This document shows positions 1-64,000 of a stretch of 64,000 nucleotides of DNA, in pieces. Positions within the stretch are counted from its first letter, which is position 1. Every line of letters starts with the position of its first letter. Position numbers and translations under genes: made by a program. The stretch spans positions 1 to 64,000 of the forward strand of contig URCB01000004.1 in the NCBI GenBank assembly GCA_900546255.1, written 5' to 3'. The notes below the pieces were generated by a model. It was not told the DNA's origin and made no database searches. It saw only the letters and a list, made by a program, of their open reading frames with translations. Source of the DNA: an uncultured Eubacteriales bacterium. GTDB lineage: Bacteria > Bacillota > Clostridia > Oscillospirales > Oscillospiraceae.

Positions 1-60
<60 letters not shown>

Positions 61-260
61 ATGGTATCTAAACAACTTTCGTTGTTCAAATCACTTTCAT
101 TGATCGCTATAATCTAGCTTTCAAGAATTCAAAGAAAAAGAACGTTGCCCCACAAAGCCTTAAGCTTCATGGACAACTTGTCTTGTCCGTTTGGTGCTTC
201 GTGTTTCTCTTACGTTGTTTAATTTACAAGGTGCACGCCGCTTCGCTTGCGGTGACGTTT
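61..260 (-). other. rRNA operon leader region
   Basis: This is the transcribed leader between the rrn promoter and the 16S 5' end. It holds no convincing ORF. On the minus strand a boxA-like GTTCTTTTTCTTTGAA (128-143) resembles the antitermination sequence of Gram-positive rrn leaders. The boxA call is an inference from similarity. Confidence 0.5.
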
Positions 261-289
261 ATTTTATCACACGCTTTCCGGCTTGTCAA
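261..289 (-). promoter_or_regulatory. rrn sigma-70 type promoter
   Basis: Minus strand: TTGACA (289-284), a 17-nt spacer, then TAAAAT (266-261). This is a near-consensus housekeeping promoter about 200 nt upstream of the 16S gene, as expected for an rRNA operon. The stretch 290-463 shows no further feature I can support. Confidence 0.8.
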
Positions 290-463
290 GAGAAATTTTT
301 CGTTTTTCAGAAGTTTTTCTCTTTCGTGCCGGCCGCCTCGCGACAGCTTTGATAGAATACCACTCCTCCTCCGGAATGTCAACCCCTATTTTTCACTTTT
401 TCCATTCTTTTTTTTCTTCGTCTGCTTTCGGGGCCTCGCAGGACGTTCTTTTCAAATCCACCG

Positions 464-492
464 TTGCGCTTCCTAGGAAATTGTGATTAAAT
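464..492 (+). promoter_or_regulatory. Possible metA promoter with extended -10
   Basis: TTGCGC (464-469), 17-nt spacer, TTAAAT (487-492), with TG one base before the -10 (extended -10). Neither hexamer is consensus, so this is a weak prediction. I saw no SAM riboswitch or T-box in the short leader before metA. Confidence 0.35.
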
Positions 493-560
493 AGGTATAT
501 TCTATCTTTCCCAGGGACTTTTTTCTTTCCCCTGCAATTTCAAATAGGGAGGCGCTTCCC

Positions 561-1484
561 ATGCCCATTAAAATTCCCAACTCTCTCCCCGCCCGCGAAA
601 CTCTGGAGGGCGAGAATATCTTTGTCATGACGGAGTACCGGGCCATCCACCAGGACATCCGGCCCCTCAACCTGCTCATTCTCAACCTGATGCCCACCAA
701 GATCGCCACAGAGACCCAGCTGCTGCGGAAATTCTCCAACACCCCCCTGCAGATCCAGGTGGAACTGCTGCAGACCATCAGCCACGACGCCCAGAACGTG
801 GACCGGAGCCACCTGGAGTCCTTCTACACCTCCTACGACCAGATCAAGGACAAGAACTACGACGGCCTGGTCATCACCGGCGCCCCCGTGGAAAACCTGG
901 ACTTTGAGACGGTGGACTACTGGGAGGAGCTGTGCCAGATCATGGAGTGGTCCAAAACCCATGTGCACTCCACCCTGCACATCTGCTGGGGCGCCCAGGC
1001 GGGGCTCTACTACCATTATGGGATTCCCAAGTATGCCCTGCCCCAGAAACTCTTTGGGGTCTTTGACCACAGGGTACTCAAACCCTCCTCCCCCCTGTTC
1101 CGGGGATTTGACGACCGGTTCTATGCCCCCCACTCCCGGCACACGGAAGTGCTGGAGGAGGACATCCGCAAGGTCCCCGGTCTGGAAGTCCTGGCCGTGT
1201 CGGAGGAGGCCGGGGTGTTCGCTGTAAAAACCGAGGACAGCCGCCAGTTCTTTCTCCTGGGCCATCTGGAATACGACCGAAACACCCTGGCCCAGGAATA
1301 CTGGCGGGACGTGGACCGGGGGCTGGACATCCAGGTGCCCCGGCACTATTTCCCCAACGACGACCCCAACCAGACCCCCATTGTCCGGTGGCGCTCCGCC
1401 GGCCAACTGATCTACACCAACTGGCTCAACTACTATGTCTACCAAACCACCCCCTATGACCTGACCCGTCTGGACCGGACGTAA
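561..1484 (+). CDS. metAA: Homoserine O-acetyltransferase (MetA family)
   Basis: Activates homoserine with an acyl group in the first committed step of methionine synthesis (cytoplasmic). The 307-aa protein has the full MetA length. Cys142 in HICWGAQAG is the acyl nucleophile, and His235 and Glu237 in GHLEY complete the catalytic set. Residue 111 is Glu (GAPVENLD); in characterised MetA proteins Glu111 goes with acetyl-CoA and Gly111 with succinyl-CoA, so acetyl specificity is predicted. ATG 561 follows GGAGG at 549. The gene is monocistronic and divergent from the rRNA operon. Confidence 0.93.
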
Positions 1485-1540
1485 TGTCTCCAGTGCACCC
1501 TTCCTGTCGAAAAAATTTTAGAAATTTTCCCGATTTCCTC

Positions 1541-1569
1541 TTGACAAACGCCCCCTTCTCTTGTATTAT
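1541..1569 (+). promoter_or_regulatory. Consensus promoter of the large ncRNA
   Basis: TTGACA (1541-1546), exactly 17 nt, TATTAT (1564-1569). It lies 56 nt after the metA stop and has no protein-coding gene downstream before two terminators. It therefore most likely drives the RNA at 1576-2171. Confidence 0.8.
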
Positions 1570-1575
1570 TTAGAC

Positions 1576-2171
1576 AGAGAAAGGGAGACGGAACTTCAAG
1601 AGAACTTCCAAAATCCCAATCTCAAATCCTCCCAATCAAAATTGGTGCATAGAAAGGATCGGTGAGTCCCATGGGCGATGTAGCAGAGTCCTTTCAGAGT
1701 GCATGGGCACCACTGCATTGAGAAAGACAAGATGTAACAGGGCGTTCTTCCCTTGGTGGCTCCGTCCTCGTTCCTTGTAGTTCAGCAGAGGCTGTTTTGG
1801 TGGTGGCTCATGAAAAATCTCTGACCAACGGCCCCCGCAAACTGTTCGCAATCGCGGTAATTCTTCCTGTTAGTTGAAGATAAAACGATAGACGACCGAC
1901 AATCGAATAACGAGTAAGTTTACAAGTACAAGCGCGTTTTTCGACAGAGTGGTTGAAAGGGTAGTAAGGTTATAAGCTACGCAAGTATCCCCTGTATGGG
2001 TTTTCTTTGGATGACCTGGGTGTGATTCATGTTGTTGCTTCGCCGATGGCCCTGTTCCTTGCAAAGCAATGGACATGTGGCAACTCGCCACGCACCCCTG
2101 TACGATCAAAGAGGCGTAGACCTGTCGAACTTATTGCAGTGGGTATTCCAAGCGGAATACCCACTGTTTTT
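1576..2171 (+). ncRNA. Large structured non-coding RNA, family unassigned
   Basis: About 600 nt between a consensus promoter and tandem terminators, with no ribosome-bound ORF on either strand. Perfect or near-perfect complementary segments nest in order. 3' domain: 1940-1947 with 2122-2129 (TTCGACAG/CTGTCGAA), 1977-1982 with 2114-2119 (CTACGC/GCGTAG), 2018-2024 with 2091-2097, 2028-2032 with 2073-2077, 2035-2040 with 2064-2069, and a local hairpin at 2078-2090. 5' domain: 1644-1648 with 1707-1711, 1652-1658 with 1689-1695, and a CCAAT/ATTGG hairpin at 1633-1646. Size and layout recall the giant RNAs (OLE, ROOL, GOLLD), but I cannot match it to any from memory. Function unknown. Confidence 0.7.
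2138..2171 (+). terminator. Intrinsic terminator 1 of the large ncRNA
   Basis: Perfect 12-bp stem AGTGGGTATTCC / GGAATACCCACT with a 4-nt AAGC loop, followed by GTTTTT. Confidence 0.88.
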
Positions 2172-2179
2172 ATGCTTTT

Positions 2180-2213
2180 GGCCCCATGCCACGAATGGCA
2201 TGGGGCCTTTTTT
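2180..2213 (+). terminator. Intrinsic terminator 2 (backup)
   Basis: Perfect 12-bp stem GGCCCCATGCCA / TGGCATGGGGCC with a CGAA loop, then six Ts. It abuts the stop codon of the convergent MBL gene. On the minus strand it lacks a good U-tract, so it mainly serves the ncRNA. Confidence 0.88.
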
Positions 2214-2941
2214 CAGGGTAATGACTCTCCCTCCTCTGCCAATCCCCGGTCGATGAGCAGCACCGACCGGCTGCCCTGTTCCCGGTATTGGCTCCGGCAG
2301 ACCCGGGGGCCGTAGGGGCCTGGGCGGGAAGGGTCCTCCAGCCGGAGCTGGTCCAGGTGATGCAGATGGACCGCCACCTGGGCCTTGGGCAGGGGGTGGG
2401 GTGCATGGCTGGACAGGTAATGGGCAAAGGGGAGGCGCAGGACCGCCTCCAACGTCTGGCGCAGCTGGGACAGGGGGGCGGCCTCCGCCCCCAGCAGCAG
2501 GAGGGTCTGGTTTAGCCCGTCCCCGGCCAGGAAGAAGCCCTCCCCCGCCAGCAGCAGGCCCACAGACCCCTTGGTGTGCCCCGCCAGGGAGATCACCTCC
2601 GCCCTGCGCCCGCCCAGGGCAAAGCTCTGCCCCGGTTCCAGCGGGCAGACCGGGGTCTCCCGCCCGGTTAGGCGGGCGTAGGCCGCCAGCAGGGGCCAGT
2701 CCCCCCGGTGGGCATAGACCTGGGGGAACCGGAAGTTCCCCCCAATGTGGTCGCTGTGGCCGTGGCTGTTGAGCACCAGGCAGGGAGTGGGCACTTGCTG
2801 GGCCACATAGGCCGCCAAGTCCGTCCTCCCCTGCCCCGTGTCCCAGAGGAGGGCCAGGGTCTCCCCCTGGACCAGGGTGCAGTAAACCCGGTAATCCTCC
2901 TCCAGGTGCCACACCCCTGGCAGGACTTCCGTCCGGTTCAT
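2213..2941 (-). CDS. MBL-fold metallohydrolase
   Basis: A 242-aa metallo-beta-lactamase-fold protein. The metal motif HGHSDH (around residues 60-65), a downstream His (SLAGHTKGS), an Asp in FLAGDGL and a His in LSSHAPH make a glyoxalase-II/RNase-Z-like dinuclear site. The substrate is unknown. It starts 10 nt after the lpd stop and has no promoter of its own, so it is the last gene of the glycine cleavage operon. A thioester or other hydrolase role there is only inference. The start has weak SD support; translational coupling is likely. Confidence 0.85.
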   Translation of the reverse strand: MNRTEVLPGVWHLEEDYRVYCTLVQGETLALLWDTGQGRTDLAAYVAQQVPTPCLVLNSHGHSDHIGGNFRFPQVYAHRGDWPLLAAYARLTGRETPVCPLEPGQSFALGGRRAEVISLAGHTKGSVGLLLAGEGFFLAGDGLNQTLLLLGAEAAPLSQLRQTLEAVLRLPFAHYLSSHAPHPLPKAQVAVHLHHLDQLRLEDPSRPGPYGPRVCRSQYREQGSRSVLLIDRGLAEEGESLP

Positions 2942-2951
2942 GGCCGGCGGA

Positions 2952-4319
2952 TCACTCCGGCCGCAGGCTTTCCGCCGCGCCGAAGAGCATCTCGCTGAAG
3001 GTGGGGTGGGGATGGATCACCGTGGCCAGCTCGCCGGCGGTGATCCCTTTCTGGATGGCCAAGGTCAGCTCCCCCACCAGGTCAGTGGCCCGGGGGCAGA
3101 CCATCTGGGCCCCCAGGATCCGGCCGGTGGCCTGGTCGGTGACCAGTTTCACGTAGCCGCTCTCGGTGCCCTCGATGAGGCACTTGCCGTTGGCGCCGGT
3201 GAGGTACTTGCCGGTTTTCACCGGGATCCCCGCTGCCTTAGCCCCCTCCTCGGTGAGGCCCACCGAGGCGATCTCCGGGTTGGTGTACACGCAGCTGGGC
3301 ACCACGGACAGGTCCAGGGCGGGCTTCTGGCCCAGGATGGCCGCCACGGCGTTCTCCCCCTGGGCGCTGGCCACGTGGGCCAGCTGGATGTTCCGGGCCT
3401 TGGCATCCCCGATGACATAGACGTGGGGCACGCTGGTGCGGCCATCGGCATCCCCCACAATGCCTCCCCGGTCCAGCTCCAGAGAGAAGTCCGGGCCGAA
3501 GAGGCCCTCCAGGTTGGCCTTCCGGCCGGCAGCAGCCAGGACGCCCTGGGCGGTCACGGTGTGCTCCGCCCCCTTCTTGTCGGTGTAGGTGACGGTCATG
3601 GCCCCGGGGGTGCCCTCGATCTTCTGGACACTGGCCTTGGCCTCCACTTTGACCCCCTGCTTCTTCAGGATCATGGTCAGCCGCTGGGCGATCTCCCGGT
3701 CCATGAAGGGGAGGATGTGGTCGGCGGCCTCCAGCACGGTGACCTCACAGCCCAGGCAGCGGTAGAGGGTGGCGCACTCCACCCCCACCACGCCGCCGCC
3801 TACAATGACCAGGGAGGCAAAGTTCTGGCCGCCCCCCTCCAGGATGTCCCGGCTGTTGTACACCCCAGGCAGGCGGAGGCCGGGGATGGGGGGATAGGAC
3901 ACCTGGGAGCCGGTGGCGATGATGATGTCCCCCACCTCATAGGTCTCCCCCTGGCAGGTGACCAGGCCGGCCTCCTGGATGCAGGCCTGGCCGGCCACCA
4001 CGGTGACCTTGCTGGCCTTCATCAGCTTCTCCACCCCCTGGCGGAGGGTGGCGACCACCTGGTCCTTCCGCTGGTGCATGGCGGCAAAGTCGTAGCGAAT
4101 CTCCTGGGCCTGGACCCCCAAGTCCTGGGCGTGGCCCAGGGCGGCATAGGTCTCGGCGCTGTGGAGCAGGGCTTTGGTGGGCATACAGCCCCGGTTCAGG
4201 CAGGTGCCCCCCAGGTCCTCTTTCTCAAAGAGGACCACGGAACGGCCCGCCTTGGCGGCTTTCTCCGCGGCGGTGTACCCGCCGGGGCCGCCGCCGATGA
4301 TGGCAATGTCAAACTTCAT
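2952..4319 (-). CDS. lpdA: Dihydrolipoyl dehydrogenase (E3 / L-protein)
   Basis: Reoxidises the dihydrolipoyl group of GcvH with NAD+. The 455-aa protein has an FAD dinucleotide motif GGGPGG (residues 9-14), the redox pair C40-LNRG-C45, an NAD-binding IVGGGVVGVE in the middle, and the C-terminal HPHPTFSE with the catalytic His. The longer open frame extends upstream into lplA, but MKFDIAIIGGG at 4319 is the family start and overlaps the lplA stop by 4 nt (ATGA). Its place in a gcv operon assigns it to glycine cleavage rather than pyruvate dehydrogenase, though it may be shared. Confidence 0.93.
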   Translation of the reverse strand: MKFDIAIIGGGPGGYTAAEKAAKAGRSVVLFEKEDLGGTCLNRGCMPTKALLHSAETYAALGHAQDLGVQAQEIRYDFAAMHQRKDQVVATLRQGVEKLMKASKVTVVAGQACIQEAGLVTCQGETYEVGDIIIATGSQVSYPPIPGLRLPGVYNSRDILEGGGQNFASLVIVGGGVVGVECATLYRCLGCEVTVLEAADHILPFMDREIAQRLTMILKKQGVKVEAKASVQKIEGTPGAMTVTYTDKKGAEHTVTAQGVLAAAGRKANLEGLFGPDFSLELDRGGIVGDADGRTSVPHVYVIGDAKARNIQLAHVASAQGENAVAAILGQKPALDLSVVPSCVYTNPEIASVGLTEEGAKAAGIPVKTGKYLTGANGKCLIEGTESGYVKLVTDQATGRILGAQMVCPRATDLVGELTLAIQKGITAGELATVIHPHPTFSEMLFGAAESLRPE

Positions 4320-5308
4320 GGCGTTTCCTCCTCTAAGAGCAGGGTAAGAATATCGGTGACGATGGCCGGGTCCGCCCCGGGCAGGGCCAGCAGGCGCGCC
4401 TCCAGGGCGGATCTCTGCCGGGGACAGCCGGCCAGGGCCTGGGGGACCTGGCTGAGGAAGTCCCCCTCCAGGCCGTCCGACCACAGGGCCGCTTGGGTGA
4501 GATGCCCCTCTGCCTGGCTGTAGTCCAGGCGGAGGGTGCCCCAGGCAAACCGCGCCTCCCGGCTGGTGTCCAGGTGGGGGCTGTCCCCGTAGGTCCAGGC
4601 CGGGTCGGAAAATTGGGCCTGGAACTGGGCCAGAAGGCGGGGGTCGGCCTCCCCCTCCGTCATGGTGTGGACCGGCAGGCCGTAGACTTGGCCGAAGGCC
4701 TCCACCAAAGCCTGGCGAAGCCGGGGGATGGTGAGGCCGGGGCAGAAGTCCGCCAAATTCCCCACCCGGGCCCGGACCGAGGCCACCCCCTTGGCCTGGA
4801 GCTTCAGGGGGGAGACGTTGAGGTACCCCTCCAAAGGCGCCAGGTCCACCGACACCATGAGGGTGCCGTGGTGGTAGCACTGGTCCCCCGTCTGGTAATA
4901 GGCGTGGCCGGAGAACTTCTGGCCGTCCACCGTCAAGTCGTTGCGGCCGTTCTTCTCCGCCGGGATGCCCAGGGCGCGGACGGCCTGGAGGATGACCTCC
5001 GTCTGCCGGGCCACGTCATAGTCCCTCCGGCAGGTGAGGAAGGTGAAGTTCAGGTTCCCCAGGTCGTGGTAAACCGCCCCACCACCGGACAGACGGCGGA
5101 CAAGATGTCCGCCGTCTGCTTCCAGAGCCTGGATCCGGCATTCGTTGGCTGCGTGTTGGTTGCGCCCGATGACCACGGTGCGCTGGTTCTGCCACAGGTA
5201 GAGGATCTCCTCCCCCGGCCGGACCTGGTGGAGGAGGGTGGCCTCCAGGGCCAGGTTGCGCCGGGGGTCGGTGCCCTCTGCGGTGAGCACAGATAGGGTA
5301 TGCAGCAT
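4316..5308 (-). CDS. lplA: Lipoate-protein ligase A
   Basis: Attaches lipoate (via lipoyl-AMP) to the H-protein. The 330-aa protein has the lipoate-binding RRLSGGGAVYHD (71-82), Lys131 in DGQKFSG, and the usual C-terminal accessory domain. It sits between gcvPB (15 nt away) and lpd (4-nt overlap), so it likely lipoylates GcvH of this operon. A GAGGAG lies 13-18 nt upstream of the ATG. Confidence 0.92.
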   Translation of the reverse strand: MLHTLSVLTAEGTDPRRNLALEATLLHQVRPGEEILYLWQNQRTVVIGRNQHAANECRIQALEADGGHLVRRLSGGGAVYHDLGNLNFTFLTCRRDYDVARQTEVILQAVRALGIPAEKNGRNDLTVDGQKFSGHAYYQTGDQCYHHGTLMVSVDLAPLEGYLNVSPLKLQAKGVASVRARVGNLADFCPGLTIPRLRQALVEAFGQVYGLPVHTMTEGEADPRLLAQFQAQFSDPAWTYGDSPHLDTSREARFAWGTLRLDYSQAEGHLTQAALWSDGLEGDFLSQVPQALAGCPRQRSALEARLLALPGADPAIVTDILTLLLEEETP

Positions 5309-5323
5309 CGCCTTGGGCTCTCC

Positions 5324-6769
5324 TCAGCCTTCCTCGGCCCCGAAGTCGTACCGCAGCACCGGGTGGCGGGCGGCGGTCACCTCGTCCGGCCGGCCGATGG
5401 CGCAGTGGTGGGGAGCATGGTGGAGGCTCTCCGGGTCTGCCTTGGCCTCGGCCAGGATGGTCAGGAAGGCCTGGGCCGCCTGGTCCAGGGTCTCCGGGCT
5501 CTCGGTCTCCGTGGGCTCCACCATGAGGGCCTCGTGGACGATGAGGGGGAAGTACATGGTGGGGGGATGGATGCCGAAGTCCAGCAGCCGCTTGGCCACG
5601 TCCATGGCGGTGACGCCGGTGTCGTGGGCCAGGCCCTGGAGGGTCATGACGAACTCGTGCATGCACAGGCCGGGGTAGGACATGTCATACCCGTCGGCCA
5701 GCTGCTTCATGAGGTAGTTGGCGTTGAGCACCGCCCCGGCGGAAGCCTCGGGGATGCCCTCCTTGCCCAGGGTGAGGAGGTAGGCCAGGGCCTTCACCAC
5801 CACCAGGAAGTTGCCGTAGAAGCTGCGCACCTGGCCCATGGTCTGGGCGGGGGTGTACAGGGAATAGCTCCCCTCCGCCTTCTGCACCCGGGGGGTGGGG
5901 AGGAAGGGCTCCAGCATGGCCTTGCAGCCCACCGGGCCGCTGCCCGGGCCGCCGCCCCCGTGGGGGGTGGAGAAGGTCTTGTGGAGGTTCAGGTGGACGC
6001 AGTCAAACCCCATGTCCCCGGGCCGGACGTGGCCCATGACGGCGTTGAGGTTGGCCCCGTCGTAGTAGCACAGGCCGCCGGCGTCGTGGACGATCTGGGT
6101 GATCTCCAGGATATTGGCGTCAAAGAGGCCCACGGTGTTGGGGTTGGTGAGCATGAGGCCGGCGGTGTCCGGCCCCACGGCCTGGCGCAGGGCGTCCAGA
6201 TCCACCCCGCCCTGGGGGTTGGAGGGGATGGACACCACCTGGAACCCCGCCATGGTGGCCGAGGCCGGGTTGGTGCCGTGGGCCGCGTCGGGGACCAGGA
6301 TCTTGGTCCGGGCACTGTCCCCCCGGGACTGGTGGTATTTGCGGATGAGGAGCAGGCCGGTGTACTCGCCATGGGCGCCGGCAGCGGGCTGGAAGGACAT
6401 GCCGTCCATCCCGGTGATCTCGCACAGGAGCTGCTCGGCGGTGTACAGCACTTCCAGGGCCCCTTGGACGGTCTCCACCGGCTGGAGGGGGTGGAGCTGG
6501 GTGAAGCCGGGCTGGGCCGCGGCCTCCTCGTTGATCCGGGGGTTGTACTTCATGGTGCAGGAGCCCAGGGGATAGAACCCGTCGTTCACCCCGTGGGTCT
6601 GCTTGGCCAGCTCGGTGTAGTGCCGGCCCAGGTCCACCTCGGCGATCTCCGGCAGGCGGGGGGCCTGGCCCCGCAGCAGGGCCTGGTCATAGGTCACTTC
6701 CGGCACGTCGCAGGGGGGCAGCAGGACACTGCCCCGGCCGGGCCGGCTCCGTTCAAACAGCAGTTTCAT
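5324..6769 (-). CDS. gcvPB: Glycine dehydrogenase (decarboxylating) subunit 2
   Basis: C-terminal half of the split P-protein; with GcvPA it decarboxylates glycine on PLP and passes aminomethyl to lipoyl-GcvH. 481 aa; the PLP lysine is K264 in NLHKTFSTPHGGGGPG, and the glycine-rich stretch follows. The start at 6769 is chosen over GTG 6778 because GGGGAGG lies 10 nt before 6769 (only 1 nt before 6778) and because ATG overlaps the gcvPA stop as ATGA. Confidence 0.94.
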   Translation of the reverse strand: MKLLFERSRPGRGSVLLPPCDVPEVTYDQALLRGQAPRLPEIAEVDLGRHYTELAKQTHGVNDGFYPLGSCTMKYNPRINEEAAAQPGFTQLHPLQPVETVQGALEVLYTAEQLLCEITGMDGMSFQPAAGAHGEYTGLLLIRKYHQSRGDSARTKILVPDAAHGTNPASATMAGFQVVSIPSNPQGGVDLDALRQAVGPDTAGLMLTNPNTVGLFDANILEITQIVHDAGGLCYYDGANLNAVMGHVRPGDMGFDCVHLNLHKTFSTPHGGGGPGSGPVGCKAMLEPFLPTPRVQKAEGSYSLYTPAQTMGQVRSFYGNFLVVVKALAYLLTLGKEGIPEASAGAVLNANYLMKQLADGYDMSYPGLCMHEFVMTLQGLAHDTGVTAMDVAKRLLDFGIHPPTMYFPLIVHEALMVEPTETESPETLDQAAQAFLTILAEAKADPESLHHAPHHCAIGRPDEVTAARHPVLRYDFGAEEG

Positions 6770-8082
6770 CCTTTGCACACCTCCCCAATGACGGCAAGCA
6801 GCCGGTCCATCTCTTCCTTACGGTTGAGCTCCGTGCAGCACCAGAGGATGCCGCCGTCCACCGGCAGGCCCCCTAGGATGCCCTGCTCCTCCAGGGCCGC
6901 GCACAGCTTGGCGGGGTCCACGGGGCAGTCGGTGAGGAACTCGTGGAAGAAGGGTTTGTCCCCGCTGCGCAGGGCAAAGCCCAGCTTGGCCAGCTCCCCG
7001 GCCAGGTAGTGGGCGTGGGCCGCGCAGGTGGAGGCCACCTGCTTGAGCCCCCGGGGGCCCATGGCGGCCAGGTAGACCGAGGCGGTCATGGCGCACAGGG
7101 CCTCGTTGGAGCAGATGTTGGAGGAGGCCTTCTCCCGGCGGATGTGCTGCTCCCGGGCTTGGAGGGTGAGGACGAAGCACCGACGTCCTTCCCCGTCGGT
7201 GGTCTGGCCCACGATCCGGCCGGGCAGCTTGCGCATCATGGCCTTCTTACAGGTCATAAAGCCCAGGTAGGGGCCGCCGAAGGACAGGGGCATGCCCAGG
7301 GGCTGGCCCTCTCCCACGGCGATGTCCACCCCGTACTCCCCGGGGGTTTTCAGCAGGCCCAGGGAGATGGGGTTGACCCCCATGATCACCTTGGCCCCTG
7401 CCCCGTGGGCGGCGGCCACAATGGCGTCCATATCCTCCAGCACCCCGAAGTAGTTGGGGCTCTGGACATAGACGGCGGCCGTGTCCCCGGCCAGCACCGC
7501 CTGGAGGGCGGCGGGGTCGGTGGCGCAGCCGTCCACCGGCAGCACGGTGACGGGAACGTTCCGGCTCTCGCAATAGGTCTGGATCACCGCCAGGGTCTGG
7601 GGGTCGGCGGCGCCGGAGACGATGACCCCGGTGCGCTTTCTCTCCTGGCACATGAACACCGCCTCGGCGGCAGCCACCGCCCCGTCATAGACCGAAGCGT
7701 TGGACACGTCCATGCCGGTGAGCTCGCACAGCTGGGTCTGGTACTCAAAGATGGACTGGAGCACCCCCTGGCTGATCTCCGCCTGGTAGGGGGTGTAGGC
7801 GGTGAGGAACTCCTCCTTGGAGGTCACGGTTTTCACAATGGCGGGGATATAGTGGCGGTAAGCCCCAGCCCCCCGGAAGACCGACCGGAACACCCGGTTC
7901 TTCCCGGCCAGGGCGGCCATCCTCTCGCTGACTTCCCACTCGCTCAGGCCCTCAGGCAGGTCCAGGTTCTTCACCCGGACGGCCTCGGGCACCACGTCAA
8001 AGAGCTGGTCGGTGGAGGTCAGGCCGATGGCCTGGAGCATGGCTTGCCGTTCTTCCCCGGTGGAGGGAATGTAGCTGCCCAT
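6766..8082 (-). CDS. gcvPA: Glycine dehydrogenase (decarboxylating) subunit 1
   Basis: N-terminal half of the split P-protein, 438 aa, the form usual in Firmicutes. It begins MGSYIPST, a typical GcvPA N-terminus. The ATG at 8082 is one base downstream of the gcvH stop and is preceded by GGAGGG. It ends in a 4-nt overlap with gcvPB, so the two subunits are translationally coupled. Confidence 0.93.
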   Translation of the reverse strand: MGSYIPSTGEERQAMLQAIGLTSTDQLFDVVPEAVRVKNLDLPEGLSEWEVSERMAALAGKNRVFRSVFRGAGAYRHYIPAIVKTVTSKEEFLTAYTPYQAEISQGVLQSIFEYQTQLCELTGMDVSNASVYDGAVAAAEAVFMCQERKRTGVIVSGAADPQTLAVIQTYCESRNVPVTVLPVDGCATDPAALQAVLAGDTAAVYVQSPNYFGVLEDMDAIVAAAHGAGAKVIMGVNPISLGLLKTPGEYGVDIAVGEGQPLGMPLSFGGPYLGFMTCKKAMMRKLPGRIVGQTTDGEGRRCFVLTLQAREQHIRREKASSNICSNEALCAMTASVYLAAMGPRGLKQVASTCAAHAHYLAGELAKLGFALRSGDKPFFHEFLTDCPVDPAKLCAALEEQGILGGLPVDGGILWCCTELNRKEEMDRLLAVIGEVCKG

Positions 8083-8083
8083 C

Positions 8084-8467
8084 TTAGCCCTCCTCTGCGG
8101 CCACCACAGCCGCGTAGCCATCGGCGTCCAGGAGCTCCTCGGTGTCGCTGACTTCGGAGACCTTGATGAGCCAGGCCTCGTAGGGGGCCTCGTTCACCTG
8201 GGCGGGGTCGTCCAGCAGGGCCTCGTTCACGGCGGTGACGGTGCCGGTCACCGGGGAGAACACGTCAGAAACGGCCTTCACGGACTCCACGTCGGAGAAG
8301 GCCTCCCCGGCGGTGACGCTGTCCCCCTCCTCGGGGAGGTTGATGAACACGATGTCCCCCAGAGCGTCCTGGGCATAGTCGGTCAGGCCGATGGTGAAGA
8401 CGCCGTCTTCCTCCAGGACCCACTCGTGGGACTTGCTGTACTTCAGGTTGGCGGGAATGTTAGACAT
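8084..8467 (-). CDS. gcvH: Glycine cleavage system H protein
   Basis: Lipoyl carrier of the glycine cleavage complex. 127 aa; the lipoylated lysine is K64 in [12 protein letters not shown] 8467 is chosen over the in-frame ATG at 8482, because GGAGGAG lies between them at good spacing for 8467. An 87-nt gap separates it from gcvT. Confidence 0.94.
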
Positions 8468-8554
8468 GGTTTTCTCCTCCATACATTAAAATATTATTTG
8501 GATGACATGGGAATCCCTTTGGATCACAAAGGGGAGCAAACAGGGCCGGCGCGC

Positions 8555-9640
8555 TCAGCCCCGCTTGTAGAAGGGCAGGGGGACGATCTCCACCGCCACC
8601 CGGCGGCCCCGGACGTCGGCCTCCAGGGCGGTGCCCACGGCGGCGTACTTGGCGTCGATGAGGCCCATGGCCAGGGCCTTGCCCAGGAAGGGACAGTGGG
8701 TGCCGGAGGTGGTCTGGCCGATCTTCTCCCCGTTCAGGAAGAGGTCCTGGTGCTCCCGGACGATGCCCCGGCCGGTGACGGCCAGGCCCACCCGCACCCG
8801 CTGGGGGGTGCCGGCGGCCACCAGAGCATCCTTCCCGATGAACTCGGGTTTATTCAGCTTCACCGCAAAGTCCAGGCCAGCCTCCAGGGGGGTGACGGTC
8901 TCGTCCATCTCGTGGCCGTAGAGGGGCATGGCGGCCTCCAGCCGGAGGGTGTCCCGGGCGCCCAGGCCGCAGGGGATGAGGCCGAACTCCTCCCCGGCTT
9001 CCCGGAGGACCTTCCACAGCTTGGGGGCATTCTCGTTGGCGGTGTAGATCTCATAGCCCAGCTCCCCGGTGTACCCGGTGCGGGAGATCATGCACTCCAT
9101 CCCCGCCAGGTTGACCTTGGGCAGGGCGGTGTAGTAGCCCTTGGGGATCTGATCCTCCGGCAGCAGCTTCTTCAGGATGGCCGGGGCCTTGGGCCCCTGG
9201 AGGGCCAGCTGGGCCACGGTGTCAGAGATGTCCTGGCACTGGGTGCCGGGGAGGACGTTGGCCGCCATGTGGGCATAGTCCTTCTCCCGGTTGGCGGCGT
9301 TGACCACCGCCAGGTAACGCTCCTCCCCGAACTTGTAGACCACCAGGTCGTCGATGGTACCGCCGTCGGCGTTGCACATGGCGCCGTAGCGGACCTTGTT
9401 CACCGCCATGCCGTTGTAGTCGTTGGTGAGCAGGTGGTTGATGGTGTCCAGGGCCGTGGGGCCGGTGAAGAGGATCTCTCCCATGTGGGAGACATCAAAG
9501 AGGCCCGCCTGCTGGCGCACCGCCATGTGCTCCTGGATGACGCCGGTGCCGTACTGCACCGGCAGTAAGTAGCCAGCGAAGGGGACAATCTTGCCGCCCT
9601 CTTCCACATGGACGTCGTAAAGTGGGGTTTTCCGTTCCAT
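8555..9640 (-). CDS. gcvT: Aminomethyltransferase (T protein)
   Basis: Transfers the aminomethyl carbon from lipoyl-GcvH to tetrahydrofolate, releasing ammonia. 361 aa, full length, starting [17 protein letters not shown]; the folate-site Asp lies in [15 protein letters not shown] 9640 follows AAAGGAG; the longer open frame upstream only runs through the riboswitch. It is the first gene of the operon, directly downstream of the glycine riboswitch. Confidence 0.95.
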
Positions 9641-9683
9641 TGTGCATACTCCTTTCCCGTTTCTCGTCTCGTTTTCAGGGTAT

Positions 9684-9730
9684 AAAAAAGCAGAGCCGCC
9701 GCATTTGGCCCATGCCAAATACAGCGCCTC
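9684..9730 (-). terminator. Riboswitch expression platform terminator
   Basis: Minus strand: a GC-rich hairpin centred on ATTTGGC/GCCAAAT (within 9691-9730), followed by CTTTTTTATA (T-run 9689-9684). It lies between aptamer 2 and the gcvT ribosome site, so transcription is probably attenuated unless glycine binds. Confidence 0.65.
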
Positions 9731-9731
9731 C

Positions 9732-9874
9732 GTAATCCGACCTGAAAGATTCTCCGCCGGGGCGGATTGCCTCTTCGGTGCGTCTCCCGCTCTCCGGAGT
9801 CTCGTCCGAAACCGGTCCTTTTGCCTGAGAGTTTTCGCAGCCCCTTCGGCTCCGCTGGCGCGGCATCTCCCGGT
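9732..9874 (-). promoter_or_regulatory. Tandem glycine riboswitch
   Basis: Two consecutive aptamers on the minus strand. Aptamer 1 (about 9874-9790) has GGGAGATGCC, GCCGAAGGGGC and ACTCTCAGGCAAAAGGACC. Aptamer 2 (about 9795-9732) has CGGGAGACGCACCGAAG and GAATCTTTCAGGTC. These are the conserved cores of glycine aptamers joined by a short linker. The downstream terminator and gcv operon match the known glycine-activated arrangement. Confidence 0.93.
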
Positions 9875-9961
9875 TTCCTCATCCGAACCATATCCCATTG
9901 GGTGCTGGGTGCGGTTTTGTTTGGCTCCACGAACCGTGGAGCACCGCAATTTCTGTGTTCT

Positions 9962-9991
9962 ATTATACTGACCTCTCCCCCTCCCTGTCAA
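9962..9991 (-). promoter_or_regulatory. gcv operon promoter
   Basis: Minus strand TTGACA (9991-9986), 18-nt spacer, TATAAT (9967-9962): both hexamers are perfect. It sits about 90 nt upstream of the riboswitch. Confidence 0.88.
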
Positions 9992-10045
9992 CGAATTTTT
10001 CGGGAAAAGGCCCGTCCAATTGGGTAAAACTGCCCTACCCCACCC

Positions 10046-10090
10046 AAAAACAGCCCGCTGGAACCTCTCTTCCAGCGGGCTGTTTTTTCT
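10046..10090. terminator. Bidirectional terminator after tetR
   Basis: Long perfect stem AACAGCCCGCTGGAA / TTCCAGCGGGCTGTT with a T-run on each strand. It ends tetR transcription on the minus strand and shields the gcv promoter. Confidence 0.85.
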
Positions 10091-10139
10091 TGGAACGGGC
10101 CGCCACAGGCCCTGTGGGGAAGGCGCTCCTCCCCCTGGG

Positions 10140-10727
10140 TTATGCCAGCTCCAACGCCTGTTGGATGCAGTCGTGGACCATTTGGAGGGCCTCCTCCCCG
10201 TAGGTCAGCTCTCCGTTTTCAAACTGGATGGCCGCCCCCAGGATCAGGGCACGGACCACGTAGACCTTCCGCCGGCGCACCTCCGGCGGGATCTGCCGCT
10301 CCCGGCAGTAGTGGACGATGAGCTGCTGGGTGGGGCTGCTGAGCTCCCCCCGGAGTTTGTGGTAGACGTTGTCAAACTCCTCGTCCTTCAAGGTCAGGAT
10401 GGCCCGCAGGTGGGGGTGCTCCACCAAGAACTTGACATATCCCGTGCTCACCTCTACCAGCTGCTTCTGGAGATCGCCTTCGTAGGCCGTCAGGATTTTG
10501 GTCTGCTCGGCCCGCCACTGGTCGTTGACGTATTCAATGACCGCAGCAATGAACTCCCGCCGGTCCCCGAAGTGTTTATAGGGGGCCCCGCAGGACACCC
10601 CGCAGATTTGGGCGATCCGCCGCACGGAAAACTCTGTCACCCCGTGGCGGTTGATCTCCTCCACCCCTGCTTGGATCAGGGCTTGCCGCGTTTCTCGGCC
10701 TCTGGGCCGTTTGGTCTGTGTTGCCAT
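10140..10727 (-). CDS. TetR-family transcriptional regulator
   Basis: A 195-aa repressor with an N-terminal helix-turn-helix (about residues 29-50: SVRRIAQICGVSCGAPYKHF) and an all-helical C-terminal ligand domain of normal length. ATG 10727 follows AGGAGG; the longer frame lacks support. It lies downstream of, and in the same direction as, the acc/fab genes. Its own promoter has a palindrome at the start site that resembles the one before acpP, so it may sense an acyl compound and control the fab operon. Ligand and targets are inferred, not shown. Confidence 0.85.
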   Translation of the reverse strand: MATQTKRPRGRETRQALIQAGVEEINRHGVTEFSVRRIAQICGVSCGAPYKHFGDRREFIAAVIEYVNDQWRAEQTKILTAYEGDLQKQLVEVSTGYVKFLVEHPHLRAILTLKDEEFDNVYHKLRGELSSPTQQLIVHYCRERQIPPEVRRRKVYVVRALILGAAIQFENGELTYGEEALQMVHDCIQQALELA

Positions 10728-10833
10728 GGTTCCGCCTCCTGCCTCATGGTTGGCAGCGGGAGGGTATATGGGGCCTTGCCAGGGGTGCGCTGCTTCCCGC
10801 TGTGGTTTGGGGCCTTTGGGCGGCCCCATCGCC

Positions 10834-10860
10834 GTAATATTGGATATCACCTATAATATA
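10834..10860 (-). promoter_or_regulatory. tetR extended -10 promoter and operator palindrome
   Basis: Minus strand TGATATATT is an extended -10 (TATATT at 10860-10855). The predicted start falls in GTGATAT-CCA-ATATTAC (10850-10834), an inverted repeat with one arm mismatch. No good -35 is visible. Autoregulation by TetR is the simple reading. Confidence 0.5.
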
Positions 10861-10923
10861 TCACAAAACCAGCCAAAGCGCCAGTCCCCTTTGCCCGCCG
10901 GGGGCAGGTTCCGGCCCAATCCG

Positions 10924-11742
10924 TCACCGGGCGGTGTGGTGGATGTGGTCGGGCTGGGGCGGGGCAGAGGGGTTCCCCAGGGCCCGGAACCGGGCGTAGC
11001 GCCGCTCCAGCAAATCCTCCTGGTGCATCAGCACCTGCAGTTCCTTCTCGATCCGGTCGGCCAGGCGGGTGTAGAACCCGCTCTGCCCCAGCTCCTTTTC
11101 CGAGATCACCCGCTCGATGATCCCCAGGTCCAGGGCATCCCAGGCGGTGAGCTTCAGCCGCTGGGCCGCCTCGTCGGCCTTGCCTGCGTCCTTCCACAAA
11201 ATGCTGGCGCAGCCCTCGGGGGAGATCACGGAGTACACCGCGTTCTCCAGCATCCACACCCGGTCGGCCACCGACAGGGCCAGGGCCCCGCCGCTGCCCC
11301 CCTCCCCAATGAGGGTGGTGATGATGGGGGTGTTCAGGGCCATCATGCCCATGAGGTTGGCCGCAATGGCCTGGCCCTGGCCCCGCTCCTCGGCGCCGAT
11401 GCCGCAGTAGGCCCCGGAGGTGTCCACGAAGCAGAGCACCGGGCGGTGGAACTTCTCCGCCTGGCGCATGAGGCGCAGGGCCTTCCGATACCCCTCCGGG
11501 TGGGGGGCGCCGAAGGACCGGGCCGTCCGCTCCTTGGCGCTGTGGCCCTTCTCGATGGCGATCATGGTCACAGGAATGCCCCGGAAATGGCCGATGCCCC
11601 CGACGATGGCGCCGTCGTCGGCGTAGCACCGGTCCCCGTGGAGCTCAAAGAAGTCCCCACAGAGGTTGTGGATGTAGTCCAGGCCCGTGGGGCGCTTGTT
11701 GGCCCGGGCCAGTTTGACGGTGTCATAGGCTTTGGTACTCAT
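10924..11742 (-). CDS. accA: Acetyl-CoA carboxylase carboxyltransferase subunit alpha
   Basis: With AccD, moves the carboxyl group from carboxybiotin to acetyl-CoA to make malonyl-CoA. 272 aa, slightly short for AccA but with the core intact ([50 protein letters not shown]). ATG overlaps the accD stop by 4 nt. It is the last gene of the acc/fab cluster; no U-tract terminator follows, so read-through into tetR is possible. Confidence 0.94.
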
Positions 11743-12611
11743 CGGCTGCCTCCTCTCCCATGGAGCTGCAGCAGAGCGGCAATCACCTGCTGCTGGTCCC
11801 GCCGGGGGACAATGGCGTCCACGAACCCGTGCTTCAGCAGGAACTCCGCCGTCTGGAACCCCTTGGGCAGGGCCTTGCGGGTGGTCTGCTCCACCACCCG
11901 GGCCCCGGCAAAGCCCACGGTGGCCCCGGGCTCGGCCAGGATGATGTCCCCTTCCATGGCAAAGCTGGCGGTGACCCCGCCGGTGGTGGGGTCGGTGAGG
12001 ACGGTGCAGTAGAAGAGCCCCGCCTGGCTGTGGCGGAGCACCGCCCCGCTGGTCTTGGCCATCTGCATCAGGGAGAGGAGCCCCTCCTGCATCCGGGCCC
12101 CGCCGGAGACGGTGTAGCCCACCACAGACATCCCATGCTCCGTGGCGTATTCAAAGAGGCGGGTGATCTTCTCCCCCACGGCGGTGCCCATGCTGCCCAT
12201 CATGAAGCGGGGCTCCATGATGAACAGGCAGCAGGGCTGCCCGCCGATGCGGGCGGTGCCGCAGAGGACGGCCTCCCGCTCGCTGCTGACCTTGCGCACG
12301 GTCTCCAGCTTTTCCTGGTAGCCGGGGAAGTCCAAGGGGTCCTTCCCCTCCACCTGGGCAAAGAGTTCCTGGAAGGAGTCCTTGTCCGTCAAAAACTGCA
12401 GCCGCTGCCGGCCCCCCATGCGGAAGTGGTACCCGCACTGGCAGGTGTTCCAGTTGGACCACAGCCGGCTGACGGGAATGGACTTGTGGCAGTTGGGGCA
12501 GGTCTTTTCCGGCTCGCTGGCGTCCTCCTGGACCAGGGCCGCGGTGCGGCCCCCCTGCTCCAGCTCGTTTTTGGGTTTGTAGAGAAAGTTCAGAAAGGGC
12601 AATGGTGTCAC
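11739..12611 (-). CDS. accD: Acetyl-CoA carboxylase carboxyltransferase subunit beta
   Basis: Partner of AccA, 290 aa, with the crotonase-like carboxyltransferase fold ([31 protein letters not shown]). The N-terminal zinc ribbon is CPNC then, 15 residues on, CQC: the second knuckle is C-x-C rather than the usual C-x-x-C, one residue short. The DNA reads TGC CAG TGC there. 4-nt overlap with accC upstream. Confidence 0.94.
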
Positions 12612-13915
12612 CTGCCTTCCATAAAGGTCAAATCATAGCCCCCGGACATGAACCGGGGATCGCTTACCAGTTCCAGCTGCTCGGCGATGTTGGTCTCCAC
12701 CCCTTCGATGACCAGCTCGCACAGGGCGGCTTTCATCTTGCGCACCGCTTCCTCCCGGGTGCCCGCGCGGACGATGAGCTTGCCCAGCAGGGAGTCATAG
12801 TAGGGGGAGACAGTGAGGCCCGCCACCAGGTAGGTGTCAAACCGGACAAAGGGGCCGCCGGGCACGTGGAGCACCGTGACGGTACCCGGCCGGGTGGCGT
12901 TGATCCGGCACTCCAGGCAGGCCCCGTCCAGCACCACGTTCTGCTGGCGGAAGTTCAGGGACACCCCTGCCGCCGTGCGGATTTGCCACTTCACCAAATC
13001 CACGTTGGTGAGCATCTCGGTGACCCCGTGCTCCACCTGAAGGCGGAGGTTCATCTCCATGAACCAGAACCGGCCGTCCTGGTCCAGGAGGAACTCCAGG
13101 GTCCCCACCCCCACATAGCCAATGGCCTTCACCGCCTTGGCGGTGAGGGCCATGAGCTTTTTCCGCTGGGCCCGGCTCACCGCCGGGGAGGGGGATTCCT
13201 CAATGAGTTTCTGGTGGTGGCGCTGGACGGAGCAGTCCCGCTCCCCCAGGCAGACCACATTGCCGGCCTCGTCGGCCAGCACCTGGACCTCAATGTGCCG
13301 GGCGGGGTGGACGTACTTTTCCATGTACACCGACCCGTCCCCGAAGGAGGCCTCCCCCTCCGCCACGGCCAGGGCGTAGGCCTGGGCCATCTCGTTGGGG
13401 GCGGTGACCAGGCGGATGCCCCGGCCGCCCCCGCCGGCGCTGGCCTTGAGCATCACGGGGTAGCCGATCTTGGCCCCGGCCGCCAGGGCCTCCTGGGCGC
13501 TGGCCAGGACTTGGGTGCCGGGGATCACCGCCAGGCCGTTCTCCCCCATGACCTCTTTGAGCTTGGCCTTGTCGCTGAGCTGCTCCATGCTCTCCGGGGT
13601 GGGGCCGATGAACACCAGGCCGTTTTTCCGGCACAGGGCGGCAAAGTGGGCGTTCTCCGACAGGAACCCATACCCCGGGTGGATGGCCTGGGCCCCGGAG
13701 ACCAGGGCGGCGGAAATCACCCGCTCCTCGTTGAGGTAGCTGTCGGCAGGGCTGGCGCCCCCCACGCAGTAGCTCTCGTCGGCCAGGGCCACGTGGAGGG
13801 CGTCCTGGTCTGCCTGGGAATAGATGGCCACGGTGGCAATGCCCATCTCCTTACAGGCCCGGATCACCCGGACGGCAATCTCCCCCCGGTTGGCAATTAG
13901 GATCTTTGAAAACAT
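12608..13915 (-). CDS. accC: Acetyl-CoA carboxylase biotin carboxylase subunit
   Basis: ATP-dependent carboxylation of biotin on AccB. 435 aa, ATP-grasp: [17 protein letters not shown] start, [12 protein letters not shown] glycine loop, [14 protein letters not shown] metal/catalytic segment. ATG 13915 is the family start; the longer open frame lies inside fabZ. It overlaps fabZ by 19 nt. The usual motif reads EMNTRIQVEHPVTE; here it is [12 protein letters not shown], a modest variation seen directly in the translation. Confidence 0.95.
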
Positions 13916-14334
13916 ACCGCTCGCTCCGTAATGCCGAAGGAGAACTCCGCCTTCACGCACAGGGTGTCCCCCACGTATCCCTCTCCCTCGGCGAAATAGA
14001 AGGGATGCTTGGCCCGGGTGATGCGGCACTTGGTCTCAAACCGATCCCCCGGCAGCACCGGGGCCCGGAACCGCACATTCTTCATGCTGGTGTACATGGG
14101 GATGGTGTCCTCGGTGAGGGCCTCCTGCATCAGGATCCCCGCCGACTGGGCCAGGATCTCGCAGAGGATCACCCCGGGCACCACAGGGGTGCCGGGGAAG
14201 TGGCCCTGGAGGAACCACTCGTCTCCCCGCACCTGGTACTGCCCGTGGGCCACATCCCCCTCTTTGTCCAGCTGGTCCAGCAGGAGCATGCCGTCCCGGT
14301 GGGGCAGGATGGTTTGGATTTCATCGCGATTCAT
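13897..14334 (-). CDS. fabZ: 3-hydroxyacyl-ACP dehydratase FabZ
   Basis: Dehydrates 3-hydroxyacyl-ACP in each elongation round. 145-aa hot-dog protein with LPHRDGMLLLD (10-20) and catalytic His45 (GHFPGTPVVPG) and Glu59 (LCEILAQ). It sits between accB and accC, the typical Firmicute order. Confidence 0.95.
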   Translation of the reverse strand: MNRDEIQTILPHRDGMLLLDQLDKEGDVAHGQYQVRGDEWFLQGHFPGTPVVPGVILCEILAQSAGILMQEALTEDTIPMYTSMKNVRFRAPVLPGDRFETKCRITRAKHPFYFAEGEGYVGDTLCVKAEFSFGITERAVCFQRS

Positions 14335-14346
14335 GGGCGCACCTCC

Positions 14347-14778
14347 TTACCGTTCCCGAATGCGGAAGAGGGGGCTGCCGTAGTCCACCACCTGGCCGTT
14401 GGCCACGCAGATCTCCACGATCTCCCCATCCACTTCCGCCATGATCTCGTTCATCAGCTTCATGGCCTCCACGATGCACAGGGTCTGGCCCCGCTTCACC
14501 TTGTCGCCCACCTTGACGAAGGGCTCGGCGTCCTCGGCGGGGGCGGCGTAGAACACCCCCACCATGGGGGAGGCCACCTCCACCGTGTCCGCCGGCGCAG
14601 CCCCCTGGGGGGCAGCGGCCGCCGGGGCGGCGGGGACGGCCACGGTCTCCCGGGCCGCCGCCGGGGCGGGAGACCGTTCCAGGCGGATGACCTGGTCCTT
14701 CTCCGTCACCTCCAGGCCGGTGAGGCCCAGTTCCGCCATGAGGCCGGCGTATCTTCTGATTTCCGCGTCGTTCATCAT
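14347..14778 (-). CDS. accB: Acetyl-CoA carboxylase biotin carboxyl carrier protein
   Basis: Carries the carboxybiotin. 143 aa: a short N-terminal domain, an Ala/Pro-rich linker (about 37-63) and a biotinyl domain with EAMKLM; K107 is biotinylated. Two tandem ATGs (14778, 14775) overlap the fabF stop (ATGATGA), so the start may be one codon later. Confidence 0.95.
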   Translation of the reverse strand: MMNDAEIRRYAGLMAELGLTGLEVTEKDQVIRLERSPAPAAARETVAVPAAPAAAAPQGAAPADTVEVASPMVGVFYAAPAEDAEPFVKVGDKVKRGQTLCIVEAMKLMNEIMAEVDGEIVEICVANGQVVDYGSPLFRIRER

Positions 14779-16019
14779 TTCACCTTCCGGAAGGCAATGC
14801 AGGCATCGTGCCCGCCAAAGCCCAGGGAGTTGGACAGCACCAGGTCGGCCTGCACCGCCAGGGCCTGGTTGGGCACATAGTTCAGGTCACAGGCGGGGTC
14901 GGGCTCCTCCAGGTGGATGGTGGGGGGCAGGATGCCCTCCTCCAGGGCCTTCAGGCAGGCCACCGCCTCGATGGCGCCGGCGGCCCCCAGGCAGTGGCCG
15001 GTCATGGACTTGGTGGAGCTGATGTAGGCACGGCGGGCGGCCTCCTCCCCCAGGGCCAGCTTGACCACCTGGGTCTCCAGGGAGTCGTTCATGGGGGTGC
15101 CGGTGCCGTGGGCGTTGATGTACACAGTCTCCTCCGGCTGCCAGCCGGCCTCTTCCAGGGCCAGCTGGATGGCCCTGGCGCCGCAGGTGCCGTCCGGCCG
15201 GGGGGCGGTGATGTGGAAGGCGTCGCAGGTGGTGCCGTAGCCCACCACTTCGCCATAGATCTTGGCCCCGCGGGCCACGGCGTGCTCGTACTCCTCCAGC
15301 ACCAGGGCCGCGCCGCCCTCGCCGATGACGAAACCGCCCCGGCGCTTGTCAAAGGGCAGGCAGGCGGCATCCGGGTCCTCGGAGGTGGACAGGGCCTGCA
15401 TGTTCACAAAGCCCGCCACGCCGCACTCGGAGATGGCGGCCTCGGAGCCGCCGGTGATCACCGCGTCGGCATAGCCGTGGCGGATGGCCCGCATGGCCTC
15501 GCCGATGGCGTTGGTGCCGGTGGCGCAGGCGGTGACCACCGGCAGGGCAGCCCCCCGGCAGTTGAAGCGGATGGCGATCATGCCGGCGGCCATGTTGCCG
15601 ATGAGCATGGGGATGAAGTAGGGGGAGATCCGCTTGGGTCCCCGGGCCAGGAGCTTGTTGTGCTCCTCGTGGAAGGTGCGGATGCCGCCGATGCCGGAGC
15701 CAAAGTACACCGCCACCCGCTCCGGGGGCAGGGTGCCGATGACCCCGCTCTCCTCCACCGCCTGGCAGGCGGCGGCCACGCCATACTGGGCATAGGCGTC
15801 GCTGCGGAGGACATCGGTCTTATCCATATAGGCACGGGGGTCGAAGTTCTTCACCTCTGCGCCGATCTTGGTCTTGTAATCTGTGGTATCAAAGAGGGTG
15901 ATGGGGGCGATGCCGTGGACGCCGGCCTTGAGGTTGGCCCACATCTCCTCCACGGTGTTGCCCACGGGGGTGATGGCCCCCAGGCCCGTCACCACCACTC
16001 TGCGCAATGTCTGTTCCAT
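14775..16019 (-). CDS. fabF: 3-oxoacyl-ACP synthase II
   Basis: Condenses acyl-ACP with malonyl-ACP. 414 aa; nucleophile C165 in VTACATGTN, then the two catalytic His in NAHGTGTPMND and SMTGHCLGAAGA. It lies 15 nt after fabG. No fabH (initiating synthase) is present in this cluster, which in many relatives it heads; fabH must be elsewhere. Confidence 0.95.
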   Translation of the reverse strand: MEQTLRRVVVTGLGAITPVGNTVEEMWANLKAGVHGIAPITLFDTTDYKTKIGAEVKNFDPRAYMDKTDVLRSDAYAQYGVAAACQAVEESGVIGTLPPERVAVYFGSGIGGIRTFHEEHNKLLARGPKRISPYFIPMLIGNMAAGMIAIRFNCRGAALPVVTACATGTNAIGEAMRAIRHGYADAVITGGSEAAISECGVAGFVNMQALSTSEDPDAACLPFDKRRGGFVIGEGGAALVLEEYEHAVARGAKIYGEVVGYGTTCDAFHITAPRPDGTCGARAIQLALEEAGWQPEETVYINAHGTGTPMNDSLETQVVKLALGEEAARRAYISSTKSMTGHCLGAAGAIEAVACLKALEEGILPPTIHLEEPDPACDLNYVPNQALAVQADLVLSNSLGFGGHDACIAFRKVK

Positions 16020-16034
16020 GGGTGTTCTCCTTTT

Positions 16035-16769
16035 TCACATGGCGATGCCGCCGTCCACCCGCAGCACCTCGCCGGTGATGTAGGGGGCGGTGGCCAGGAA
16101 AGCCACAGCCTGGGCCACCTCTTGGGGCTGGCCCATCCGTCCCAGGGGAATGGCGGCCAGCAGGGCATTGTCCTGCCTGGCCAGGTCCCGGGTCATGTCG
16201 GTGGCAATAAAGCCCGGTGCCACGGCGTTGCAGGTGATCCCCTTGGGGGCCAGCTCCTTGGCCACGGCCTTGGTCAGGCCGATGAGGCCTGCCTTGGCGG
16301 CGGCGTAGTTGGCCTGGCCGGGGTTGCCGATCATGCCGGACACGGACGTGATGTTTACGATGGCCCCGCCCTTCTGCCGGAGGAAGAGGGGGGTGCAGTG
16401 GCGGATGAAGTTGAAGGCCCCCTTCAGGTCCACGTCCAGGACCCGGTCGAAGCTCTCCTCCTTCATCATGGCCAGCAGGCCGTCTTGGGTGATGCCGGCG
16501 TTGTTGACCAGGACGTCCACGGCGCCGAAGTCCTTCTTCACCTGGGCCACCACGGCCTTGGCGGCGGCAAAGTCCGCCACGTCGCACTGGTAGGCCTGGG
16601 CCTGGACCCCGTGGTCCTGGGCGCACTGGGCGCAGAGGGCCTCCGCCTTCTCCTGGCTGCCGGCGTAGATCACCGCCACGTTGGCCCCTTGGGCGGCCAG
16701 GGCGGCGGTGATGGCGGCCCCGATGCCCCGGGCGCCGCCGGTGATGAGGGCCGTTTTTCCCTTCAGCAT
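16035..16769 (-). CDS. fabG: 3-oxoacyl-ACP reductase FabG
   Basis: NADPH-dependent reduction of 3-oxoacyl-ACP. 244-aa short-chain dehydrogenase: TGGARGIG cofactor loop (10-17), NNAG, and the Ser-Tyr-Lys set in ITSVSG and NYAAAKAG. ATG 16769 (MLKGKTALITGG) is chosen; the longer open frame lies inside fabD, which overlaps by 7 nt. Confidence 0.95.
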   Translation of the reverse strand: MLKGKTALITGGARGIGAAITAALAAQGANVAVIYAGSQEKAEALCAQCAQDHGVQAQAYQCDVADFAAAKAVVAQVKKDFGAVDVLVNNAGITQDGLLAMMKEESFDRVLDVDLKGAFNFIRHCTPLFLRQKGGAIVNITSVSGMIGNPGQANYAAAKAGLIGLTKAVAKELAPKGITCNAVAPGFIATDMTRDLARQDNALLAAIPLGRMGQPQEVAQAVAFLATAPYITGEVLRVDGGIAM

Positions 16770-17683
16770 CCTCCGAGGACCTCCTTCACGATCTGCTCCA
16801 GGTCCGCCTGGGTGGACAGGGCGTAGGTCTTTACGGTCTGGTCGGTCTTGGCAATCAGGCCGCAGAGGGTCTTGCCGGGGCCCAGTTCGATGAATGTATC
16901 CGCCCCGGCGGCGATCATGTTGCGCACGATGGTCTCCCACCGCACGGGGGAGACGATCTGCTGGGCCAGCAGCTCCTTGGGGTCGCCGTCATAGACCGCC
17001 CCGGTCTTGTTGGAGTACAGGGGAAGCTTCGGCTGGCCCACCTGGCAGTCCGCCAGCACCTGGGCAAAGCCCTGGGCCGCAGAGGCCATGAAGGGGGAGT
17101 GGAAGCCCCCTGCCACCTTCAGGGGCAGGGCCCGGCCGCCGGCGGCCTTTACCGCGGCGGAGAAGGGGGCCAGCTGCTCCTTGGCGCAGGCCACGGAGAC
17201 CTGGCCGGGGCAGTTGTAGTTGACGGGGTAGGTCTCCGGGAACTGGGCGCAGAGGGCCTCCACCGCGGCATTCTCCAGCTTCAGCACCGCGGCCATGGCG
17301 GTGGGCTGGGCCTCGGCGGCCTGCTGCATCAGCTCTCCCCGGCGGCAGACCAGGTGGAAGCCGGTCTCCAGGTCCACCGCGCCGGTGTAGGCCAGTGCGC
17401 CGATCTCCCCCAGGGAGAAGCCGGCGGCCAGGTCGGCCCGCAGGCCCTTTTCCTCCAGGGCGGCGGCAGCGGCCAGCTCCACGGCGAACATGCAGGGCTG
17501 GGTGTTGCGGGTCTCCTTCAGTTCGGCCTCGGTGCCGGAAAAGCACTGCTGGGAGGTGCCAGGGCGCAGGGCGTCCAGCTGCTGGAACACCTGGGCCGCT
17601 GCCGGGGAGCACTGGGCCAGCTCCTGGCCCATGCCGGGGTACTGGGCCCCCTGGCCGGCGAAAACGAATGCTATTTTACCCAT
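16763..17683 (-). CDS. fabD: Malonyl-CoA:ACP transacylase
   Basis: Loads malonyl onto ACP. 306 aa; AGQGAQYPGMG near the N-terminus, nucleophile S90 in GFSLGE, and His in GGFHSPFM. Overlaps fabK by 13 nt and fabG by 7 nt, so tightly coupled. Confidence 0.95.
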   Translation of the reverse strand: MGKIAFVFAGQGAQYPGMGQELAQCSPAAAQVFQQLDALRPGTSQQCFSGTEAELKETRNTQPCMFAVELAAAAALEEKGLRADLAAGFSLGEIGALAYTGAVDLETGFHLVCRRGELMQQAAEAQPTAMAAVLKLENAAVEALCAQFPETYPVNYNCPGQVSVACAKEQLAPFSAAVKAAGGRALPLKVAGGFHSPFMASAAQGFAQVLADCQVGQPKLPLYSNKTGAVYDGDPKELLAQQIVSPVRWETIVRNMIAAGADTFIELGPGKTLCGLIAKTDQTVKTYALSTQADLEQIVKEVLGGC

Positions 17684-18615
17684 TTCGTGGCTCCTTTCAG
17701 CACAGGCTCGGCCCCTTCCATGACCTCCCGCACGATGTCAGCGGCGGGCTGGACCTGCTTCACCATGGCGGCCACCTGGCCGGAGAGGAAGCATCCCTCC
17801 TCCAGGTCGCCCTCCACCACGGCCTTGCGCAGGGCGCCGGTGCCCAGGGCCTCCAGGGCCTCGTCGTCCAGGCCGCCGTACTCGGCCTTGGCGTAGTTCC
17901 GGGCGAAGGGGGTGCGCAGGCTGCGCACCGGGTGGCCCAGGCGCTTGCCGGTGACCATGGTGCACAGGTCGTTGGCCTTGAGAATTTTCTCCTTGTAGGC
18001 GGGGTGGATGGAGCACTCCTCCGCGCTGAGGAAGCGGGTGCCCATCTGCACCCCGCAGGCCCCCAGCATGAAGGCCGCTGCCACCCCCCGGCCGTCGGCA
18101 ATGCCGCCGGCGGCGATGACGGGCAGGTCGGTGGCGTCACATACCTGGGGCACCAGGACCATGGTGGTCAGTTCCCCCACGTGGCCGCCGCTCTCCCCGC
18201 CCTCGGCGATGAGGGCAGAGGCCCCCAGCCGGGTCATGAGCTTGGCCATGGCCACGGAGGCCACCACGGGGATCACCTTGATCCCCGCTTCCTTCCACTG
18301 GGCCATGAACTTGGTGGGGTTGCCGGCGCCGGTGGTGACCACGGCTACCTTCTCCTCGGCCACCACCTGGGCCACCTCCTCCACGAAGGGGCTCATGAGC
18401 ATGATATTCACCCCGAAGGGGCGCTGGGTGAGGGACTTGGCGATGCGGATCTGCTCCCGGACATAGTCCCCGGGGGCGTTGCCGGCGGCCAGGATGCCCA
18501 GGCCGCCCCCTTCGGACACCGCCGCGGCCAGCTTGCCGTCGGCAATCCAGGCCATGCCCCCCTGAAAAACGGGGTACTGGATCCCCAGCAGGTCACATAA
18601 GGGCGTGTGGATCAT
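17671..18615 (-). CDS. fabK: Enoyl-ACP reductase II (FMN-dependent)
   Basis: Final reduction of the elongation cycle. 314-aa TIM-barrel flavoprotein of the FabK/nitronate monooxygenase family: PVFQGGMAWIA, EGGESGGHVG, PVIAAGGIADGRG and LGACGVQMGTRFL are the FMN-site segments. FabK instead of FabI predicts insensitivity to triclosan-type FabI inhibitors (family knowledge). 4-nt overlap with acpP. Confidence 0.94.
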   Translation of the reverse strand: MIHTPLCDLLGIQYPVFQGGMAWIADGKLAAAVSEGGGLGILAAGNAPGDYVREQIRIAKSLTQRPFGVNIMLMSPFVEEVAQVVAEEKVAVVTTGAGNPTKFMAQWKEAGIKVIPVVASVAMAKLMTRLGASALIAEGGESGGHVGELTTMVLVPQVCDATDLPVIAAGGIADGRGVAAAFMLGACGVQMGTRFLSAEECSIHPAYKEKILKANDLCTMVTGKRLGHPVRSLRTPFARNYAKAEYGGLDDEALEALGTGALRKAVVEGDLEEGCFLSGQVAAMVKQVQPAADIVREVMEGAEPVLKGATKWVK

Positions 18616-18833
18616 GCCTGCTTGCTCTCGATGAAGGCCACCAGGTCACCCACGGTCTCCACCTTCTGGTCCAGCTCCACCTCGATGCCCAGCTTGTCCT
18701 CCAGGTTCATCAGCAGCTCCACGGTGTCCAGGGAGTCGATGCCCAGGTCCTGGAACTTGCTGTCCATGGTGATCTCGGAGACGTCCTTCTCCACCCGCTC
18801 GGCTACCAGTTCTGCAATTGCTTCAAATACCAT
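18612..18833 (-). CDS. acpP: Acyl carrier protein
   Basis: 73 aa, acidic four-helix carrier; phosphopantetheine site S34 in GIDSLDTVE. First gene of the fab/acc operon, starting about 60 nt after the promoter; its stop overlaps the fabK start. Confidence 0.96.
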   Translation of the reverse strand: MVFEAIAELVAERVEKDVSEITMDSKFQDLGIDSLDTVELLMNLEDKLGIEVELDQKVETVGDLVAFIESKQA

Positions 18834-18877
18834 GATACGTTTCCTCCATATATTGATGGTGTTTCATTCTCTTTTAG

Positions 18878-18930
18878 GTAATCAGTGATTACTTTTGATA
18901 TTATATACCCCCCGGCTTTCCCTTTGTCAA
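18878..18930 (-). promoter_or_regulatory. fab operon promoter with operator palindrome
   Basis: Minus strand TTGACA (18930-18925), 17-nt spacer, TATATA (18907-18902); TATAAT with a 19-nt spacer overlaps it. Immediately downstream, covering the expected start, is a perfect 15-bp palindrome GTAATCA-G-TGATTAC (18878-18892), a likely repressor site. It is not a FapR-type sequence as I know it. Confidence 0.75.
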
Positions 18931-19008
18931 GATAAACCCAAGGAATATTCACATTTTGTTCAATTTTTCCAGGTTTTTTGCCGGTCACCCCGGGGATTCC
19001 TTCATTTT

Positions 19009-19068
19009 TTCTTAAGACCTATTAAGAAAGCCACAATTGTTTTTAAGAAAAGCGCAAGGACTTCTTAA
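19009..19068. promoter_or_regulatory. Four TTAAGAA boxes upstream of the van-like cluster
   Basis: TTCTTAA at 19009, TTAAGAA at 19022, TTAAGAA at 19043 and TTCTTAA at 19062; centres are 13, 21 and 19 bp apart, roughly on one helix face for the last three. The last box lies where the -35 should be. This suggests an activator site. The rest of the 18931-19180 gap shows no gene. Confidence 0.5.
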
Positions 19069-19087
19069 ATCCCCCATCATTTTTCTT

Positions 19088-19096
19088 TGCTATAAT
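19088..19096 (+). promoter_or_regulatory. Extended -10 promoter of the van-like cluster
   Basis: TGCTATAAT: perfect -10 (19091-19096) with the extended TGC. No -35 hexamer is present 17 nt upstream, fitting activator dependence through the TTAAGAA boxes. Confidence 0.6.
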
Positions 19097-19179
19097 TACA
19101 GGCAGATCATCAGAGATTTCCCTGCTTTTTCGGGGAAATCCGAACCTTTTTCGTTCTTTGCGCAACACAGGAGGCAGTT

Positions 19180-20235
19180 ATGAAAAAGAAGCCCACCCTT
19201 GCCGTCCTCTTTGGCGGCAACTCCCCGGAGTATTCCGTGTCCCTCCAGTCGGCCTACGCAGTGCTGACCAACCTAGACGGGGAGAAGTACCACATCCTCC
19301 CCCTGGGCATCACCCAGACCGGCCGCTGGTACCTCTATTCCGGGGCCTACGAACACATCGCCACCGACACTTGGGCCGAGGCGTTGGACCACCTCACCCC
19401 TGTGGCGGTCTCCCCGGACCCGGCGGTTCACGGGCTGCTGGCCCTCTTCCCCCACGAGAACCGGGTGATTCCCCTGGACTGCGCCCTGCCCATTCTCCAC
19501 GGGGCCAACGGGGAGGACGGCACCGTCCAGGGCCTCTTCCAGCTGGCGGGGATCCCCGTGGCCGGCTGCGGCACCCTGGCCTCCGCCCTGTGCATGGACA
19601 AGGACCGGGCCCACAAGCTGGCCAAGCTGGCCGGGGTGGCCGTCCCCCGCTCCCTGGTGCTCCAGGCCTGGGAGGACCCCCAGCGGGCCGCGGACTTCGC
19701 CCAGCAGACGGGGTATCCCCTGTTCGTCAAGCCGGTGAACGCCGGCTCCTCCTACGGCATCTCCCAGATTCACCGGCCGGAGGAGCTCCGCCCCGCCCTG
19801 GACCTGGCCCTGGAGTACGACGCCCAGGTGATCCTGGAGGAGGCCATCCCCGGCTTCGAGGTGGGCTGCGCCGTCATGGGCACCCAGGAATTGGTGGTGG
19901 GGGAGATCGACGAGATCGAGCTCTCCCAGGGCTTCTTCAACTTCACGGAGAAGTACACCCTGAAGACCTCCGCCATCCACGTCCCCGCCCGGGTGTCTCC
20001 CGACACCGCCCGGCGGGTGAAGGAGACCGCCAAGGTAATCTACCGGGCCCTGGGCTGCACCGGCTTTGCCCGGGTGGACTGCTTCCTCACCCCCGAGGGG
20101 CAGATCGTGTTCAACGAGGTCAACACCATCCCCGGCTTTACGGAGCACAGCCGCTTCCCCGGCATGATGAAGGCCGCCGGCTTCTCCTTCCCGGAGATTT
20201 TGGACACCATTCTCGGGCAGGTGATGGCGCCGTGA
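19180..20235 (+). CDS. vanG: VanG/VanC-type D-Ala-D-Ser ligase (D-Ala-D-X ligase)
   Basis: ATP-grasp ligase, 351 aa, predicted to join D-Ala to D-Ser for peptidoglycan precursors that bind vancomycin poorly. It resembles Van ligases more than Ddl: HGLLALF insert, GEDGTVQGLFQLAGIP, CMDKDRAHKLA, EVGCAVMG, omega-loop GFFNFTEKYTLKTS as in VanG, and HSRFP (Arg325) where common Ddl enzymes have a hydrophobic residue. The VanA-type His of D-Lac ligases is absent from the omega loop. Neighbours vanXY and vanT support the D-Ser type. A role as housekeeping Ddl is not excluded. SD AGGAGG precedes ATG 19180. Confidence 0.82.
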   Translation: MKKKPTLAVLFGGNSPEYSVSLQSAYAVLTNLDGEKYHILPLGITQTGRWYLYSGAYEHIATDTWAEALDHLTPVAVSPDPAVHGLLALFPHENRVIPLDCALPILHGANGEDGTVQGLFQLAGIPVAGCGTLASALCMDKDRAHKLAKLAGVAVPRSLVLQAWEDPQRAADFAQQTGYPLFVKPVNAGSSYGISQIHRPEELRPALDLALEYDAQVILEEAIPGFEVGCAVMGTQELVVGEIDEIELSQGFFNFTEKYTLKTSAIHVPARVSPDTARRVKETAKVIYRALGCTGFARVDCFLTPEGQIVFNEVNTIPGFTEHSRFPGMMKAAGFSFPEILDTILGQVMAP

Positions 20236-20978
20236 TCACTCGCATTCTGCCCCCGGAAGCGGTGCACCAGGGGGATCTCATTCTGGTCAACGCCCACCAC
20301 CCCTGCCATCCCCTCCCCCAGCCGGACCTGGTCACGGTGGCGGGCACCGGCGTCCAGTTGGAGCGCCGGGCCGCCCAGGCCTTAGACAGCCTCATGGCCG
20401 CCATCGACGGGTGGAAGGGGATCGTACCGGTCAGCGGCTGGCGGGCCCTGGCCGAGCAGCAGGCCATCTGGGACGGCTCCCTGGCGGAGAATGGCCTGCC
20501 CTTCACCCAGACCTATGTGGCCTGCCCCGGGTGCAGCGAGCACCAGACGGGACTGGCCATCGACCTGGGCCTGAACCAGGGGGAGATTGACTTCATCCGC
20601 CCCGCCTTCCCCTATGAGGGCCTCTGCCAGACCTTCCGGCAGACCATGGCCCAGTATGGATGGGTGCAGCGCTACCCGGCGGGGAAGGAGGCCATCACCG
20701 GCATCGGCCACGAGCCCTGGCACTTCCGCTACGTGGGCCAGCCCCACGCCGCCCTCATGGCGGAGCGGGACCTGACCCTGGAAGAGTATATCGCCTGGAT
20801 CCGGGCATTTCCCTACGAATCCCGTCGATACCGCCACGGGAATGTGACCCTCTCCTTCCTGCCCGCCGCCCCCCAGGGGCCCACGGTGGTGGACCTGCCG
20901 GAGGAGGGCCGCTGCACCCTCTCCGGCAACAACGTGGACGGGTTCCTCCTCACAGAATGGGGGGCGGACCATGCCTAA
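20232..20978 (+). CDS. vanXY: VanXY-type D,D-dipeptidase/D,D-carboxypeptidase
   Basis: Peptidase M15 zinc enzyme that removes D-Ala-D-Ala ends, sparing D-Ala-D-Ser. 248 aa, close to VanXY-G. SGWRALAEQQAIW, CPGCSEHQTGLAIDLG (zinc His and Asp) and GHEPWHFRYVG (catalytic Glu, zinc His) are all intact. No signal peptide or membrane anchor, as for VanXY (VanY is anchored). GTG start overlaps the ligase stop (GTGA); the end overlaps vanT by 8 nt. Confidence 0.85.
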   Translation: MITRILPPEAVHQGDLILVNAHHPCHPLPQPDLVTVAGTGVQLERRAAQALDSLMAAIDGWKGIVPVSGWRALAEQQAIWDGSLAENGLPFTQTYVACPGCSEHQTGLAIDLGLNQGEIDFIRPAFPYEGLCQTFRQTMAQYGWVQRYPAGKEAITGIGHEPWHFRYVGQPHAALMAERDLTLEEYIAWIRAFPYESRRYRHGNVTLSFLPAAPQGPTVVDLPEEGRCTLSGNNVDGFLLTEWGADHA

Positions 20979-23094
20979 GTCCCGCGCCTACGGCGGGTTG
21001 GACGCCTTTCGGATCCTGGCCGCCCTGCTGGTGGTGGCCATCCACATCTCCCCCCTGACCACCTACTCTGCCGCGGGGGACTTCTTCCTCACCCGGTGCC
21101 TGGCCCGGGTGGCGGTGCCCTTCTTCTTCATGGTCACCGGCCACTTCGTCCTGGGGCAGGTGCTGGAGGGCAAGGGCAGTTTTGCCCCCCTGGGGCGGCA
21201 GGTGCGGAAGATCCTGCTGCTGTACCTGGTGGCGGTGGTCCTCTACCTCCCCATCGGCTGGTATGCCGGCCACTACCAGGACCTAAGCCTTCTGGACGGG
21301 GTGCGGCTGCTGGTCTTTGACGGCACCTTCTACCATCTGTGGTACTTCCCCGCCTGCGCCATGGGGCTGCTGGTGGTGTATGGCCTGTCCCGGGTGTTCC
21401 GGGGGCGGGGGCTGTGGGTGGCGGTGGGCGTGCTCTACGCCATCGCCCTGTTGGGGGACAGCTACTACGGCCTCACCGCCCAGATCGCCCCCCTGGCCAG
21501 CCTGTATGAGGCGGGATTCCACCTCTTCTCCTACACCCGCAACGGCCTGTTTATGGCCCCCCTCTTCCTGCTCCTGGGGGCCCAGATGGGCAAGCGGGGC
21601 CCGGCCCCCCTGCCCTGGGCGGCCGGCCTGGGGCTGGCCCTCTCCCTGGCCCTGATGACCGGGGAGGGCTTCCTCCTGCGCCACCTGGGCCTGCAGCGGC
21701 ACGACAGCATGTACCTGCTGCTGCCCCTGGTGATGTGCTTCCTGTACCGGCTGCTGCTGGCCTGGCCTGCCAAGGCCCCGGCGGCCTGCCGGACCCTGTC
21801 CACCTGGGTGTATATCCTCCACCCCGCCATGCTGGTGGTCCTCCGGGGCGGGGCCAAGGTGGTGGGGCTCACCGAGATTCTGGTGGGCAACAGCCTGGTC
21901 CAGTACCTGATGGTGTGCCTGCTGTCCTTCCTGGCGGCGGGGGTGGTCACCTGGGTGCTGGGGCGGCTGCGCCCCCAGGTGCCCCAGCTTGGCCGGGCCT
22001 GGGTCCAGCTGGACCGGGCGGCCCTGGTCCACAACGTGGCGGCCCTCCGGGCCCTGCTGCCCCCGGGCTGCCAGCTGATGCCCGCCGTGAAGGCCGACGC
22101 CTACGGCCACGGGGCCCTGCCGGTGGCCCGCATCCTCCAGGGGGAGGGGGTGTCCGCCTTCTGCGTGGCCTGCCTGTCTGAGGGCATCCAGCTGCGGAAG
22201 GGGGGCATCCGGGGGGAGATCCTCATTCTGGGATACACCCACCCGGACCAGTTCCCCCTGCTGCGGCGGTACCGCCTGTCCCAGACGGTGGTGGATGCGG
22301 CCTACGCCCGCCAGCTGGCGGCCTATGGCCGCCCCCTGTCCGTCCACCTGGCGGTGGACACGGGAATGCACCGCCTGGGGGAGGCCAGCGGCCACTTGGA
22401 GGAGATCCGGCAGATCTTTGCCCTGCCCTCCCTCCGCATCCAGGGGATCTACACCCACCTGTGTACCGCCGACGGCACCACCTCCCGGGATCAGGCCTAT
22501 GTCCACCGCCAGGCCCAGGCCTTCCGGGAGCTGCTGGAGCGCCTTCAGAACCAGGGGATCGCCCTGCCCAAGGTCCACCTCCTGGCCAGCCACGGCCTGC
22601 TCAACTACCCCGACCTGGGCGGGGACTATGCCCGGGTGGGCATCGCCCTCTACGGCCTGCTGAGCGCCCGGGAGGACCGGAACCTGGCCGCCCCGGACCT
22701 GCGGCCGGTGCTCTCCCTCCGAGCCCGGGTGGCGTCGGTGAAAACCCTCTCCCCGGGGTGTGCCGCCGGGTATGGCCTGGCCTTCGTGGCCCAGCGGCCC
22801 ACCAAGGTGGCGGTGCTGGCCATCGGCTACGCCGACGGGCTGCCCCGGACCCTGACCGGGGGGCAGGTCCTCCTCCACGGGTGCCGGGCCCCCATTGTGG
22901 GGCGGATCTGCATGGACCAGACCCTGGTGGACGTGACGGAAATCCCCGCCGTGGACCCGGGGGACGTAGCCGTGCTCCTGGGCACCAGCGGCCAGGAGAC
23001 CATCACCGCCTACGACCTGGCCCAGCAGGCCGGGACCATCACCAACGAGATCCTCAGCCGCCTGGGCCCCCGGCTGGAGCGGATCGTCCGATAA
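20971..23094 (+). CDS. vanT: VanT-type membrane serine/alanine racemase
   Basis: 707-aa fusion: an N-terminal acyltransferase-3-like membrane domain with about ten hydrophobic segments (residues ~10-335) and a C-terminal PLP alanine-racemase domain (~345-707). PLP lysine is K374 in VKADAYGHG; VGRICMDQTLVDVT is intact. Near the C-terminus TITNEI has Asn692 where alanine racemases have Tyr; VanT-G has Asn here, which is linked to serine racemisation. This fusion is the hallmark of D-Ser van clusters. No vanRS, vanU or vanW lies next to it. Confidence 0.88.
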   Translation: MPKSRAYGGLDAFRILAALLVVAIHISPLTTYSAAGDFFLTRCLARVAVPFFFMVTGHFVLGQVLEGKGSFAPLGRQVRKILLLYLVAVVLYLPIGWYAGHYQDLSLLDGVRLLVFDGTFYHLWYFPACAMGLLVVYGLSRVFRGRGLWVAVGVLYAIALLGDSYYGLTAQIAPLASLYEAGFHLFSYTRNGLFMAPLFLLLGAQMGKRGPAPLPWAAGLGLALSLALMTGEGFLLRHLGLQRHDSMYLLLPLVMCFLYRLLLAWPAKAPAACRTLSTWVYILHPAMLVVLRGGAKVVGLTEILVGNSLVQYLMVCLLSFLAAGVVTWVLGRLRPQVPQLGRAWVQLDRAALVHNVAALRALLPPGCQLMPAVKADAYGHGALPVARILQGEGVSAFCVACLSEGIQLRKGGIRGEILILGYTHPDQFPLLRRYRLSQTVVDAAYARQLAAYGRPLSVHLAVDTGMHRLGEASGHLEEIRQIFALPSLRIQGIYTHLCTADGTTSRDQAYVHRQAQAFRELLERLQNQGIALPKVHLLASHGLLNYPDLGGDYARVGIALYGLLSAREDRNLAAPDLRPVLSLRARVASVKTLSPGCAAGYGLAFVAQRPTKVAVLAIGYADGLPRTLTGGQVLLHGCRAPIVGRICMDQTLVDVTEIPAVDPGDVAVLLGTSGQETITAYDLAQQAGTITNEILSRLGPRLERIVR

Positions 23095-23097
23095 CCC

Positions 23098-23149
23098 AAA
23101 AGCCCCTGCTGCCAGCCGGCGGCGGAACGTCTTGCCAACGGGCTTTTTT
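23098..23149 (+). terminator. Terminator of the van-like operon
   Basis: AAAAGCCC (23098-23105) pairs with GGGCTTTTTT (23140-23149) around a GC-rich inner stem; a T-run follows. Confidence 0.65.
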
Positions 23150-23164
23150 CCTACCCTCCACGCA

Positions 23165-23210
23165 AAACCCGCCCCTGACACGGAAGTGGTTCCGTATCAG
23201 GGGCGGGTTT
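23165..23210. terminator. Bidirectional hairpin terminator
   Basis: A 21-bp stem with one mismatch (AAACCCGCCCCTGA... / ...TCAGGGGCGGGTTT) around a 4-nt loop, between convergent vanT and the phosphodiesterase gene. Confidence 0.75.
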
Positions 23211-23214
23211 GTCG

Positions 23215-23760
23215 TCACAGGACCAGGGCGTGGTAGGTGTCCCCTTCCAGGGTCTTCCACAGGATCTGGTTGTCCTGGATGGTCATGTAGCTGTGGGGGC
23301 TGCCCTCCTTGGGGATGGCCAGGGAGCCCGGGTTGAGGCAGAGGTTCCCCGCCCCAAAGGGGGCCCAGGCGGGCACATGGGTGTGGCCGTGGAGGAGGAG
23401 ATCCCCCGGCCGGAGGGGCGGCAGGTTCTCCCGGTTCCACACATGGCCGTGGGTACAGTAGACCAGCCGCTCCCCCAGGGCCAAAACGGCGTAATCGGCC
23501 AGGATGGGGAAGGTCAGCACCATCTGGTCCACCTCGCTGTCGCAGTTGCCCCGGACGCAGAGGAGCCGGTCCCCCAGGCCGTTGAGCAGGGGGATCACTT
23601 CCTTGGGGGCGTATTCCCGGGGCAGGTCGTTCCGGGGGCCGTGGTAGAGCAGGTCCCCCAAGAGCACCAGCCGGTCTGCCCCCTCCCGGGCGAAGGCCTC
23701 CGCCAGGGCCCGGGCATAGTAAGCCGAACCGTGCAGGTCCGACGCGATCATCCATTGCAT
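23215..23760 (-). CDS. yfcE: YfcE-type metallophosphodiesterase
   Basis: 181-aa calcineurin-like phosphodiesterase of the YfcE/MJ0936 group. Metal motifs in order: SDLHGS, LLGDLLYHG, RGNCDS, CTHGH, LLHGHTH. Substrate in the cell is uncertain (family members act on artificial phosphodiesters). ATG 23760 follows AAAGGAG; the longer frame is unsupported. Monocistronic. Confidence 0.9.
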   Translation of the reverse strand: MQWMIASDLHGSAYYARALAEAFAREGADRLVLLGDLLYHGPRNDLPREYAPKEVIPLLNGLGDRLLCVRGNCDSEVDQMVLTFPILADYAVLALGERLVYCTHGHVWNRENLPPLRPGDLLLHGHTHVPAWAPFGAGNLCLNPGSLAIPKEGSPHSYMTIQDNQILWKTLEGDTYHALVL

Positions 23761-23850
23761 GGCTATCTCTCCTTTCCGTGGTATGGGAGGGTCCCATGAT
23801 ACCACAGCAGGCAAGCCCTGTCAAAAGGAACCGGCCCCAGCAAGGGAAAA

Positions 23851-23874
23851 GGAGAGCACCGGTGGGTGCTCTCC
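23851..23874. terminator. Hairpin terminator next to SLH relic
   Basis: Stem GGAGAGCACC / GGTGCTCTCC with T4 on either strand. It lies 20 nt after the stop codon of the SLH gene remnant and probably once ended that gene. Confidence 0.6.
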
Positions 23875-23896
23875 TTTTCGGCCGCAAGGCAGAATC

Positions 23897-23942
23897 TTAC
23901 TGGGCCACGGTCTGGCAGAAGCGCATGAGAATGGTGGCAGTG
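23897..23942 (-). pseudogene. Remnant of an SLH-domain protein C-terminus
   Basis: Minus strand translation gives TATILMRFCQTVAQ then a stop. This matches the C-termini of the two intact SLH proteins in the window (VATILMRFLEHVAV and VATILQRMSDLFAQA). Upstream of ATILMRF the similarity ends and no start is present, so only the last 15 codons of a lost surface-protein gene survive. Confidence 0.6.
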
Positions 23943-23970
23943 CTACCAAGGAGTATTCTCCCCCATTTGA

Positions 23971-24001
23971 CGAAAGCGGCCCTCCCTTTCGGGAGGGCCG
24001 C
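23971..24001 (-). terminator. Terminator after phnX
   Basis: Perfect 11-bp stem GCGGCCCTCCC / GGGAGGGCCGC, followed on the minus strand by TTTCG; a short T-run makes it moderate. Confidence 0.6.
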
Positions 24002-24015
24002 TGGACCGGCAGGAG

Positions 24016-24798
24016 TCACTCCTTCTCCTGTTCCTCCAGCCACTGGGGCAGCTGGGACAGGTTTAACAAAACGCCGTCGGCCCCGGCGGCCAGGAAGGCC
24101 TCCTTGGCCCGGGCCAGGACACGCTCCCTGTCCTGGGGCGGGAGGGCCTCGTACTCCTCCTGGGTGAGGCCCAGGACGCTGCTGCCCTCCAGCACCCCCA
24201 GGGAGAGGATGCCGGCATTTTTTCCCTCTTGAATGTCCGCGACCGTGTCCCCCACCTTCACCACATCGGCTACGGAGGGGATTTGGAACTGGGCCATGTT
24301 GGCATAGATCATGTAGGGGTACGGCCGGCCCAGGCCCTGGACGCTGTCCGGGCTGAACCAGGCGTCGGGGGCATAGCCCTGCCGGGCGGCGCCCTGGGTC
24401 ACCACGGCCATCATCTGATCGGTGTAGCCGGTGGTGGAGCCAATGCGGATCCCCTGGGCCCGGAGGGCCTCCACGGTCTCCACCACCCCGGGCTTGGGGG
24501 CGGCGTAGTCCGCCAGGCTCTCCATGAGGGAGTCCTCAAAGACGCCATAGATCTTCTCCACGGCGGCCTCGTCGGGGGCGGCGCTCTGCTGCTCCTCCCA
24601 CTGGCGCCGGATGGCGGGCATGGCCAGCATGGTGCGGATGTGGTCCCGCTTGAGCATGCCCATGGGGGCGCGGATCTCCTCCACGGTGGGGTTCACCCCG
24701 AACTTCTGGAAGGCCAGGGCAAAGGCGTTGACCGGGGCGAAACAGCCGTAGTCCACGGTGGTGCCTGCCCAGTCGAAGATGATCAGTTGGGGTTTCAT
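24016..24798 (-). CDS. phnX: Phosphonoacetaldehyde hydrolase (phosphonatase)
   Basis: Cleaves the C-P bond of phosphonoacetaldehyde to acetaldehyde and phosphate. 260-aa HAD enzyme: nucleophile D9 in IFDWAGTTVD, Schiff-base Lys50 in MGMLKRDH, STTGYT loop, and KVGDTVADI near the end. It directly follows phnW with a 4-nt overlap, so the two enzymes of 2-aminoethylphosphonate breakdown are coupled. Confidence 0.95.
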   Translation of the reverse strand: MKPQLIIFDWAGTTVDYGCFAPVNAFALAFQKFGVNPTVEEIRAPMGMLKRDHIRTMLAMPAIRRQWEEQQSAAPDEAAVEKIYGVFEDSLMESLADYAAPKPGVVETVEALRAQGIRIGSTTGYTDQMMAVVTQGAARQGYAPDAWFSPDSVQGLGRPYPYMIYANMAQFQIPSVADVVKVGDTVADIQEGKNAGILSLGVLEGSSVLGLTQEEYEALPPQDRERVLARAKEAFLAAGADGVLLNLSQLPQWLEEQEKE

Positions 24799-25901
24799 TG
24801 TGCTGCCTCCGTTTCCTTCAGAAAGTCTGCCAGAATGGCGCTGAGCTTCAAAATATCCTCGGGATAGATCTCCCCGATGTTGCCCACCCGGAAGGTGTCG
24901 GCCTCCATCACCTTGCCGGGGTAGAGGACATAGCCCCGGTCCTTGATGTAGTGGTACATCTGGTCAAAGGTGAACGTGGCCCCCTCGGGATAGCAGAAGG
25001 AGGTGATGATGGGTCCCTGGACCGCCGGGTCCAGGTAGGGGCGGAAGCCCAGGGCCTGGAAGTTCTCCGCCAGCAGGCGCTGGTTTTCGTCGTACCGGGC
25101 GTGGCGGGCGGGGATGCCCCCTTCGGCCTCCAGCTCCTTCAGGGCCTGGTCAAAGGCCAGCACCACGTGGGTGGGGGAGGTGAAGCGCCACTTGCCGCCG
25201 CCGTCCTCCATCCCCTTCCACTGGTCATAGAGGTCCAGGGACAGGGAGCGGGCCTGGCCGGCGCAGGCGGCCAGCTTCTCCCGGTTGGCCAGGATGAAGG
25301 AGAAGCCGGGAACCCCCTGGATGCACTTGTTGGCGCTGGAGACCAGGAAGTCGATCCCCCAGTCGGCCAGGGGGATGTCGATGCCGCCGAAGGTGGACAT
25401 GGCGTCCACGAGGAAGGTCTTGCCGGCGGCCTTGGCCACCTGGCCCACCGCGGCCACGTCGTTGAGGATGCCGCTGGTGGTCTCCCCGTGGACCATGGCC
25501 ACGTGGGTGATGGCGGGGTCCTCCGCCAGATACTTGGCCACCACGCCGGCCTCGGGGCGCTGGTCGTTGGGCTGCTCATAGAGGGTGTAGGCCACCCCGG
25601 CGTGGCGGCAGATGTCGGTCATCCGCAGGCCATAGGCCCCGTTGGCGGCGATGAGGACCTTGTCCTTGGGCCCCACCACGGTGGTGAGGACGGACTCCAC
25701 CCCAAAGGTGCCGCTGCCCTGCATCAGCACGGCGGTGTATGCCGGCTCGGCCACATGGCCCAGGGCCAGCAGCTGGGCGCGGATGCGCTGGGTGATCTGC
25801 TTGTAATCGTCGTCCCAGGTGCAGTGGTCCACCTGCATCACGGCCTTCACCGTGTCGGTGGTGGTGAGGGGACCGGGGGTCAAAAGCTTATACTGGTTCA
25901 T
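24795..25901 (-). CDS. phnW: 2-aminoethylphosphonate--pyruvate transaminase
   Basis: Converts 2-aminoethylphosphonate and pyruvate to phosphonoacetaldehyde and alanine. 368-aa class V aminotransferase; LLTPGPLTTT start, VDAMSTFGGI, and PLP lysine K192 in SSANKCIQGVPG. ATG 25901 (MNQYKLLTPG) follows GGAAG. It lies 120 nt after phnS, separated by a stem-loop. Confidence 0.95.
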   Translation of the reverse strand: MNQYKLLTPGPLTTTDTVKAVMQVDHCTWDDDYKQITQRIRAQLLALGHVAEPAYTAVLMQGSGTFGVESVLTTVVGPKDKVLIAANGAYGLRMTDICRHAGVAYTLYEQPNDQRPEAGVVAKYLAEDPAITHVAMVHGETTSGILNDVAAVGQVAKAAGKTFLVDAMSTFGGIDIPLADWGIDFLVSSANKCIQGVPGFSFILANREKLAACAGQARSLSLDLYDQWKGMEDGGGKWRFTSPTHVVLAFDQALKELEAEGGIPARHARYDENQRLLAENFQALGFRPYLDPAVQGPIITSFCYPEGATFTFDQMYHYIKDRGYVLYPGKVMEADTFRVGNIGEIYPEDILKLSAILADFLKETEAAQ

Positions 25902-25959
25902 GATACTACTTCCTTTTCTAATTTCTTCCATTTTCCCGGGGTGTTTCCCGGTTTTTGTC

Positions 25960-25995
25960 CATAAGAAAAGGGCGCGGTCACGCCCTTCTCTTATG
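25960..25995 (-). other. Intercistronic stem-loop between phnS and phnW
   Basis: 15-bp imperfect stem CATAAGAGAAGGGCG / CGCCCTTTTCTTATG (minus strand) without a U-tract. It is more likely an mRNA-stability or partial attenuation element that raises transporter over enzyme expression than a terminator. That role is inference. Confidence 0.5.
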
Positions 25996-26021
25996 GAGTA
26001 TGATGGGGATCACGGGATTGC

Positions 26022-27041
26022 TCAGGGCTTGGCAGCCTCGGAGATCTCGATGTGGTGCTCGTAGAGTTCAAAGGTCAGCGGCTCGCTGAAGGTCTTTGGA
26101 TAGGCAGACTTGTTGGCGTTGTCGGCGCTCTCCCCCTCATACAGGGGGTTGGGGTAGTAGGTCTGCAGCTCGGCCCGGCCGTTGTCGATGATGCACTGGG
26201 CCATCTCCATGGCCAGGGGGTTGGTGGCCTCCCCCTTGTCCACCACGGCCACGGACTCGGTCAGGGAGAAGTTGCCCTCAGTGGGGTCCACATAGTCGAT
26301 GGGCAGGCCGTCGTTCTTGGCGGCCACGGCCTGGTGGCGCAGGCCGAAGCCGATGGCCACCTCGCCGGCCTCACACAGCTGCAGGGGGGCGGAGCCGGAG
26401 GACTCCACGTGGTCCCCGGCGTTGGCGTAGATGTCGTGGAGGATGGTCTCGGCCTCCTCTTCCCCGTACTCGGAGATCAGGGCCTGGATCAGCAGCCAGG
26501 CGGTGGAGGAGGACTGCACGTCGGTGACCGCCACGAAGCCGGCATAGGCGGGGTCGGCCAGGTCCTTCAGGCAGGTGGGCATGGGGAGGTTGTTCTCCGC
26601 CAGCATCTCGGTGTTCACGATGATGGCCCCCTCCTGGGAGGTGATGGGGGCGGTGTAGTCGGGGACCTCCTCCAGGGTGTTCACATCAAAGGTCAGGGGG
26701 AGGAACATGGTGTTCTTGTCCTGGGCGCTCTGGAGGTAGAAGGTGCTCATGGTGACCATGTCGGCCTCCAGGTCGGTGCCCTCAACCAGGAGCTTGCCCC
26801 CCAGCTCAGAGGTGCCGAAGGTCTGGAACACATACTGGCCCTCATAGCCGTTGCTGTCCAGGGCGTTCTCCATGGCAGTGATGGCCTCGTCGTCGGCGTT
26901 GGAGTAGATGATGACCTGCTCGCCGGAGGCAGTGCCCCCTTCGCCGGAGGCGGCGCCGTCGCCGGTGCCGCCGCAGCCGGCCAGCAGGGCGGTGGCCATG
27001 GTGAGGGAGAGGCCCAGAGCCAATAACTTCTTGAGATTCAT
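26022..27041 (-). CDS. phnS: ABC transporter substrate-binding lipoprotein, phosphonate type
   Basis: 339 aa with a lipoprotein signal (hydrophobic stretch then LLAGCGG; Cys at 22), Ser/Gly/Glu linker, and a periplasmic-binding fold of the ferric/2-aminoethylphosphonate class (VIIYSNADDEAI, GAIIVNTEML). It overlaps the permease stop (ATGA) and precedes phnW-phnX, so 2-aminoethylphosphonate is the likely ligand; binding residues were not verified. Confidence 0.85.
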   Translation of the reverse strand: MNLKKLLALGLSLTMATALLAGCGGTGDGAASGEGGTASGEQVIIYSNADDEAITAMENALDSNGYEGQYVFQTFGTSELGGKLLVEGTDLEADMVTMSTFYLQSAQDKNTMFLPLTFDVNTLEEVPDYTAPITSQEGAIIVNTEMLAENNLPMPTCLKDLADPAYAGFVAVTDVQSSSTAWLLIQALISEYGEEEAETILHDIYANAGDHVESSGSAPLQLCEAGEVAIGFGLRHQAVAAKNDGLPIDYVDPTEGNFSLTESVAVVDKGEATNPLAMEMAQCIIDNGRAELQTYYPNPLYEGESADNANKSAYPKTFSEPLTFELYEHHIEISEAAKP

Positions 27042-28702
27042 GATGCTTTCATTTCCTTTCTCTTCTTTGCGTTACTGCTTCCCTTCCGGGAACTTTTATT
27101 TGCAAGCCAGGTAAAGATGGCTTTTGCAATGAGGTTGGTAGCCAAAATCAGCAGGGACAGCACAAACACCTGGTCATACTCGTTGATGTACTGCAGCTGC
27201 TTGATCTTGGTGGTGAGGACCATGGTGCGGGCCCCGGCCAGGAAGATCAGGGCGCTGATGGTGACCATGGAGTTGATGAAGTAATAGCTGAAGGTCTCGA
27301 TGAGGCTGGCCGCGGCGTTGGGGGTCACCACCCGGAGGACGGTCTTGGGCCAGCTGTCCCCCATGAGCATGGCGGTGGTCTCCCACCCTGCGTTCATCTT
27401 GGACAGGGAGTTCTTCATCATCAGGTAGGGGGTGGAGAAATAGTGGACGATGTTACACAGGATCATCAGGGGGAAGGTGTTTTGCAGGGAGGTCCCCGAG
27501 AAGACGAACAGGAAGGCCAGGCCCAGGACCATGCCGGGGATGGTGTTGGTCACCAGGGCGATGGCGTCGATGACCTGCTTGCACCAGCCGGGCAGCTTGC
27601 TCCGGGCGGTGATGAGGGCCGCGCCGTAGGCCGCCAGGGTGCCGAACAGCGCCGTGGCCAGGGCCATACCCAAGGAGTTGAGGTAGACGGTCTGCAGCTC
27701 ATTGTCTGAGAAGACCTCTTGGAAGTGTTCCAAGGTGAACCCGGTCTGGTAGGGCCAGCGCTCCACCAGGGGCACCACGAAGATCACCACGAACATGCAC
27801 AGGATCAGGATGGCCAGCACCGTGCCGGACAGGCCCCAGGCGGTGTCCCGGCCGGGGTTGCGGCGCAGGTCGGCGTCGCTGATGCGGTCATAACGGATGT
27901 TGTACCGCTCCAGGAAGCGCAGCAGGAGGATGCTCACAATGGAGGGCAGGAGCATCACCACCGAGATCACCGCGCCCCGGTTGAAGTCGGGCACGCCGCC
28001 CAGCATCTCGTTGTAGAGCACAGTGGCGATGACCTCGTAATCCCCGCCCACCGAGGCGGGAATGCCGAAGTCGGTGAAGCAGAGGAAGAAGGCCTGGATG
28101 AAGGCGCCGGCCAAGGTCCCCAGCAGGGGGCGGAGGATGGCGATCCAGAAGGTGGACAGGGTCCCGTCCCCCATGGCCTTGGAGACCACCAGGGTCTTTT
28201 TGTCCACATACCCCATGGTGTTGTGGATCAGCAGGAAGGCCACCGGCACCGTGTAGATCACATACCCCACCAGCAGGCCGCCAAAGCCGTAGATGTCAAA
28301 GAACTGGTGGCCCAGCAGCCGGGTGATGAGGCCCTGCTTGCCAAAGGAGTAGATGATGGCAAAGCCGTAGGTGATGGTGGGCAGGAACATGGGTAAGGTG
28401 GCCACCGCTTGGACAAACCGCTTAAAGCCCCGGGGCAGGCGGGTGTAGTGGATGATGTAGGCCATGACAAAGGCGATGCCCACCGCCACCAGGGCTGAGA
28501 CGATGGACACAGCAAAGCTGTTGCCCAGGGCCGTGGTGAACCCCTTGCCGGAGAAGACGTCCAGGTAGTAGGCCCCGGTGAGGCCATCCTCCCCCAAAAA
28601 GGACTTGAGCAGAAGCCGGATGGCAGGCACCGCCAGGAAGATGGCAAAGACCGCCACCAAAACCAGGAAAATGAGCTTCAGCTCCCAAGATTTCCGTTTC
28701 AT
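27038..28702 (-). CDS. ABC transporter permease, two fused permease domains
   Basis: 554 aa, about 12 hydrophobic helices, two BPD-transport inner-membrane domains in tandem (first ~60-280, second ~335-540), each with an EAA-like loop (KAMGDGTLSTFWIAILRP and TAMLMGDSWPKTVLRVV). This FbpB-like fusion replaces the separate PhnU and PhnV of other aminoethylphosphonate transporters. It lies 15 nt after phnT and overlaps phnS. Confidence 0.88.
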   Translation of the reverse strand: MKRKSWELKLIFLVLVAVFAIFLAVPAIRLLLKSFLGEDGLTGAYYLDVFSGKGFTTALGNSFAVSIVSALVAVGIAFVMAYIIHYTRLPRGFKRFVQAVATLPMFLPTITYGFAIIYSFGKQGLITRLLGHQFFDIYGFGGLLVGYVIYTVPVAFLLIHNTMGYVDKKTLVVSKAMGDGTLSTFWIAILRPLLGTLAGAFIQAFFLCFTDFGIPASVGGDYEVIATVLYNEMLGGVPDFNRGAVISVVMLLPSIVSILLLRFLERYNIRYDRISDADLRRNPGRDTAWGLSGTVLAILILCMFVVIFVVPLVERWPYQTGFTLEHFQEVFSDNELQTVYLNSLGMALATALFGTLAAYGAALITARSKLPGWCKQVIDAIALVTNTIPGMVLGLAFLFVFSGTSLQNTFPLMILCNIVHYFSTPYLMMKNSLSKMNAGWETTAMLMGDSWPKTVLRVVTPNAAASLIETFSYYFINSMVTISALIFLAGARTMVLTTKIKQLQYINEYDQVFVLSLLILATNLIAKAIFTWLANKSSRKGSSNAKKRKEMKAS

Positions 28703-28717
28703 GTCGGTGTCCTCGGG

Positions 28718-29482
28718 TTATCCGGCAATGGAGTTGGCGCTGCTCCCGAAGAGAGCATAGATGTTGTTGCGCTTGATCTCCAGCTGGTTGAGGATGAACT
28801 TCCGCACGAAATCGTTCTCCGGCTTCTGGATGATCTCTGCCGGGCGGCCGTACTGGGCGATGGTCCCCTGGTCGATGATGAGCACCCGGTCGGAGAGGGT
28901 GAGGGCCTCCTCAGGGTCGTGGGTGACGATGATGGTGGTCAGGTGGTACTCCCGGGCGATGGTCTTGATCCGGTCCTTGATGGACTCCTTGATCACCCCG
29001 TCCAGGGCGGACAGGGGCTCGTCCAGCAGGAGGATCCGGGGCTTCATCACCATGGTGCGGGCCAGGGCCACCCGCTGCTTCTGGCCGCCGGAGAGCTGGT
29101 CCACCCGCTTGTTCAGGTGGTCCTCCAGGCCCAGGAGGTGGATGAGTTCCTCCACCTCTTCCTTGGAGGAGATGCCGGGCTTGTTCTTCAGCCCATAGGT
29201 GATGTTCTGGTAGACGTTCAGGTTGGGGAACAGGGCGTAGTCCTGAAAGACGATGTTAAAGCCGCGCTTTTCCATCACCGTCCGGGTGAGGTCCTCTCCG
29301 TTATACACAATGGTGCCGGCGTCGGCCTCTACAATGCCCAGGATGATGTTCAGCAGGGTGGTCTTGCCGCAGCCGGAAGGGCCTAGGATGGAGACAATCT
29401 CCCCATCCTCTACCTGGATGGAAATATCCTTGAGGACCGAAACCCCGTCGAACGACTTTTGAATATGGCTGAGTTCTAACAT
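28718..29482 (-). CDS. phnT: ABC transporter ATP-binding protein, phosphonate type
   Basis: 254-aa ATPase: Walker A GPSGCGKTT (34-42), Q-loop FQDYALFPNL, signature LSGGQKQR, Walker B LLLDEP, and switch His in VTHDPEEAL. It lacks the long regulatory C-terminal domain of MalK/PotA types. ATG 29482 follows AAAAGGAG; the longer frame upstream has no support. First gene of the phosphonate operon. Confidence 0.9.
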   Translation of the reverse strand: MLELSHIQKSFDGVSVLKDISIQVEDGEIVSILGPSGCGKTTLLNIILGIVEADAGTIVYNGEDLTRTVMEKRGFNIVFQDYALFPNLNVYQNITYGLKNKPGISSKEEVEELIHLLGLEDHLNKRVDQLSGGQKQRVALARTMVMKPRILLLDEPLSALDGVIKESIKDRIKTIAREYHLTTIIVTHDPEEALTLSDRVLIIDQGTIAQYGRPAEIIQKPENDFVRKFILNQLEIKRNNIYALFGSSANSIAG

Positions 29483-29553
29483 AGCAGTGCTTCTCCTTTT
29501 CCTTTCTGCAAGATGGCAGGCCAGCAGGGCGGCCCGCTTCCGTTTACAAGTGC

Positions 29554-29562
29554 AGTGTAGCA
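29554..29562 (-). promoter_or_regulatory. Possible phn operon promoter (extended -10)
   Basis: Minus strand TGCTACACT, the same nine bases as the -10 of the nearby MATE promoter. No good -35 lies 17 nt upstream, so an activator or low basal level is possible. Confidence 0.35.
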
Positions 29563-29632
29563 AAGGTGACCAGCCGCTTACCACCATTGTCCCGTAAAAC
29601 CCCCGTGAAGCCATGGTTAAATCCTGTCAGAG

Positions 29633-29675
29633 AAAAAACAGGAACCTTGTAGTTTTCCCTACAAGGTTCCTGTTT
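29633..29675 (-). terminator. Terminator after rpiR gene
   Basis: Perfect 17-bp stem (AAACAGGAACCTTGTAG and its complement) with a 6-nt loop, then TTTTTT on the minus strand. It separates the regulator from the phn operon. Confidence 0.88.
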
Positions 29676-29707
29676 GCTCTCTGGCCTTCCGCCGCCCGGC
29701 CTGGGAG

Positions 29708-30583
29708 TTACTGGTCCGGGTAGTCCCGGTCGGCAATCACCTGGCCGCTGTGGTCCAAGTTGTGGGAGAAGCGCTCGTAGTCGCTGAGGATCACCGCCAT
29801 GTACAGCATATCCACCACCGCCAAGTCGGCCACCCGGGAGAAGATGGCCTTGCCGTACACCGTCTGGGCCGTTCCCCCCACGCCCAGGGCCACGTCGGCG
29901 TAGCGGAAGAGGACGGGGTCCTCCCCCCCGGCCACGGCGATGGTCACCGCCCCGGCCTTCTGGGCCAGGCGCAGGGCCTTCACCGTGTCCATGGACTTGC
30001 CCGAGTGGGAGAAGGCGATGGCCGCGTCCCCCGGCCGCAGATGGGCCGCCCCAATCTGCTGGAGATAGGCGTCGGTGTGAAACCGGCAGGGCAGGCCCAG
30101 GTAGGTGAGCTTGGTCAGCAGGTCGCTGGCCGGGGCGCAGGAGTTCTCCACCCCATAGATATCAATGAATTGCGCCCCGGCCAGGATCCGGGCGGCCCGC
30201 TCCAGCTCCCCGGTGGGCACCGACTTCAAGGTCTCCTCCAGCTGCGCCCGGTGGGTGCGCACCGCCTTGAGGGGGAGGTCCCCCATCCGCTCCCAGGGCC
30301 GCAGGGCAAAGCCCCCCAGATAGTCCAGGGCGTTCCCCCGGACTTGGCCCTCCTTTTGGCTGAGGGCCCCTTTGAACTCCCGGTACCCCCGGTAGCCCAG
30401 CCCCCGGACGCAGCGGATCACCGTGGGCTCGCTGACCCCGGCGCCCCGGGCCAGTTCCCCGATGGTGAGGTCCTCCAACTCCTCGGCGTGCGCCAGGAAA
30501 AACTCCGCCACCTTCTGCTCTGACGGGCGCAGGGACGCGTACGCGCCCTTGACCCGATCCTCCCATGTAATGCCTTGTTCCAT
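29708..30583 (-). CDS. MurR/RpiR-family transcriptional regulator
   Basis: 291 aa: N-terminal RpiR helix-turn-helix (SEQKVAEFFL..., LTIGELARGAGVSEPTVIRC, about residues 17-57) and a SIS sugar/phosphate-binding domain (about 120-270; AIAFSHSGKSMDTV). It lies just upstream of and in line with the phosphonate operon, which it may control, although RpiR proteins usually sense phosphosugars. ATG 30583 follows GGAGGAA. Confidence 0.87.
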   Translation of the reverse strand: MEQGITWEDRVKGAYASLRPSEQKVAEFFLAHAEELEDLTIGELARGAGVSEPTVIRCVRGLGYRGYREFKGALSQKEGQVRGNALDYLGGFALRPWERMGDLPLKAVRTHRAQLEETLKSVPTGELERAARILAGAQFIDIYGVENSCAPASDLLTKLTYLGLPCRFHTDAYLQQIGAAHLRPGDAAIAFSHSGKSMDTVKALRLAQKAGAVTIAVAGGEDPVLFRYADVALGVGGTAQTVYGKAIFSRVADLAVVDMLYMAVILSDYERFSHNLDHSGQVIADRDYPDQ

Positions 30584-30813
30584 GCTGGGTTTCCTCCCTG
30601 TCCGGCGAAAAATTACAAGGCCCATACGGGCCTTTGTAACTCCTAGGAAAATTTTCTTTGACGGGGCCTGCTGGTGCAAAAATCTGCCGGGTTTTCCCGG
30701 GATTTCCCCCTACCCTTTCGTCTTTTTTCTCTATTGTAGCCATCCGCCGGTTCCCCTTCCATCAGGAAACGGAGAAATCTTTGTTTCCTTTTGGTTAAAC
30801 CGCGCCGCCCCAT

Positions 30814-30842
30814 TTGCGTTTCGCCGCCCGGCGTGCTACACT
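30814..30842 (+). promoter_or_regulatory. MATE gene promoter
   Basis: TTGCGT (30814-30819), 17-nt spacer, TACACT (30837-30842) with extended TGC. Since it overlaps the longest ORF start, it supports the internal ATG at 30880 as the real start. Confidence 0.65.
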
Positions 30843-30879
30843 GAGAGCCGAGACCGTTTTCCCCAGAAAGGATCCCGCC

Positions 30880-32217
30880 ATGCACACCAAACGCGACCTG
30901 ACCCAGGGGAGCATTCCCCGGGGCCTGCTGGGGTTTGCCCTCCCCCTGATCCTGGGCAACCTCTTGCAGCAACTGTACAATTTGGCCGACACCTGGGTGG
31001 TGGGGCAGTTCATCGGGGAGGGGGCCCTGGCTGCGGTGGGGTCCTCCTACACTCTGATGACCTTTCTCACCTCCATCCTTCTGGGGCTGTGCATGGGCAG
31101 CAGCGTCTACTTCTCCATCCAATTTGGCCGGCAGGACCCGGACAAGCTGCGCAGCGGCATCTTCCAGGCCTTTCTCCTCATTGGCGCCATCACCCTGGTG
31201 CTCAACGCCCTGGTCTACGCCCTGGTGGACCCCATCCTCCTCCTGCTGCAGATTCCCCCGGAGGTCACAGGCCTCACCAAGACCTACCTGCTGTGGGTCT
31301 TTGCCGGGATTGTGGCCACCTTTCTCTATAACTTTTTTGCCAACCTGCTCCGGGCGGTGGGCAACTCCGTCACCCCCCTGCTCTTCCTGGGAATCTCGGT
31401 GGTGCTGAACATCGGCCTGGACCTCCTCTTTGTGGTGCCCCTCCAGATGGGGGTGCAGGGGGCGGCCCTGGCCACGGTGATCTCCCAGTATCTGGCCGGC
31501 CTGGGGCTGGCGGGGTACACTTGGAAGGCCTTCCCCGCCCTGCGGGTGCGGCGGGAGGACCGGGTTTGGAACAAAGCCACCCTCCGCCAACTGCTGAGCC
31601 TGTCCGGCTTCACCTGCCTGCAGCAGTCGGTGATGAACTTCGGCATCCTCATGGTCCAGGGGCTGGTGAACAGCTTTGGCACCACGGTGATGGCCGCCTT
31701 CGCCGTGGCGGTGAAAATCGACACCCTGGCCTACATGCCGGTGCAGGACTTTGGCAACGCCTTTTCCACCTTTGTGGCCCAGAACTTCGGGGCCCAAAAG
31801 CGGGCCCGGATCCGCAGCGGCACCCGGTGGGCGGTGTTCTGGGTGGTGGTGTTCTGCCTGGTTCTGGGGGGCCTGGTATGCCTGCTGGCCCCCCAACTCA
31901 TGGCGGTGTTCGTGGGGGCAGAGGCGGTGGACGTCATCGCCGTGGGCACCGGGTACCTGCGCATCGAGGGGGCCTTCTACCTGGGCATTGGCATCCTCTT
32001 CCTGCTCTATGGGTACTTCCGGGCGGTGAACCGGCCGGCGGTGTCGGTGGTGCTCACGGTGTGCTCCCTGGGCACCCGGGTGGCCTTGGCCTATGCCCTC
32101 TCCGCCCTGCCGGCCCTGGGGGTTACGGGGATCTGGATGGCCATTCCCATCGGCTGGTTCCTTGCCGATCTGGTGGGCATCCTCCTCTGGCGGCGGGAGG
32201 ACCGGCAGAGCCGCTGA
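30880..32217 (+). CDS. MATE family efflux transporter
   Basis: 445 aa with about 12 transmembrane helices in two homologous halves, the MATE plan: MHTKRDLTQGSIPRGLLGFALPL start, LYNLADTWVVGQFIG in helix 1-2, and FSTFVAQNFGAQ in the second half. Exports drugs or metabolites using a cation gradient; substrate unknown. AAAGGATCC precedes ATG 30880. Monocistronic, divergent from rpiR. Confidence 0.9.
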   Translation: MHTKRDLTQGSIPRGLLGFALPLILGNLLQQLYNLADTWVVGQFIGEGALAAVGSSYTLMTFLTSILLGLCMGSSVYFSIQFGRQDPDKLRSGIFQAFLLIGAITLVLNALVYALVDPILLLLQIPPEVTGLTKTYLLWVFAGIVATFLYNFFANLLRAVGNSVTPLLFLGISVVLNIGLDLLFVVPLQMGVQGAALATVISQYLAGLGLAGYTWKAFPALRVRREDRVWNKATLRQLLSLSGFTCLQQSVMNFGILMVQGLVNSFGTTVMAAFAVAVKIDTLAYMPVQDFGNAFSTFVAQNFGAQKRARIRSGTRWAVFWVVVFCLVLGGLVCLLAPQLMAVFVGAEAVDVIAVGTGYLRIEGAFYLGIGILFLLYGYFRAVNRPAVSVVLTVCSLGTRVALAYALSALPALGVTGIWMAIPIGWFLADLVGILLWRREDRQSR

Positions 32218-32254
32218 CCGTCCCCGCCGAAACGCCATACCAATCTGTAAAAAG

Positions 32255-32289
32255 ACCCGGGAGCGGGCCCAATGGGCCCGCTCCCGGGT
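32255..32289. terminator. Bidirectional terminator
   Basis: Perfect 16-17-bp stem ACCCGGGAGCGGGCCC / GGGCCCGCTCCCGGGT between the convergent MATE and PepX genes; T-runs are short. Confidence 0.65.
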
Positions 32290-32319
32290 TTCTGTATGCC
32301 GTTGGAGGGGGTGGGGGGA

Positions 32320-35286
32320 TCAGACCGCCACGTGCTCCAAAAAGCGCATGAGGATGGTGGCCACCTGGCCGCGGACAGCGCTGCCCGTGGGGCTCAGGGT
32401 GGTGTCGGAGGTGCCAGTGACAAGCCCGGCGCCGTTGGCCCAAGCCATGGCGGTCTGGGCATACCCGGCGATGTCCCCGGCGTCGGTGTAGCCGGAGAGG
32501 TCGGCGGAGGCGCTGACGTCATAGCCGGCAAACTCGGCGTACCGGTGGAGGATGGCCGCCATCTCCTGGCGGGTCACCGGGCGGTCGGGGGTAAAGGTGG
32601 TGTCACTGGTGCCGGTGACGATGCCGTTGGCCCGGGCCCAGTACACCGCCGGGCCATACCAGCTGCTGGCATCCACGTCGGAGAAGGGATAGTCCAGGCC
32701 CTCCTCCGGCAGGTCGGGGGAGCCGGCCAGGCGGTAGAGCATGGTCACCAGCTGGGCTCTCGTGGTGTTGCTTTGGGGGGCGAAGATGCCCTCGTCCACG
32801 CCGGTCATGATCTCCCGGTCGGAGACATACTTCACGCCGTCATAGAACCAGTCGGTGCTGGCCACGTCGGAGTAGGTCCGGATGGTGGAGGTGGGGGCAT
32901 CGCTCACGGGGATCTGTGCGGCCACGGAGGCGTTGTCCACCTGAATGGTGTAGTTCTGGTCGTAGCTGGCCATGCCGGGCTCATAGGCGTAGATCACCAG
33001 AGCCAGGGTGTGGCCGGCGGGCACCTCATAGAGGTTGGGCTGGAGGTAGAGAGTGTAGTCGTAGGACTGGCCCTCCACCAGGGAGATCCCGTTGGCGGCG
33101 GAGGCAGAGTCGTAGCCAGCGTCGGGGTTGCACAGGTCCATCCAGCCCCGGGTGATGATCTTGTAGGACACGTCGGTGGTGTTCAGCTTCACCAGGTCCA
33201 GGTTCTCCAGGCCGCCGCCCTGCCAGGCGCCGCCCTCGGCCAGGGTGGTCTTGGGCACGTAGGCGCCGGAGGTGTTGCAGGCGGGGAAGGTCTCCCCCTC
33301 AGGGGCGATATCCACCAGCATGGCGCTGACCATGAGGCCGTCCCGGTTGGCCAGGTCCTCGGGGGTCACGCTGTCCCCGGTCACGTCCCCGTTGAGGGTG
33401 GCGGCGCTGAAGTTCACCGCCACGGAGCCCTTGATGGTGGTGTCCTGGGTGACGTCCATGGTATACATGGCGCTGGAAGCGGTGGAGCCGGCAGTGAAAG
33501 TGTCCTGCCAGTTGCTGCGGTCCACGCCGATGGCGGCGTAGTCGCTGCTGATGGAGGCAGTCTCCTCTTGGGCGCTTGCCCCGCTGAGGGTGACGGCCTG
33601 GTCGGTCTTCCAGTCGTCGTAGGTGTTCCACTCCATGGTGTTGGTGTTGCTCTGGGCGGTGACGGCGGCCATGTTTTCAATGCCGTTGTCCAGGCCGTAG
33701 AGGTAGTGGCTGAACCACTGGTTCAGGATGGCGTCATAGGAGGTCTCCCCGATGAGGAAGGAGAGGCCGCCCGAGGGATAGGTGGGGGTGAGGTGGCCGT
33801 CCTGGTGGAGGAGGAGCTTGGCAGGCACCCCGGCCTTTTCATAGGCCTGGTACATGAGGTCAAACTCCTTGGTGCGGACGTTGTAATCGTTCAGGCCGTG
33901 GACAATCAGGGCGGGGCACTGGATGTTCTCGGCGTTCAAGGTGTAGTCCCGGCTGACCCAGTGGTCGCTGTAGTCGCCGTTGCTCTCCCACTGGTCATTG
34001 CGGATCTGGTTGAGGTAGTTGCCGTACTTCTCCTCGATGGTGGCCCAGTCCTCCGGGTCCAGGTACCGGCCGGAGCAGTACCAGGCCAGCCAGTCGGAGT
34101 AAGCGGGGTCACTGTCGGTGGAGATGCCCTGGGCATTGGTGTACTCATACCAGCTGGCGATGCCGGCCACGGGGACGATGGTCTCCAGGCCCTCCACGCC
34201 GGTGGTGGCCAGGCCGAACTGGGTGGTGCCGGCGTAGGAACGACCGGTCATGCCCACCTTGCCGTTGGACCAATCGGCCTTGATCTCGATGTTGCTGGTC
34301 TTGTCGGTGTAGGCCACCCGGTCGCCGGTGAGCCACTCGATGACGCACTTGAAGGCGTCGATCTCCAGGTCGGTGCCGCAGGTCTCGAACCCGTCGGAGC
34401 CGCGGGTGCCCAGGCCGCCGCACTCCACCACGGCATAGCCGCGGACCAGGTAGTAGTCATACCAGGTCAGGTCCTCGTAGTCGTACATGTCCTCGTGGGG
34501 GTTATAGTAGTACCACTCAGAGGAGTCGGCCTCGGCGGCCACTTCTTCGGTGGTGGCCTCCCCCACGGGGGTGCGGGCCTCGGGCTGGCTGTAGAGCTTG
34601 GAGATGTCATAGCCCTCCTCGCCGTAAGGCACATCGCCGGAGGTACAGCCGGTGATGTAGGGCCGGGCCTCATAGATGGTGGCGGCCTGATAGTCCCCCT
34701 CCATAGCGGCCCGGGGGAGCTGCACCAGGGCCTTCACCAGGTCCAGCTTGCCGTCGTCGTCAGTGTCATAGTCGGTTTCCACGTAGACGAAGAACCGGAT
34801 GATGTCGCTGTTGGCGTTGTCATAGCCCTCTTCCACCGCGCCGGTGGTGAAGGGGAAGATGGGCTGGGCCATGCCGTTCATAAACAGGGGCTCTCTGGTC
34901 TCGCTGTGGAGGGCGTCATAGAGCACCTGGGCGGACTGCTGCATCACTGCCAGGTTGGCCTGGGTGCAGGTGGCGGTGGGCGTATAGCCCTCGATGCCGT
35001 CGGTCATACCCATGCTGTCGGCCATGGCGTTGTAGTCAGCGGGGTAGGTGCCCAGCTGGCTCTCTTCCATGCCCGCCCAGCGGAGCAGGTAGGCCACAGC
35101 CTCCTGGTTGGTGACCGCCTGGTCAGGCTCCCCGGTGACTGGGAGGGTCAAGTCCGGGCTGTCGGCAGTCAGCTCCCCCCAGGTGACCGGCGCGCTGGTG
35201 TCTTCGCTCTCCACAGCCATGGCCGGGGAAACCAAAGACAGCGCCAATGCCAGCACCAGGAGCAAAACGGTGAGGTTACGTTTCAT
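32320..35286 (-). CDS. Secreted Xaa-Pro dipeptidyl-peptidase with three SLH domains
   Basis: 988 aa. Signal peptide (MKRNLTVLLLVLALALSLVSPAMA), S15 peptidase domain with nucleophile S350 in GMTGRSYAGTT, Asp/His partners further on (VHGLNDYNV, HQDGHL), a PepX C-terminal beta domain (~570-790), and three SLH repeats (~800-985) that bind secondary cell-wall polymer. Predicted to clip X-Pro dipeptides from peptides at the cell surface. ATG 35286 follows GAAGG. Cocaine-esterase-like hydrolases share the fold, so substrate is inferred. Confidence 0.87.
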   Translation of the reverse strand: MKRNLTVLLLVLALALSLVSPAMAVESEDTSAPVTWGELTADSPDLTLPVTGEPDQAVTNQEAVAYLLRWAGMEESQLGTYPADYNAMADSMGMTDGIEGYTPTATCTQANLAVMQQSAQVLYDALHSETREPLFMNGMAQPIFPFTTGAVEEGYDNANSDIIRFFVYVETDYDTDDDGKLDLVKALVQLPRAAMEGDYQAATIYEARPYITGCTSGDVPYGEEGYDISKLYSQPEARTPVGEATTEEVAAEADSSEWYYYNPHEDMYDYEDLTWYDYYLVRGYAVVECGGLGTRGSDGFETCGTDLEIDAFKCVIEWLTGDRVAYTDKTSNIEIKADWSNGKVGMTGRSYAGTTQFGLATTGVEGLETIVPVAGIASWYEYTNAQGISTDSDPAYSDWLAWYCSGRYLDPEDWATIEEKYGNYLNQIRNDQWESNGDYSDHWVSRDYTLNAENIQCPALIVHGLNDYNVRTKEFDLMYQAYEKAGVPAKLLLHQDGHLTPTYPSGGLSFLIGETSYDAILNQWFSHYLYGLDNGIENMAAVTAQSNTNTMEWNTYDDWKTDQAVTLSGASAQEETASISSDYAAIGVDRSNWQDTFTAGSTASSAMYTMDVTQDTTIKGSVAVNFSAATLNGDVTGDSVTPEDLANRDGLMVSAMLVDIAPEGETFPACNTSGAYVPKTTLAEGGAWQGGGLENLDLVKLNTTDVSYKIITRGWMDLCNPDAGYDSASAANGISLVEGQSYDYTLYLQPNLYEVPAGHTLALVIYAYEPGMASYDQNYTIQVDNASVAAQIPVSDAPTSTIRTYSDVASTDWFYDGVKYVSDREIMTGVDEGIFAPQSNTTRAQLVTMLYRLAGSPDLPEEGLDYPFSDVDASSWYGPAVYWARANGIVTGTSDTTFTPDRPVTRQEMAAILHRYAEFAGYDVSASADLSGYTDAGDIAGYAQTAMAWANGAGLVTGTSDTTLSPTGSAVRGQVATILMRFLEHVAV

Positions 35287-35375
35287 TGGATTCTTACCTT
35301 CTTTCTCAAATTTCTCCTCTGCGCCGGGGCCGGCCACTCCACCACACAGGCCGCCACAGCGTATAAGCATACATT

Positions 35376-35404
35376 AGTATAAGCCGCAAAAGGGGAAAAG
35401 TCAA
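35376..35404 (-). promoter_or_regulatory. Promoter of the SLH dipeptidyl-peptidase
   Basis: Minus strand TTGACT (35404-35399), 17-nt spacer, TATACT (35381-35376). Confidence 0.78.
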
Positions 35405-35549
35405 TGAATCCACCCCTTCCTTTGGATGAAAATCTTATAAAAATTTAACCTCCCTTTCACAGTTTCCAGGTGGAAACAACACCTCAAATACCGTATGGTA
35501 AAGGGGACCCATATTTTATTCCATCCATATCGTAAGGAGAATCACAACC

Positions 35550-37754
35550 ATGAACCAACGGATGAAACGGGGCGCTTCCCTGCTCATGGCCGGCATCCTG
35601 GCCGTGGGGCTGGTGCCCAGCGCCTTCGCCGCCCAGGACGGGCAGACCACCCCCACCTTGGAGAAGATCGCCGGCTATTCCACCGGCTACTCCGACCAGG
35701 AGGGGGGCGTGGCCGAGATCGTAGCCTACAACCAGGATAACCAGAAGTTCTACCTGGTCAACGGCCGGGAGAAGAAGCTGGACATCGTCTCCCTGGCCGG
35801 CCTCACCGCCGGGCAGGAGGCGCAGACCCTCTCCCTGGAAACCCGGGTGGACGTGAGCGGGATGATCCCCGGCTTCACCTTCGGGGACCTGACCAGCGTG
35901 GCCGTGGACACCGCCCACGACCGCATCGCTGTGGCCGTGCAGGCCGAGGACTATGCCGCCAACGGCGCCATCCTGCTCCTCAACTATGCCGGGGAATACC
36001 TGGCCCATTACACCGCCGGGGTGCAGCCGGACAACGTGGTCTTCTCCCCCGACGGCCGGTATGTCCTCTCCGCCAACGAGGGGGAACCCCGCCAGGGCTA
36101 TGAAAACGGCACCGATCCCCAGGGCTCCGTGACCATCGTGGACCTGGAGGCAGAGACCCCCACCCCCAACACCGTCACCTTCGAGGCCTGGGACAGCCAG
36201 CGGGAGGCCCTGGTGGCCGACAACGTCCTGCTGAAGCGCGGCCTGAACCCCTCCACCGACTTTGAGCCCGAGTACATCACGGTGAACGCCGCCGGCACCA
36301 CCGCCTATGTGGCCCTGCAGGAGGCCAACAGCATCGCCGTGCTGGATCTGGCCAGCGGCCAGTTCACCGGCATCCACTCCCTGGGCTTCAAGGACCACAG
36401 CCAGCCCGGCAACGAGCTGGACGCCAACAAGGAGGACCAGCAGGCCAATCTCCAGACCGAGAACTTCCTGGGGGTGTACATGCCCGACGGCATCACCCTG
36501 TATGAGGTAGACGGCAAGACCTACCTCCTCACCGCCAACGAGGGGGACGCCTCGGAGTGGGAGGAGTACGCCAACATCACCACCGTGGTCACCGGCACCG
36601 TGGAGAACGACGGCGAGACCACCGACGTGGAGGTGGAAGTGCTGGACAAGACCAAGCTGGACGGCCTGCCCGCCGTGGCGGAGGACACCAACTTCCTCCT
36701 GGGCGGCCGGTCCTTCTCCCTCTACGAGGTCACCGAGAACGGCCTCACCCAGGTCTTTGACAGCGGCAGCGACTTTGAGCGCATCACCGCCCAGGCCTAT
36801 CCCGACCACTTCAACGCCTCCAACAAGAACAACAAGCTGGACAGCCGCAGCGACGCCAAGGGCCCCGAGCCGGAGAGCGTCACCGTGAACCTGGTGGAGG
36901 GCAAGCCCTATGCCTACGTGGGTCTGGAGCGCATCGGCGGGGTGATGGTCTATGACCTCTCCGACCCCGCCCACCCCACCTTTGTAGAATATGTGAACAC
37001 CCGGGACTTCACCGTGGACTTCCCTGAGGAGGGCACCGACCCCGCCCAGGGCGATGTGTCCGTGGAAGGCATGTGCGTTGTGCCCGCCGCGGTGAGCCCC
37101 ACCGGCCAGGCCCTCCTGCTCACCGCCAACGAGGTTTCCGGCACCGTGGCCGTGTTCCAGCACAGCCAGCAGGCCGAGACCCCGGCAGAGCTCCCCTTCA
37201 CCGACGTGACCCAGGGCGACTGGTACTACGATGCCGTGGCCTATGCCTATGAAAATGGCCTCATGACCGGCACCGGGGACCGCCTCTTCGCCCCCAGCGG
37301 CACCACCACCCGGGCCCAGTTGGTGACCATCCTCCACCGCCTGGAGGGCACCCCCGCCCTGCCCGACACCGCCCTGGACTACCCCTTCTCTGACGTGGCC
37401 GCCGACAGCTGGTACGGCACCGCCGTCTACTGGGCCCGGGCAAACGGCATCGTCAATGGCGTGAGCGATACCGCTTTCGCCCCCAACCAGGCCCTCACCC
37501 GGGAGCAGATGGCCGCCATACTCTACCGGTATGCCGAGTATAAGGGCGCAGACCTGTCTGCCTCTGCCGACCTCTCCGGGTACACCGACGCCGGCCAGAT
37601 TGCCACCTATGCCCAAGCTGCCATGGCCTGGAGCACCGGCACCGGCCTCATCACCGGCACCTCTGACACCACCCTCAGCCCCAGGGGCACCGCTACCCGG
37701 GCACAGGTGGCCACCATTCTTCAGCGTATGAGCGACTTGTTCGCCCAGGCATAA
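35550..37754 (+). CDS. Choice-of-anchor I beta-propeller protein with three SLH domains
   Basis: 734 aa. Signal peptide ending in SAFA-A (about 1-27), a propeller-like region (~30-540) with repeated strands such as GDLTSVAVD, PDNVVFSPDGRYVLSANEGEP and KTYLLTANEGDASEW typical of choice-of-anchor I / phytase-esterase-like proteins, then three SLH repeats (~548-730; FTDVTQGDWYYDAV, FSDVAADSWYGTAV, YTDAGQIATYA). A surface protein, possibly a phosphoesterase; activity not established. AAGGAG precedes ATG 35550. Confidence 0.85.
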   Translation: MNQRMKRGASLLMAGILAVGLVPSAFAAQDGQTTPTLEKIAGYSTGYSDQEGGVAEIVAYNQDNQKFYLVNGREKKLDIVSLAGLTAGQEAQTLSLETRVDVSGMIPGFTFGDLTSVAVDTAHDRIAVAVQAEDYAANGAILLLNYAGEYLAHYTAGVQPDNVVFSPDGRYVLSANEGEPRQGYENGTDPQGSVTIVDLEAETPTPNTVTFEAWDSQREALVADNVLLKRGLNPSTDFEPEYITVNAAGTTAYVALQEANSIAVLDLASGQFTGIHSLGFKDHSQPGNELDANKEDQQANLQTENFLGVYMPDGITLYEVDGKTYLLTANEGDASEWEEYANITTVVTGTVENDGETTDVEVEVLDKTKLDGLPAVAEDTNFLLGGRSFSLYEVTENGLTQVFDSGSDFERITAQAYPDHFNASNKNNKLDSRSDAKGPEPESVTVNLVEGKPYAYVGLERIGGVMVYDLSDPAHPTFVEYVNTRDFTVDFPEEGTDPAQGDVSVEGMCVVPAAVSPTGQALLLTANEVSGTVAVFQHSQQAETPAELPFTDVTQGDWYYDAVAYAYENGLMTGTGDRLFAPSGTTTRAQLVTILHRLEGTPALPDTALDYPFSDVAADSWYGTAVYWARANGIVNGVSDTAFAPNQALTREQMAAILYRYAEYKGADLSASADLSGYTDAGQIATYAQAAMAWSTGTGLITGTSDTTLSPRGTATRAQVATILQRMSDLFAQA

Positions 37755-37781
37755 CGTTCACGGAACCTCTTTTCTTCCAAC

Positions 37782-37819
37782 GAAGCGCCCCCAGCTGGTT
37801 TCCCAGCTGGGGGCGCTTC
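37782..37819. terminator. Bidirectional terminator
   Basis: Perfect 17-bp stem GAAGCGCCCCCAGCTGG / CCAGCTGGGGGCGCTTC between the convergent SLH and DUF368 genes. A second GC-only hairpin without a T-run follows at 37835-37865. Confidence 0.7.
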
Positions 37820-37881
37820 CCTTGTCCAGACCGAGGGGGCGGGCGTCTGCCGAACGCCCGCCCCCTTGGGGCATGGATCCA

Positions 37882-38724
37882 TTATGATTTTGCCTTGCCG
37901 CCCATCCAGAAAGCCAGGGCAAAGCCCCCGGCGAAGGTGAGGCAGCTCAGCGCCAGGGCCCCAGGCCCGGCAAAGGAGGTGGGGAGGATCATCAGGGTGG
38001 AGGCCAGGGCAAACCCCAGCAGCACCCGGGTCAGGCCCACGTAGTACCGCTCCAGCAGCCAAGACACCAACCGGGCCAGCAGCAGGATGGTCAGCAAAAA
38101 CCCTGCCCCCATGGGCAGGAGCACCGTCAAGTCCAGATGGCCAATCCCCTGGGCCATGGGCTGGTAGAGCCCCAGGAAGAGGAGGACGGAGGAGGAGCTT
38201 AGCCCTGGCAGGAGCATGCTCAACCCCCACACCGCTCCGCAGAACAGGAACAGCCCCGGTCCCGGCTGGAGGAAGGCGTCCTTGGGCCCCTCGTCCAGCA
38301 CCTGGAAGAGGGTGAACGACAGAGCCAGAGAGAGGACGAACCCCACCCAGGCGGCCGCCTTCCGCTCCTCCCCCCGGACGGTCTTATGGAAGAGGGCGGG
38401 CATGGTGCCGAAAATGAGCCCGGCGAAGAGGGTCATGGTGGGCCCCGAGGAGACGGTAAGCAGGTATTCCACCACCCGGGCCAGGAGGATAAACCCCACC
38501 AGTCCCCCGCCGATCAGAGGGAGGAAGAGACGCAGGTGCCGCCGCAAGGTGGGCAGGGGGTGGGTGAACAGCTGGATCATAGGCTCATACAGCCCGAAGG
38601 CCAGGCAGAGCACCCCGCCGCTGACCCCGGGGAGAATGGCCCCGGTGCCGATGATCATCCCCTGGAGCAGCAGGAGCCACATCCGCGTGGTGGGTCTGGG
38701 AGCTGGTTTGGAAGCTGGTGCCAT
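37882..38724 (-). CDS. popT: DUF368 (PopT-type) polyprenyl-phosphate transporter
   Basis: 280-aa integral membrane protein, 8-9 hydrophobic helices, two inverted halves each with the DUF368 signature (GAILPGVSGGVLCL and MLLPGLSSSSVLLFLGLY). Members of this family recycle undecaprenyl phosphate across the membrane in Gram-positive bacteria. GGAGGAGG precedes ATG 38724. It lies next to tRNA-Val at the island border, on the chromosomal side. Confidence 0.85.
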   Translation of the reverse strand: MAPASKPAPRPTTRMWLLLLQGMIIGTGAILPGVSGGVLCLAFGLYEPMIQLFTHPLPTLRRHLRLFLPLIGGGLVGFILLARVVEYLLTVSSGPTMTLFAGLIFGTMPALFHKTVRGEERKAAAWVGFVLSLALSFTLFQVLDEGPKDAFLQPGPGLFLFCGAVWGLSMLLPGLSSSSVLLFLGLYQPMAQGIGHLDLTVLLPMGAGFLLTILLLARLVSWLLERYYVGLTRVLLGFALASTLMILPTSFAGPGALALSCLTFAGGFALAFWMGGKAKS

Positions 38725-38773
38725 TGGGATTCCTCCTCCAGCGTACCGGCAAAACGAAAGTCGTAGGAAATCA

Positions 38774-38805
38774 AAAAAAGCTCCCTGATGGTCAGGGAGC
38801 TTTTT
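38774..38805 (-). terminator. tRNA-Val terminator (chromosomal side)
   Basis: Perfect stem AAAAAGCTCCCTGA / TCAGGGAGCTTTTT with T-run, immediately after the CCA end of the left tRNA-Val. Before island insertion it would have ended the single tRNA gene. Confidence 0.85.
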
Positions 38806-38883
38806 GGTGGACGATACAGGACTTGAACCTGTGACCTCCCGCACGTCAAGCGGATGCTCATACCAGCTGAGCTAATCGTCCGT
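38804..38883 (-). repeat. Left attachment repeat (att), 80 bp
   Basis: Identical over all 80 bases to 54953-55032; similarity stops sharply on both sides. It contains the entire tRNA-Val gene plus 1-2 nt on each side. The exact crossover point within it cannot be told. Confidence 0.92.
38805..38881 (-). tRNA. tRNA-Val (anticodon GAC), left copy
   Basis: 77 nt cloverleaf on the minus strand: acceptor GGACGAT/ATCGTCC, anticodon loop TTGACGT, T-arm ACAGG-TTCAAGT-CCTGT, discriminator A and encoded CCA. Its promoter-proximal side lies within the island, its 3' side against the chromosomal terminator. Confidence 0.95.
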
Positions 38884-38933
38884 GAACCAATCGCACAGAA
38901 AAGCACTGGTTTTATTGGGTTTCCCTGCCTGGG

Positions 38934-38962
38934 AGTATAGCATAGTTCCTGGACGAATGCAA
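38934..38962 (-). promoter_or_regulatory. Island-borne promoter of the left tRNA-Val
   Basis: Minus strand TTGCAT (38962-38957), 17-nt spacer, TATACT (38939-38934). The island thus supplies its own promoter to the regenerated tRNA gene. Confidence 0.72.
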
Positions 38963-38998
38963 GGGATAACCGCGGGGAAGCAGGCGATTTGACGCGGT

Positions 38999-39020
38999 TT
39001 GTTGACCTGCTTGTTGACCT
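38999..39020. repeat. Left arm-type integrase repeats
   Basis: Two TTGTTGACCT copies 12 bp apart (38999 and 39011). The same pair with the same period occurs at 54833-54854. Likely integrase or excisionase arm sites. Confidence 0.7.
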
Positions 39021-39215
39021 AAAATAAGCGGTGTTTTCCTTGGTAGGTAAGGGGGTTCTTGGGAAAAGTGAGCGAAAAAAGGGGGAGAATTTTGAAGGGT
39101 TTGCTTGGATTGGGGGGACATTTTGAGCTTTTTCCATAATACAACACTTACCCTTTTCCTTCCCATAAAATAAAAAAATCATCATTCGCGGCCTTTGGTA
39201 AGGGGGTATGGGGGA

Positions 39216-39287
39216 TACCTTTCCCCCGCAGGTGTTGCGCTTGCAGGCCGCAGGCCGAAAGCGTAACAGTTGGTCGTGGGAAAGGTA
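39216..39287. other. Nested inverted repeats, oriT-like candidate
   Basis: Outer TACCTTTCCC (39216-39225) with GGGAAAGGTA (39278-39287); inner GTTGCGCTT (39234-39242) with AAGCGTAAC (39259-39267, one wobble); a GGTAT/ATACC hairpin just to the left. Such structures occur at transfer origins of clostridial mobile elements. No relaxase is encoded here. From 39021 to 39215 I see nothing else. Confidence 0.4.
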
Positions 39288-39444
39288 ATTTCCCCCAGAG
39301 TGCGCAAAAGGATTGAAAATAGAAACAGGGGGATGGTATGCAACATGAAAAACCATGGAGAGAAAAAGCGTGCGTGTGGTAGAACCGTTTAGGAAGCGCG
39401 TAATAAGAAAATTATGAGCCATTCAACGCATTTATTCCACGGTT

Positions 39445-39567
39445 CCTCTTGTCATGACGCTTTGGCCGGTGTGTTTTTAGGCAACCGCCGGCAAGCCCAC
39501 GCGGCCTGCGGCCTTCTTGGGTTGCCTGGCGGCAAAGCCTAACACACCGGCCTTTCATGACAAGAGG
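39445..39567. repeat. Very long hairpin (123 nt)
   Basis: Arms pair in sequence: 13 bp perfect (39445-39457 / 39555-39567), 10 bp perfect (39464-39473 / 39543-39552), TAGGC/GCCTA (39478-39482 / 39537-39541), and CAAGCCCA / TGGGTTG (39492-39499 / 39518-39524). No credible ORF runs through it. It could be a replication or transfer structure or a structured RNA. Confidence 0.75.
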
Positions 39568-39619
39568 ACTTTCGCGGCATAAACGCTTATGAATGATAGT
39601 AATAAATAAAATAATTTTC

Positions 39620-39648
39620 TTGACAAATACCAAAAGATATAGTAAAAT
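39620..39648 (+). promoter_or_regulatory. Promoter of the island unknown gene
   Basis: TTGACA (39620-39625), 17-nt spacer, TAAAAT (39643-39648), in an AT-rich stretch. Confidence 0.78.
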
Positions 39649-39654
39649 AAAATT

Positions 39655-39718
39655 GTTACTTTTTGTATGTATTATATTTAATCTCTAGAAAAAGGATATT
39701 ATATACATAAAAAGTAAC
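39655..39718. repeat. Long inverted repeat at the transcription start
   Basis: Left arm GTTACTTTTT... (39655-39677) and right arm ...AAAAAGTAAC (39697-39718) are complementary over about 20 bp with one bulge. It begins at the expected start of transcription, so it may be an operator for the downstream protein or a 5' leader stem. Confidence 0.6.
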
Positions 39719-39750
39719 ATTTTTAAACAACCACAAAAGGAGGGATAAAC

Positions 39751-41037
39751 ATCCGAATTTCTCATGAATTATTTTCTCATTTAAGATCAGGGCAGATATT
39801 TTCTAACTTTACCGACCTATACTTCAATGTTACTGGGGAGCGGCTTAAGGCTGGTGGACGAAATAAGCAGTTGATTGAAAATGAATTTGCAAGGCACATA
39901 AAATATTGTAAACATCATGACATTGATCCAACAGTTCCTTCCAAACGAGAAATTTTGATCCAGGAAGTGTATGATGCCCCTTTGGATCGCATCGAAACCC
40001 GAGGAAAATACGGCGAATATATCGTTCTCGTAAAACCGCTATTGCTCACTAAAGGTAGTTTTCGGGGAACTTTAAATCGGTTGCTATGGGAGCTAGGCCT
40101 TTTTAAAACAACCAATGATCATTGGACAACACAAGAAAATCATTGGAAAATATCATTCTCTGAGCGTGTACCACAGGGAAGGATTTATTATGACCGAACA
40201 CTATGCCATATTAGTAAGCAGGTAATTTCTCGTGGGCTAGACTCTTTAGAAAAAGATGGAATCATTAATTTGAAAACGTACTATTGTTTTAGACCTATAA
40301 AATATACTCTAATTGATGGAATCTATAGCAAAAAGATTCTGAATCAAGAAGTTTCGACAGGAATGATCGAAGAAGCTCTAAAAAAAGATGAAAATACAGC
40401 GATTACACTTGTTGAAATCAAAGAATTATGCCAAAACATAAGAGACAATAGTTGGTTTGATGGGACCGGAAGAGGGGGATCATCGGTTTTCCCAGAAAAG
40501 GACAACGATTTGATTCTAAAGTTAATAACCTTTATGAAGCAATATGCTTACAAATTGTACGAAGAAACGGAAACACTGCCGACAATGGATGAATTACCCA
40601 ATGAGTATGACTTTTTTAGGAAACCTCAACTAAACCTAGCCTATCGCAGTCTTATCCAAGCTTTCTATCCCTATCTGATTGGTTGTGAATATATCTGGAA
40701 AGGGATTGCATATGGTTTGACAGAATATGGAAAGGAATATGCGAAGCAGGTCCTCTATGGCTTTGATATTCCTACAGCCGTAAGAGATCTCAGTTGCCGA
40801 CTCTTAAGCCGCATGGGCAGACAAATGAAAAAAATCAAAATTTGGTGTCAGAGCAGAGAAGAATACAAAGATAGCGATTTCCTCCTCCCTCCAAATAGGA
40901 GAATGCGGGGTGACAAGGAAAGTAAAATTTTCATTCCGCAGTCACTACCTCTTTGGAATAGCGTTTCTGCATACGAACGGCATAAAGCGTTAAATGCTTT
41001 ATATGACATAAAAATCGAACCACAAACTCAGGAATAA
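39751..41037 (+). CDS. Winged-helix-like protein of unknown function, possible initiator
   Basis: I do not recognise this protein. 428 aa if started at ATC 39751, 388 aa from TTG 39871. AT-rich, basic, with a winged-helix-like stretch (ISKQVISRGLDSLEKDGIINL, near 155-175). A perfect AGGAGG lies 7 nt before ATC 39751; no ATG or GTG exists in frame for the first ~200 codons, and the frame is open and protein-like from 39751. TTG 39871 has only a weak SD. The position next to large hairpins, and the inverted repeat at its promoter, would suit an autoregulated replication or excision protein, but this is inference. Confidence 0.65.
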   Translation: MRISHELFSHLRSGQIFSNFTDLYFNVTGERLKAGGRNKQLIENEFARHIKYCKHHDIDPTVPSKREILIQEVYDAPLDRIETRGKYGEYIVLVKPLLLTKGSFRGTLNRLLWELGLFKTTNDHWTTQENHWKISFSERVPQGRIYYDRTLCHISKQVISRGLDSLEKDGIINLKTYYCFRPIKYTLIDGIYSKKILNQEVSTGMIEEALKKDENTAITLVEIKELCQNIRDNSWFDGTGRGGSSVFPEKDNDLILKLITFMKQYAYKLYEETETLPTMDELPNEYDFFRKPQLNLAYRSLIQAFYPYLIGCEYIWKGIAYGLTEYGKEYAKQVLYGFDIPTAVRDLSCRLLSRMGRQMKKIKIWCQSREEYKDSDFLLPPNRRMRGDKESKIFIPQSLPLWNSVSAYERHKALNALYDIKIEPQTQE

Positions 41038-41091
41038 ATATTGTTTTATAAACATTTCCCAAGGTGATTATAGACATCACCTTGGGATTTT

Positions 41092-41400
41092 TTATTTCTC
41101 TTGTTTTCTTCTCCAAAGCAAAAACCGCTCGTATTCTGCCAACTCTTCTAATTCTTGCTGGGTAAATGACTCCAACCGGCGGCGTTGGATATAGCTGGGG
41201 TCTACATTGGACAGCCCCAAAAGATAATCCGACGAAACTCGGTACATTTTGCAGATGTTTACTAAGATTTCATGCGCAGGAGAGCTCTTCTCCTGTTCCC
41301 AGCTTCGCACAGTGGCCACAGAGACATTCAGTTTTTTGGCAAGGGAAGATTGGGTGTCTCCGTGATCCTTTCTGACTTCGGATAAGCGCTCTCCGATCAT
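41092..41400 (-). CDS. XRE-family helix-turn-helix regulator
   Basis: 102 aa; N-terminal XRE domain (IGERLSEVRKDHGDTQSSLAKKL, SVATVRSWEQEKSSPA, about 2-60) and a short helical tail. ATG 41400 is preceded by GGAGG at 8 nt; GTG 41409 would overlap the SD. Divergent from the helicase operon, whose promoter holds an inverted repeat over the -35, so it probably controls that operon much like a restriction-system controller protein. Confidence 0.85.
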   Translation of the reverse strand: MIGERLSEVRKDHGDTQSSLAKKLNVSVATVRSWEQEKSSPAHEILVNICKMYRVSSDYLLGLSNVDPSYIQRRRLESFTQQELEELAEYERFLLWRRKQEK

Positions 41401-41450
41401 TTCCACCACCTCCGCCCATTTAGTGTAAAGATTTTTATGAGGGAAGGTGT

Positions 41451-41496
41451 AAAACTGCGAAAAATCTTGTCAGTTTTTGGGTTGACATGATATAAT
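41451..41496 (+). promoter_or_regulatory. Defence operon promoter with operator-like repeat
   Basis: TTGTCA (41467-41472), 18-nt spacer, TATAAT (41491-41496). A perfect 7-bp inverted repeat AAAACTG...CAGTTTT (41451-41457 / 41471-41477) covers the -35. Two GTGTAAA copies lie further upstream toward the XRE gene (from 41422 and 41447). Confidence 0.6.
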
Positions 41497-41562
41497 CCTT
41501 ATTAGTTCAGAGTGAAAACAACGGAAAAATTACTAGTCCAGAAGAAGAAAGGGAGCAGAACC

Positions 41563-41625
41563 ATGGCGGATGACGGGTTAACAGGAAGGAATCTTCTTCA
41601 CCTGCTATTTGTCGACGGCCTCTAA
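41563..41625 (+). CDS. Possible 20-aa leader peptide
   Basis: ATG 41563 with GGGAG 7 nt upstream opens MADDGLTGRNLLHLLFVDGL then TAA, between the operon promoter and the helicase gene. It may be a leader peptide or a truncated former start of the operon. No regulatory codon run is obvious. Confidence 0.35.
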   Translation: MADDGLTGRNLLHLLFVDGL

Positions 41626-41690
41626 GCAACGCATTGAAAGTACTCCCCAAAATAACCAAAGGTGAAATAGAGAACAGAGAGCGGAATCAT

Positions 41691-44600
41691 ATGAAAATTA
41701 TTAATAACATCACAAATACCCTAGCAGAGGATCTTCGTGCTACTGTTACGGGAAACAGTTCACTTTCCATTGCTGCTGCCTGTTTTTCGGTCTATGCCTA
41801 TGAAGAGCTTAAGACCCAGCTGGAGCAGATAAAACAGCTGCGCTTCCTATTCACAGCACCGACCTTTCTTCCAGAGCAGGACACCAAAGAACAAAGAGAA
41901 TTTTACATCCCCCGAAAAAACCGGGAACAAACACTCCACGGCAGCGAGTTTGAAATCCGCTTACGCAATGAGTTGAACCAAAAAACCATTGCGCGGGAGT
42001 GTGCAGATTGGATTCGCCGAAAGGTCACCTTTAAATCCAACTGCACCCAGGAGACCATGCCCGGTTTCCTTGTTGTTGACCAGGCGGAACCTGTCGTATA
42101 TGCGCCGGTCAACGGCCTGACCCGCGCCGACCTCGGCTGCGAGCGGGGCGACAACTTGCTCAGCATGATCCAGCAGCTAGATGCCCCAGAGACAAAGGCG
42201 TATCTTGCTGTATTTGATCAACTATGGGCCGACAAAAAGAGAATGCAGAATGTAACAGAGCAAGTCTTGGAAAGCATTACCTCGGCATACCAAGAGAATA
42301 GTCCAGAGTTTTTATATTTCTTTGCCCTTTACAACATTTTTAACGACTTTTTAGAGCATGTCAGTGAAGATGATCTCCCTAACGATGCCAATGGCTTTCG
42401 GGATAGTCAAGTATGGAACAAACTTTATACCTTCCAAAAGGATGCGGTGTTGGCCATCATCAATAAGCTGGAGCAATACAATGGCTGTATCCTGGCCGAC
42501 AGTGTGGGACTGGGCAAGACCTTTACCGCCCTGGCAGTCATCAAGTACTACGAAAACCGAAATATGCGGGTGCTAGTTCTTTGCCCTAAGAAGCTGAGCG
42601 ATAACTGGATGACCTATAAGGCGAACTACGTGAATAATCCGATTGCCGGGGACCGGCTGCGCTACGACGTGTTGTACCACACGGATCTCTCCCGAACCAG
42701 GGGACATTCCGGGGAAATAGACTTAGCAAAACTCAATTGGGCGGCCTATGATCTGGTAGTGATTGACGAGTCCCACAATTTCCGAAACGGTGGCAGCGGT
42801 CACGTGGAGGATGGGAAGTACAACCGCTATGACAATTTGATGGAAAAGGTGATCCGCCCTGGCGCTCGTACTCGAGTTCTGATGCTCTCTGCCACACCGG
42901 TCAACAATCGCTTCTATGATCTGCGTAATCAGTTGGCCTTGGCTTACGAGGGGAACAGCGCAACCTGGAAAGAAAAGATGCACACCAGCCGTAACGTGGA
43001 AGAGATATTCCGCAATGCACAAAAAGTTTTTAACGAGTGGAGTGAACAGGATCAAGAGTTTCGCACTACCGACCAACTTCTGCGGATGCTGGACTTTGAT
43101 TTCTTTGAAATCCTAGATGCCGTAACCATCGCCCGCTCCCGCCGTCACATTGAGAAATACTATAACGTGGAAGAGGTGGGCAAGTTCCCCATTCGGTTAC
43201 CCCCCATCTCCAAGCGTCCTTCACTGACAGACCTGGACCAAGCCGTGACGTACAATGAGATTTATGACCTGCTTCTTAGCCTGACTTTGAGCATTTATAC
43301 TCCTTCCAACTATATCCTCCCAAGTCGGATAGGCAAGTATGCCAGTTTAAATCATGAAGGAAAAAACCATCTGACCCAGGCTGGGCGGGAACAGGGGATC
43401 CGGAGGCTGATGAGCATCAATCTCCTCAAGCGGTTGGAAAGCTCAGTCCACGCTTTCCAGCTGACCCTACAACGGATTCAAGAGCAGGTTTCCCGTACAC
43501 TGGAAAAAATTGAACAGTTTGATCCCAATCTCACCCTAGAGCTTCAGGACTTCACCGGTGCTGGAGACCTGGATGCGGACGACCAGGAAAGCGACCTGTT
43601 CTCTGTAGGCCGAAAGGTGCGGATCAAGCTGGAAGACATGGACTACCTGGCTTGGCAACATGACCTGGAGGAAGATTTTAACACCCTCTATACGCTTACT
43701 GCTATGGTAGAAAAAATCACGCCAGAACATGACATCAAGCTCCAAATGCTGCTGGATACCATTGCCAAAAAGGTAGAGCATCCTATCAACCCCGGGAATC
43801 GAAAGGTCATTATATTTACTGCGTTCTCGGATACCGCGGAATATTTGTATGACCATGTCGGGGCGTTTGTTCAAGAAAAATATAGCCTCAATACTGCCCT
43901 AGTTACTGGTTCTGTTGCAGGCCGTACCACTGCCAAACTGCCTCCCAAGACAAAGGCCGATTTAAACACGATTCTAACCTGCTTTTCGCCTCGATCCAAA
44001 GATCGGGAAGCATTGATGCCCAATGGGCCGGATATTGATATGCTCATTGCCACTGACTGCATCTCCGAGGGACAGAATTTGCAGGACTGCGACTGTCTCA
44101 TCAACTATGACATTCACTGGAATCCCGTCCGCCTGGTGCAGCGATTCGGGCGAGTAGACCGGATTGGCAGCCAAAACGACGTGATCCAAATGATTAACTT
44201 CTGGCCGGACATGCAGCTGGATGACTACATCAATCTGAAAGCTCGCGTAGAAACCCGGATGAAAGCCCTGGTCATGGCCTCTACAGGAGATGACAACCTC
44301 CTCTCTCCGGAAGAGCAGGGCGATCTAGAATACCGTCGGGAGCAACTCCAGCGCCTCCAGACCGAGGTAGTTGATCTGGAGGACATGAACAGTGGCGTGT
44401 CCATTACGGACCTGGGCCTCAACGAATTCCGTATGGAGCTCATGGAGTACGCCAAACAACACCCTGAGCTGGAGAAAACCCCAGGGGGGATCAGTGCCGT
44501 CACCTCGGCCACGCCAGATGCCCCTGCCGGTATCATTTTCATCCTGAAGAACGTGCACCAAGAGGTGAATGTGGACAACCGTAACCGCCTCCACCCGTAC

Positions 44601-44927
44601 TACCTCGTCTACTTGGATGAAGAGGGCATCACCATTCATGACCACCTTTCCCCCAAGGCCACCCTGGACGCTATGCGGCAGCTGTGTCGTGGCAAAACCG
44701 ATCCCATTCCAGAACTCTACCAAGCCTTCAACCAGGAGACGGAGGACGGGCGAAACATGGCAGTTTACTCTAGCCTACTGGAGGATGCCGTGCTGTCCAT
44801 TGTGGACGCCAAAGAGGACAGTGACCTGGACAGCCTCTTCCGGGCCGGGGGAACTTCCGCGTTACTGAGCCAAGTGTCTGGGCTGGATGATTTCCAACTG
44901 GTCTGTTTCCTCGTGATTCGATCCTAA
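41691..44927 (+). CDS. SNF2/RapA-type helicase with N-terminal PLD-like region
   Basis: 1078 aa from ATG 41691 (a TTG at 41634 would add 19 residues; SD is weak for both). The N-terminal ~170 residues begin SLSIAAACFSVYAYEELK, like phospholipase-D-type domains fused to such helicases, but I see no HKD motif. Superfamily 2 motifs: ADSVGLGKTFTA (~268-279), IDESHNF (~356), LSATPVNN (~398), ATDCISEGQNLQ (~786) and QRFGRVDRIGSQND (~817). Likely moves along or remodels DNA for the downstream methylase/nuclease. DISARM DrmD is a comparable helicase, but other DISARM genes are missing. Confidence 0.85.
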   Translation: MKIINNITNTLAEDLRATVTGNSSLSIAAACFSVYAYEELKTQLEQIKQLRFLFTAPTFLPEQDTKEQREFYIPRKNREQTLHGSEFEIRLRNELNQKTIARECADWIRRKVTFKSNCTQETMPGFLVVDQAEPVVYAPVNGLTRADLGCERGDNLLSMIQQLDAPETKAYLAVFDQLWADKKRMQNVTEQVLESITSAYQENSPEFLYFFALYNIFNDFLEHVSEDDLPNDANGFRDSQVWNKLYTFQKDAVLAIINKLEQYNGCILADSVGLGKTFTALAVIKYYENRNMRVLVLCPKKLSDNWMTYKANYVNNPIAGDRLRYDVLYHTDLSRTRGHSGEIDLAKLNWAAYDLVVIDESHNFRNGGSGHVEDGKYNRYDNLMEKVIRPGARTRVLMLSATPVNNRFYDLRNQLALAYEGNSATWKEKMHTSRNVEEIFRNAQKVFNEWSEQDQEFRTTDQLLRMLDFDFFEILDAVTIARSRRHIEKYYNVEEVGKFPIRLPPISKRPSLTDLDQAVTYNEIYDLLLSLTLSIYTPSNYILPSRIGKYASLNHEGKNHLTQAGREQGIRRLMSINLLKRLESSVHAFQLTLQRIQEQVSRTLEKIEQFDPNLTLELQDFTGAGDLDADDQESDLFSVGRKVRIKLEDMDYLAWQHDLEEDFNTLYTLTAMVEKITPEHDIKLQMLLDTIAKKVEHPINPGNRKVIIFTAFSDTAEYLYDHVGAFVQEKYSLNTALVTGSVAGRTTAKLPPKTKADLNTILTCFSPRSKDREALMPNGPDIDMLIATDCISEGQNLQDCDCLINYDIHWNPVRLVQRFGRVDRIGSQNDVIQMINFWPDMQLDDYINLKARVETRMKALVMASTGDDNLLSPEEQGDLEYRREQLQRLQTEVVDLEDMNSGVSITDLGLNEFRMELMEYAKQHPELEKTPGGISAVTSATPDAPAGIIFILKNVHQEVNVDNRNRLHPYYLVYLDEEGITIHDHLSPKATLDAMRQLCRGKTDPIPELYQAFNQETEDGRNMAVYSSLLEDAVLSIVDAKEDSDLDSLFRAGGTSALLSQVSGLDDFQLVCFLVIRS

Positions 44928-44941
44928 AGGAGGGATTTCTC

Positions 44942-45589
44942 ATGCTGACATTCCCTGCTGCTACCACTTTCGGCCGTCGGATCCCCAAGCAAAAGTTTTA
45001 CCAACACCTGGATGTTGCCGCGGATGTCAAGCGCCTGTTTGTAGAGCAAGTGAAGCTCATCACCTGGGCCAACAAACTCTCCGCCCAGACCATGAACCTG
45101 GCCCCCGGGGAGCACGTCCAGGAGATCGAGGTCTTCCACATTCAGCTCCAGGGCCAGGACCTGGACGAGCGGGTGTGCCGCCTCATGGACCAGCAAATCC
45201 CCTACCATTTGCTCTTCTGGCTGGAGCGGCCGGATGGTCTCCAGCGGCTTCAGATCACCTACAAGGAGGCCAGCCAGAACGGGCACAATGCCTTCCAACT
45301 GCGGGGCAGCTACCAGACCGACTGGACCAACCCAGAGGACCTGACCCTGGACCTCACCGCCCTGGACCTGGATGGGTTGTATGAATCCATCGTCCGCCAG
45401 ATTGCCGGGGATGCCATTACGGCCCCCCAGGCAGAGAGTTTGAAGGAAGCCGTGGAGCAGACCCAGGCGCGGGAAAAGCTGGAGAAACAGATTGCGGCGC
45501 TGCGGGTGAAGATTAGGAAGGAAAAGAGTCTGGCAAAGCAGATGGAGATGAGAAGGGAGATTATGAGATTGGCGAGAGAGGAACCATGA
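44942..45589 (+). CDS. DUF4391-like protein
   Basis: 215 aa, GC-rich. I assign it tentatively to DUF4391, proteins usually found between such a helicase and a type III-like methylase; no catalytic function is established that I know of. C-terminal ~45 residues (EAVEQTQAREKLEKQIAALRVKIRKEKSLAKQMEMRREI) form a coiled coil. AAAGGAGG precedes ATG 44942, 14 nt after the helicase stop. Its stop overlaps the next start (ATGA). Confidence 0.7.
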   Translation: MLTFPAATTFGRRIPKQKFYQHLDVAADVKRLFVEQVKLITWANKLSAQTMNLAPGEHVQEIEVFHIQLQGQDLDERVCRLMDQQIPYHLLFWLERPDGLQRLQITYKEASQNGHNAFQLRGSYQTDWTNPEDLTLDLTALDLDGLYESIVRQIAGDAITAPQAESLKEAVEQTQAREKLEKQIAALRVKIRKEKSLAKQMEMRREIMRLAREEP

Positions 45590-46149
45590 CTTTCTCAGAT
45601 TGTATTGGGATACTTGGAGTCATAGTTAGCACCTTTTTAGGGGCACTGGCGATATGGCAGAATCATCAATATAAAAAACAATCTGAAAAGTTCACAGATT
45701 TGCAGTTTATGCCTGAATTTTTCTTGGTTGAGAACGATGGGTATATCGGAATGGCTCCGCAGGATGGCATGGATGAAGTCACAAGTATGGGATATGGATA
45801 CACACAAAATCTCGGAAAATATGCTGCTGTAAATACCCCGATATATGATTTAAGTATATCGGAAGTTACTATTGACGGAAACCGTGTAGATACAGACGGC
45901 GAAGCACAATTAAAAGCGGTAAATATATATCCGACAAATCCATACTTCCGTATTCAGATTTCGATTCCAGAAGGAATTATCAGGTCACCAATGCGCCACA
46001 AAGGAATCGTGCTCTTAACATACGAGAGCATGTACGGAGTAAAATACAAAAAGCAAATCAGTTTTATATATCAATTTGAAGCTCCAGGAAAAGCGGTTCA
46101 CAGCCGGGAGATAAAAAGCAAACGAGCGGAGAGATACAAAAATGGATAA
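45586..46149 (+). CDS. Small membrane-anchored protein of unknown function
   Basis: 187 aa, not recognised. One N-terminal transmembrane helix (IGILGVIVSTFLGALAIW, about 8-25), then a soluble beta-rich region. AT-rich, unlike the genes on both sides. Start overlaps the DUF4391 stop by 4 nt, and its end overlaps the Mod start by 8 nt, so it is translated as part of the operon. It could be an effector or simply a passenger. Confidence 0.75.
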   Translation: MTFSDCIGILGVIVSTFLGALAIWQNHQYKKQSEKFTDLQFMPEFFLVENDGYIGMAPQDGMDEVTSMGYGYTQNLGKYAAVNTPIYDLSISEVTIDGNRVDTDGEAQLKAVNIYPTNPYFRIQISIPEGIIRSPMRHKGIVLLTYESMYGVKYKKQISFIYQFEAPGKAVHSREIKSKRAERYKNG

Positions 46150-48040
46150 ACTAAAATTTGAAACGCCGGACATGACGGCAGAGAATATTGAAAAAATCGC
46201 CCAACTCTTTCCCTCCGCCATCACGGAAATGCGGGACGAGGACGGCAAACTCAAAAAGGCCGTCAACTTTGAGATCCTCAAGCAACTGCTGTCCCCCGAT
46301 GTGGTGGACGGGGACGAGTGTTATGAGTTCACCTGGGTGGGTAAGAAGGCCGCCATGGCCGAGGCCGCCCGTCCCACCACCAAGACCCTGCGCCCAGTCA
46401 AGGAGGACAGCCGCAACTGGGACACCACCGAAAACCTGTACATTGAAGGAGACAACCTGGAGGTACTGAAAATCCTCCAAGAGAGCTATCTGGGCAAGAT
46501 CAAGATGATTTATATTGACCCGCCGTATAATACGGGAAGCGATAGATTCATATATCTTGATGATTTTGAGATGTCGCAGGATGAGTACGATGATGTATCT
46601 GGATTATATGATAAGAATGGGAACAAAGTTTTGCATGAGAATAACAAAAGCAATCCCAAATTCCATTCCAAATGGTGTTCCATGATATACCAGCGACTAT
46701 TGATGGTGAGAAACTGTTTAGCGGATGATGGTGCTATTTTCATTTCTATCGATGATAATGAGCAAGAAAACATGAAGAAGATTTGTGATGAGATATTCGG
46801 CGAAGATAATCTTGTTAACTGCTTCATTTGGAATTGCTCTACTGCCGGTGGAATTCGACCCAAGTTCGCCAGTAAAACTCACGAGTATATCATCTGTTAC
46901 GCAAAGAAGAAAAATAATTTATCCATGTTCTTTGCCCCCCTTTCTTCTGATGCGAAGAAAATGTATACTCAGAAAGATGAGAAGGGGTTATATCGTGATA
47001 AAGACTTTGCTTTCAAGAACAAATCCACAAATGTTAATCAGAAATATTTTATTGAATGTCCAGATGGCGAAAAAGTAAAGCCTAAAGAGGGGTACATCTA
47101 TCGTTTTATTCGGGAACGTTTTAATGACGCATTAAACGAAGGATTAGTTACTTTCAAAAGGACAAATACAGGTCCATTAGTGACTGAAAATGGTAACCAA
47201 GCGCACTGGAACATTTATATCAAGAAATATCTTGGAGATGCCATGGGCGCACCGTCAACTCTTGTCCCCAAAGAAATGATGAGCATATACAATGTAGGAA
47301 CGCAGTGTGTTCAAGATCTCTTCGATGGGACTCGCGTGTTTGAAAATGCAAAGCCGGTAGATATGATAACATATTTATTGAAACTGTCAGGGAGCAAGGA
47401 TTCTATCATACTCGACTTCTTCTCCGGCTCCGCCACTACCGCCCACGCGGTCATGCAGCTCAACGCCGAGGACGGCGGACACCGGAAATTTATCATGGTT
47501 CAAATCCCGGAGCCCTGTGACGAAAAGTCCGAGGCCTTCAAGGCTGGATATAAAAATATCTGTGAGATCGGCAAAGAGCGCATCCGCCGAGCGGGGGACA
47601 AGATCAAGACCGAGCACCCGGACGCTGACCTGGACATTGGCTTCCGCGTCTTCCGGGTGGACGAGAGCAACATGAAGGATGTCTACTACCACCCGGAGGA
47701 ATACACCCAGCAGGCCATCGGCGGCATGGTGTCCAACATCAAGGAGGACCGCACCGACCTGGACCTGCTCTACGCCTGCCTGCTGGGCTGGGGGGTGGAG
47801 ATCCACCTGCCCCACACCAGCCAGGTGATCGACGGCTGCACCGTCCACAACGTGGACAACGGGGCTCTGCTGGCCTGTTTTAACGCCAAGGTTCCCACCA
47901 CTGTGGTGGAGCACATGGCCAAGGAACAGCCCCTTCGGGCGGTGTTCCGGGACAGCGCCTTTGCCAGCGACGCGGACAAGATCAACGTGGCGGAGATCTT
48001 TAAAAACTTGTCTCCGGACACGCAGGTAAGGGTGATTTAA
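46142..48040 (+). CDS. mod: Type III Mod-like adenine DNA methyltransferase
   Basis: 632 aa beta-class N6-adenine methylase: motif IV DPPYNTGS (126-133) precedes motif I DFFSGSATTAHA (~423-434), with the recognition region between. Partner Res lies downstream, as in type III systems. Base composition switches abruptly: GC-rich up to ~46505, AT-rich to ~47410, GC-rich again, the switches falling at motif IV and motif I. This indicates exchange of the recognition region by recombination at conserved motifs. Confidence 0.9.
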   Translation: MDKLKFETPDMTAENIEKIAQLFPSAITEMRDEDGKLKKAVNFEILKQLLSPDVVDGDECYEFTWVGKKAAMAEAARPTTKTLRPVKEDSRNWDTTENLYIEGDNLEVLKILQESYLGKIKMIYIDPPYNTGSDRFIYLDDFEMSQDEYDDVSGLYDKNGNKVLHENNKSNPKFHSKWCSMIYQRLLMVRNCLADDGAIFISIDDNEQENMKKICDEIFGEDNLVNCFIWNCSTAGGIRPKFASKTHEYIICYAKKKNNLSMFFAPLSSDAKKMYTQKDEKGLYRDKDFAFKNKSTNVNQKYFIECPDGEKVKPKEGYIYRFIRERFNDALNEGLVTFKRTNTGPLVTENGNQAHWNIYIKKYLGDAMGAPSTLVPKEMMSIYNVGTQCVQDLFDGTRVFENAKPVDMITYLLKLSGSKDSIILDFFSGSATTAHAVMQLNAEDGGHRKFIMVQIPEPCDEKSEAFKAGYKNICEIGKERIRRAGDKIKTEHPDADLDIGFRVFRVDESNMKDVYYHPEEYTQQAIGGMVSNIKEDRTDLDLLYACLLGWGVEIHLPHTSQVIDGCTVHNVDNGALLACFNAKVPTTVVEHMAKEQPLRAVFRDSAFASDADKINVAEIFKNLSPDTQVRVI

Positions 48041-48056
48041 GCGAGGAAATAGAGAG

Positions 48057-48578
48057 ATGCGGAAAATCAATAAGGTAGATTATTTCTGTGGTGCGTTCCT
48101 ATCGTACTTAATTGCAAACGGCGTGGAGCCCACGCTCTTCGAAGCAGGAGAAAAAAGCAAAGTCGTTGAGTTTACGATTCGCGATGTTGTTTATAAAGTC
48201 TTTTTTAAGTACTCCACGAAGAAAAGGGTCATTGTAAAACAGGCCAAATCATACGACACTTGGAATGTCGTGTTTGCTGAAAAGGAATTGTCTCTTCTCG
48301 AAACGTTTGGGGACAACTGTAAAAAAGTAGCCGTTATCTGCATTTGTACCGATGAAAAATTAAAAGATGCTGACATTGCCGTGATACCTTATGAGGATGC
48401 TTGTAAATGCCTGGGACTGATGCAGGATGCAATCAACAAGCAAAGAACGATTGCGGTTCGGCATCTCAAGGGAAGCTCCAAATTGCTATGTCATGGTACG
48501 GGACTCTCTCAAGACAATGCAATTGAGGTTCCACACAATTTTGAGAAGTTTTTTGGACTCGAGGGCAACGAAATATGA
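48057..48578 (+). CDS. Unknown protein encoded between Mod and Res
   Basis: 173 aa, not recognised. AT-rich; mixed alpha/beta pattern with charged strands (KVVEFTIRDVVYKVFFKYS, KKVAVICICTDEK) that could fit a nuclease-like or sensor fold, but no catalytic motif is clear. GAGGAAATAGAG precedes ATG 48057, and its end overlaps the Res start by 4 nt (ATGA). Coupled expression implies a role with, or passenger status in, the system. Confidence 0.7.
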   Translation: MRKINKVDYFCGAFLSYLIANGVEPTLFEAGEKSKVVEFTIRDVVYKVFFKYSTKKRVIVKQAKSYDTWNVVFAEKELSLLETFGDNCKKVAVICICTDEKLKDADIAVIPYEDACKCLGLMQDAINKQRTIAVRHLKGSSKLLCHGTGLSQDNAIEVPHNFEKFFGLEGNEI

Positions 48579-51500
48579 AACTCCAATTCAAACACCAACC
48601 CTTCCAGGCCGATGCTGCCGCAGCAGTGTGTGACGTGTTCCTGGGCCAGCCTCGGCGCACGTTCACCTATCGCCGGGATCTGGGAGACCAAATTGGCCTA
48701 CAGCAAGAGATTGGCATGGGAGATACCGGCTTTCGCAACCATCCTTTGGTGCCGGAATTGACCCGGTCCCGGCTGCTGGAAAATCTGCGCACGGTCCAGC
48801 GTCGGAATGGGCTGAAACCCTCCGAAGATTTGGCTGGCCCAGGGATCAACCTGTCCATTGAAATGGAGACCGGCACAGGAAAGACCTATACCTATGTAAA
48901 GACCATTTATGAGCTTAACCAGCGGTACGGTTGGAGTAAGTTCATCATTGTGGTTCCTTCCGTGGCCATTCGGGAGGGAGTCTATAAGTCCCTCCAGACC
49001 ACCCAGGAACACTTCGCGGGGGAATATGGGAAAAAGCTGCGGTTCTTTATCTACTCCTCCGACCGGCTTACGGAGATTGACCGCTTTGCCGCTGACAGTT
49101 CCATCAACGTGATGATCATCAACATGCAGGCCTTCAACTCCAGCAAGAACCAAAAGATCATCGATAAAAAGCTGGACGCCTTCCGTAGCCGCCGGCCCAT
49201 TGATATCATTGCCAAAACCAATCCCATCCTGATCATTGACGAGCCCCAGAGTGTAGAGGGCAAGACCACCAAGGAAAGCTTGAAAAAGTTCAATGCTCTC
49301 TTTACCCTTCGCTATTCCGCCACCCTAAAGGAACGGTATGATGTGGTTTACCGGTTGGATGCCATGGATGCCTATAACCAGCACTTAGTGAAGAAGATTG
49401 CTGCTCTGGGTGTAACGCTGACAGGATCCACTGCCACCAACAGTTTTATCTACTTGGAAGGCATTGACCTTTATAAAAACAAAGCACCCACCGCTCGTTT
49501 AGGGTTCGAGGTCAAGGGAGCCACCGGAACCAAGACGGTTGTGAAGAAAGTGGCCGGCGGAGACGACCTCTTCCTCCTTTCCAATGGGCTGGATGAGTAT
49601 AAAGACCGGTTTGTCATTCTTCCAGATGGCATTGACGGGCGGGACAATTCGGTGACCTTTCTCAACGGTTTGAAGCTCTATGCCGGGCAGATCAGCGGAA
49701 ACGAAGCTATGATTGCCCTCCAGCGCCGGGTGCAAATCCGGGAAACCATCCGAACGCACATTCAGCGAGAGCGGGAACTGTACCCCAAAGGCATCAAGGT
49801 ACTGAGTTTGTTCTTCATTGACGAGGTCTCCAAATACCGCCTGTATGACGGGGACAACGACGATGGCCGCAACGGGGAATACGCCAAAATTTTTGAAGAA
49901 GAGTATGAAAATGTCGTAAAGACCTTTCAGACGGAGATACAAGGAGAGGCCTATCTCCAATATCTGGACAGCATTGACGTTCACCAAACCCACCAAGGGT
50001 ATTTCTCCATCGATAAGAAAAAAGGGAAAAAGGCCCGTTTTGTGGAGGGCAAGATCAATAAGAAAACCCAGACCTCCGATGATGCTGACGCCTATGACCT
50101 CATCATGAAGGACAAGGAGCGCCTGCTGAACCTAGAGGAGCCGGTACGGTTTATTTTCTCCCACTCTGCCCTTCGAGAGGGATGGGACAACCCCAATGTC
50201 TTCCAGATTTGCACCCTAAAACCCCAAAGTGATTCTGAGATTCGCAGCCGGCAAGAGATTGGCCGGGGTCTGCGGTTGTGCGTCAACCAGCAAGGGGAAC
50301 GCATGGACGAGAGTGTGTTAGGTGCAGACGTGCAGGAGTTAAACAAGCTGACGCTCATCACCGACATGGAGTTTGGCCTGTTTGCGGAGGCATTGCAGAG
50401 TGGATTGGCAGAGTCCCTGGCAGACCGGCCGCGGAAAGTGGATGTTGGGTTGTTTAAGAATCAAGTGCTGACCAATGCCCAGGGAGAGCCCGTTAAGGTA
50501 ACCCAGGATCTCGCGGAGGCGATCTATGAGGATTTGGTTAGCAGTGGCTATGTGAAACGGGGCGCCCTCACAGACAAGTACTACGAGGACAAAGCCAATG
50601 GAGAGATCCATGTGGCAGAAGAAGTGGAGGACTGTGCCGTTTCGGTCGTGCAGCTCCTCTCTACCGTATATGATACGCGGGCGATTCAGCTGGAGGATTC
50701 CCACAACAACAATGTAGAAGCGAAAGTAGATCCCGAACAGTTCCAGAAAAAAGAGTTCCAGGCATTGTGGGCACGGATCAACCACAAGTCATTCTATACG
50801 GTTTCCTTTGACACCCAAGAGCTCATCAACCACGCCATTCAGGCATTGGATCAAAAGTTAGACGTTACCCGGGTACAGGTCAATCTGGAATATGGGGAGC
50901 AGTCCGCACATTTGGACTCTCGCGAGCAGCTGGAAGAAGGGGCCGGCTTCCAGAAAACCCGCACAGACCGGGAAATGACCCAACACGCACCGTTGGGAAG
51001 TGTACGCTATGATCTTGTGGGCAAATTGGTCGAAGAGACAGGTCTGACACGAGCAACTGTTGCAGCCATCCTTCAGGGAATCCTTCCGCAAAAGTTCTCC
51101 CTGTTCCGGATCAATCCCGAGGAATTTATTTTAAAGGCAGCCAAACTCATCAACAATCAAAAAGCCAGTCAGATTATCGAGCATATTGTCTATAATAAGC
51201 TGGACGCTACCTATGACAGCAGTGTATTCACCTCTGCAACCCTAAGGGGAAAGCTTGGTCTTAATGCCATGGAGGCAAGCCATAGCTTATATACACATGT
51301 AATTTATGACTCTAAAAATGAGAAAAAGTTTGCAGAAGAATTGGATATCAGCGAAAACGTGGCGGTTTACGTAAAGTTGCCGGGGAGTTTCTTCATTTCT
51401 ACTCCCGTGGGAAAGTATAACCCCGACTGGGCCATCGCATTTCATGAAGGGGCTGTACAACATATTTATTTTGTAGCAGAGACCAAAGGAAACCTAAACA

Positions 51501-51664
51501 GTATGGAACTACGCGGGATAGAAAAGGCCAAAATCGAATGTGCTAAAGCCCACTTTGCTGTCATCAGCAACGAGAGCGTTCTGTATCAGGTTGTAGATAA
51601 CTACAGCACTTTGATGCAAATTGTAACGAATACGCTCCCGCCAGCGCAAAACGCAAAGGGGTGA
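48575..51664 (+). CDS. res: Type III Res-like restriction helicase-nuclease
   Basis: 1029 aa: Walker A METGTGKTYTY (97-107), Walker B variant IDEPQ (~219-223) as in type III Res, FSHSALREGWDNPNVFQI and RQEIGRGLRL helicase motifs (~525-570), and a C-terminal PD-(D/E)XK nuclease site NPDWAI (~949) and ETKG (~968). ATP-dependent translocation then cleavage of unmethylated DNA is predicted. Start overlaps the preceding small gene. Confidence 0.9.
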   Translation: MKLQFKHQPFQADAAAAVCDVFLGQPRRTFTYRRDLGDQIGLQQEIGMGDTGFRNHPLVPELTRSRLLENLRTVQRRNGLKPSEDLAGPGINLSIEMETGTGKTYTYVKTIYELNQRYGWSKFIIVVPSVAIREGVYKSLQTTQEHFAGEYGKKLRFFIYSSDRLTEIDRFAADSSINVMIINMQAFNSSKNQKIIDKKLDAFRSRRPIDIIAKTNPILIIDEPQSVEGKTTKESLKKFNALFTLRYSATLKERYDVVYRLDAMDAYNQHLVKKIAALGVTLTGSTATNSFIYLEGIDLYKNKAPTARLGFEVKGATGTKTVVKKVAGGDDLFLLSNGLDEYKDRFVILPDGIDGRDNSVTFLNGLKLYAGQISGNEAMIALQRRVQIRETIRTHIQRERELYPKGIKVLSLFFIDEVSKYRLYDGDNDDGRNGEYAKIFEEEYENVVKTFQTEIQGEAYLQYLDSIDVHQTHQGYFSIDKKKGKKARFVEGKINKKTQTSDDADAYDLIMKDKERLLNLEEPVRFIFSHSALREGWDNPNVFQICTLKPQSDSEIRSRQEIGRGLRLCVNQQGERMDESVLGADVQELNKLTLITDMEFGLFAEALQSGLAESLADRPRKVDVGLFKNQVLTNAQGEPVKVTQDLAEAIYEDLVSSGYVKRGALTDKYYEDKANGEIHVAEEVEDCAVSVVQLLSTVYDTRAIQLEDSHNNNVEAKVDPEQFQKKEFQALWARINHKSFYTVSFDTQELINHAIQALDQKLDVTRVQVNLEYGEQSAHLDSREQLEEGAGFQKTRTDREMTQHAPLGSVRYDLVGKLVEETGLTRATVAAILQGILPQKFSLFRINPEEFILKAAKLINNQKASQIIEHIVYNKLDATYDSSVFTSATLRGKLGLNAMEASHSLYTHVIYDSKNEKKFAEELDISENVAVYVKLPGSFFISTPVGKYNPDWAIAFHEGAVQHIYFVAETKGNLNSMELRGIEKAKIECAKAHFAVISNESVLYQVVDNYSTLMQIVTNTLPPAQNAKG

Positions 51665-51670
51665 ACCACT

Positions 51671-52111
51671 ATGGATGACCTTGGGACTGCTCTGCAAACC
51701 ATCCTTATTTTTGCCGTCCTACTCTCTACCATCCTCATCTCCTGGGTGGTAATCCGCTGGGCCAAGGGACCCGCTGCCAAAAACCGGGATCTGCCCAAAC
51801 TCAAGTTTCGGCAATTTCAGGCGTTATATTACTTAAACCCAGAGTCCTGGACTTTGGGAGAGCTCACCGCCACCTACGAAGGCGTGGGGGAATTTCGGTT
51901 CAGCTACTTGGGCGAGATTCGCTACGGCTTCTTCAAAAAGGAAGTGATTCACCAGAGAAAAAACCGGGCGAAAGCAGATCAAATTGAAAAACTACTGCTA
52001 AAAATCAACGCAGACATTGCCAAAGAGAAGCAGAAAAGCAACCGGTACTATCAGGAGTCTGCAGAGATTTTGAGCAACGTAAACCGAAAGAAGCCAGAGG
52101 ACAGCAGATAA
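51671..52111 (+). CDS. Small membrane protein with C-terminal coiled coil
   Basis: 146 aa, not recognised. Transmembrane helix at about 10-29 (TILIFAVLLSTILISWVVI), basic middle, then a helical coiled-coil tail (KADQIEKLLLKINADIAKEKQ). It lies 6 nt after the res stop and is likely the last gene of the operon. Confidence 0.7.
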   Translation: MDDLGTALQTILIFAVLLSTILISWVVIRWAKGPAAKNRDLPKLKFRQFQALYYLNPESWTLGELTATYEGVGEFRFSYLGEIRYGFFKKEVIHQRKNRAKADQIEKLLLKINADIAKEKQKSNRYYQESAEILSNVNRKKPEDSR

Positions 52112-52474
52112 ATCTCTGATCAACTGTAGCGTTCTTCTCCTCTATGCCTTATCGAGCGGGTAGATTAAGAGGGAATGCGTATAGCACAGGTCAAAGAACC
52201 AGAATGTGGCAAGGAAGACAGGAGTAAATCCCAGGCTTGAAAATTTTATTGAGAAAATCAACGTATTTTCAACGAGAACATAGGAGTAAGGTAGGAATAC
52301 TTCTCCACAGATATGCCCCTTCTCTCGCCCAAAAACCAGTATATTTCTTTGGTTTTACTTAGCATCGTAAAGGAGGAACGATAACGTCACCACATCTTTC
52401 ACTGCTTCCGGTTTCCCATCCCAGCATCCCCCTATCTATCCCCCGCAAAAATCATACAGAGAGGAAAGATCCCC
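52112..52474 (+). other. Gene-free stretch in the island
   Basis: I see no supported gene here. An AAAGGAGGAACG SD-like stretch near 52370 has no start codon at useful distance, and no clear promoter was found for the lipoprotein downstream. Confidence 0.4.
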
Positions 52475-53311
52475 ATGAAAAAAATCACTGCACTGCTTCT
52501 ATGCTGCCTTTCCCTGTTCCTGTTTACAGGCTGCGAAGGCAGCACCACCTCCACCGAGCCCAAAACAGAGACCGTGGAAAACCAGGAACTCACCCTTTCC
52601 ATGAAGGACTGGGACAGCACAGGTTTAGCACTCACGGATATAGAAAACACAGGAACCTACACTGGTGAAGTGGTGGATGGTATCCCCAATGGTACCGGTC
52701 GGTTTGATACCCAAAACAAGGAAGGGACCTCTTGGTACTATGACGGCGAGTTTGTCAACGGCGTTTTCCAGGGTCAGGGAACCTGTGTCTTTGACGCTGA
52801 GAAAGAGTTGAGAGAAACAGGAACCTATGAGAATGGAGCCTTTACGCCGACCCTGTCCGAGTTGGTGGCTACGGTGCCCCAGTTCATTCTCAATGACTTT
52901 ACGTTGGCCGAGACATCTGCTACTTTCATCAGCAGCCACGAGAATCTCTTCCCCTGCGAAACCGATGACGCCATCCAAGAAGCCATTTCCCTCACGGATG
53001 ACTCCATTGGGTATGTTCAATTGGCTAAGAACACAGCACCTTATTTAGAAACTCTGTTTACACAGACCTCTCTTACTGCTATGCAGGTGTCAGAGGAAAA
53101 TGCTTATGGTCATACTTATACGACAATTCTTGCAAATGACAGGGATTTCAACTACTTTATATTCTACTATATCGGTTCCGTTGAGATTTACGAAGGCGAC
53201 ACCTTCAATGTTCGTGCCCTTCCCTTGGCATACAGCAACTTCGACAATGTGTCCAACGGCCAGACCATCGTAGTGGCTGCCCTGGGCAGCATCATCGAAA
53301 AGACGGCATAA
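52475..53311 (+). CDS. MORN-repeat lipoprotein
   Basis: 278 aa with a lipoprotein signal (LLLCCLSLFLFTGCEG; Cys at 20) and three MORN-like repeats at ~58-116 (YTGEVVDGIPNGTGRF, YDGEFVNGVFQGQGTC, ETGTYENGAF). The C-terminal ~150 residues are unassigned. MORN repeats mediate membrane or protein contacts; function is unknown. GAGAGGAAAG precedes ATG 52475. Confidence 0.78.
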   Translation: MKKITALLLCCLSLFLFTGCEGSTTSTEPKTETVENQELTLSMKDWDSTGLALTDIENTGTYTGEVVDGIPNGTGRFDTQNKEGTSWYYDGEFVNGVFQGQGTCVFDAEKELRETGTYENGAFTPTLSELVATVPQFILNDFTLAETSATFISSHENLFPCETDDAIQEAISLTDDSIGYVQLAKNTAPYLETLFTQTSLTAMQVSEENAYGHTYTTILANDRDFNYFIFYYIGSVEIYEGDTFNVRALPLAYSNFDNVSNGQTIVVAALGSIIEKTA

Positions 53312-53341
53312 GGAGGAAACCCGCCTAACCCAAACAGACCA

Positions 53342-53377
53342 AAGGCCCTTGATGTCTGCACGGACATCAGGGGCCTT
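53342..53377 (+). terminator. Probable terminator of the lipoprotein gene
   Basis: 15-bp stem AAGGCCCTTGATGTC / GACATCAGGGGCCTT with one wobble pair; the following tract is pyrimidine-rich rather than a pure T-run. 53378-53569 holds another hairpin (CTGGGGGA / TCCCCCAG near 53502) and no gene. Confidence 0.55.
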
Positions 53378-53569
53378 CTCTGTTGCTATGGACTTCTTTT
53401 CCCTATCATCTTCGCAAAATTTTGCTGCAAGAACCATGCTGTGCACAAAAACAAGAAAAATATACTGGAAAATCTGTCCTGTTTGACACGGGACGCAGTC
53501 TCTGGGGGAAAGATACTCCCCCAGATATGTGGCCCTCTTCCTGCAAAAATTCCTGTTTTTTCAAGTTCT

Positions 53570-54772
53570 TCACAACCGAAACGCCTCCGCCATCTTATTC
53601 GCTGCCGCCCGCATCTGCTTTGGGTCTGGTCTGACATAAAAGTTCAGCGTGGTACTGGCGTTGGTGTGGCCCAGAATCTCCTGTACGCTCTTTATGTCTG
53701 CCCCACTGCCCAGCAGCAGCGTAGCACAACTATGCCTTAAATCGTGGGGAGACAGGTCTGGGAGCCCATGCCGCTTCATGAAGCGTTTGACACGCCGGGT
53801 CACTGCGTTGGGATCCCGGGGAGAAAAGGGCCCTGCCTGTCCGTGGAACAGGAAGCTCTCCTCCAGAACCACATCGGGAAAGTTTTTCTGCTGCTGTGTT
53901 CGGAGCTGACAGAGAAGAGAGAGCATACTGTCCAGCAGGGGGACCGCTCGCACACTGGCCGCTGTCTTGGGGGAACTGACCACCGTGCCCTGCGCTGTGG
54001 TATGGGTGACATGGCGTTCCACGTGGAGAAGCGCGTGGGCGGTGTCCACGTCCCGCCACTGAAGGCCGAGGCATTCTCCCCGGCGAAGGCCGGTGGTGAG
54101 CATCAGGTACAGCAGACAGCGAAAGTCTAAAGGACAGCTCTCCAGGGCGGAAAAGAAGGTGCGGGCTTCCTCCTCCGAAAGGGCATCTACCTGACGTTTG
54201 GGCAGTTTGGGTTTCTCTACCGTATCCATGGGATTCTTTGGAATCAGTCCCTGCTTCTGGGCGAAGGCGAAGATTCGACGCAAGGTGCGGTCATGGTGCT
54301 GCACATACTGGGGGCCGAACCCCCGTCCCGTGCGGAGATATGCCATGAATTTTTGAAGGTCCATCCCCTGGATCTTCTGGAGGTAGTAGCCCTGAAAGTA
54401 GTCTATAATGTTTCGCACGGTGTCCTCATAAAAGGCGACTGTCTTTGGTTTATGGGCTCCATCCTCAATACAAAGGGGAAACCATGTATGACGTACAAAG
54501 GAAACAAAGTCTGTCCTGAGGCGGGACATTTCTCTATCCCTAGCTTGCTCGGGGCATAGTAGGTCTTGCGCATACGTGGCCCGCGTCTCCCTCTCCCAGG
54601 CCTCTGCTGCCCGTTTGGCGGCCTTTGCCGCCTTGGAGGGGGAAAGTCCTTGGGGCACCGGCCAGGTGGTGCAGCGGAAGATCTGCTTGTTGGCCGCATC
54701 CCTGCCGACGCAGACGCGGAATTTGTAGGAGACAAGGGCTCCCTTCCTCTTTTGGGGGGTGATCGTTGCCAT
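53570..54772 (-). CDS. int: Tyrosine recombinase (island integrase)
   Basis: 400 aa. N-terminal arm-binding region, core-binding domain (~95-185), and a catalytic domain with Arg in TTGLRRGE (~220), HDLRH (343-347), H369 in LGHT and nucleophile Y379 in LNFYV. ATG 54772 is chosen over 54781 because AAAGGA lies 8 nt before it. It lies ~180 nt from the right tRNA-Val repeat, as expected for the enzyme that inserted the island. I found no excisionase gene. Confidence 0.93.
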   Translation of the reverse strand: MATITPQKRKGALVSYKFRVCVGRDAANKQIFRCTTWPVPQGLSPSKAAKAAKRAAEAWERETRATYAQDLLCPEQARDREMSRLRTDFVSFVRHTWFPLCIEDGAHKPKTVAFYEDTVRNIIDYFQGYYLQKIQGMDLQKFMAYLRTGRGFGPQYVQHHDRTLRRIFAFAQKQGLIPKNPMDTVEKPKLPKRQVDALSEEEARTFFSALESCPLDFRCLLYLMLTTGLRRGECLGLQWRDVDTAHALLHVERHVTHTTAQGTVVSSPKTAASVRAVPLLDSMLSLLCQLRTQQQKNFPDVVLEESFLFHGQAGPFSPRDPNAVTRRVKRFMKRHGLPDLSPHDLRHSCATLLLGSGADIKSVQEILGHTNASTTLNFYVRPDPKQMRAAANKMAEAFRL

Positions 54773-54832
54773 AGGTAGCATCCTTTCTCTTGGGCTTCCT
54801 GGCGTTGGATTCTACCCAGAAAATCGGCGATG

Positions 54833-54854
54833 TTGTTGACCTGTTTGTTGACCT
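54833..54854. repeat. Right arm-type integrase repeats
   Basis: Two TTGTTGACCT copies 12 bp apart (54833 and 54845), same orientation and period as at the left end, about 100 bp inside the attachment repeat. Confidence 0.7.
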
Positions 54855-54904
54855 CGGTGCAGAATCGCCGGATTTCCCTCCTGCCAACTTTGCAAAAAAA
54901 TAAC

Positions 54905-54936
54905 AAAAAAGCACCGAAAACGCGTGTTTTCAGTGC
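54905..54936 (-). terminator. Island-borne terminator of the right tRNA-Val
   Basis: Minus strand stem GCACTGAAAAC / GTTTTCGGTGC then TTTTTT, about 20 nt after the CCA end of the right tRNA. Confidence 0.82.
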
Positions 54937-54952
54937 TTTCTTGCTAAAAAAG

Positions 54953-55032
54953 TTGGTGGACGATACAGGACTTGAACCTGTGACCTCCCGCACGTCAAGC
55001 GGATGCTCATACCAGCTGAGCTAATCGTCCGT
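54953..55032 (-). repeat. Right attachment repeat (att), 80 bp
   Basis: Exact copy of 38804-38883. Here the chromosome supplies the 5' side and promoter, and the island supplies the 3' side. Confidence 0.92.
54954..55030 (-). tRNA. tRNA-Val (anticodon GAC), right copy
   Basis: Identical 77-nt gene to the left copy, including encoded CCA. It keeps the chromosomal promoter, so it descends from the original locus on its 5' side. Confidence 0.95.
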
Positions 55033-55051
55033 CTCTTGCGGAGCGAATTTT

Positions 55052-55080
55052 ATTTTATCGGATCCCTCCCCATTTGTCAA
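55052..55080 (-). promoter_or_regulatory. Chromosomal promoter of tRNA-Val
   Basis: Minus strand TTGACA (55080-55075), 17-nt spacer, TAAAAT (55057-55052). Confidence 0.85.
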
Positions 55081-55134
55081 GCATTTTTTCAAAAAACTTT
55101 GGGTTTCTTCTCCCCCGCCCCGCCTTGGGGAAAA

Positions 55135-55163
55135 TTGACAAGGCCCAGCCCGTTTCCTATAAT
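55135..55163 (+). promoter_or_regulatory. Consensus promoter of the AlbA_2 gene
   Basis: TTGACA (55135-55140), 17-nt spacer, TATAAT (55158-55163): perfect consensus. Confidence 0.88.
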
Positions 55164-55213
55164 GGGAGCAAAGACACCTGGCCGGCGGTTCCGGCCGGGA
55201 GGGGAGGCCCGCC

Positions 55214-56596
55214 ATGATCGACCTAAACCACATCGCCCGCTACCGGGAGAACAACCGCATCGAGGCCAAGAAGGCCGCCGGGGGCTTCCCCCACAGCCTG
55301 TGGGAGACCTACTCCGCCTTTGCCAACACCATCGGCGGTCTCCTCCTCCTGGGGGTGGAGGAGGACCGGGACAAGACCCTCCACATCACCGGCGTGCCCG
55401 ACGGGCCGGGGTACGCCGCCCAATTCTGGGCCACGGTGCAGGACCCCGCCAAGGTCAGCGCCAACATTTTAGCCCCGGAGGATGTGGCCCTCCACACCGT
55501 CGAGGGAAAGCAGATCCTGGTGATCTCCGTGCCCCGGGCGGACCGGCACCAGCGGCCGGTGTACATCGGAGACAGCCCCTTCACCGGGGCCTACCGCCGG
55601 GACGGGGAGGGGGACTACCACTGCTCCCCCGAGGAGGTCCGGGCCATGCTCCGGGACCGGGAGGACGCCCCCGCCGACCTGGCTGTGCTGGAGGGCCGCA
55701 CCCCCGCCGACCTGTCCCAGACCGACCTGCGGCAGTTCCGGGCCCTCATGGCCATGCGCCAGCCCGACCACCCCTGGAACTACCTGCCCGACCCCCAGTT
55801 CCTCCCCGCCGCAGGCATCCTAGGGCGGGGGCAGGACGGGGGGGACCACCCCACCCTGGCGGGGCTCCTTCTCCTGGGCAAACGGAAGCCGCTGCGGGAG
55901 GTGTTCCCCCAGTTCCGCTTGACCTACCAGGAGGCCGACACAGGCTTTTCCCTGTCCACCCTCCGGCCGGGGCCCCCGGAGAACCTCTTCTCCTTCTATG
56001 GGATGGTCACCCGGCGGCTCACCGCCGTCTCCGCCCTGCTGGCCCAGGACCCCGCAGAGCGGGAACGGCTGGCCGGGGCCATGCGGGAGGCCGTCCTCAA
56101 CGCCATCCTCCACGCCGACTACTTCAGCCGGGGCGGGCTGGCCATTCTCCGCACGGCGGGGAAACTCACCGTGTCCAACGGCGGCCTGCTGCGGGTGGAC
56201 CCGGACCGGGCCCGCCAGGGCGCCGCTGGCGACCCGCGAAACCGGGGGCTGGTGGCCCTCTTCGCCCTGCTGAAGCTGGCCACCGGCACCGGGCGGGGGC
56301 TGCGGGGGATCTATGCCCTCTGGGCCCAGCAGGGGTGGCAGGCCCCGGTGCTGGCCGAGGCCGCCCACACAGAGCGCACCGACCTCTCCCTCCCCCTCCC
56401 CCACCGGGCCTTTTCCCGGGAGGAACTCACCCGGCAGCAGATTTTGGAATACCTCACCGACCACGTCTCCGCCGCCCCCCGCACCCTGGCCCAGGGGCTG
56501 GGGCTCTCCCTCCGGGAGGTCCAGGGGGCCCTGGCCCAGCTGACCCGGCAGAACCTGGTGGTCCCCCAGGGGCAGCGCTACCAGCTGCGGGCCTGA
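55214..56596 (+). CDS. AlbA_2 (Schlafen-type) DNA-binding and GHKL-like ATPase protein
   Basis: 460 aa: N-terminal AlbA_2/Schlafen AAA_4 domain (~10-135; IEAKKAAGGFP, YSAFANTIGGLLLLGVEED), a middle segment, a GHKL-like region with REAVLNAILHADYFSRGG (~289-306), and a C-terminal winged helix (~415-458). Family members act as transcriptional regulators or RNA/DNA-binding proteins; the target is unknown. GGAGG precedes ATG 55214. It is chromosomal, immediately outside the island. Confidence 0.83.
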   Translation: MIDLNHIARYRENNRIEAKKAAGGFPHSLWETYSAFANTIGGLLLLGVEEDRDKTLHITGVPDGPGYAAQFWATVQDPAKVSANILAPEDVALHTVEGKQILVISVPRADRHQRPVYIGDSPFTGAYRRDGEGDYHCSPEEVRAMLRDREDAPADLAVLEGRTPADLSQTDLRQFRALMAMRQPDHPWNYLPDPQFLPAAGILGRGQDGGDHPTLAGLLLLGKRKPLREVFPQFRLTYQEADTGFSLSTLRPGPPENLFSFYGMVTRRLTAVSALLAQDPAERERLAGAMREAVLNAILHADYFSRGGLAILRTAGKLTVSNGGLLRVDPDRARQGAAGDPRNRGLVALFALLKLATGTGRGLRGIYALWAQQGWQAPVLAEAAHTERTDLSLPLPHRAFSREELTRQQILEYLTDHVSAAPRTLAQGLGLSLREVQGALAQLTRQNLVVPQGQRYQLRA

Positions 56597-56605
56597 CAGC
56601 AATGC

Positions 56606-56637
56606 AGCGCACCGGCCTGTCTTCTGGCCGGTGCGCT
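56606..56637. terminator. Hairpin between convergent genes
   Basis: Perfect 12-bp stem AGCGCACCGGCC / GGCCGGTGCGCT without a T-run on either strand; a weak or factor-dependent terminator. Confidence 0.5.
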
Positions 56638-56646
56638 GGTGTGCTG

Positions 56647-57894
56647 TCAGGTCCCCTGCTCCTTCATAATGGGCTGCAAATGCATCAGCAGGTCCACCTT
56701 ATTGTTGACTTCAAACTTTTTATAGATGTTGGCGATGTGGGTGCGGACGGTATAGATGCTGATGTGGAGCTCCTCCGCGATCTGCTCGTTCTTCATTCCC
56801 GAGGAGAGGTAGTAGACGATCCGCCGCTCCTGCTGGGTCAGGGTGTTGTAGGGGTGGTTCAGGTTCTTGGGCAGCTCCTTGGTCTGGCAGGTGATGAACA
56901 TCAGGTGCCAGGTCTGGATCAGCCCTCCGGCGCTGGAGGAGAGGAAGGACGTGTGGTAGAAGGAGATGTCCCCCGACAGGGAGGTGAAGGTCTGGCTGGT
57001 GCCCCCCTGGGTGGTGAGGCGGTCGCTGATCTCGTTGATCATGGTCTGGACCTCCCGGAACTTGGGGTCCCCCTGGTAGTTGCTGCGGAGGAAGTGCCCC
57101 TGGTTGTGGCGGTACTGCTCCCAGAACACCTGGCTGATCTCCTGGGCGGCCTTGTTGGTCTGCAGGACGGTCATGTCCTGGTTCAGGATCACCGCCCCCA
57201 TCTTCACATCCTGGAAGAACAGGTGGAAGCAGTCCTGGAACCGGGCCTCGCCGCTGTGGCGGAGGTAGTTTTGGTAGTTGGCCTCCACCAGCTCCGCCAG
57301 GTATTCCAGGGGGGGGCGCTCCTCCTCCTGAAAGCCCCCCTCCTCCCGGGTGCGGAAGAGGCCCATGGAGCCGATCACCCGCTCCCCCTGGTAAAAGAAG
57401 AGCACCGCCTGGTAATATAGGTCCTCGGCGGCCATGTGGATGCCGTAGGGGGTGCGCTCATACTCCTCCAGGGTCATCACATCCTCGGTGAAGATCACCC
57501 GCTTGCCCTTGAGGTGGGCCGGCAGGGAGGAGTAGCGGAAGATGTCATCCTTATAGATGTGGTCCTTGTAGTCGTACATGGGCCCGTAGCGGATGCCGTA
57601 GGTGATGTAATTGCTCAACGTGTTGCCCCGCCGGGCCGCCCCCCCCAGAAAGGCCGGGTATTGATAGGGGAAGAAAATACTGCGCCGAAAGCCAAAGTGC
57701 TTGTCGAAGAGCGCCAGCACCTTCTTGGGAAAATTTTCACTGTCCTTGGCCAGGTCCAGGGCAAAGTGCATGGCCGCCTCGTGCCATGTTTCTGCCGTTT
57801 TGCTGATAATGGTACCTCCTTTCCCGGCGGAAGAGGCGGCTTCCGTGCCACAAAATGACAGATTTGCTGCACTATTCCCGCCGGATTTTTCCAT
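56647..57894 (-). CDS. LuxR-family transcriptional regulator
   Basis: 415 aa from ATG 57894: an N-terminal region of unknown type, a PAS-like segment (GAVILNQDMTVLQTNKAAQEI) and a C-terminal LuxR helix-turn-helix (TQQERRIVYYLSSGMKNEQIAEEL, ISIYTVRTHIANIYKKF). Start is uncertain. The promoter at 57906-57934 would leave only ~5 nt before ATG 57894 (leaderless), whereas a perfect AGGAGG lies 7 nt before an in-frame ATC at 57807 (386 aa), and the first ~29 residues look non-coding. Divergent from the thiolase gene, which it may control. Confidence 0.82.
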   Translation of the reverse strand: MEKSGGNSAANLSFCGTEAASSAGKGGTIISKTAETWHEAAMHFALDLAKDSENFPKKVLALFDKHFGFRRSIFFPYQYPAFLGGAARRGNTLSNYITYGIRYGPMYDYKDHIYKDDIFRYSSLPAHLKGKRVIFTEDVMTLEEYERTPYGIHMAAEDLYYQAVLFFYQGERVIGSMGLFRTREEGGFQEEERPPLEYLAELVEANYQNYLRHSGEARFQDCFHLFFQDVKMGAVILNQDMTVLQTNKAAQEISQVFWEQYRHNQGHFLRSNYQGDPKFREVQTMINEISDRLTTQGGTSQTFTSLSGDISFYHTSFLSSSAGGLIQTWHLMFITCQTKELPKNLNHPYNTLTQQERRIVYYLSSGMKNEQIAEELHISIYTVRTHIANIYKKFEVNNKVDLLMHLQPIMKEQGT

Positions 57895-57905
57895 GATGGC
57901 GCTAT

Positions 57906-57934
57906 TATACACAGTTTATACCAAAAATTCAATC
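57906..57934 (-). promoter_or_regulatory. luxR-type gene promoter
   Basis: Minus strand TTGAAT (57934-57929), 17-nt spacer, TATAAT (57911-57906). Confidence 0.72.
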
Positions 57935-57986
57935 GTTTCTCCTGAAAAAGCATCAGAAAAAATTCCGCTCATTTTGCAACTTTTCC

Positions 57987-58014
57987 TTGACAAGGCCCTA
58001 TGAGCGTGTATAAT
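57987..58014 (+). promoter_or_regulatory. Thiolase gene promoter
   Basis: TTGACA (57987-57992), 16-nt spacer, TATAAT (58009-58014), back to back with the LuxR promoter. Confidence 0.82.
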
Positions 58015-58102
58015 ATAGCTATCTGCGAAACGAAATAAGCCATTTTTGTATGGAGTTCATATAAAATGGACAAATTCTAATCATTATGGGAGGATACTTA
58101 AC

Positions 58103-59329
58103 ATGCAACCCAGAGATGTAGTCATCGTCAGCGCCTGCCGGACCGCCATTGGCAAGTTCCAGGGCCAGTTCAAGGACGTTTCCGCCAGAGAGCTGGCCAT
58201 CACCGCCGGCAAGGAAGCCATCCGCCGCGCTGGCATCGACATCAACACCATCGACGAAATCGTCATGGGCGAGTGCTACACCGCCATGCAGGGTTCCCTG
58301 CCTGCCCGCCAGGTCTCCATGCGCATCGGCCTGCCCATCGAGAGCAGCGCCGTCACCGTCAACCAGAACTGCGCCTCCGGCATGCGTGCCCTGGAGATCG
58401 CCTGCAACAACATCCAGCTGGGCAAGACCGACATCGGCCTGGTGGTGGGCGTGGAGAACATGACCCAGGCCCCCTTCCTCCTGCCCAAGGCCCGTATGGG
58501 TTACCGCATGGGCGGCATCCCCACCGAGGGCGGTGCTGAGCTGTACGACAGCATGATCCACGACGCCCTGTACGACGCTCTGGTCCCCGGCCACATGGGC
58601 GTCACCGCCGACAACGTGGCCAAGCTGTGCAACGTCTCCCGTCAGGAGTGCGACGAGCTGGCCGTCATCAGCCACAACCGCGCCTGCGCCGCCATCGACG
58701 CCGGCAAGTTCAAGGACGAGATCATCCCCGTCATCCTCCACAACAAGAAGAAGGGCGACATCGCCATCGACACCGATGAGCACCCCATCCGCAACTGCAG
58801 CTATGAGACCATCTCCAAGATGAAGGCCGTCTTCACCCCCGATGGTGTCACCACCGCTGCCAACGCCTCCGGCATCAACGACGCCGCCGCTGCGGTCATC
58901 GTCATGTCCGCCGACAAGGCCAAGGAACTGGGCCTGAAGCCCATGGCCAAGATGATCAACATGTGCTCTGCCGGCGTGGAGCCCAAGTACATGGGCATCG
59001 GCCCCGCTTATGCCATCCCCAAGTGCCTCAAGGGCGTGAGCATGGACTTCAACGACGTGGACTACTGGGAGATCAACGAGGCCTTCGCCGCCCAGTTCCT
59101 GGGGGTCGGCCGCAAGCTCCAGGAGGAGCACGGCTGGAAGGTCGACCTGGAAAAGACCAACGTCAACGGCTCCGGCATCTCCCTGGGCCACCCCATCGGC
59201 TGCACCGGCCTGCGGATCATCGTCACCATGCTCTATGAAATGGAGCGCCGCGGCCTCACCGTGGGCGGCGCCTCCCTGTGCGTGGGCGGCGGCCCCTCCA
59301 TGGCCTCCCTGTGGACCAAGGACATCTAA
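58103..59329 (+). CDS. thlA: Acetyl-CoA C-acetyltransferase (thiolase)
   Basis: Condenses two acetyl-CoA, the entry to butyrate synthesis, or acts in reverse. 408 aa: nucleophile Cys in NQNCASGMRA (~91), EINEAFAAQF and NVNGSGISLGHPIGCTG (His and second Cys) all intact. ATG 58103 follows GGGAGG. Codon usage (frequent C-ending codons) and a strong promoter suggest high expression. Other butyrate genes are not adjacent. Confidence 0.93.
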   Translation: MQPRDVVIVSACRTAIGKFQGQFKDVSARELAITAGKEAIRRAGIDINTIDEIVMGECYTAMQGSLPARQVSMRIGLPIESSAVTVNQNCASGMRALEIACNNIQLGKTDIGLVVGVENMTQAPFLLPKARMGYRMGGIPTEGGAELYDSMIHDALYDALVPGHMGVTADNVAKLCNVSRQECDELAVISHNRACAAIDAGKFKDEIIPVILHNKKKGDIAIDTDEHPIRNCSYETISKMKAVFTPDGVTTAANASGINDAAAAVIVMSADKAKELGLKPMAKMINMCSAGVEPKYMGIGPAYAIPKCLKGVSMDFNDVDYWEINEAFAAQFLGVGRKLQEEHGWKVDLEKTNVNGSGISLGHPIGCTGLRIIVTMLYEMERRGLTVGGASLCVGGGPSMASLWTKDI

Positions 59330-59390
59330 TCCCCCCTCCCATGGTTTCGGACCCAACCGGTGCCCTGCACCCTTTGGTAGAAATTCCAAA

Positions 59391-59422
59391 AATGCCTGCC
59401 GCGTCTGCGGCAGGCATTTTTT
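59391..59422 (+). terminator. Thiolase gene terminator
   Basis: Perfect 12-bp stem AATGCCTGCCGC / GCGGCAGGCATT with GTCT loop, then TTTT. Confidence 0.88.
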
Positions 59423-59442
59423 CGTCCAGCCCCGCCCCCGCC

Positions 59443-59471
59443 TTGCAATTTGGCCCGGGAGAGGCTACAAT
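59443..59471 (+). promoter_or_regulatory. prmA promoter
   Basis: TTGCAA (59443-59448), 17-nt spacer, TACAAT (59466-59471). Confidence 0.72.
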
Positions 59472-59510
59472 AAAGACCACATCCTACAACCACCATAGGA
59501 GGAACCCACC

Positions 59511-60455
59511 ATGGACAGCATGTGGCTGGAAGTCATTTTAAATACCAAGGCAGAGGACCTGGACGACCTCTGCGCCAAACTCATCGCCAACGGCGTCCCC
59601 GGCCTGGCGGTGGAGGAAGAGGAGGAGTTCCGGGCCTTCCTGGAGGAGAACCGCCAGTACTGGGACTATGTGGACGAGGCCCTGCTGGACCAGATGAAGG
59701 GGGTCTCCCGGGTGAAGCTCTACGTCACCGACGACGCCGACGGCCAGGCCCAGCTGAAGACCTACCTGGCAGGCATTGACCTGCCCTACACCACCATCCC
59801 CCTCCGGGAGTACGACTGGGCCCACAGCTGGCAGAAGTACTACCGCCCCCTGGCCATCGGGAAACGGCTCTACATCGTGCCCGAATGGGAGCGGGACACC
59901 GCCGCCGTCCCGGAAGGGGCGGTGCGGCTGCTGATGAACCCCGGCCTCACCTTCGGCACCGGGTCCCACGCCTCCACCCAGCTGTGCCTGGAGGGGGTGG
60001 AGGCCCACGTGCAGCCCGGGGACCGGGTGCTGGACCTGGGCTGCGGCAGCGGGATTTTGGCCATCGCCGCCCTGTGCCTGGGGGCGGCCCAGGCGGTGGG
60101 GGTGGACATCGACCCCAAGGCCGTGGACGTGGCCTACGAAAACGCCGCCCTCAACGACATCGGCCCGGACCGGTGCCGCTTCCTGGCGGGCAACGTCCTG
60201 GCCGACCAGGGTCTGGTCCAGACCCTGGCCCAGGAGAGGGCCCAGCTGGTGCTGGCCAACATCGTGGCCGACGTGATCATCCCCCTGGCCCCCATGGTGT
60301 CCCAGCTGATGGACCCCCAGGGCACCTTCCTGTGCTCCGGCATCATCGACACCCGGGGGGACGAGGTGGCCGCCGCCCTGGAGGCAGCGGGGCTGGCTGT
60401 CACCGGCCGCCGGGAAAAGAACGGCTGGATCGCCCTGGAAGCCCGGCTGGGGTAA
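59511..60455 (+). CDS. prmA: Ribosomal protein L11 methyltransferase
   Basis: SAM-dependent methylation of L11. 314 aa: N-terminal ribosome-binding domain, linker, and a Rossmann methylase with GTGSHASTQLCL, VLDLGCGSGILAIAA and VLANIVADVI (NI/LANI motif). Preceded by AGGAGG. Unlike many Firmicutes it is followed by a phosphatase gene rather than rsmE, with TAATG overlap. Confidence 0.93.
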   Translation: MDSMWLEVILNTKAEDLDDLCAKLIANGVPGLAVEEEEEFRAFLEENRQYWDYVDEALLDQMKGVSRVKLYVTDDADGQAQLKTYLAGIDLPYTTIPLREYDWAHSWQKYYRPLAIGKRLYIVPEWERDTAAVPEGAVRLLMNPGLTFGTGSHASTQLCLEGVEAHVQPGDRVLDLGCGSGILAIAALCLGAAQAVGVDIDPKAVDVAYENAALNDIGPDRCRFLAGNVLADQGLVQTLAQERAQLVLANIVADVIIPLAPMVSQLMDPQGTFLCSGIIDTRGDEVAAALEAAGLAVTGRREKNGWIALEARLG

Positions 60456-61555
60456 TGGCCATGCAAGCGAGCGTACATCCTCTGACCCTCCCGCCGGACC
60501 GGCGGGTGCTGGTGGTCAGCGACATCCACGGCAACCTCCCCTTCCTCCAGGGGCTGCTGAAAAAGGTGGGTTACTCCTCCGACGACATCCTCATCGTCCT
60601 GGGGGACATTTTGGAGAAATCTACCGGGGGGCTGGACACCCTCCACTACCTCATGGACCTGTCCCGCCGGAACACCGTCTACTTCCTCCAGGGCAACTGC
60701 GAGGACGTCACCCTCTCCTTCCTCCGCCACGCCTGGCCCGACGAGGCCGCCGCCCAGTACGGCCAGTTCTGGGGGGAGAAATGCGCCTGGGTCTACATGG
60801 CCCACCAGGCCGGGGTGGGCACCGAGGCCCCCAAGGACTTCGACGCCGCCCGCCAGGCCATCGAAGCCACCTTCCCGGAGGAGGTGGCCTTCCTCCGGGC
60901 CATGCCCACCATCCTCCTCAACGACCGGTACCTCTTCGTCCACGGGGGCGTGCCCCGGGAGGACCGGCTGGAGGACCTCACCGCCCGGGCCTGCATGAAG
61001 AACGACGACTTTCTAAACCAGGGCCACGCCTTCCAGCGGTGGGTCATCGTGGGCCACTGGCCGGTGACCCTGTACCGAAAGGACATCCCCTCCGCCAAGC
61101 CCCTGGTCCTGCCGGACCGGCACATCGTCAGCATCGACGGGGGATGTAACCTGAAGGCCGACGGCCAGCTCAACGCCCTCATCCTCCCCAAGGAGCCTGG
61201 GGAAGACTTTACCTGGCTGGCCTACGACGGCTTCCCGGTGATGGTGGCCTGGGAGGACCAGGCCCCCTCCCCCAACCCCATCAACATCCGCTGGGGCCAC
61301 AGCGCCCTGGAGGTCCTCTCCCTGGGGGAGGAGTTCTCCCGCTGCCGCCACCTGGAGAGCGGGCGGGAGCTGGACATCCTCACCGACTACCTCCGCCAGG
61401 GCCCGGCAGGGCCCTACTGCCTGGACTCCACCGACTATCTGCTGCCCGTCCAGGCGGGGGACCGGCTGGCCATCGTCCGCCGCACCAGCCGGGGCGCCCT
61501 GGCCAAGAAGGACGGGGTGACCGGGTGGTACCTGGGGAAACTGGGGCCAGCATGA
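60455..61555 (+). CDS. Metallophosphoesterase (Ser/Thr phosphatase-like)
   Basis: 366 aa, calcineurin-like fold: SDIHGN, VLGDILEKS, LQGNCED, FVHGGVPRED and GHWPV motifs in order, then a C-terminal ~110-residue extension of unknown type. Family members are PPP phosphatases or Ap4A-type hydrolases; the substrate is not evident. ATG 60455 overlaps the prmA stop (TAATG); ATG 60461 is an alternative. Confidence 0.85.
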   Translation: MAMQASVHPLTLPPDRRVLVVSDIHGNLPFLQGLLKKVGYSSDDILIVLGDILEKSTGGLDTLHYLMDLSRRNTVYFLQGNCEDVTLSFLRHAWPDEAAAQYGQFWGEKCAWVYMAHQAGVGTEAPKDFDAARQAIEATFPEEVAFLRAMPTILLNDRYLFVHGGVPREDRLEDLTARACMKNDDFLNQGHAFQRWVIVGHWPVTLYRKDIPSAKPLVLPDRHIVSIDGGCNLKADGQLNALILPKEPGEDFTWLAYDGFPVMVAWEDQAPSPNPINIRWGHSALEVLSLGEEFSRCRHLESGRELDILTDYLRQGPAGPYCLDSTDYLLPVQAGDRLAIVRRTSRGALAKKDGVTGWYLGKLGPA

Positions 61556-61570
61556 GCCCTACGGAAGGAG

Positions 61571-62494
61571 ATGTCTCCCATCGGAAAGTATGAACCCATC
61601 CTCCGCATCGCCGAGCTGGGCAGCCTCACCCGGGCCGCTGAGAGCCTGGGCTATTCCCAGTCCAGTTTAAGCCACCTCACCGCCAATCTGGAAAAGGAAC
61701 TGGGGGTAAAGCTTTTCCGCCGGGAACGGCAAGGGGTCACCCTTACCCCAGCGGGAACGGAATTGCTGGGCATCATGGAGGAGATCGAGGCCAAAGAGAA
61801 CAAACTTCGGGTGGCAGCCGCCGCCCAGCAGAGCAGCACGCTGCGCATCGGCACTCTGCCCAGCATCACTGCCACCTGGCTGCCCACGTTGCTGGAGCAG
61901 TTTTACGCCCAATTTCCCCGCACCGCCGTCCAACTGGTGGAGCGGGACGGGTATGATGAACTGCTCACCTGCCTGCAGCGGGAGGAGGTAGACTGCACCT
62001 TTTATGTCGGCAACCACAGCCCCGCCTGGTCCGCCGCCCCTCTGTGGCGGGACGAATACGTGGTGGTGGTCCCCCGAAACCATCCCCTGGCCCAACAGCC
62101 CTCGGTAGGGATGGAGGCGCTCTACCCCTATCCCTTTCTCCCCTCCACAGGCCGGGCAGAGACCAGCCCCCTGGCTCGTCTCTACCACCGCCTCTCCCCA
62201 CCGGAGCGGCTCACCGCCCACCTCTCCACCGACGCCGGGGTGCTGCAGCTGGTGTCCTCAGGGTTTGGGTTCACCATCTTCTCCCGGCTGATCTTAGCGG
62301 GTCTGCCCGCCTCCCAGCGGGTGACGGTGATCCCCTTTGCCCCGGCGGTATATCGAACCATCCTTTTCCTCTCCCCCGCCGCCGCCCCCTTCAACGGGGT
62401 GGCCCAGACCTTCCTGCGCCTCACCAGGGCCTACCTGAAACAGTGGGAAGCCGGCCGGGGGGTTCCGCCGGACCCCAAACCCACGAAACAATGA
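61571..62494 (+). CDS. LysR-family transcriptional regulator
   Basis: 307 aa: N-terminal LysR helix-turn-helix (AELGSLTRAAESLGYSQSSLSHLTANLEKELGVKLF, about 14-50) and a substrate-binding domain (~92-295). The start is uncertain: AAGGAG directly abuts ATG 61571 (no spacing), whereas it lies 9 nt before in-frame ATC 61580, which would give the family-like x-G-KYE N-terminus. Target genes unknown. Confidence 0.87.
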   Translation: MSPIGKYEPILRIAELGSLTRAAESLGYSQSSLSHLTANLEKELGVKLFRRERQGVTLTPAGTELLGIMEEIEAKENKLRVAAAAQQSSTLRIGTLPSITATWLPTLLEQFYAQFPRTAVQLVERDGYDELLTCLQREEVDCTFYVGNHSPAWSAAPLWRDEYVVVVPRNHPLAQQPSVGMEALYPYPFLPSTGRAETSPLARLYHRLSPPERLTAHLSTDAGVLQLVSSGFGFTIFSRLILAGLPASQRVTVIPFAPAVYRTILFLSPAAAPFNGVAQTFLRLTRAYLKQWEAGRGVPPDPKPTKQ

Positions 62495-62687
62495 GGGACG
62501 GCCCGCCCAGGGACGCAGCCTCCCAGAGCGCTTGCAGCCGCAGGGGGCATCAACGCTGCCCTTTCCCGCAGCATGCGCGGCGAAAAAGCACTGTTCCGGA
62601 CGGGTTTTGCCTGTCCTGCCTCCAGAAGTCCAGGGGAACCCCTCCTGCTGCCGCGTTCAAAAAGCCGCCATCCCCTGTGAAAAGAGA

Positions 62688-62732
62688 AAACCGAAAGCCC
62701 AGACGGGGAATCCCCGTCTGGGCTTTCGGTTT
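62688..62732. terminator. Long perfect palindromic terminator
   Basis: Two perfectly complementary 22-bp arms (from AAACCGAAAGCCC to GGGCTTTCGGTTT) around a single base. The 62495-62687 stretch before it and 62733-62932 after it hold no gene I can support. Confidence 0.75.
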
Positions 62733-62932
62733 ATGAGCAACAAGGAAAAGTTTCACCTCTGAGAACTAACCCCTGCCGGAGCGGCTTAAACACCGGCGGT
62801 TTCCCATTTGGATTCCCCTTTCCTAATTTCCAGTATACGGCAGCCAGAGGAAATGTCAAATGAAGGCTTTCGATGGGAGATGCGGATTTTCGATATCTTC
62901 CGGATGGAAGTCCCCCCGGGCGGGGAAAAGGC

Positions 62933-62961
62933 TTGACATTTCCCCTTCCCGCTGTTATAAT
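62933..62961 (+). promoter_or_regulatory. rplU operon promoter
   Basis: TTGACA (62933-62938), 17-nt spacer, TATAAT (62956-62961): perfect consensus. Confidence 0.9.
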
Positions 62962-62965
62962 TTCA

Positions 62966-63060
62966 GAGCCGCTTTGAATGGGTTGCAAGTAAGCCGGGAG
63001 GTTTCCCCCTCCCCCTTCGCCCCCGACAGCGAGCCCGTAATCAAGGAAAGAGGTGCAATC
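62966..63060 (+). ncRNA. Ribosomal L21 leader (candidate)
   Basis: A ~95-nt 5' UTR before rplU with small hairpins (GGGAGG/CCCTCC near 62997). Firmicute rplU-prp-rpmA operons often carry an autoregulatory L21 leader here; assignment rests mostly on position. Confidence 0.45.
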
Positions 63061-63063
63061 GCA

Positions 63064-63372
63064 ATGCATGCAATCATCGAGACCGGCGGGAAGCAGTACA
63101 AGGTCGCCGAGGGCGACGTTCTGTTCATCGAGAAGCTGCCCCAGGAGGCCGGTGACGCCATCAAGTTCGACAAGGTTCTGGCCATCCTGGACGAGCAGCC
63201 CAAGTTCGGCGCTCCCCTGGTGGAGGGCGCTTCCGTGGACGCTTCCGTGGTGAAGAACGGCAAGGGCAAGAAGGTCGTCATCTTCAAGTACAAGCCCAAG
63301 AAGGGCTACCGCCTGCGCCAGGGCCACCGTCAGCCCTACACCAAGGTCGAGATCAAGAAGATCAACGCCTAA
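63064..63372 (+). CDS. rplU: 50S ribosomal protein L21
   Basis: 102 aa, [18 protein letters not shown] start and [17 protein letters not shown] near the end are L21 signatures. ATG 63064 is the family start; AAGAGGTG lies upstream. TAATG overlap with prp. Confidence 0.97.
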
Positions 63373-63701
63373 TGATCCAGGCATCCTTTTCAACCGACGG
63401 CAGCCGCATCACCGCCTTTACCGTGGCGGGCCACAGCGGCCTGGCCCCGTCGGGGGAAGACATCCTCTGCGCCGCAGTCACCAGCGCCGTGCGCCTCACC
63501 GAGTGCGCCGTCAACGACGTGCTGGGGTTGCAGGCGGGGGTGAAGGTCAACGACCAGGATGCTTCCATCACCCTAAAACTCCCCCGCAACCTGGAAGGTG
63601 AGGCCGACCAGGTGAGCCAGACCCTGCTGGCCGCCCTCATGGTCTACCTGGTCCAGCTGCAGGAGGAGTATCCCGAACACATCAATGTTATGGAGGTGTA
63701 A
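63372..63701 (+). CDS. prp: Ribosomal-processing cysteine protease Prp
   Basis: 109 aa (YsxB/DUF464). Catalytic His in AGHSGLA (~21) and Cys in DILCAAVTS (~33). Prp cleaves the N-terminal extension of L27 in Firmicutes; its substrate is encoded 3 nt downstream. Confidence 0.95.
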   Translation: MIQASFSTDGSRITAFTVAGHSGLAPSGEDILCAAVTSAVRLTECAVNDVLGLQAGVKVNDQDASITLKLPRNLEGEADQVSQTLLAALMVYLVQLQEEYPEHINVMEV

Positions 63702-63704
63702 CCA

Positions 63705-63992
63705 ATGCTTCAGATCGGACTTCAGTTCTTCGCACATAAGAAGGGCGTCGGCTCCACCCGGAACGGCCGTGACTCCATGGCACAGCGCCTGGGCGTGAAA
63801 CGGGGCGACGGACAGTTCGTGCTGGCCGGCAACATTCTGGTCCGTCAGCGCGGCACCCACATCCATCCCGGCACCAACGTGGGCATCGGCAAGGATGACA
63901 CCCTGTTTGCCCTGAAGGATGGCCGCGTCAAGTTTGAGCGGCTGGGCAAGGACCGCAAGCAGGTTTCCATCGTGGAGGCCGTTGCGGAGTAA
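63705..63992 (+). CDS. rpmA: 50S ribosomal protein L27
   Basis: 95 aa with the Firmicute-type extension MLQIGLQFF before AHKKG; Prp should cut after residue 9. GSTRNGRDS and [11 protein letters not shown] are L27 signatures. The operon may continue (obgE is common) beyond the window edge. Confidence 0.97.
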
Positions 63993-64000
63993 TTCCCTGC

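Follow-up and report, generated by a model that had tools for sequence, protein, structure and literature searches.

A DNA stretch of 64,000 nucleotides (hereafter the window) comes from a bacterium closely related to Evtepia gabavorous, a gut species noted for consuming GABA. It carries what appears, from the comparison of five sequences, to be an autonomous gene for a structured RNA of about 600 nt with a very short open reading frame (ORF) near its 5′ end. At the level of sequence, this comparison demonstrates that the locus is conserved, that its promoter and terminator are retained, that structure in the 5′ domain has good support, that the ORF is maintained and that the unit is independent of its neighbours. 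We read the locus as a gene for a dual-function RNA, in which a peptide is combined with a structured RNA body, and which would be new as a family; we consider this reading about evenly balanced between right and wrong. Of the readings that account at once for the ORF and for the RNA body, both of them conserved, it is the simplest.

The transcription unit and its position in the window

The MetA protein encoded in the window shares 91% identity with its counterpart in strain KLE1738 of E. gabavorous, the best-known carrier of the RNA. At its left edge the window has the 5′ end of a minus-strand 16S rRNA gene. The RNA unit lies about 1.5 kb from this gene, between chromosomal genes: it is 3′ of metA, and a convergent gene (2213–2941) is found beyond its end. 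Its elements are as follows.

561–1484, plus strand: metA, the upstream neighbour, outside the RNA gene (91% identity to the E. gabavorous protein); we take its product to be homoserine O-succinyltransferase
1541–1569, plus strand: sigma-A-type promoter, with −35 box TTGACA (1541–1546), 17-nt spacer and −10 box TATTAT (1564–1569)
1576–2171, plus strand: predicted transcript unit of about 596 nt, its start placed from the −10 box and its end from the terminator
2136–2171, plus strand: intrinsic terminator 1, a 14-bp stem with a T-run
2180–2213, plus strand: intrinsic terminator 2, a 12-bp stem with a T-run

The promoter agrees with the consensus at 11 of 12 positions, and an AT-rich stretch is located immediately upstream. 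Both boxes are invariant in all five sequences, 11 of the 17 spacer positions are variable, and TTTAG.CAGAGA follows the promoter in every case. The hairpin of terminator 1 is also kept in all five, with pairs that changed on both sides (RNAalifold z-score of −9.98). The numbers of such signals do not exceed those in shuffled sequences (promoters, 1 versus 0.7±0.9; terminators, 2 versus 1.2±1.0), and for this reason the argument for a promoter and a terminator rests on their conservation. The consensus promoter and the two tandem terminators of the original prediction were borne out, and its proposal of an unassigned structured RNA of about 600 nt with its own promoter is supported.

A hairpin and T-run similar to terminator 2 can also be read 3′ of the RNA in one of the homologous loci (genome G301), where the downstream gene is convergent as well. 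By inspection, no such hairpin and T-run follow the RNA in the three other carriers (G001, G302 and G307), and terminator 2 was rejected as a part of the core RNA.

Elsewhere in the window, a genomic island of about 16 kb (38804–55032) lies between two tRNA-Val(GAC) genes, which share a perfect direct repeat of 80 bp (38804–38883 and 54953–55032). It carries a tyrosine-recombinase-like gene (53570–54781, minus strand) and ORFs that we read as an SNF2-like helicase (41634–44927), a type III-like methyltransferase (46142–48040) and a type III-like restriction subunit (48575–51664). It is probably an integrated defence island. A tandem glycine riboswitch with two aptamer matches was found at 9726–9882 on the minus strand, near genes read as glycine-cleavage genes.

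Homologues in the E. gabavorous lineage

A DNA search of 16 genomes of the E. gabavorous genus yielded 33 places at E values up to 1, distributed over 13 genomes, of which we kept the RNA-forming places in four carriers. Over the aligned letters these are 89% (G301), 72% (G001), 65% (G302) and 69% (G307) identical to the window, and as cut they measure 519–590 nt; the transcript predicted for strain KLE1738 is about 520 nt long. The alignment used throughout therefore holds five sequences, the window and its four homologues, two of which are 89% identical to each other. The discarded places were mostly short chance matches, together with a promoter-region similarity in three genomes (G303, G304 and G305; loci L086, L087 and L088). 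There, the similar sequence precedes a short conserved protein-coding gene and is unrelated to the RNA body.

The same 4 of 16 genomes were recovered with a covariance model built on the 5′ domain (R1); a second match in G301 at E up to 1, of 54 nt and 17.2 bits, was taken as chance. In wider samples, R1 matched 2 of 400 genomes of the family, 1 of 394 of the order and 1 of 391 of the class, a model of the 3′ domain (R2) matched 3 of 400 family genomes, and the DNA search matched 1 of 300. In the family, order and class samples every match was to one of the four carriers known from the genus; every sample was drawn from a larger group, the three family samples overlap, and searches of more than 40 genomes apply stricter filters, with which weak matches can be lost.

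The carriers are the genomes whose MetA is closest to that of the window (91–93%), and no copy of the RNA was detected in genus members with MetA identity of 89% or below. Two of the 16 genomes gave no metA match, and in these the absence of the RNA may reflect incomplete assemblies. When 80 metA loci were compared with nhmmer and blastn, only that of E. gabavorous itself (L001) matched the RNA. Searches of phages and plasmids gave no match, nor did two exact patterns in viral contigs. Homologues were also sought by way of antisense ORFs among database proteins; of the 23 candidates, none reached E 0.1. A degenerate DNA pattern representing the C-terminal portion of the encoded peptide occurred in the four carriers only, once in each, among the 16 genomes; the same pattern read backward, used as a control, occurred in none of the 16. 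Judging from these searches, the RNA gene is conserved and lineage-restricted.

A conserved short ORF

Two elements make up the putative coding part of the RNA.

1652–1665, plus strand: putative ribosome-binding region, GAAAGGA (1652–1658) and GGTGA (1661–1665), invariant in all five sequences
1671–1721, plus strand: short ORF MGDVAESFQSAWAPLH plus stop, 16 codons (15 in the other four homologues)

We take GAAAGGA and GGTGA to resemble a split extended Shine–Dalgarno sequence, AGAAAGGA..GGTGA, on the assumption of the usual anti-Shine–Dalgarno sequence, as the 3′ end of the 16S gene lies outside the window. The ORF overturns the statement in the original prediction that the RNA contains no ORF with a ribosome site. 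Its start and stop columns are common to all five sequences, with one change of the start from ATG to GTG and one in-frame indel of 3 nt. The peptides read MGDVAESFQSAWAPLH in the window, MGDVEFFQSAWAPLH, MGDAVSFQRAWAPLH, MGDTEFFQSVWAPLP and, from the GTG start, MGDAVSFQSAWAPLH. No other frame within the transcript has shared start and stop columns over at least eight codons. A possible second GTG start lies 9 nt upstream of 1671 in the same frame, and a further shared frame, of 10 codons from a TTG, overlaps the promoter, before the transcript begins.

The stretch that begins with the ribosome-binding region and ends at codon 3 varies solely in the A/G of the start codon. Without the start, the stop and three gapped columns, the ORF has 15 variable columns, which fall 1, 5 and 9 on codon positions 1, 2 and 3 (hypergeometric probability of 0.006 for so few at position 1 and 0.009 for so many at position 3). 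Of 20000 column shuffles, 0.35% were at least as high in BLOSUM62 similarity as the peptides, as were 1.1% of 5000 shuffles kept free of stops. The number of invariant amino-acid columns was not significant, being reached by 6.4% of shuffles and 6.7% of stop-free shuffles. Among 1000 shuffled alignments, 87, 46 and 19 produced a conserved ORF with a minimum length of 8, 12 and 15 codons, respectively. These tests, all on five sequences, are individually modest and mutually dependent, yet concordant, and the micro-ORF is probably translated.

Structure of the 5′ domain

Against shuffled sequences, the RNA of the window folds with a z-score of −2.21 with the terminator and −0.35 without it; the four homologues, terminator included, range from −1.30 to −1.82. 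A census of helices in the whole RNA is close to that in 12 shuffles (41 versus 37 expected with at least 6 pairs, and 6 versus 8.7 with at least 7). In RNAalifold analysis of the alignment, the whole RNA without the terminator reached a z-score of −2.8 (0 of 60 shuffles as low) and the middle region −0.51 (53 of 200 as low). The 5′ domain reached −43.1 kcal/mol compared with −27.1±3.4 for column shuffles, which corresponds to a z-score of −4.68, and none of 200 shuffles was as low. The leader motif and the elements of this domain are as follows.

1626–1633, plus strand: C-rich leader motif (A/T)TCCTCCC, present in all five sequences
1652–1695, plus strand: helix P1, 1652–1660 with 1686–1695, pairing the GAAAGGA element with ORF codons 6–9
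1696–1822, plus strand: 4-bp helix, 1696–1699 with 1819–1822, which never varies
1702–1812, plus strand: helix P2, 1702–1714 with 1799–1812, pairing ORF codons 11–15 with RNA about 85 nt downstream
1727–1778, plus strand: helix P3, 1727–1744 with 1763–1778
1783–1794, plus strand: hairpin P4, CAGC (1783–1786) with GCTG (1791–1794), invariant in all five and hence uninformative on covariation

In the 5′-domain structure 94.6% of cells are paired, compared with 41–49% when the partners are slid along each other. A control in which letters were shuffled averaged 93.3%, and 7 of 500 such shuffles reached 94.6%; the control is this high because 33 of the 52 pairs never vary. Four of the 52 pairs changed on both sides, as many as in 12 of 500 shuffles, and 24 of 500 attained the covariation score. 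Further pair types were no more numerous than in shuffles (461 of 500 had as many). P2 contributes two of the changed pairs (of 13; 92.3% of cells paired) and P3 the other two (of 15; 92.0%). In P1, 93.3% of cells are paired and no pair changed on both sides; one of its pairs is broken in one sequence and another in two.

The C-rich motif, UCCUCCC in the RNA, could be a pairing site for Shine–Dalgarno sequences of target mRNAs, which is a guess. Its predicted mean unpaired probability varies between 0.24 and 0.77, compared with transcript means of 0.37–0.38, so its accessibility is variable.

A conserved ORF with codon-like substitution had been named at the outset among the results that would speak against the original prediction. 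Such an ORF is present, and conserved structure coexists with it. A rival possibility is a purely non-coding structured RNA, of the scaffold or ornate kind, in which the ORF is a by-product of pairing in P1 and P2 and of constraint on an invariant RNA motif. The z-score of the 5′ domain speaks for such an RNA. The two-sided changes in P2 and P3 mean that pairing can explain a part of the ORF conservation, and 46 of 1000 shuffles, as given above, produce a conserved ORF at least 12 codons long. Conservation of the ORF could thus in part reflect P1/P2 pairing. However, pairing does not predict the bias towards third positions, the replacement of ATG by GTG, the in-frame indel or the shared stop, and we regard a purely non-coding RNA as unlikely, if still deserving of serious attention.

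Helices of the 3′ domain

With the automatic alignment, the 3′ domain is indistinguishable from shuffles (RNAalifold z-score of −0.01; 92 of 200 as low). Inspection revealed one-base register shifts in this part of the alignment, and nine candidate helices were examined post hoc by local window tests. Three nested helices, hand-picked after inspection, can plausibly form in all five sequences.

1915–1921 with 2127–2133, plus strand: closing helix UAAGUUU/GAACUUA, 6–10 bp across the five sequences
1977–1982 with 2114–2119, plus strand: CUACGC/GCGUAG, 6 bp, identical in four of five sequences
2018–2024 with 2091–2097, plus strand: GGGUGUG/CGCACCC (CRCACCC across sequences), 6–8 bp in all five

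Three pairs of the closing helix changed on both sides and three cells are broken; its score was matched by 4 of 4000 random window pairs when summed over the sequences and by 28 of 4000 for the weakest sequence. For CUACGC/GCGUAG, which in G307 is replaced by a different 6-bp helix (CACAUA/UGUGUG), the corresponding numbers were 4 and 8 of 4000. The score of the GGGUGUG helix was matched by none of 4000 random pairs on either measure.

Two other candidates were rejected. Perfect pairing of UUCGACAG/CUGUCGAA is confined to the window, G301 and G001; this helix is in competition with the closing one, and its weakest-sequence score was matched by 322 of 4000 random pairs. The candidate UCGACAG/CUGUACGA scored weakly (matched by 392 of 4000 for the sum and 90 of 4000 for the weakest sequence).

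Taken by comparison, the structure is well supported in the 5′ domain, plausible in the 3′ domain and unproven in the middle. The helices of the original prediction are accordingly supported for the 5′ domain and not supported for the 3′ domain as aligned; among the five nested helices that it placed there, three can form throughout, with the post hoc choice noted above, and the other two are unsupported. Its "giant ornate" RNA was too bold: strong comparative evidence for structure is limited to the 5′ domain, and that domain holds a conserved ORF with codon-like substitutions.

The extent of this structure also bears on another explanation, namely that the transcript is the mRNA of a functional peptide of 15–16 amino acids (such as a signal or a microprotein that binds a protein) and that the rest is a structured untranslated region which controls translation and stability. 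The conserved ORF with its ribosome-binding region would fit, as would the long near-invariant block that extends from this region into the first codons. Yet about 450 nt beyond the ORF keep conserved blocks and, adjoining the terminator, long-range helices, which exceeds the needs of an ordinary 3′ untranslated region, and inspection of the peptide reveals neither an export nor a processing signal. A peptide mRNA of this kind is, in our view, improbable.

A proposed model of competing translation and folding

The dual-function reading can be formulated as follows. An RNA of about 600 nt would be transcribed from the sigma-A-type promoter and ended by its own terminator, and a peptide of 15–16 amino acids would be translated near its 5′ end. 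The predicted 5′ domain encloses the ORF, and the 3′ domain would be closed by the long-range helix that adjoins the terminator. Since P1 is predicted to pair one of the Shine–Dalgarno-like elements with codons 6–9, and P2 to pair codons 11–15 with downstream RNA, the ORF overlaps both helices, and translation and folding of the 5′ domain should exclude each other. A ribosome that reads the ORF would have to open both helices, and translation should be held back by a folded 5′ domain. The RNA may alternate between a translated state, in which the peptide is made, and a folded state, whose body would act in trans, through base pairing or by binding a protein, as with RNAIII or SR1.

More tentatively, as a reading that we hold to be less likely than not, we suggest a new class of large RNAs in which the ORF sits within the core helices and the ribosome toggles the molecule between translated and trans-acting forms, a class present only in the lineage of Evtepia gabavorous. 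To our knowledge, few dual-function RNAs of about 600 nt have been described, and none that we are aware of comes from these gut Clostridia. If the model is true, it would add a new RNA family with a built-in peptide and offer a clear test of competition between translation and folding. It also suggests that large "non-coding" RNAs found by their structure deserve to be checked for very short ORFs.

Neighbouring genes

The gene metA stands directly upstream of the RNA in four of the five genomes (the window, G301, G001 and G307). In G302 some 10 kb separate it from the RNA; what precedes the RNA and its promoter there is another region, which we read as a TetR-like regulator and an acyl-CoA-synthetase-like gene; the position of metA suggests a local rearrangement. 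The G302 metA (locus L123) precedes a stretch read as a glycine-riboswitch leader and a gcvT-like gene. Downstream, a co-directional gene follows the RNA in G001, G302 and G307. G001 and G302 have two such genes, which can be read as a secreted-protein gene and then a lipoprotein gene, at least the first of them being present in G307. The window and G301 lack such a co-directional gene, their next gene being convergent. Because the neighbours vary while the promoter and terminator persist, the RNA is not tied to one neighbour, and we conclude from this arrangement that the locus is an autonomous gene.

The co-directional genes could nevertheless be taken to mean that the RNA is a cis-regulatory leader or attenuator with a leader peptide, and that the regulated gene was lost in the lineage of the window; an ORF that resembles a leader peptide and overlaps helices would suit this as well. 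The terminator, however, is kept in all five sequences, including the window and G301 with their convergent genes, and by inspection a separate promoter-like sequence precedes the downstream gene of G001. We consider an attenuator very improbable.

Comparison with known RNA families

A search of the whole window with the 4227 families of Rfam gave five matches at gathering thresholds, all of them to tRNA, the glycine riboswitch or 16S rRNA. Up to E 10, the segment 1480–2300 gave 10 matches and the four homologue loci 16, with none to OLE, ROOL, GOLLD, HEARO or raiA in either set. The best sub-threshold match in the segment, SdsR_RyeB (E 0.0086; 28 bits against a gathering threshold of 38), covers only the terminator hairpins (2140–2213) and was rejected; in the homologues the best was sX13 (E 0.13; 26.4 of 50 bits). 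By these searches, the locus is not a detectable member of the five large classes. The original prediction had left room for a diverged member of one of them, and the comparable size and free-standing transcription unit would agree with that, but no such model matched even below threshold and no OLE exceeded the cut-off in the four carrier genomes (with controls also negative), so that we give this explanation almost no weight.

The model of OLE (RF01071) has 616 positions. At the cut-off of 50 bits OLE was found in none of the four carrier genomes, nor in any of 14 control genomes, so there is no positive control for this search; two sub-threshold matches in the carriers, of 13.8 and 11.6 bits, lie on other contigs. 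OLE and the present RNA are alike in being structured and about 600 nt long, and differ in that no Rfam match exists at the present locus. A conserved ORF is, as far as we know, not a feature of OLE. OLE RNA is described as having protein partners such as OapA (PMC12286853). The same source presents ROOL and GOLLD as large structured RNAs of unknown cellular role that phages and prophages encode, in many cases close to tRNA islands (PMC12286853). The present RNA is likewise large and structured; unlike them, it sits between chromosomal genes and gave no match in the phage and viral-contig searches above.

A literature search on small or noncoding RNA in Evtepia returned nothing on the subject, judged by titles. 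A survey of human microbiomes reported 3161 candidate RNAs (PMC8040213), and the terms "Evtepia" and "Oscillospir" are absent from its main text; the present RNA may be among the entries of its supplementary tables.

Among features expected of dual-function RNAs, the locus has a conserved ORF with a putative ribosome-binding site inside the RNA in all five sequences and, as far as sequence and conservation indicate, its own promoter and terminator. RNAIII of Staphylococcus aureus is a free-standing, highly structured RNA of about 500–600 nt with a short 5′ ORF and C-rich motifs that could pair with Shine–Dalgarno sequences. The present RNA is similar in size, also free-standing, and has a short ORF at the 5′ end and a C-rich motif that could pair in the same manner. 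It differs from RNAIII in that no sequence relation was found (no Rfam match), the peptide of 15–16 amino acids does not read as delta-haemolysin-like, and no quorum-sensing locus is known to accompany it. SR1 of Bacillus subtilis is 205 nt long and encodes 39 amino acids (PMC8501984); the present RNA is about three times longer. By analogy, RNAIII and SR1 may be regarded as its closest working analogues.
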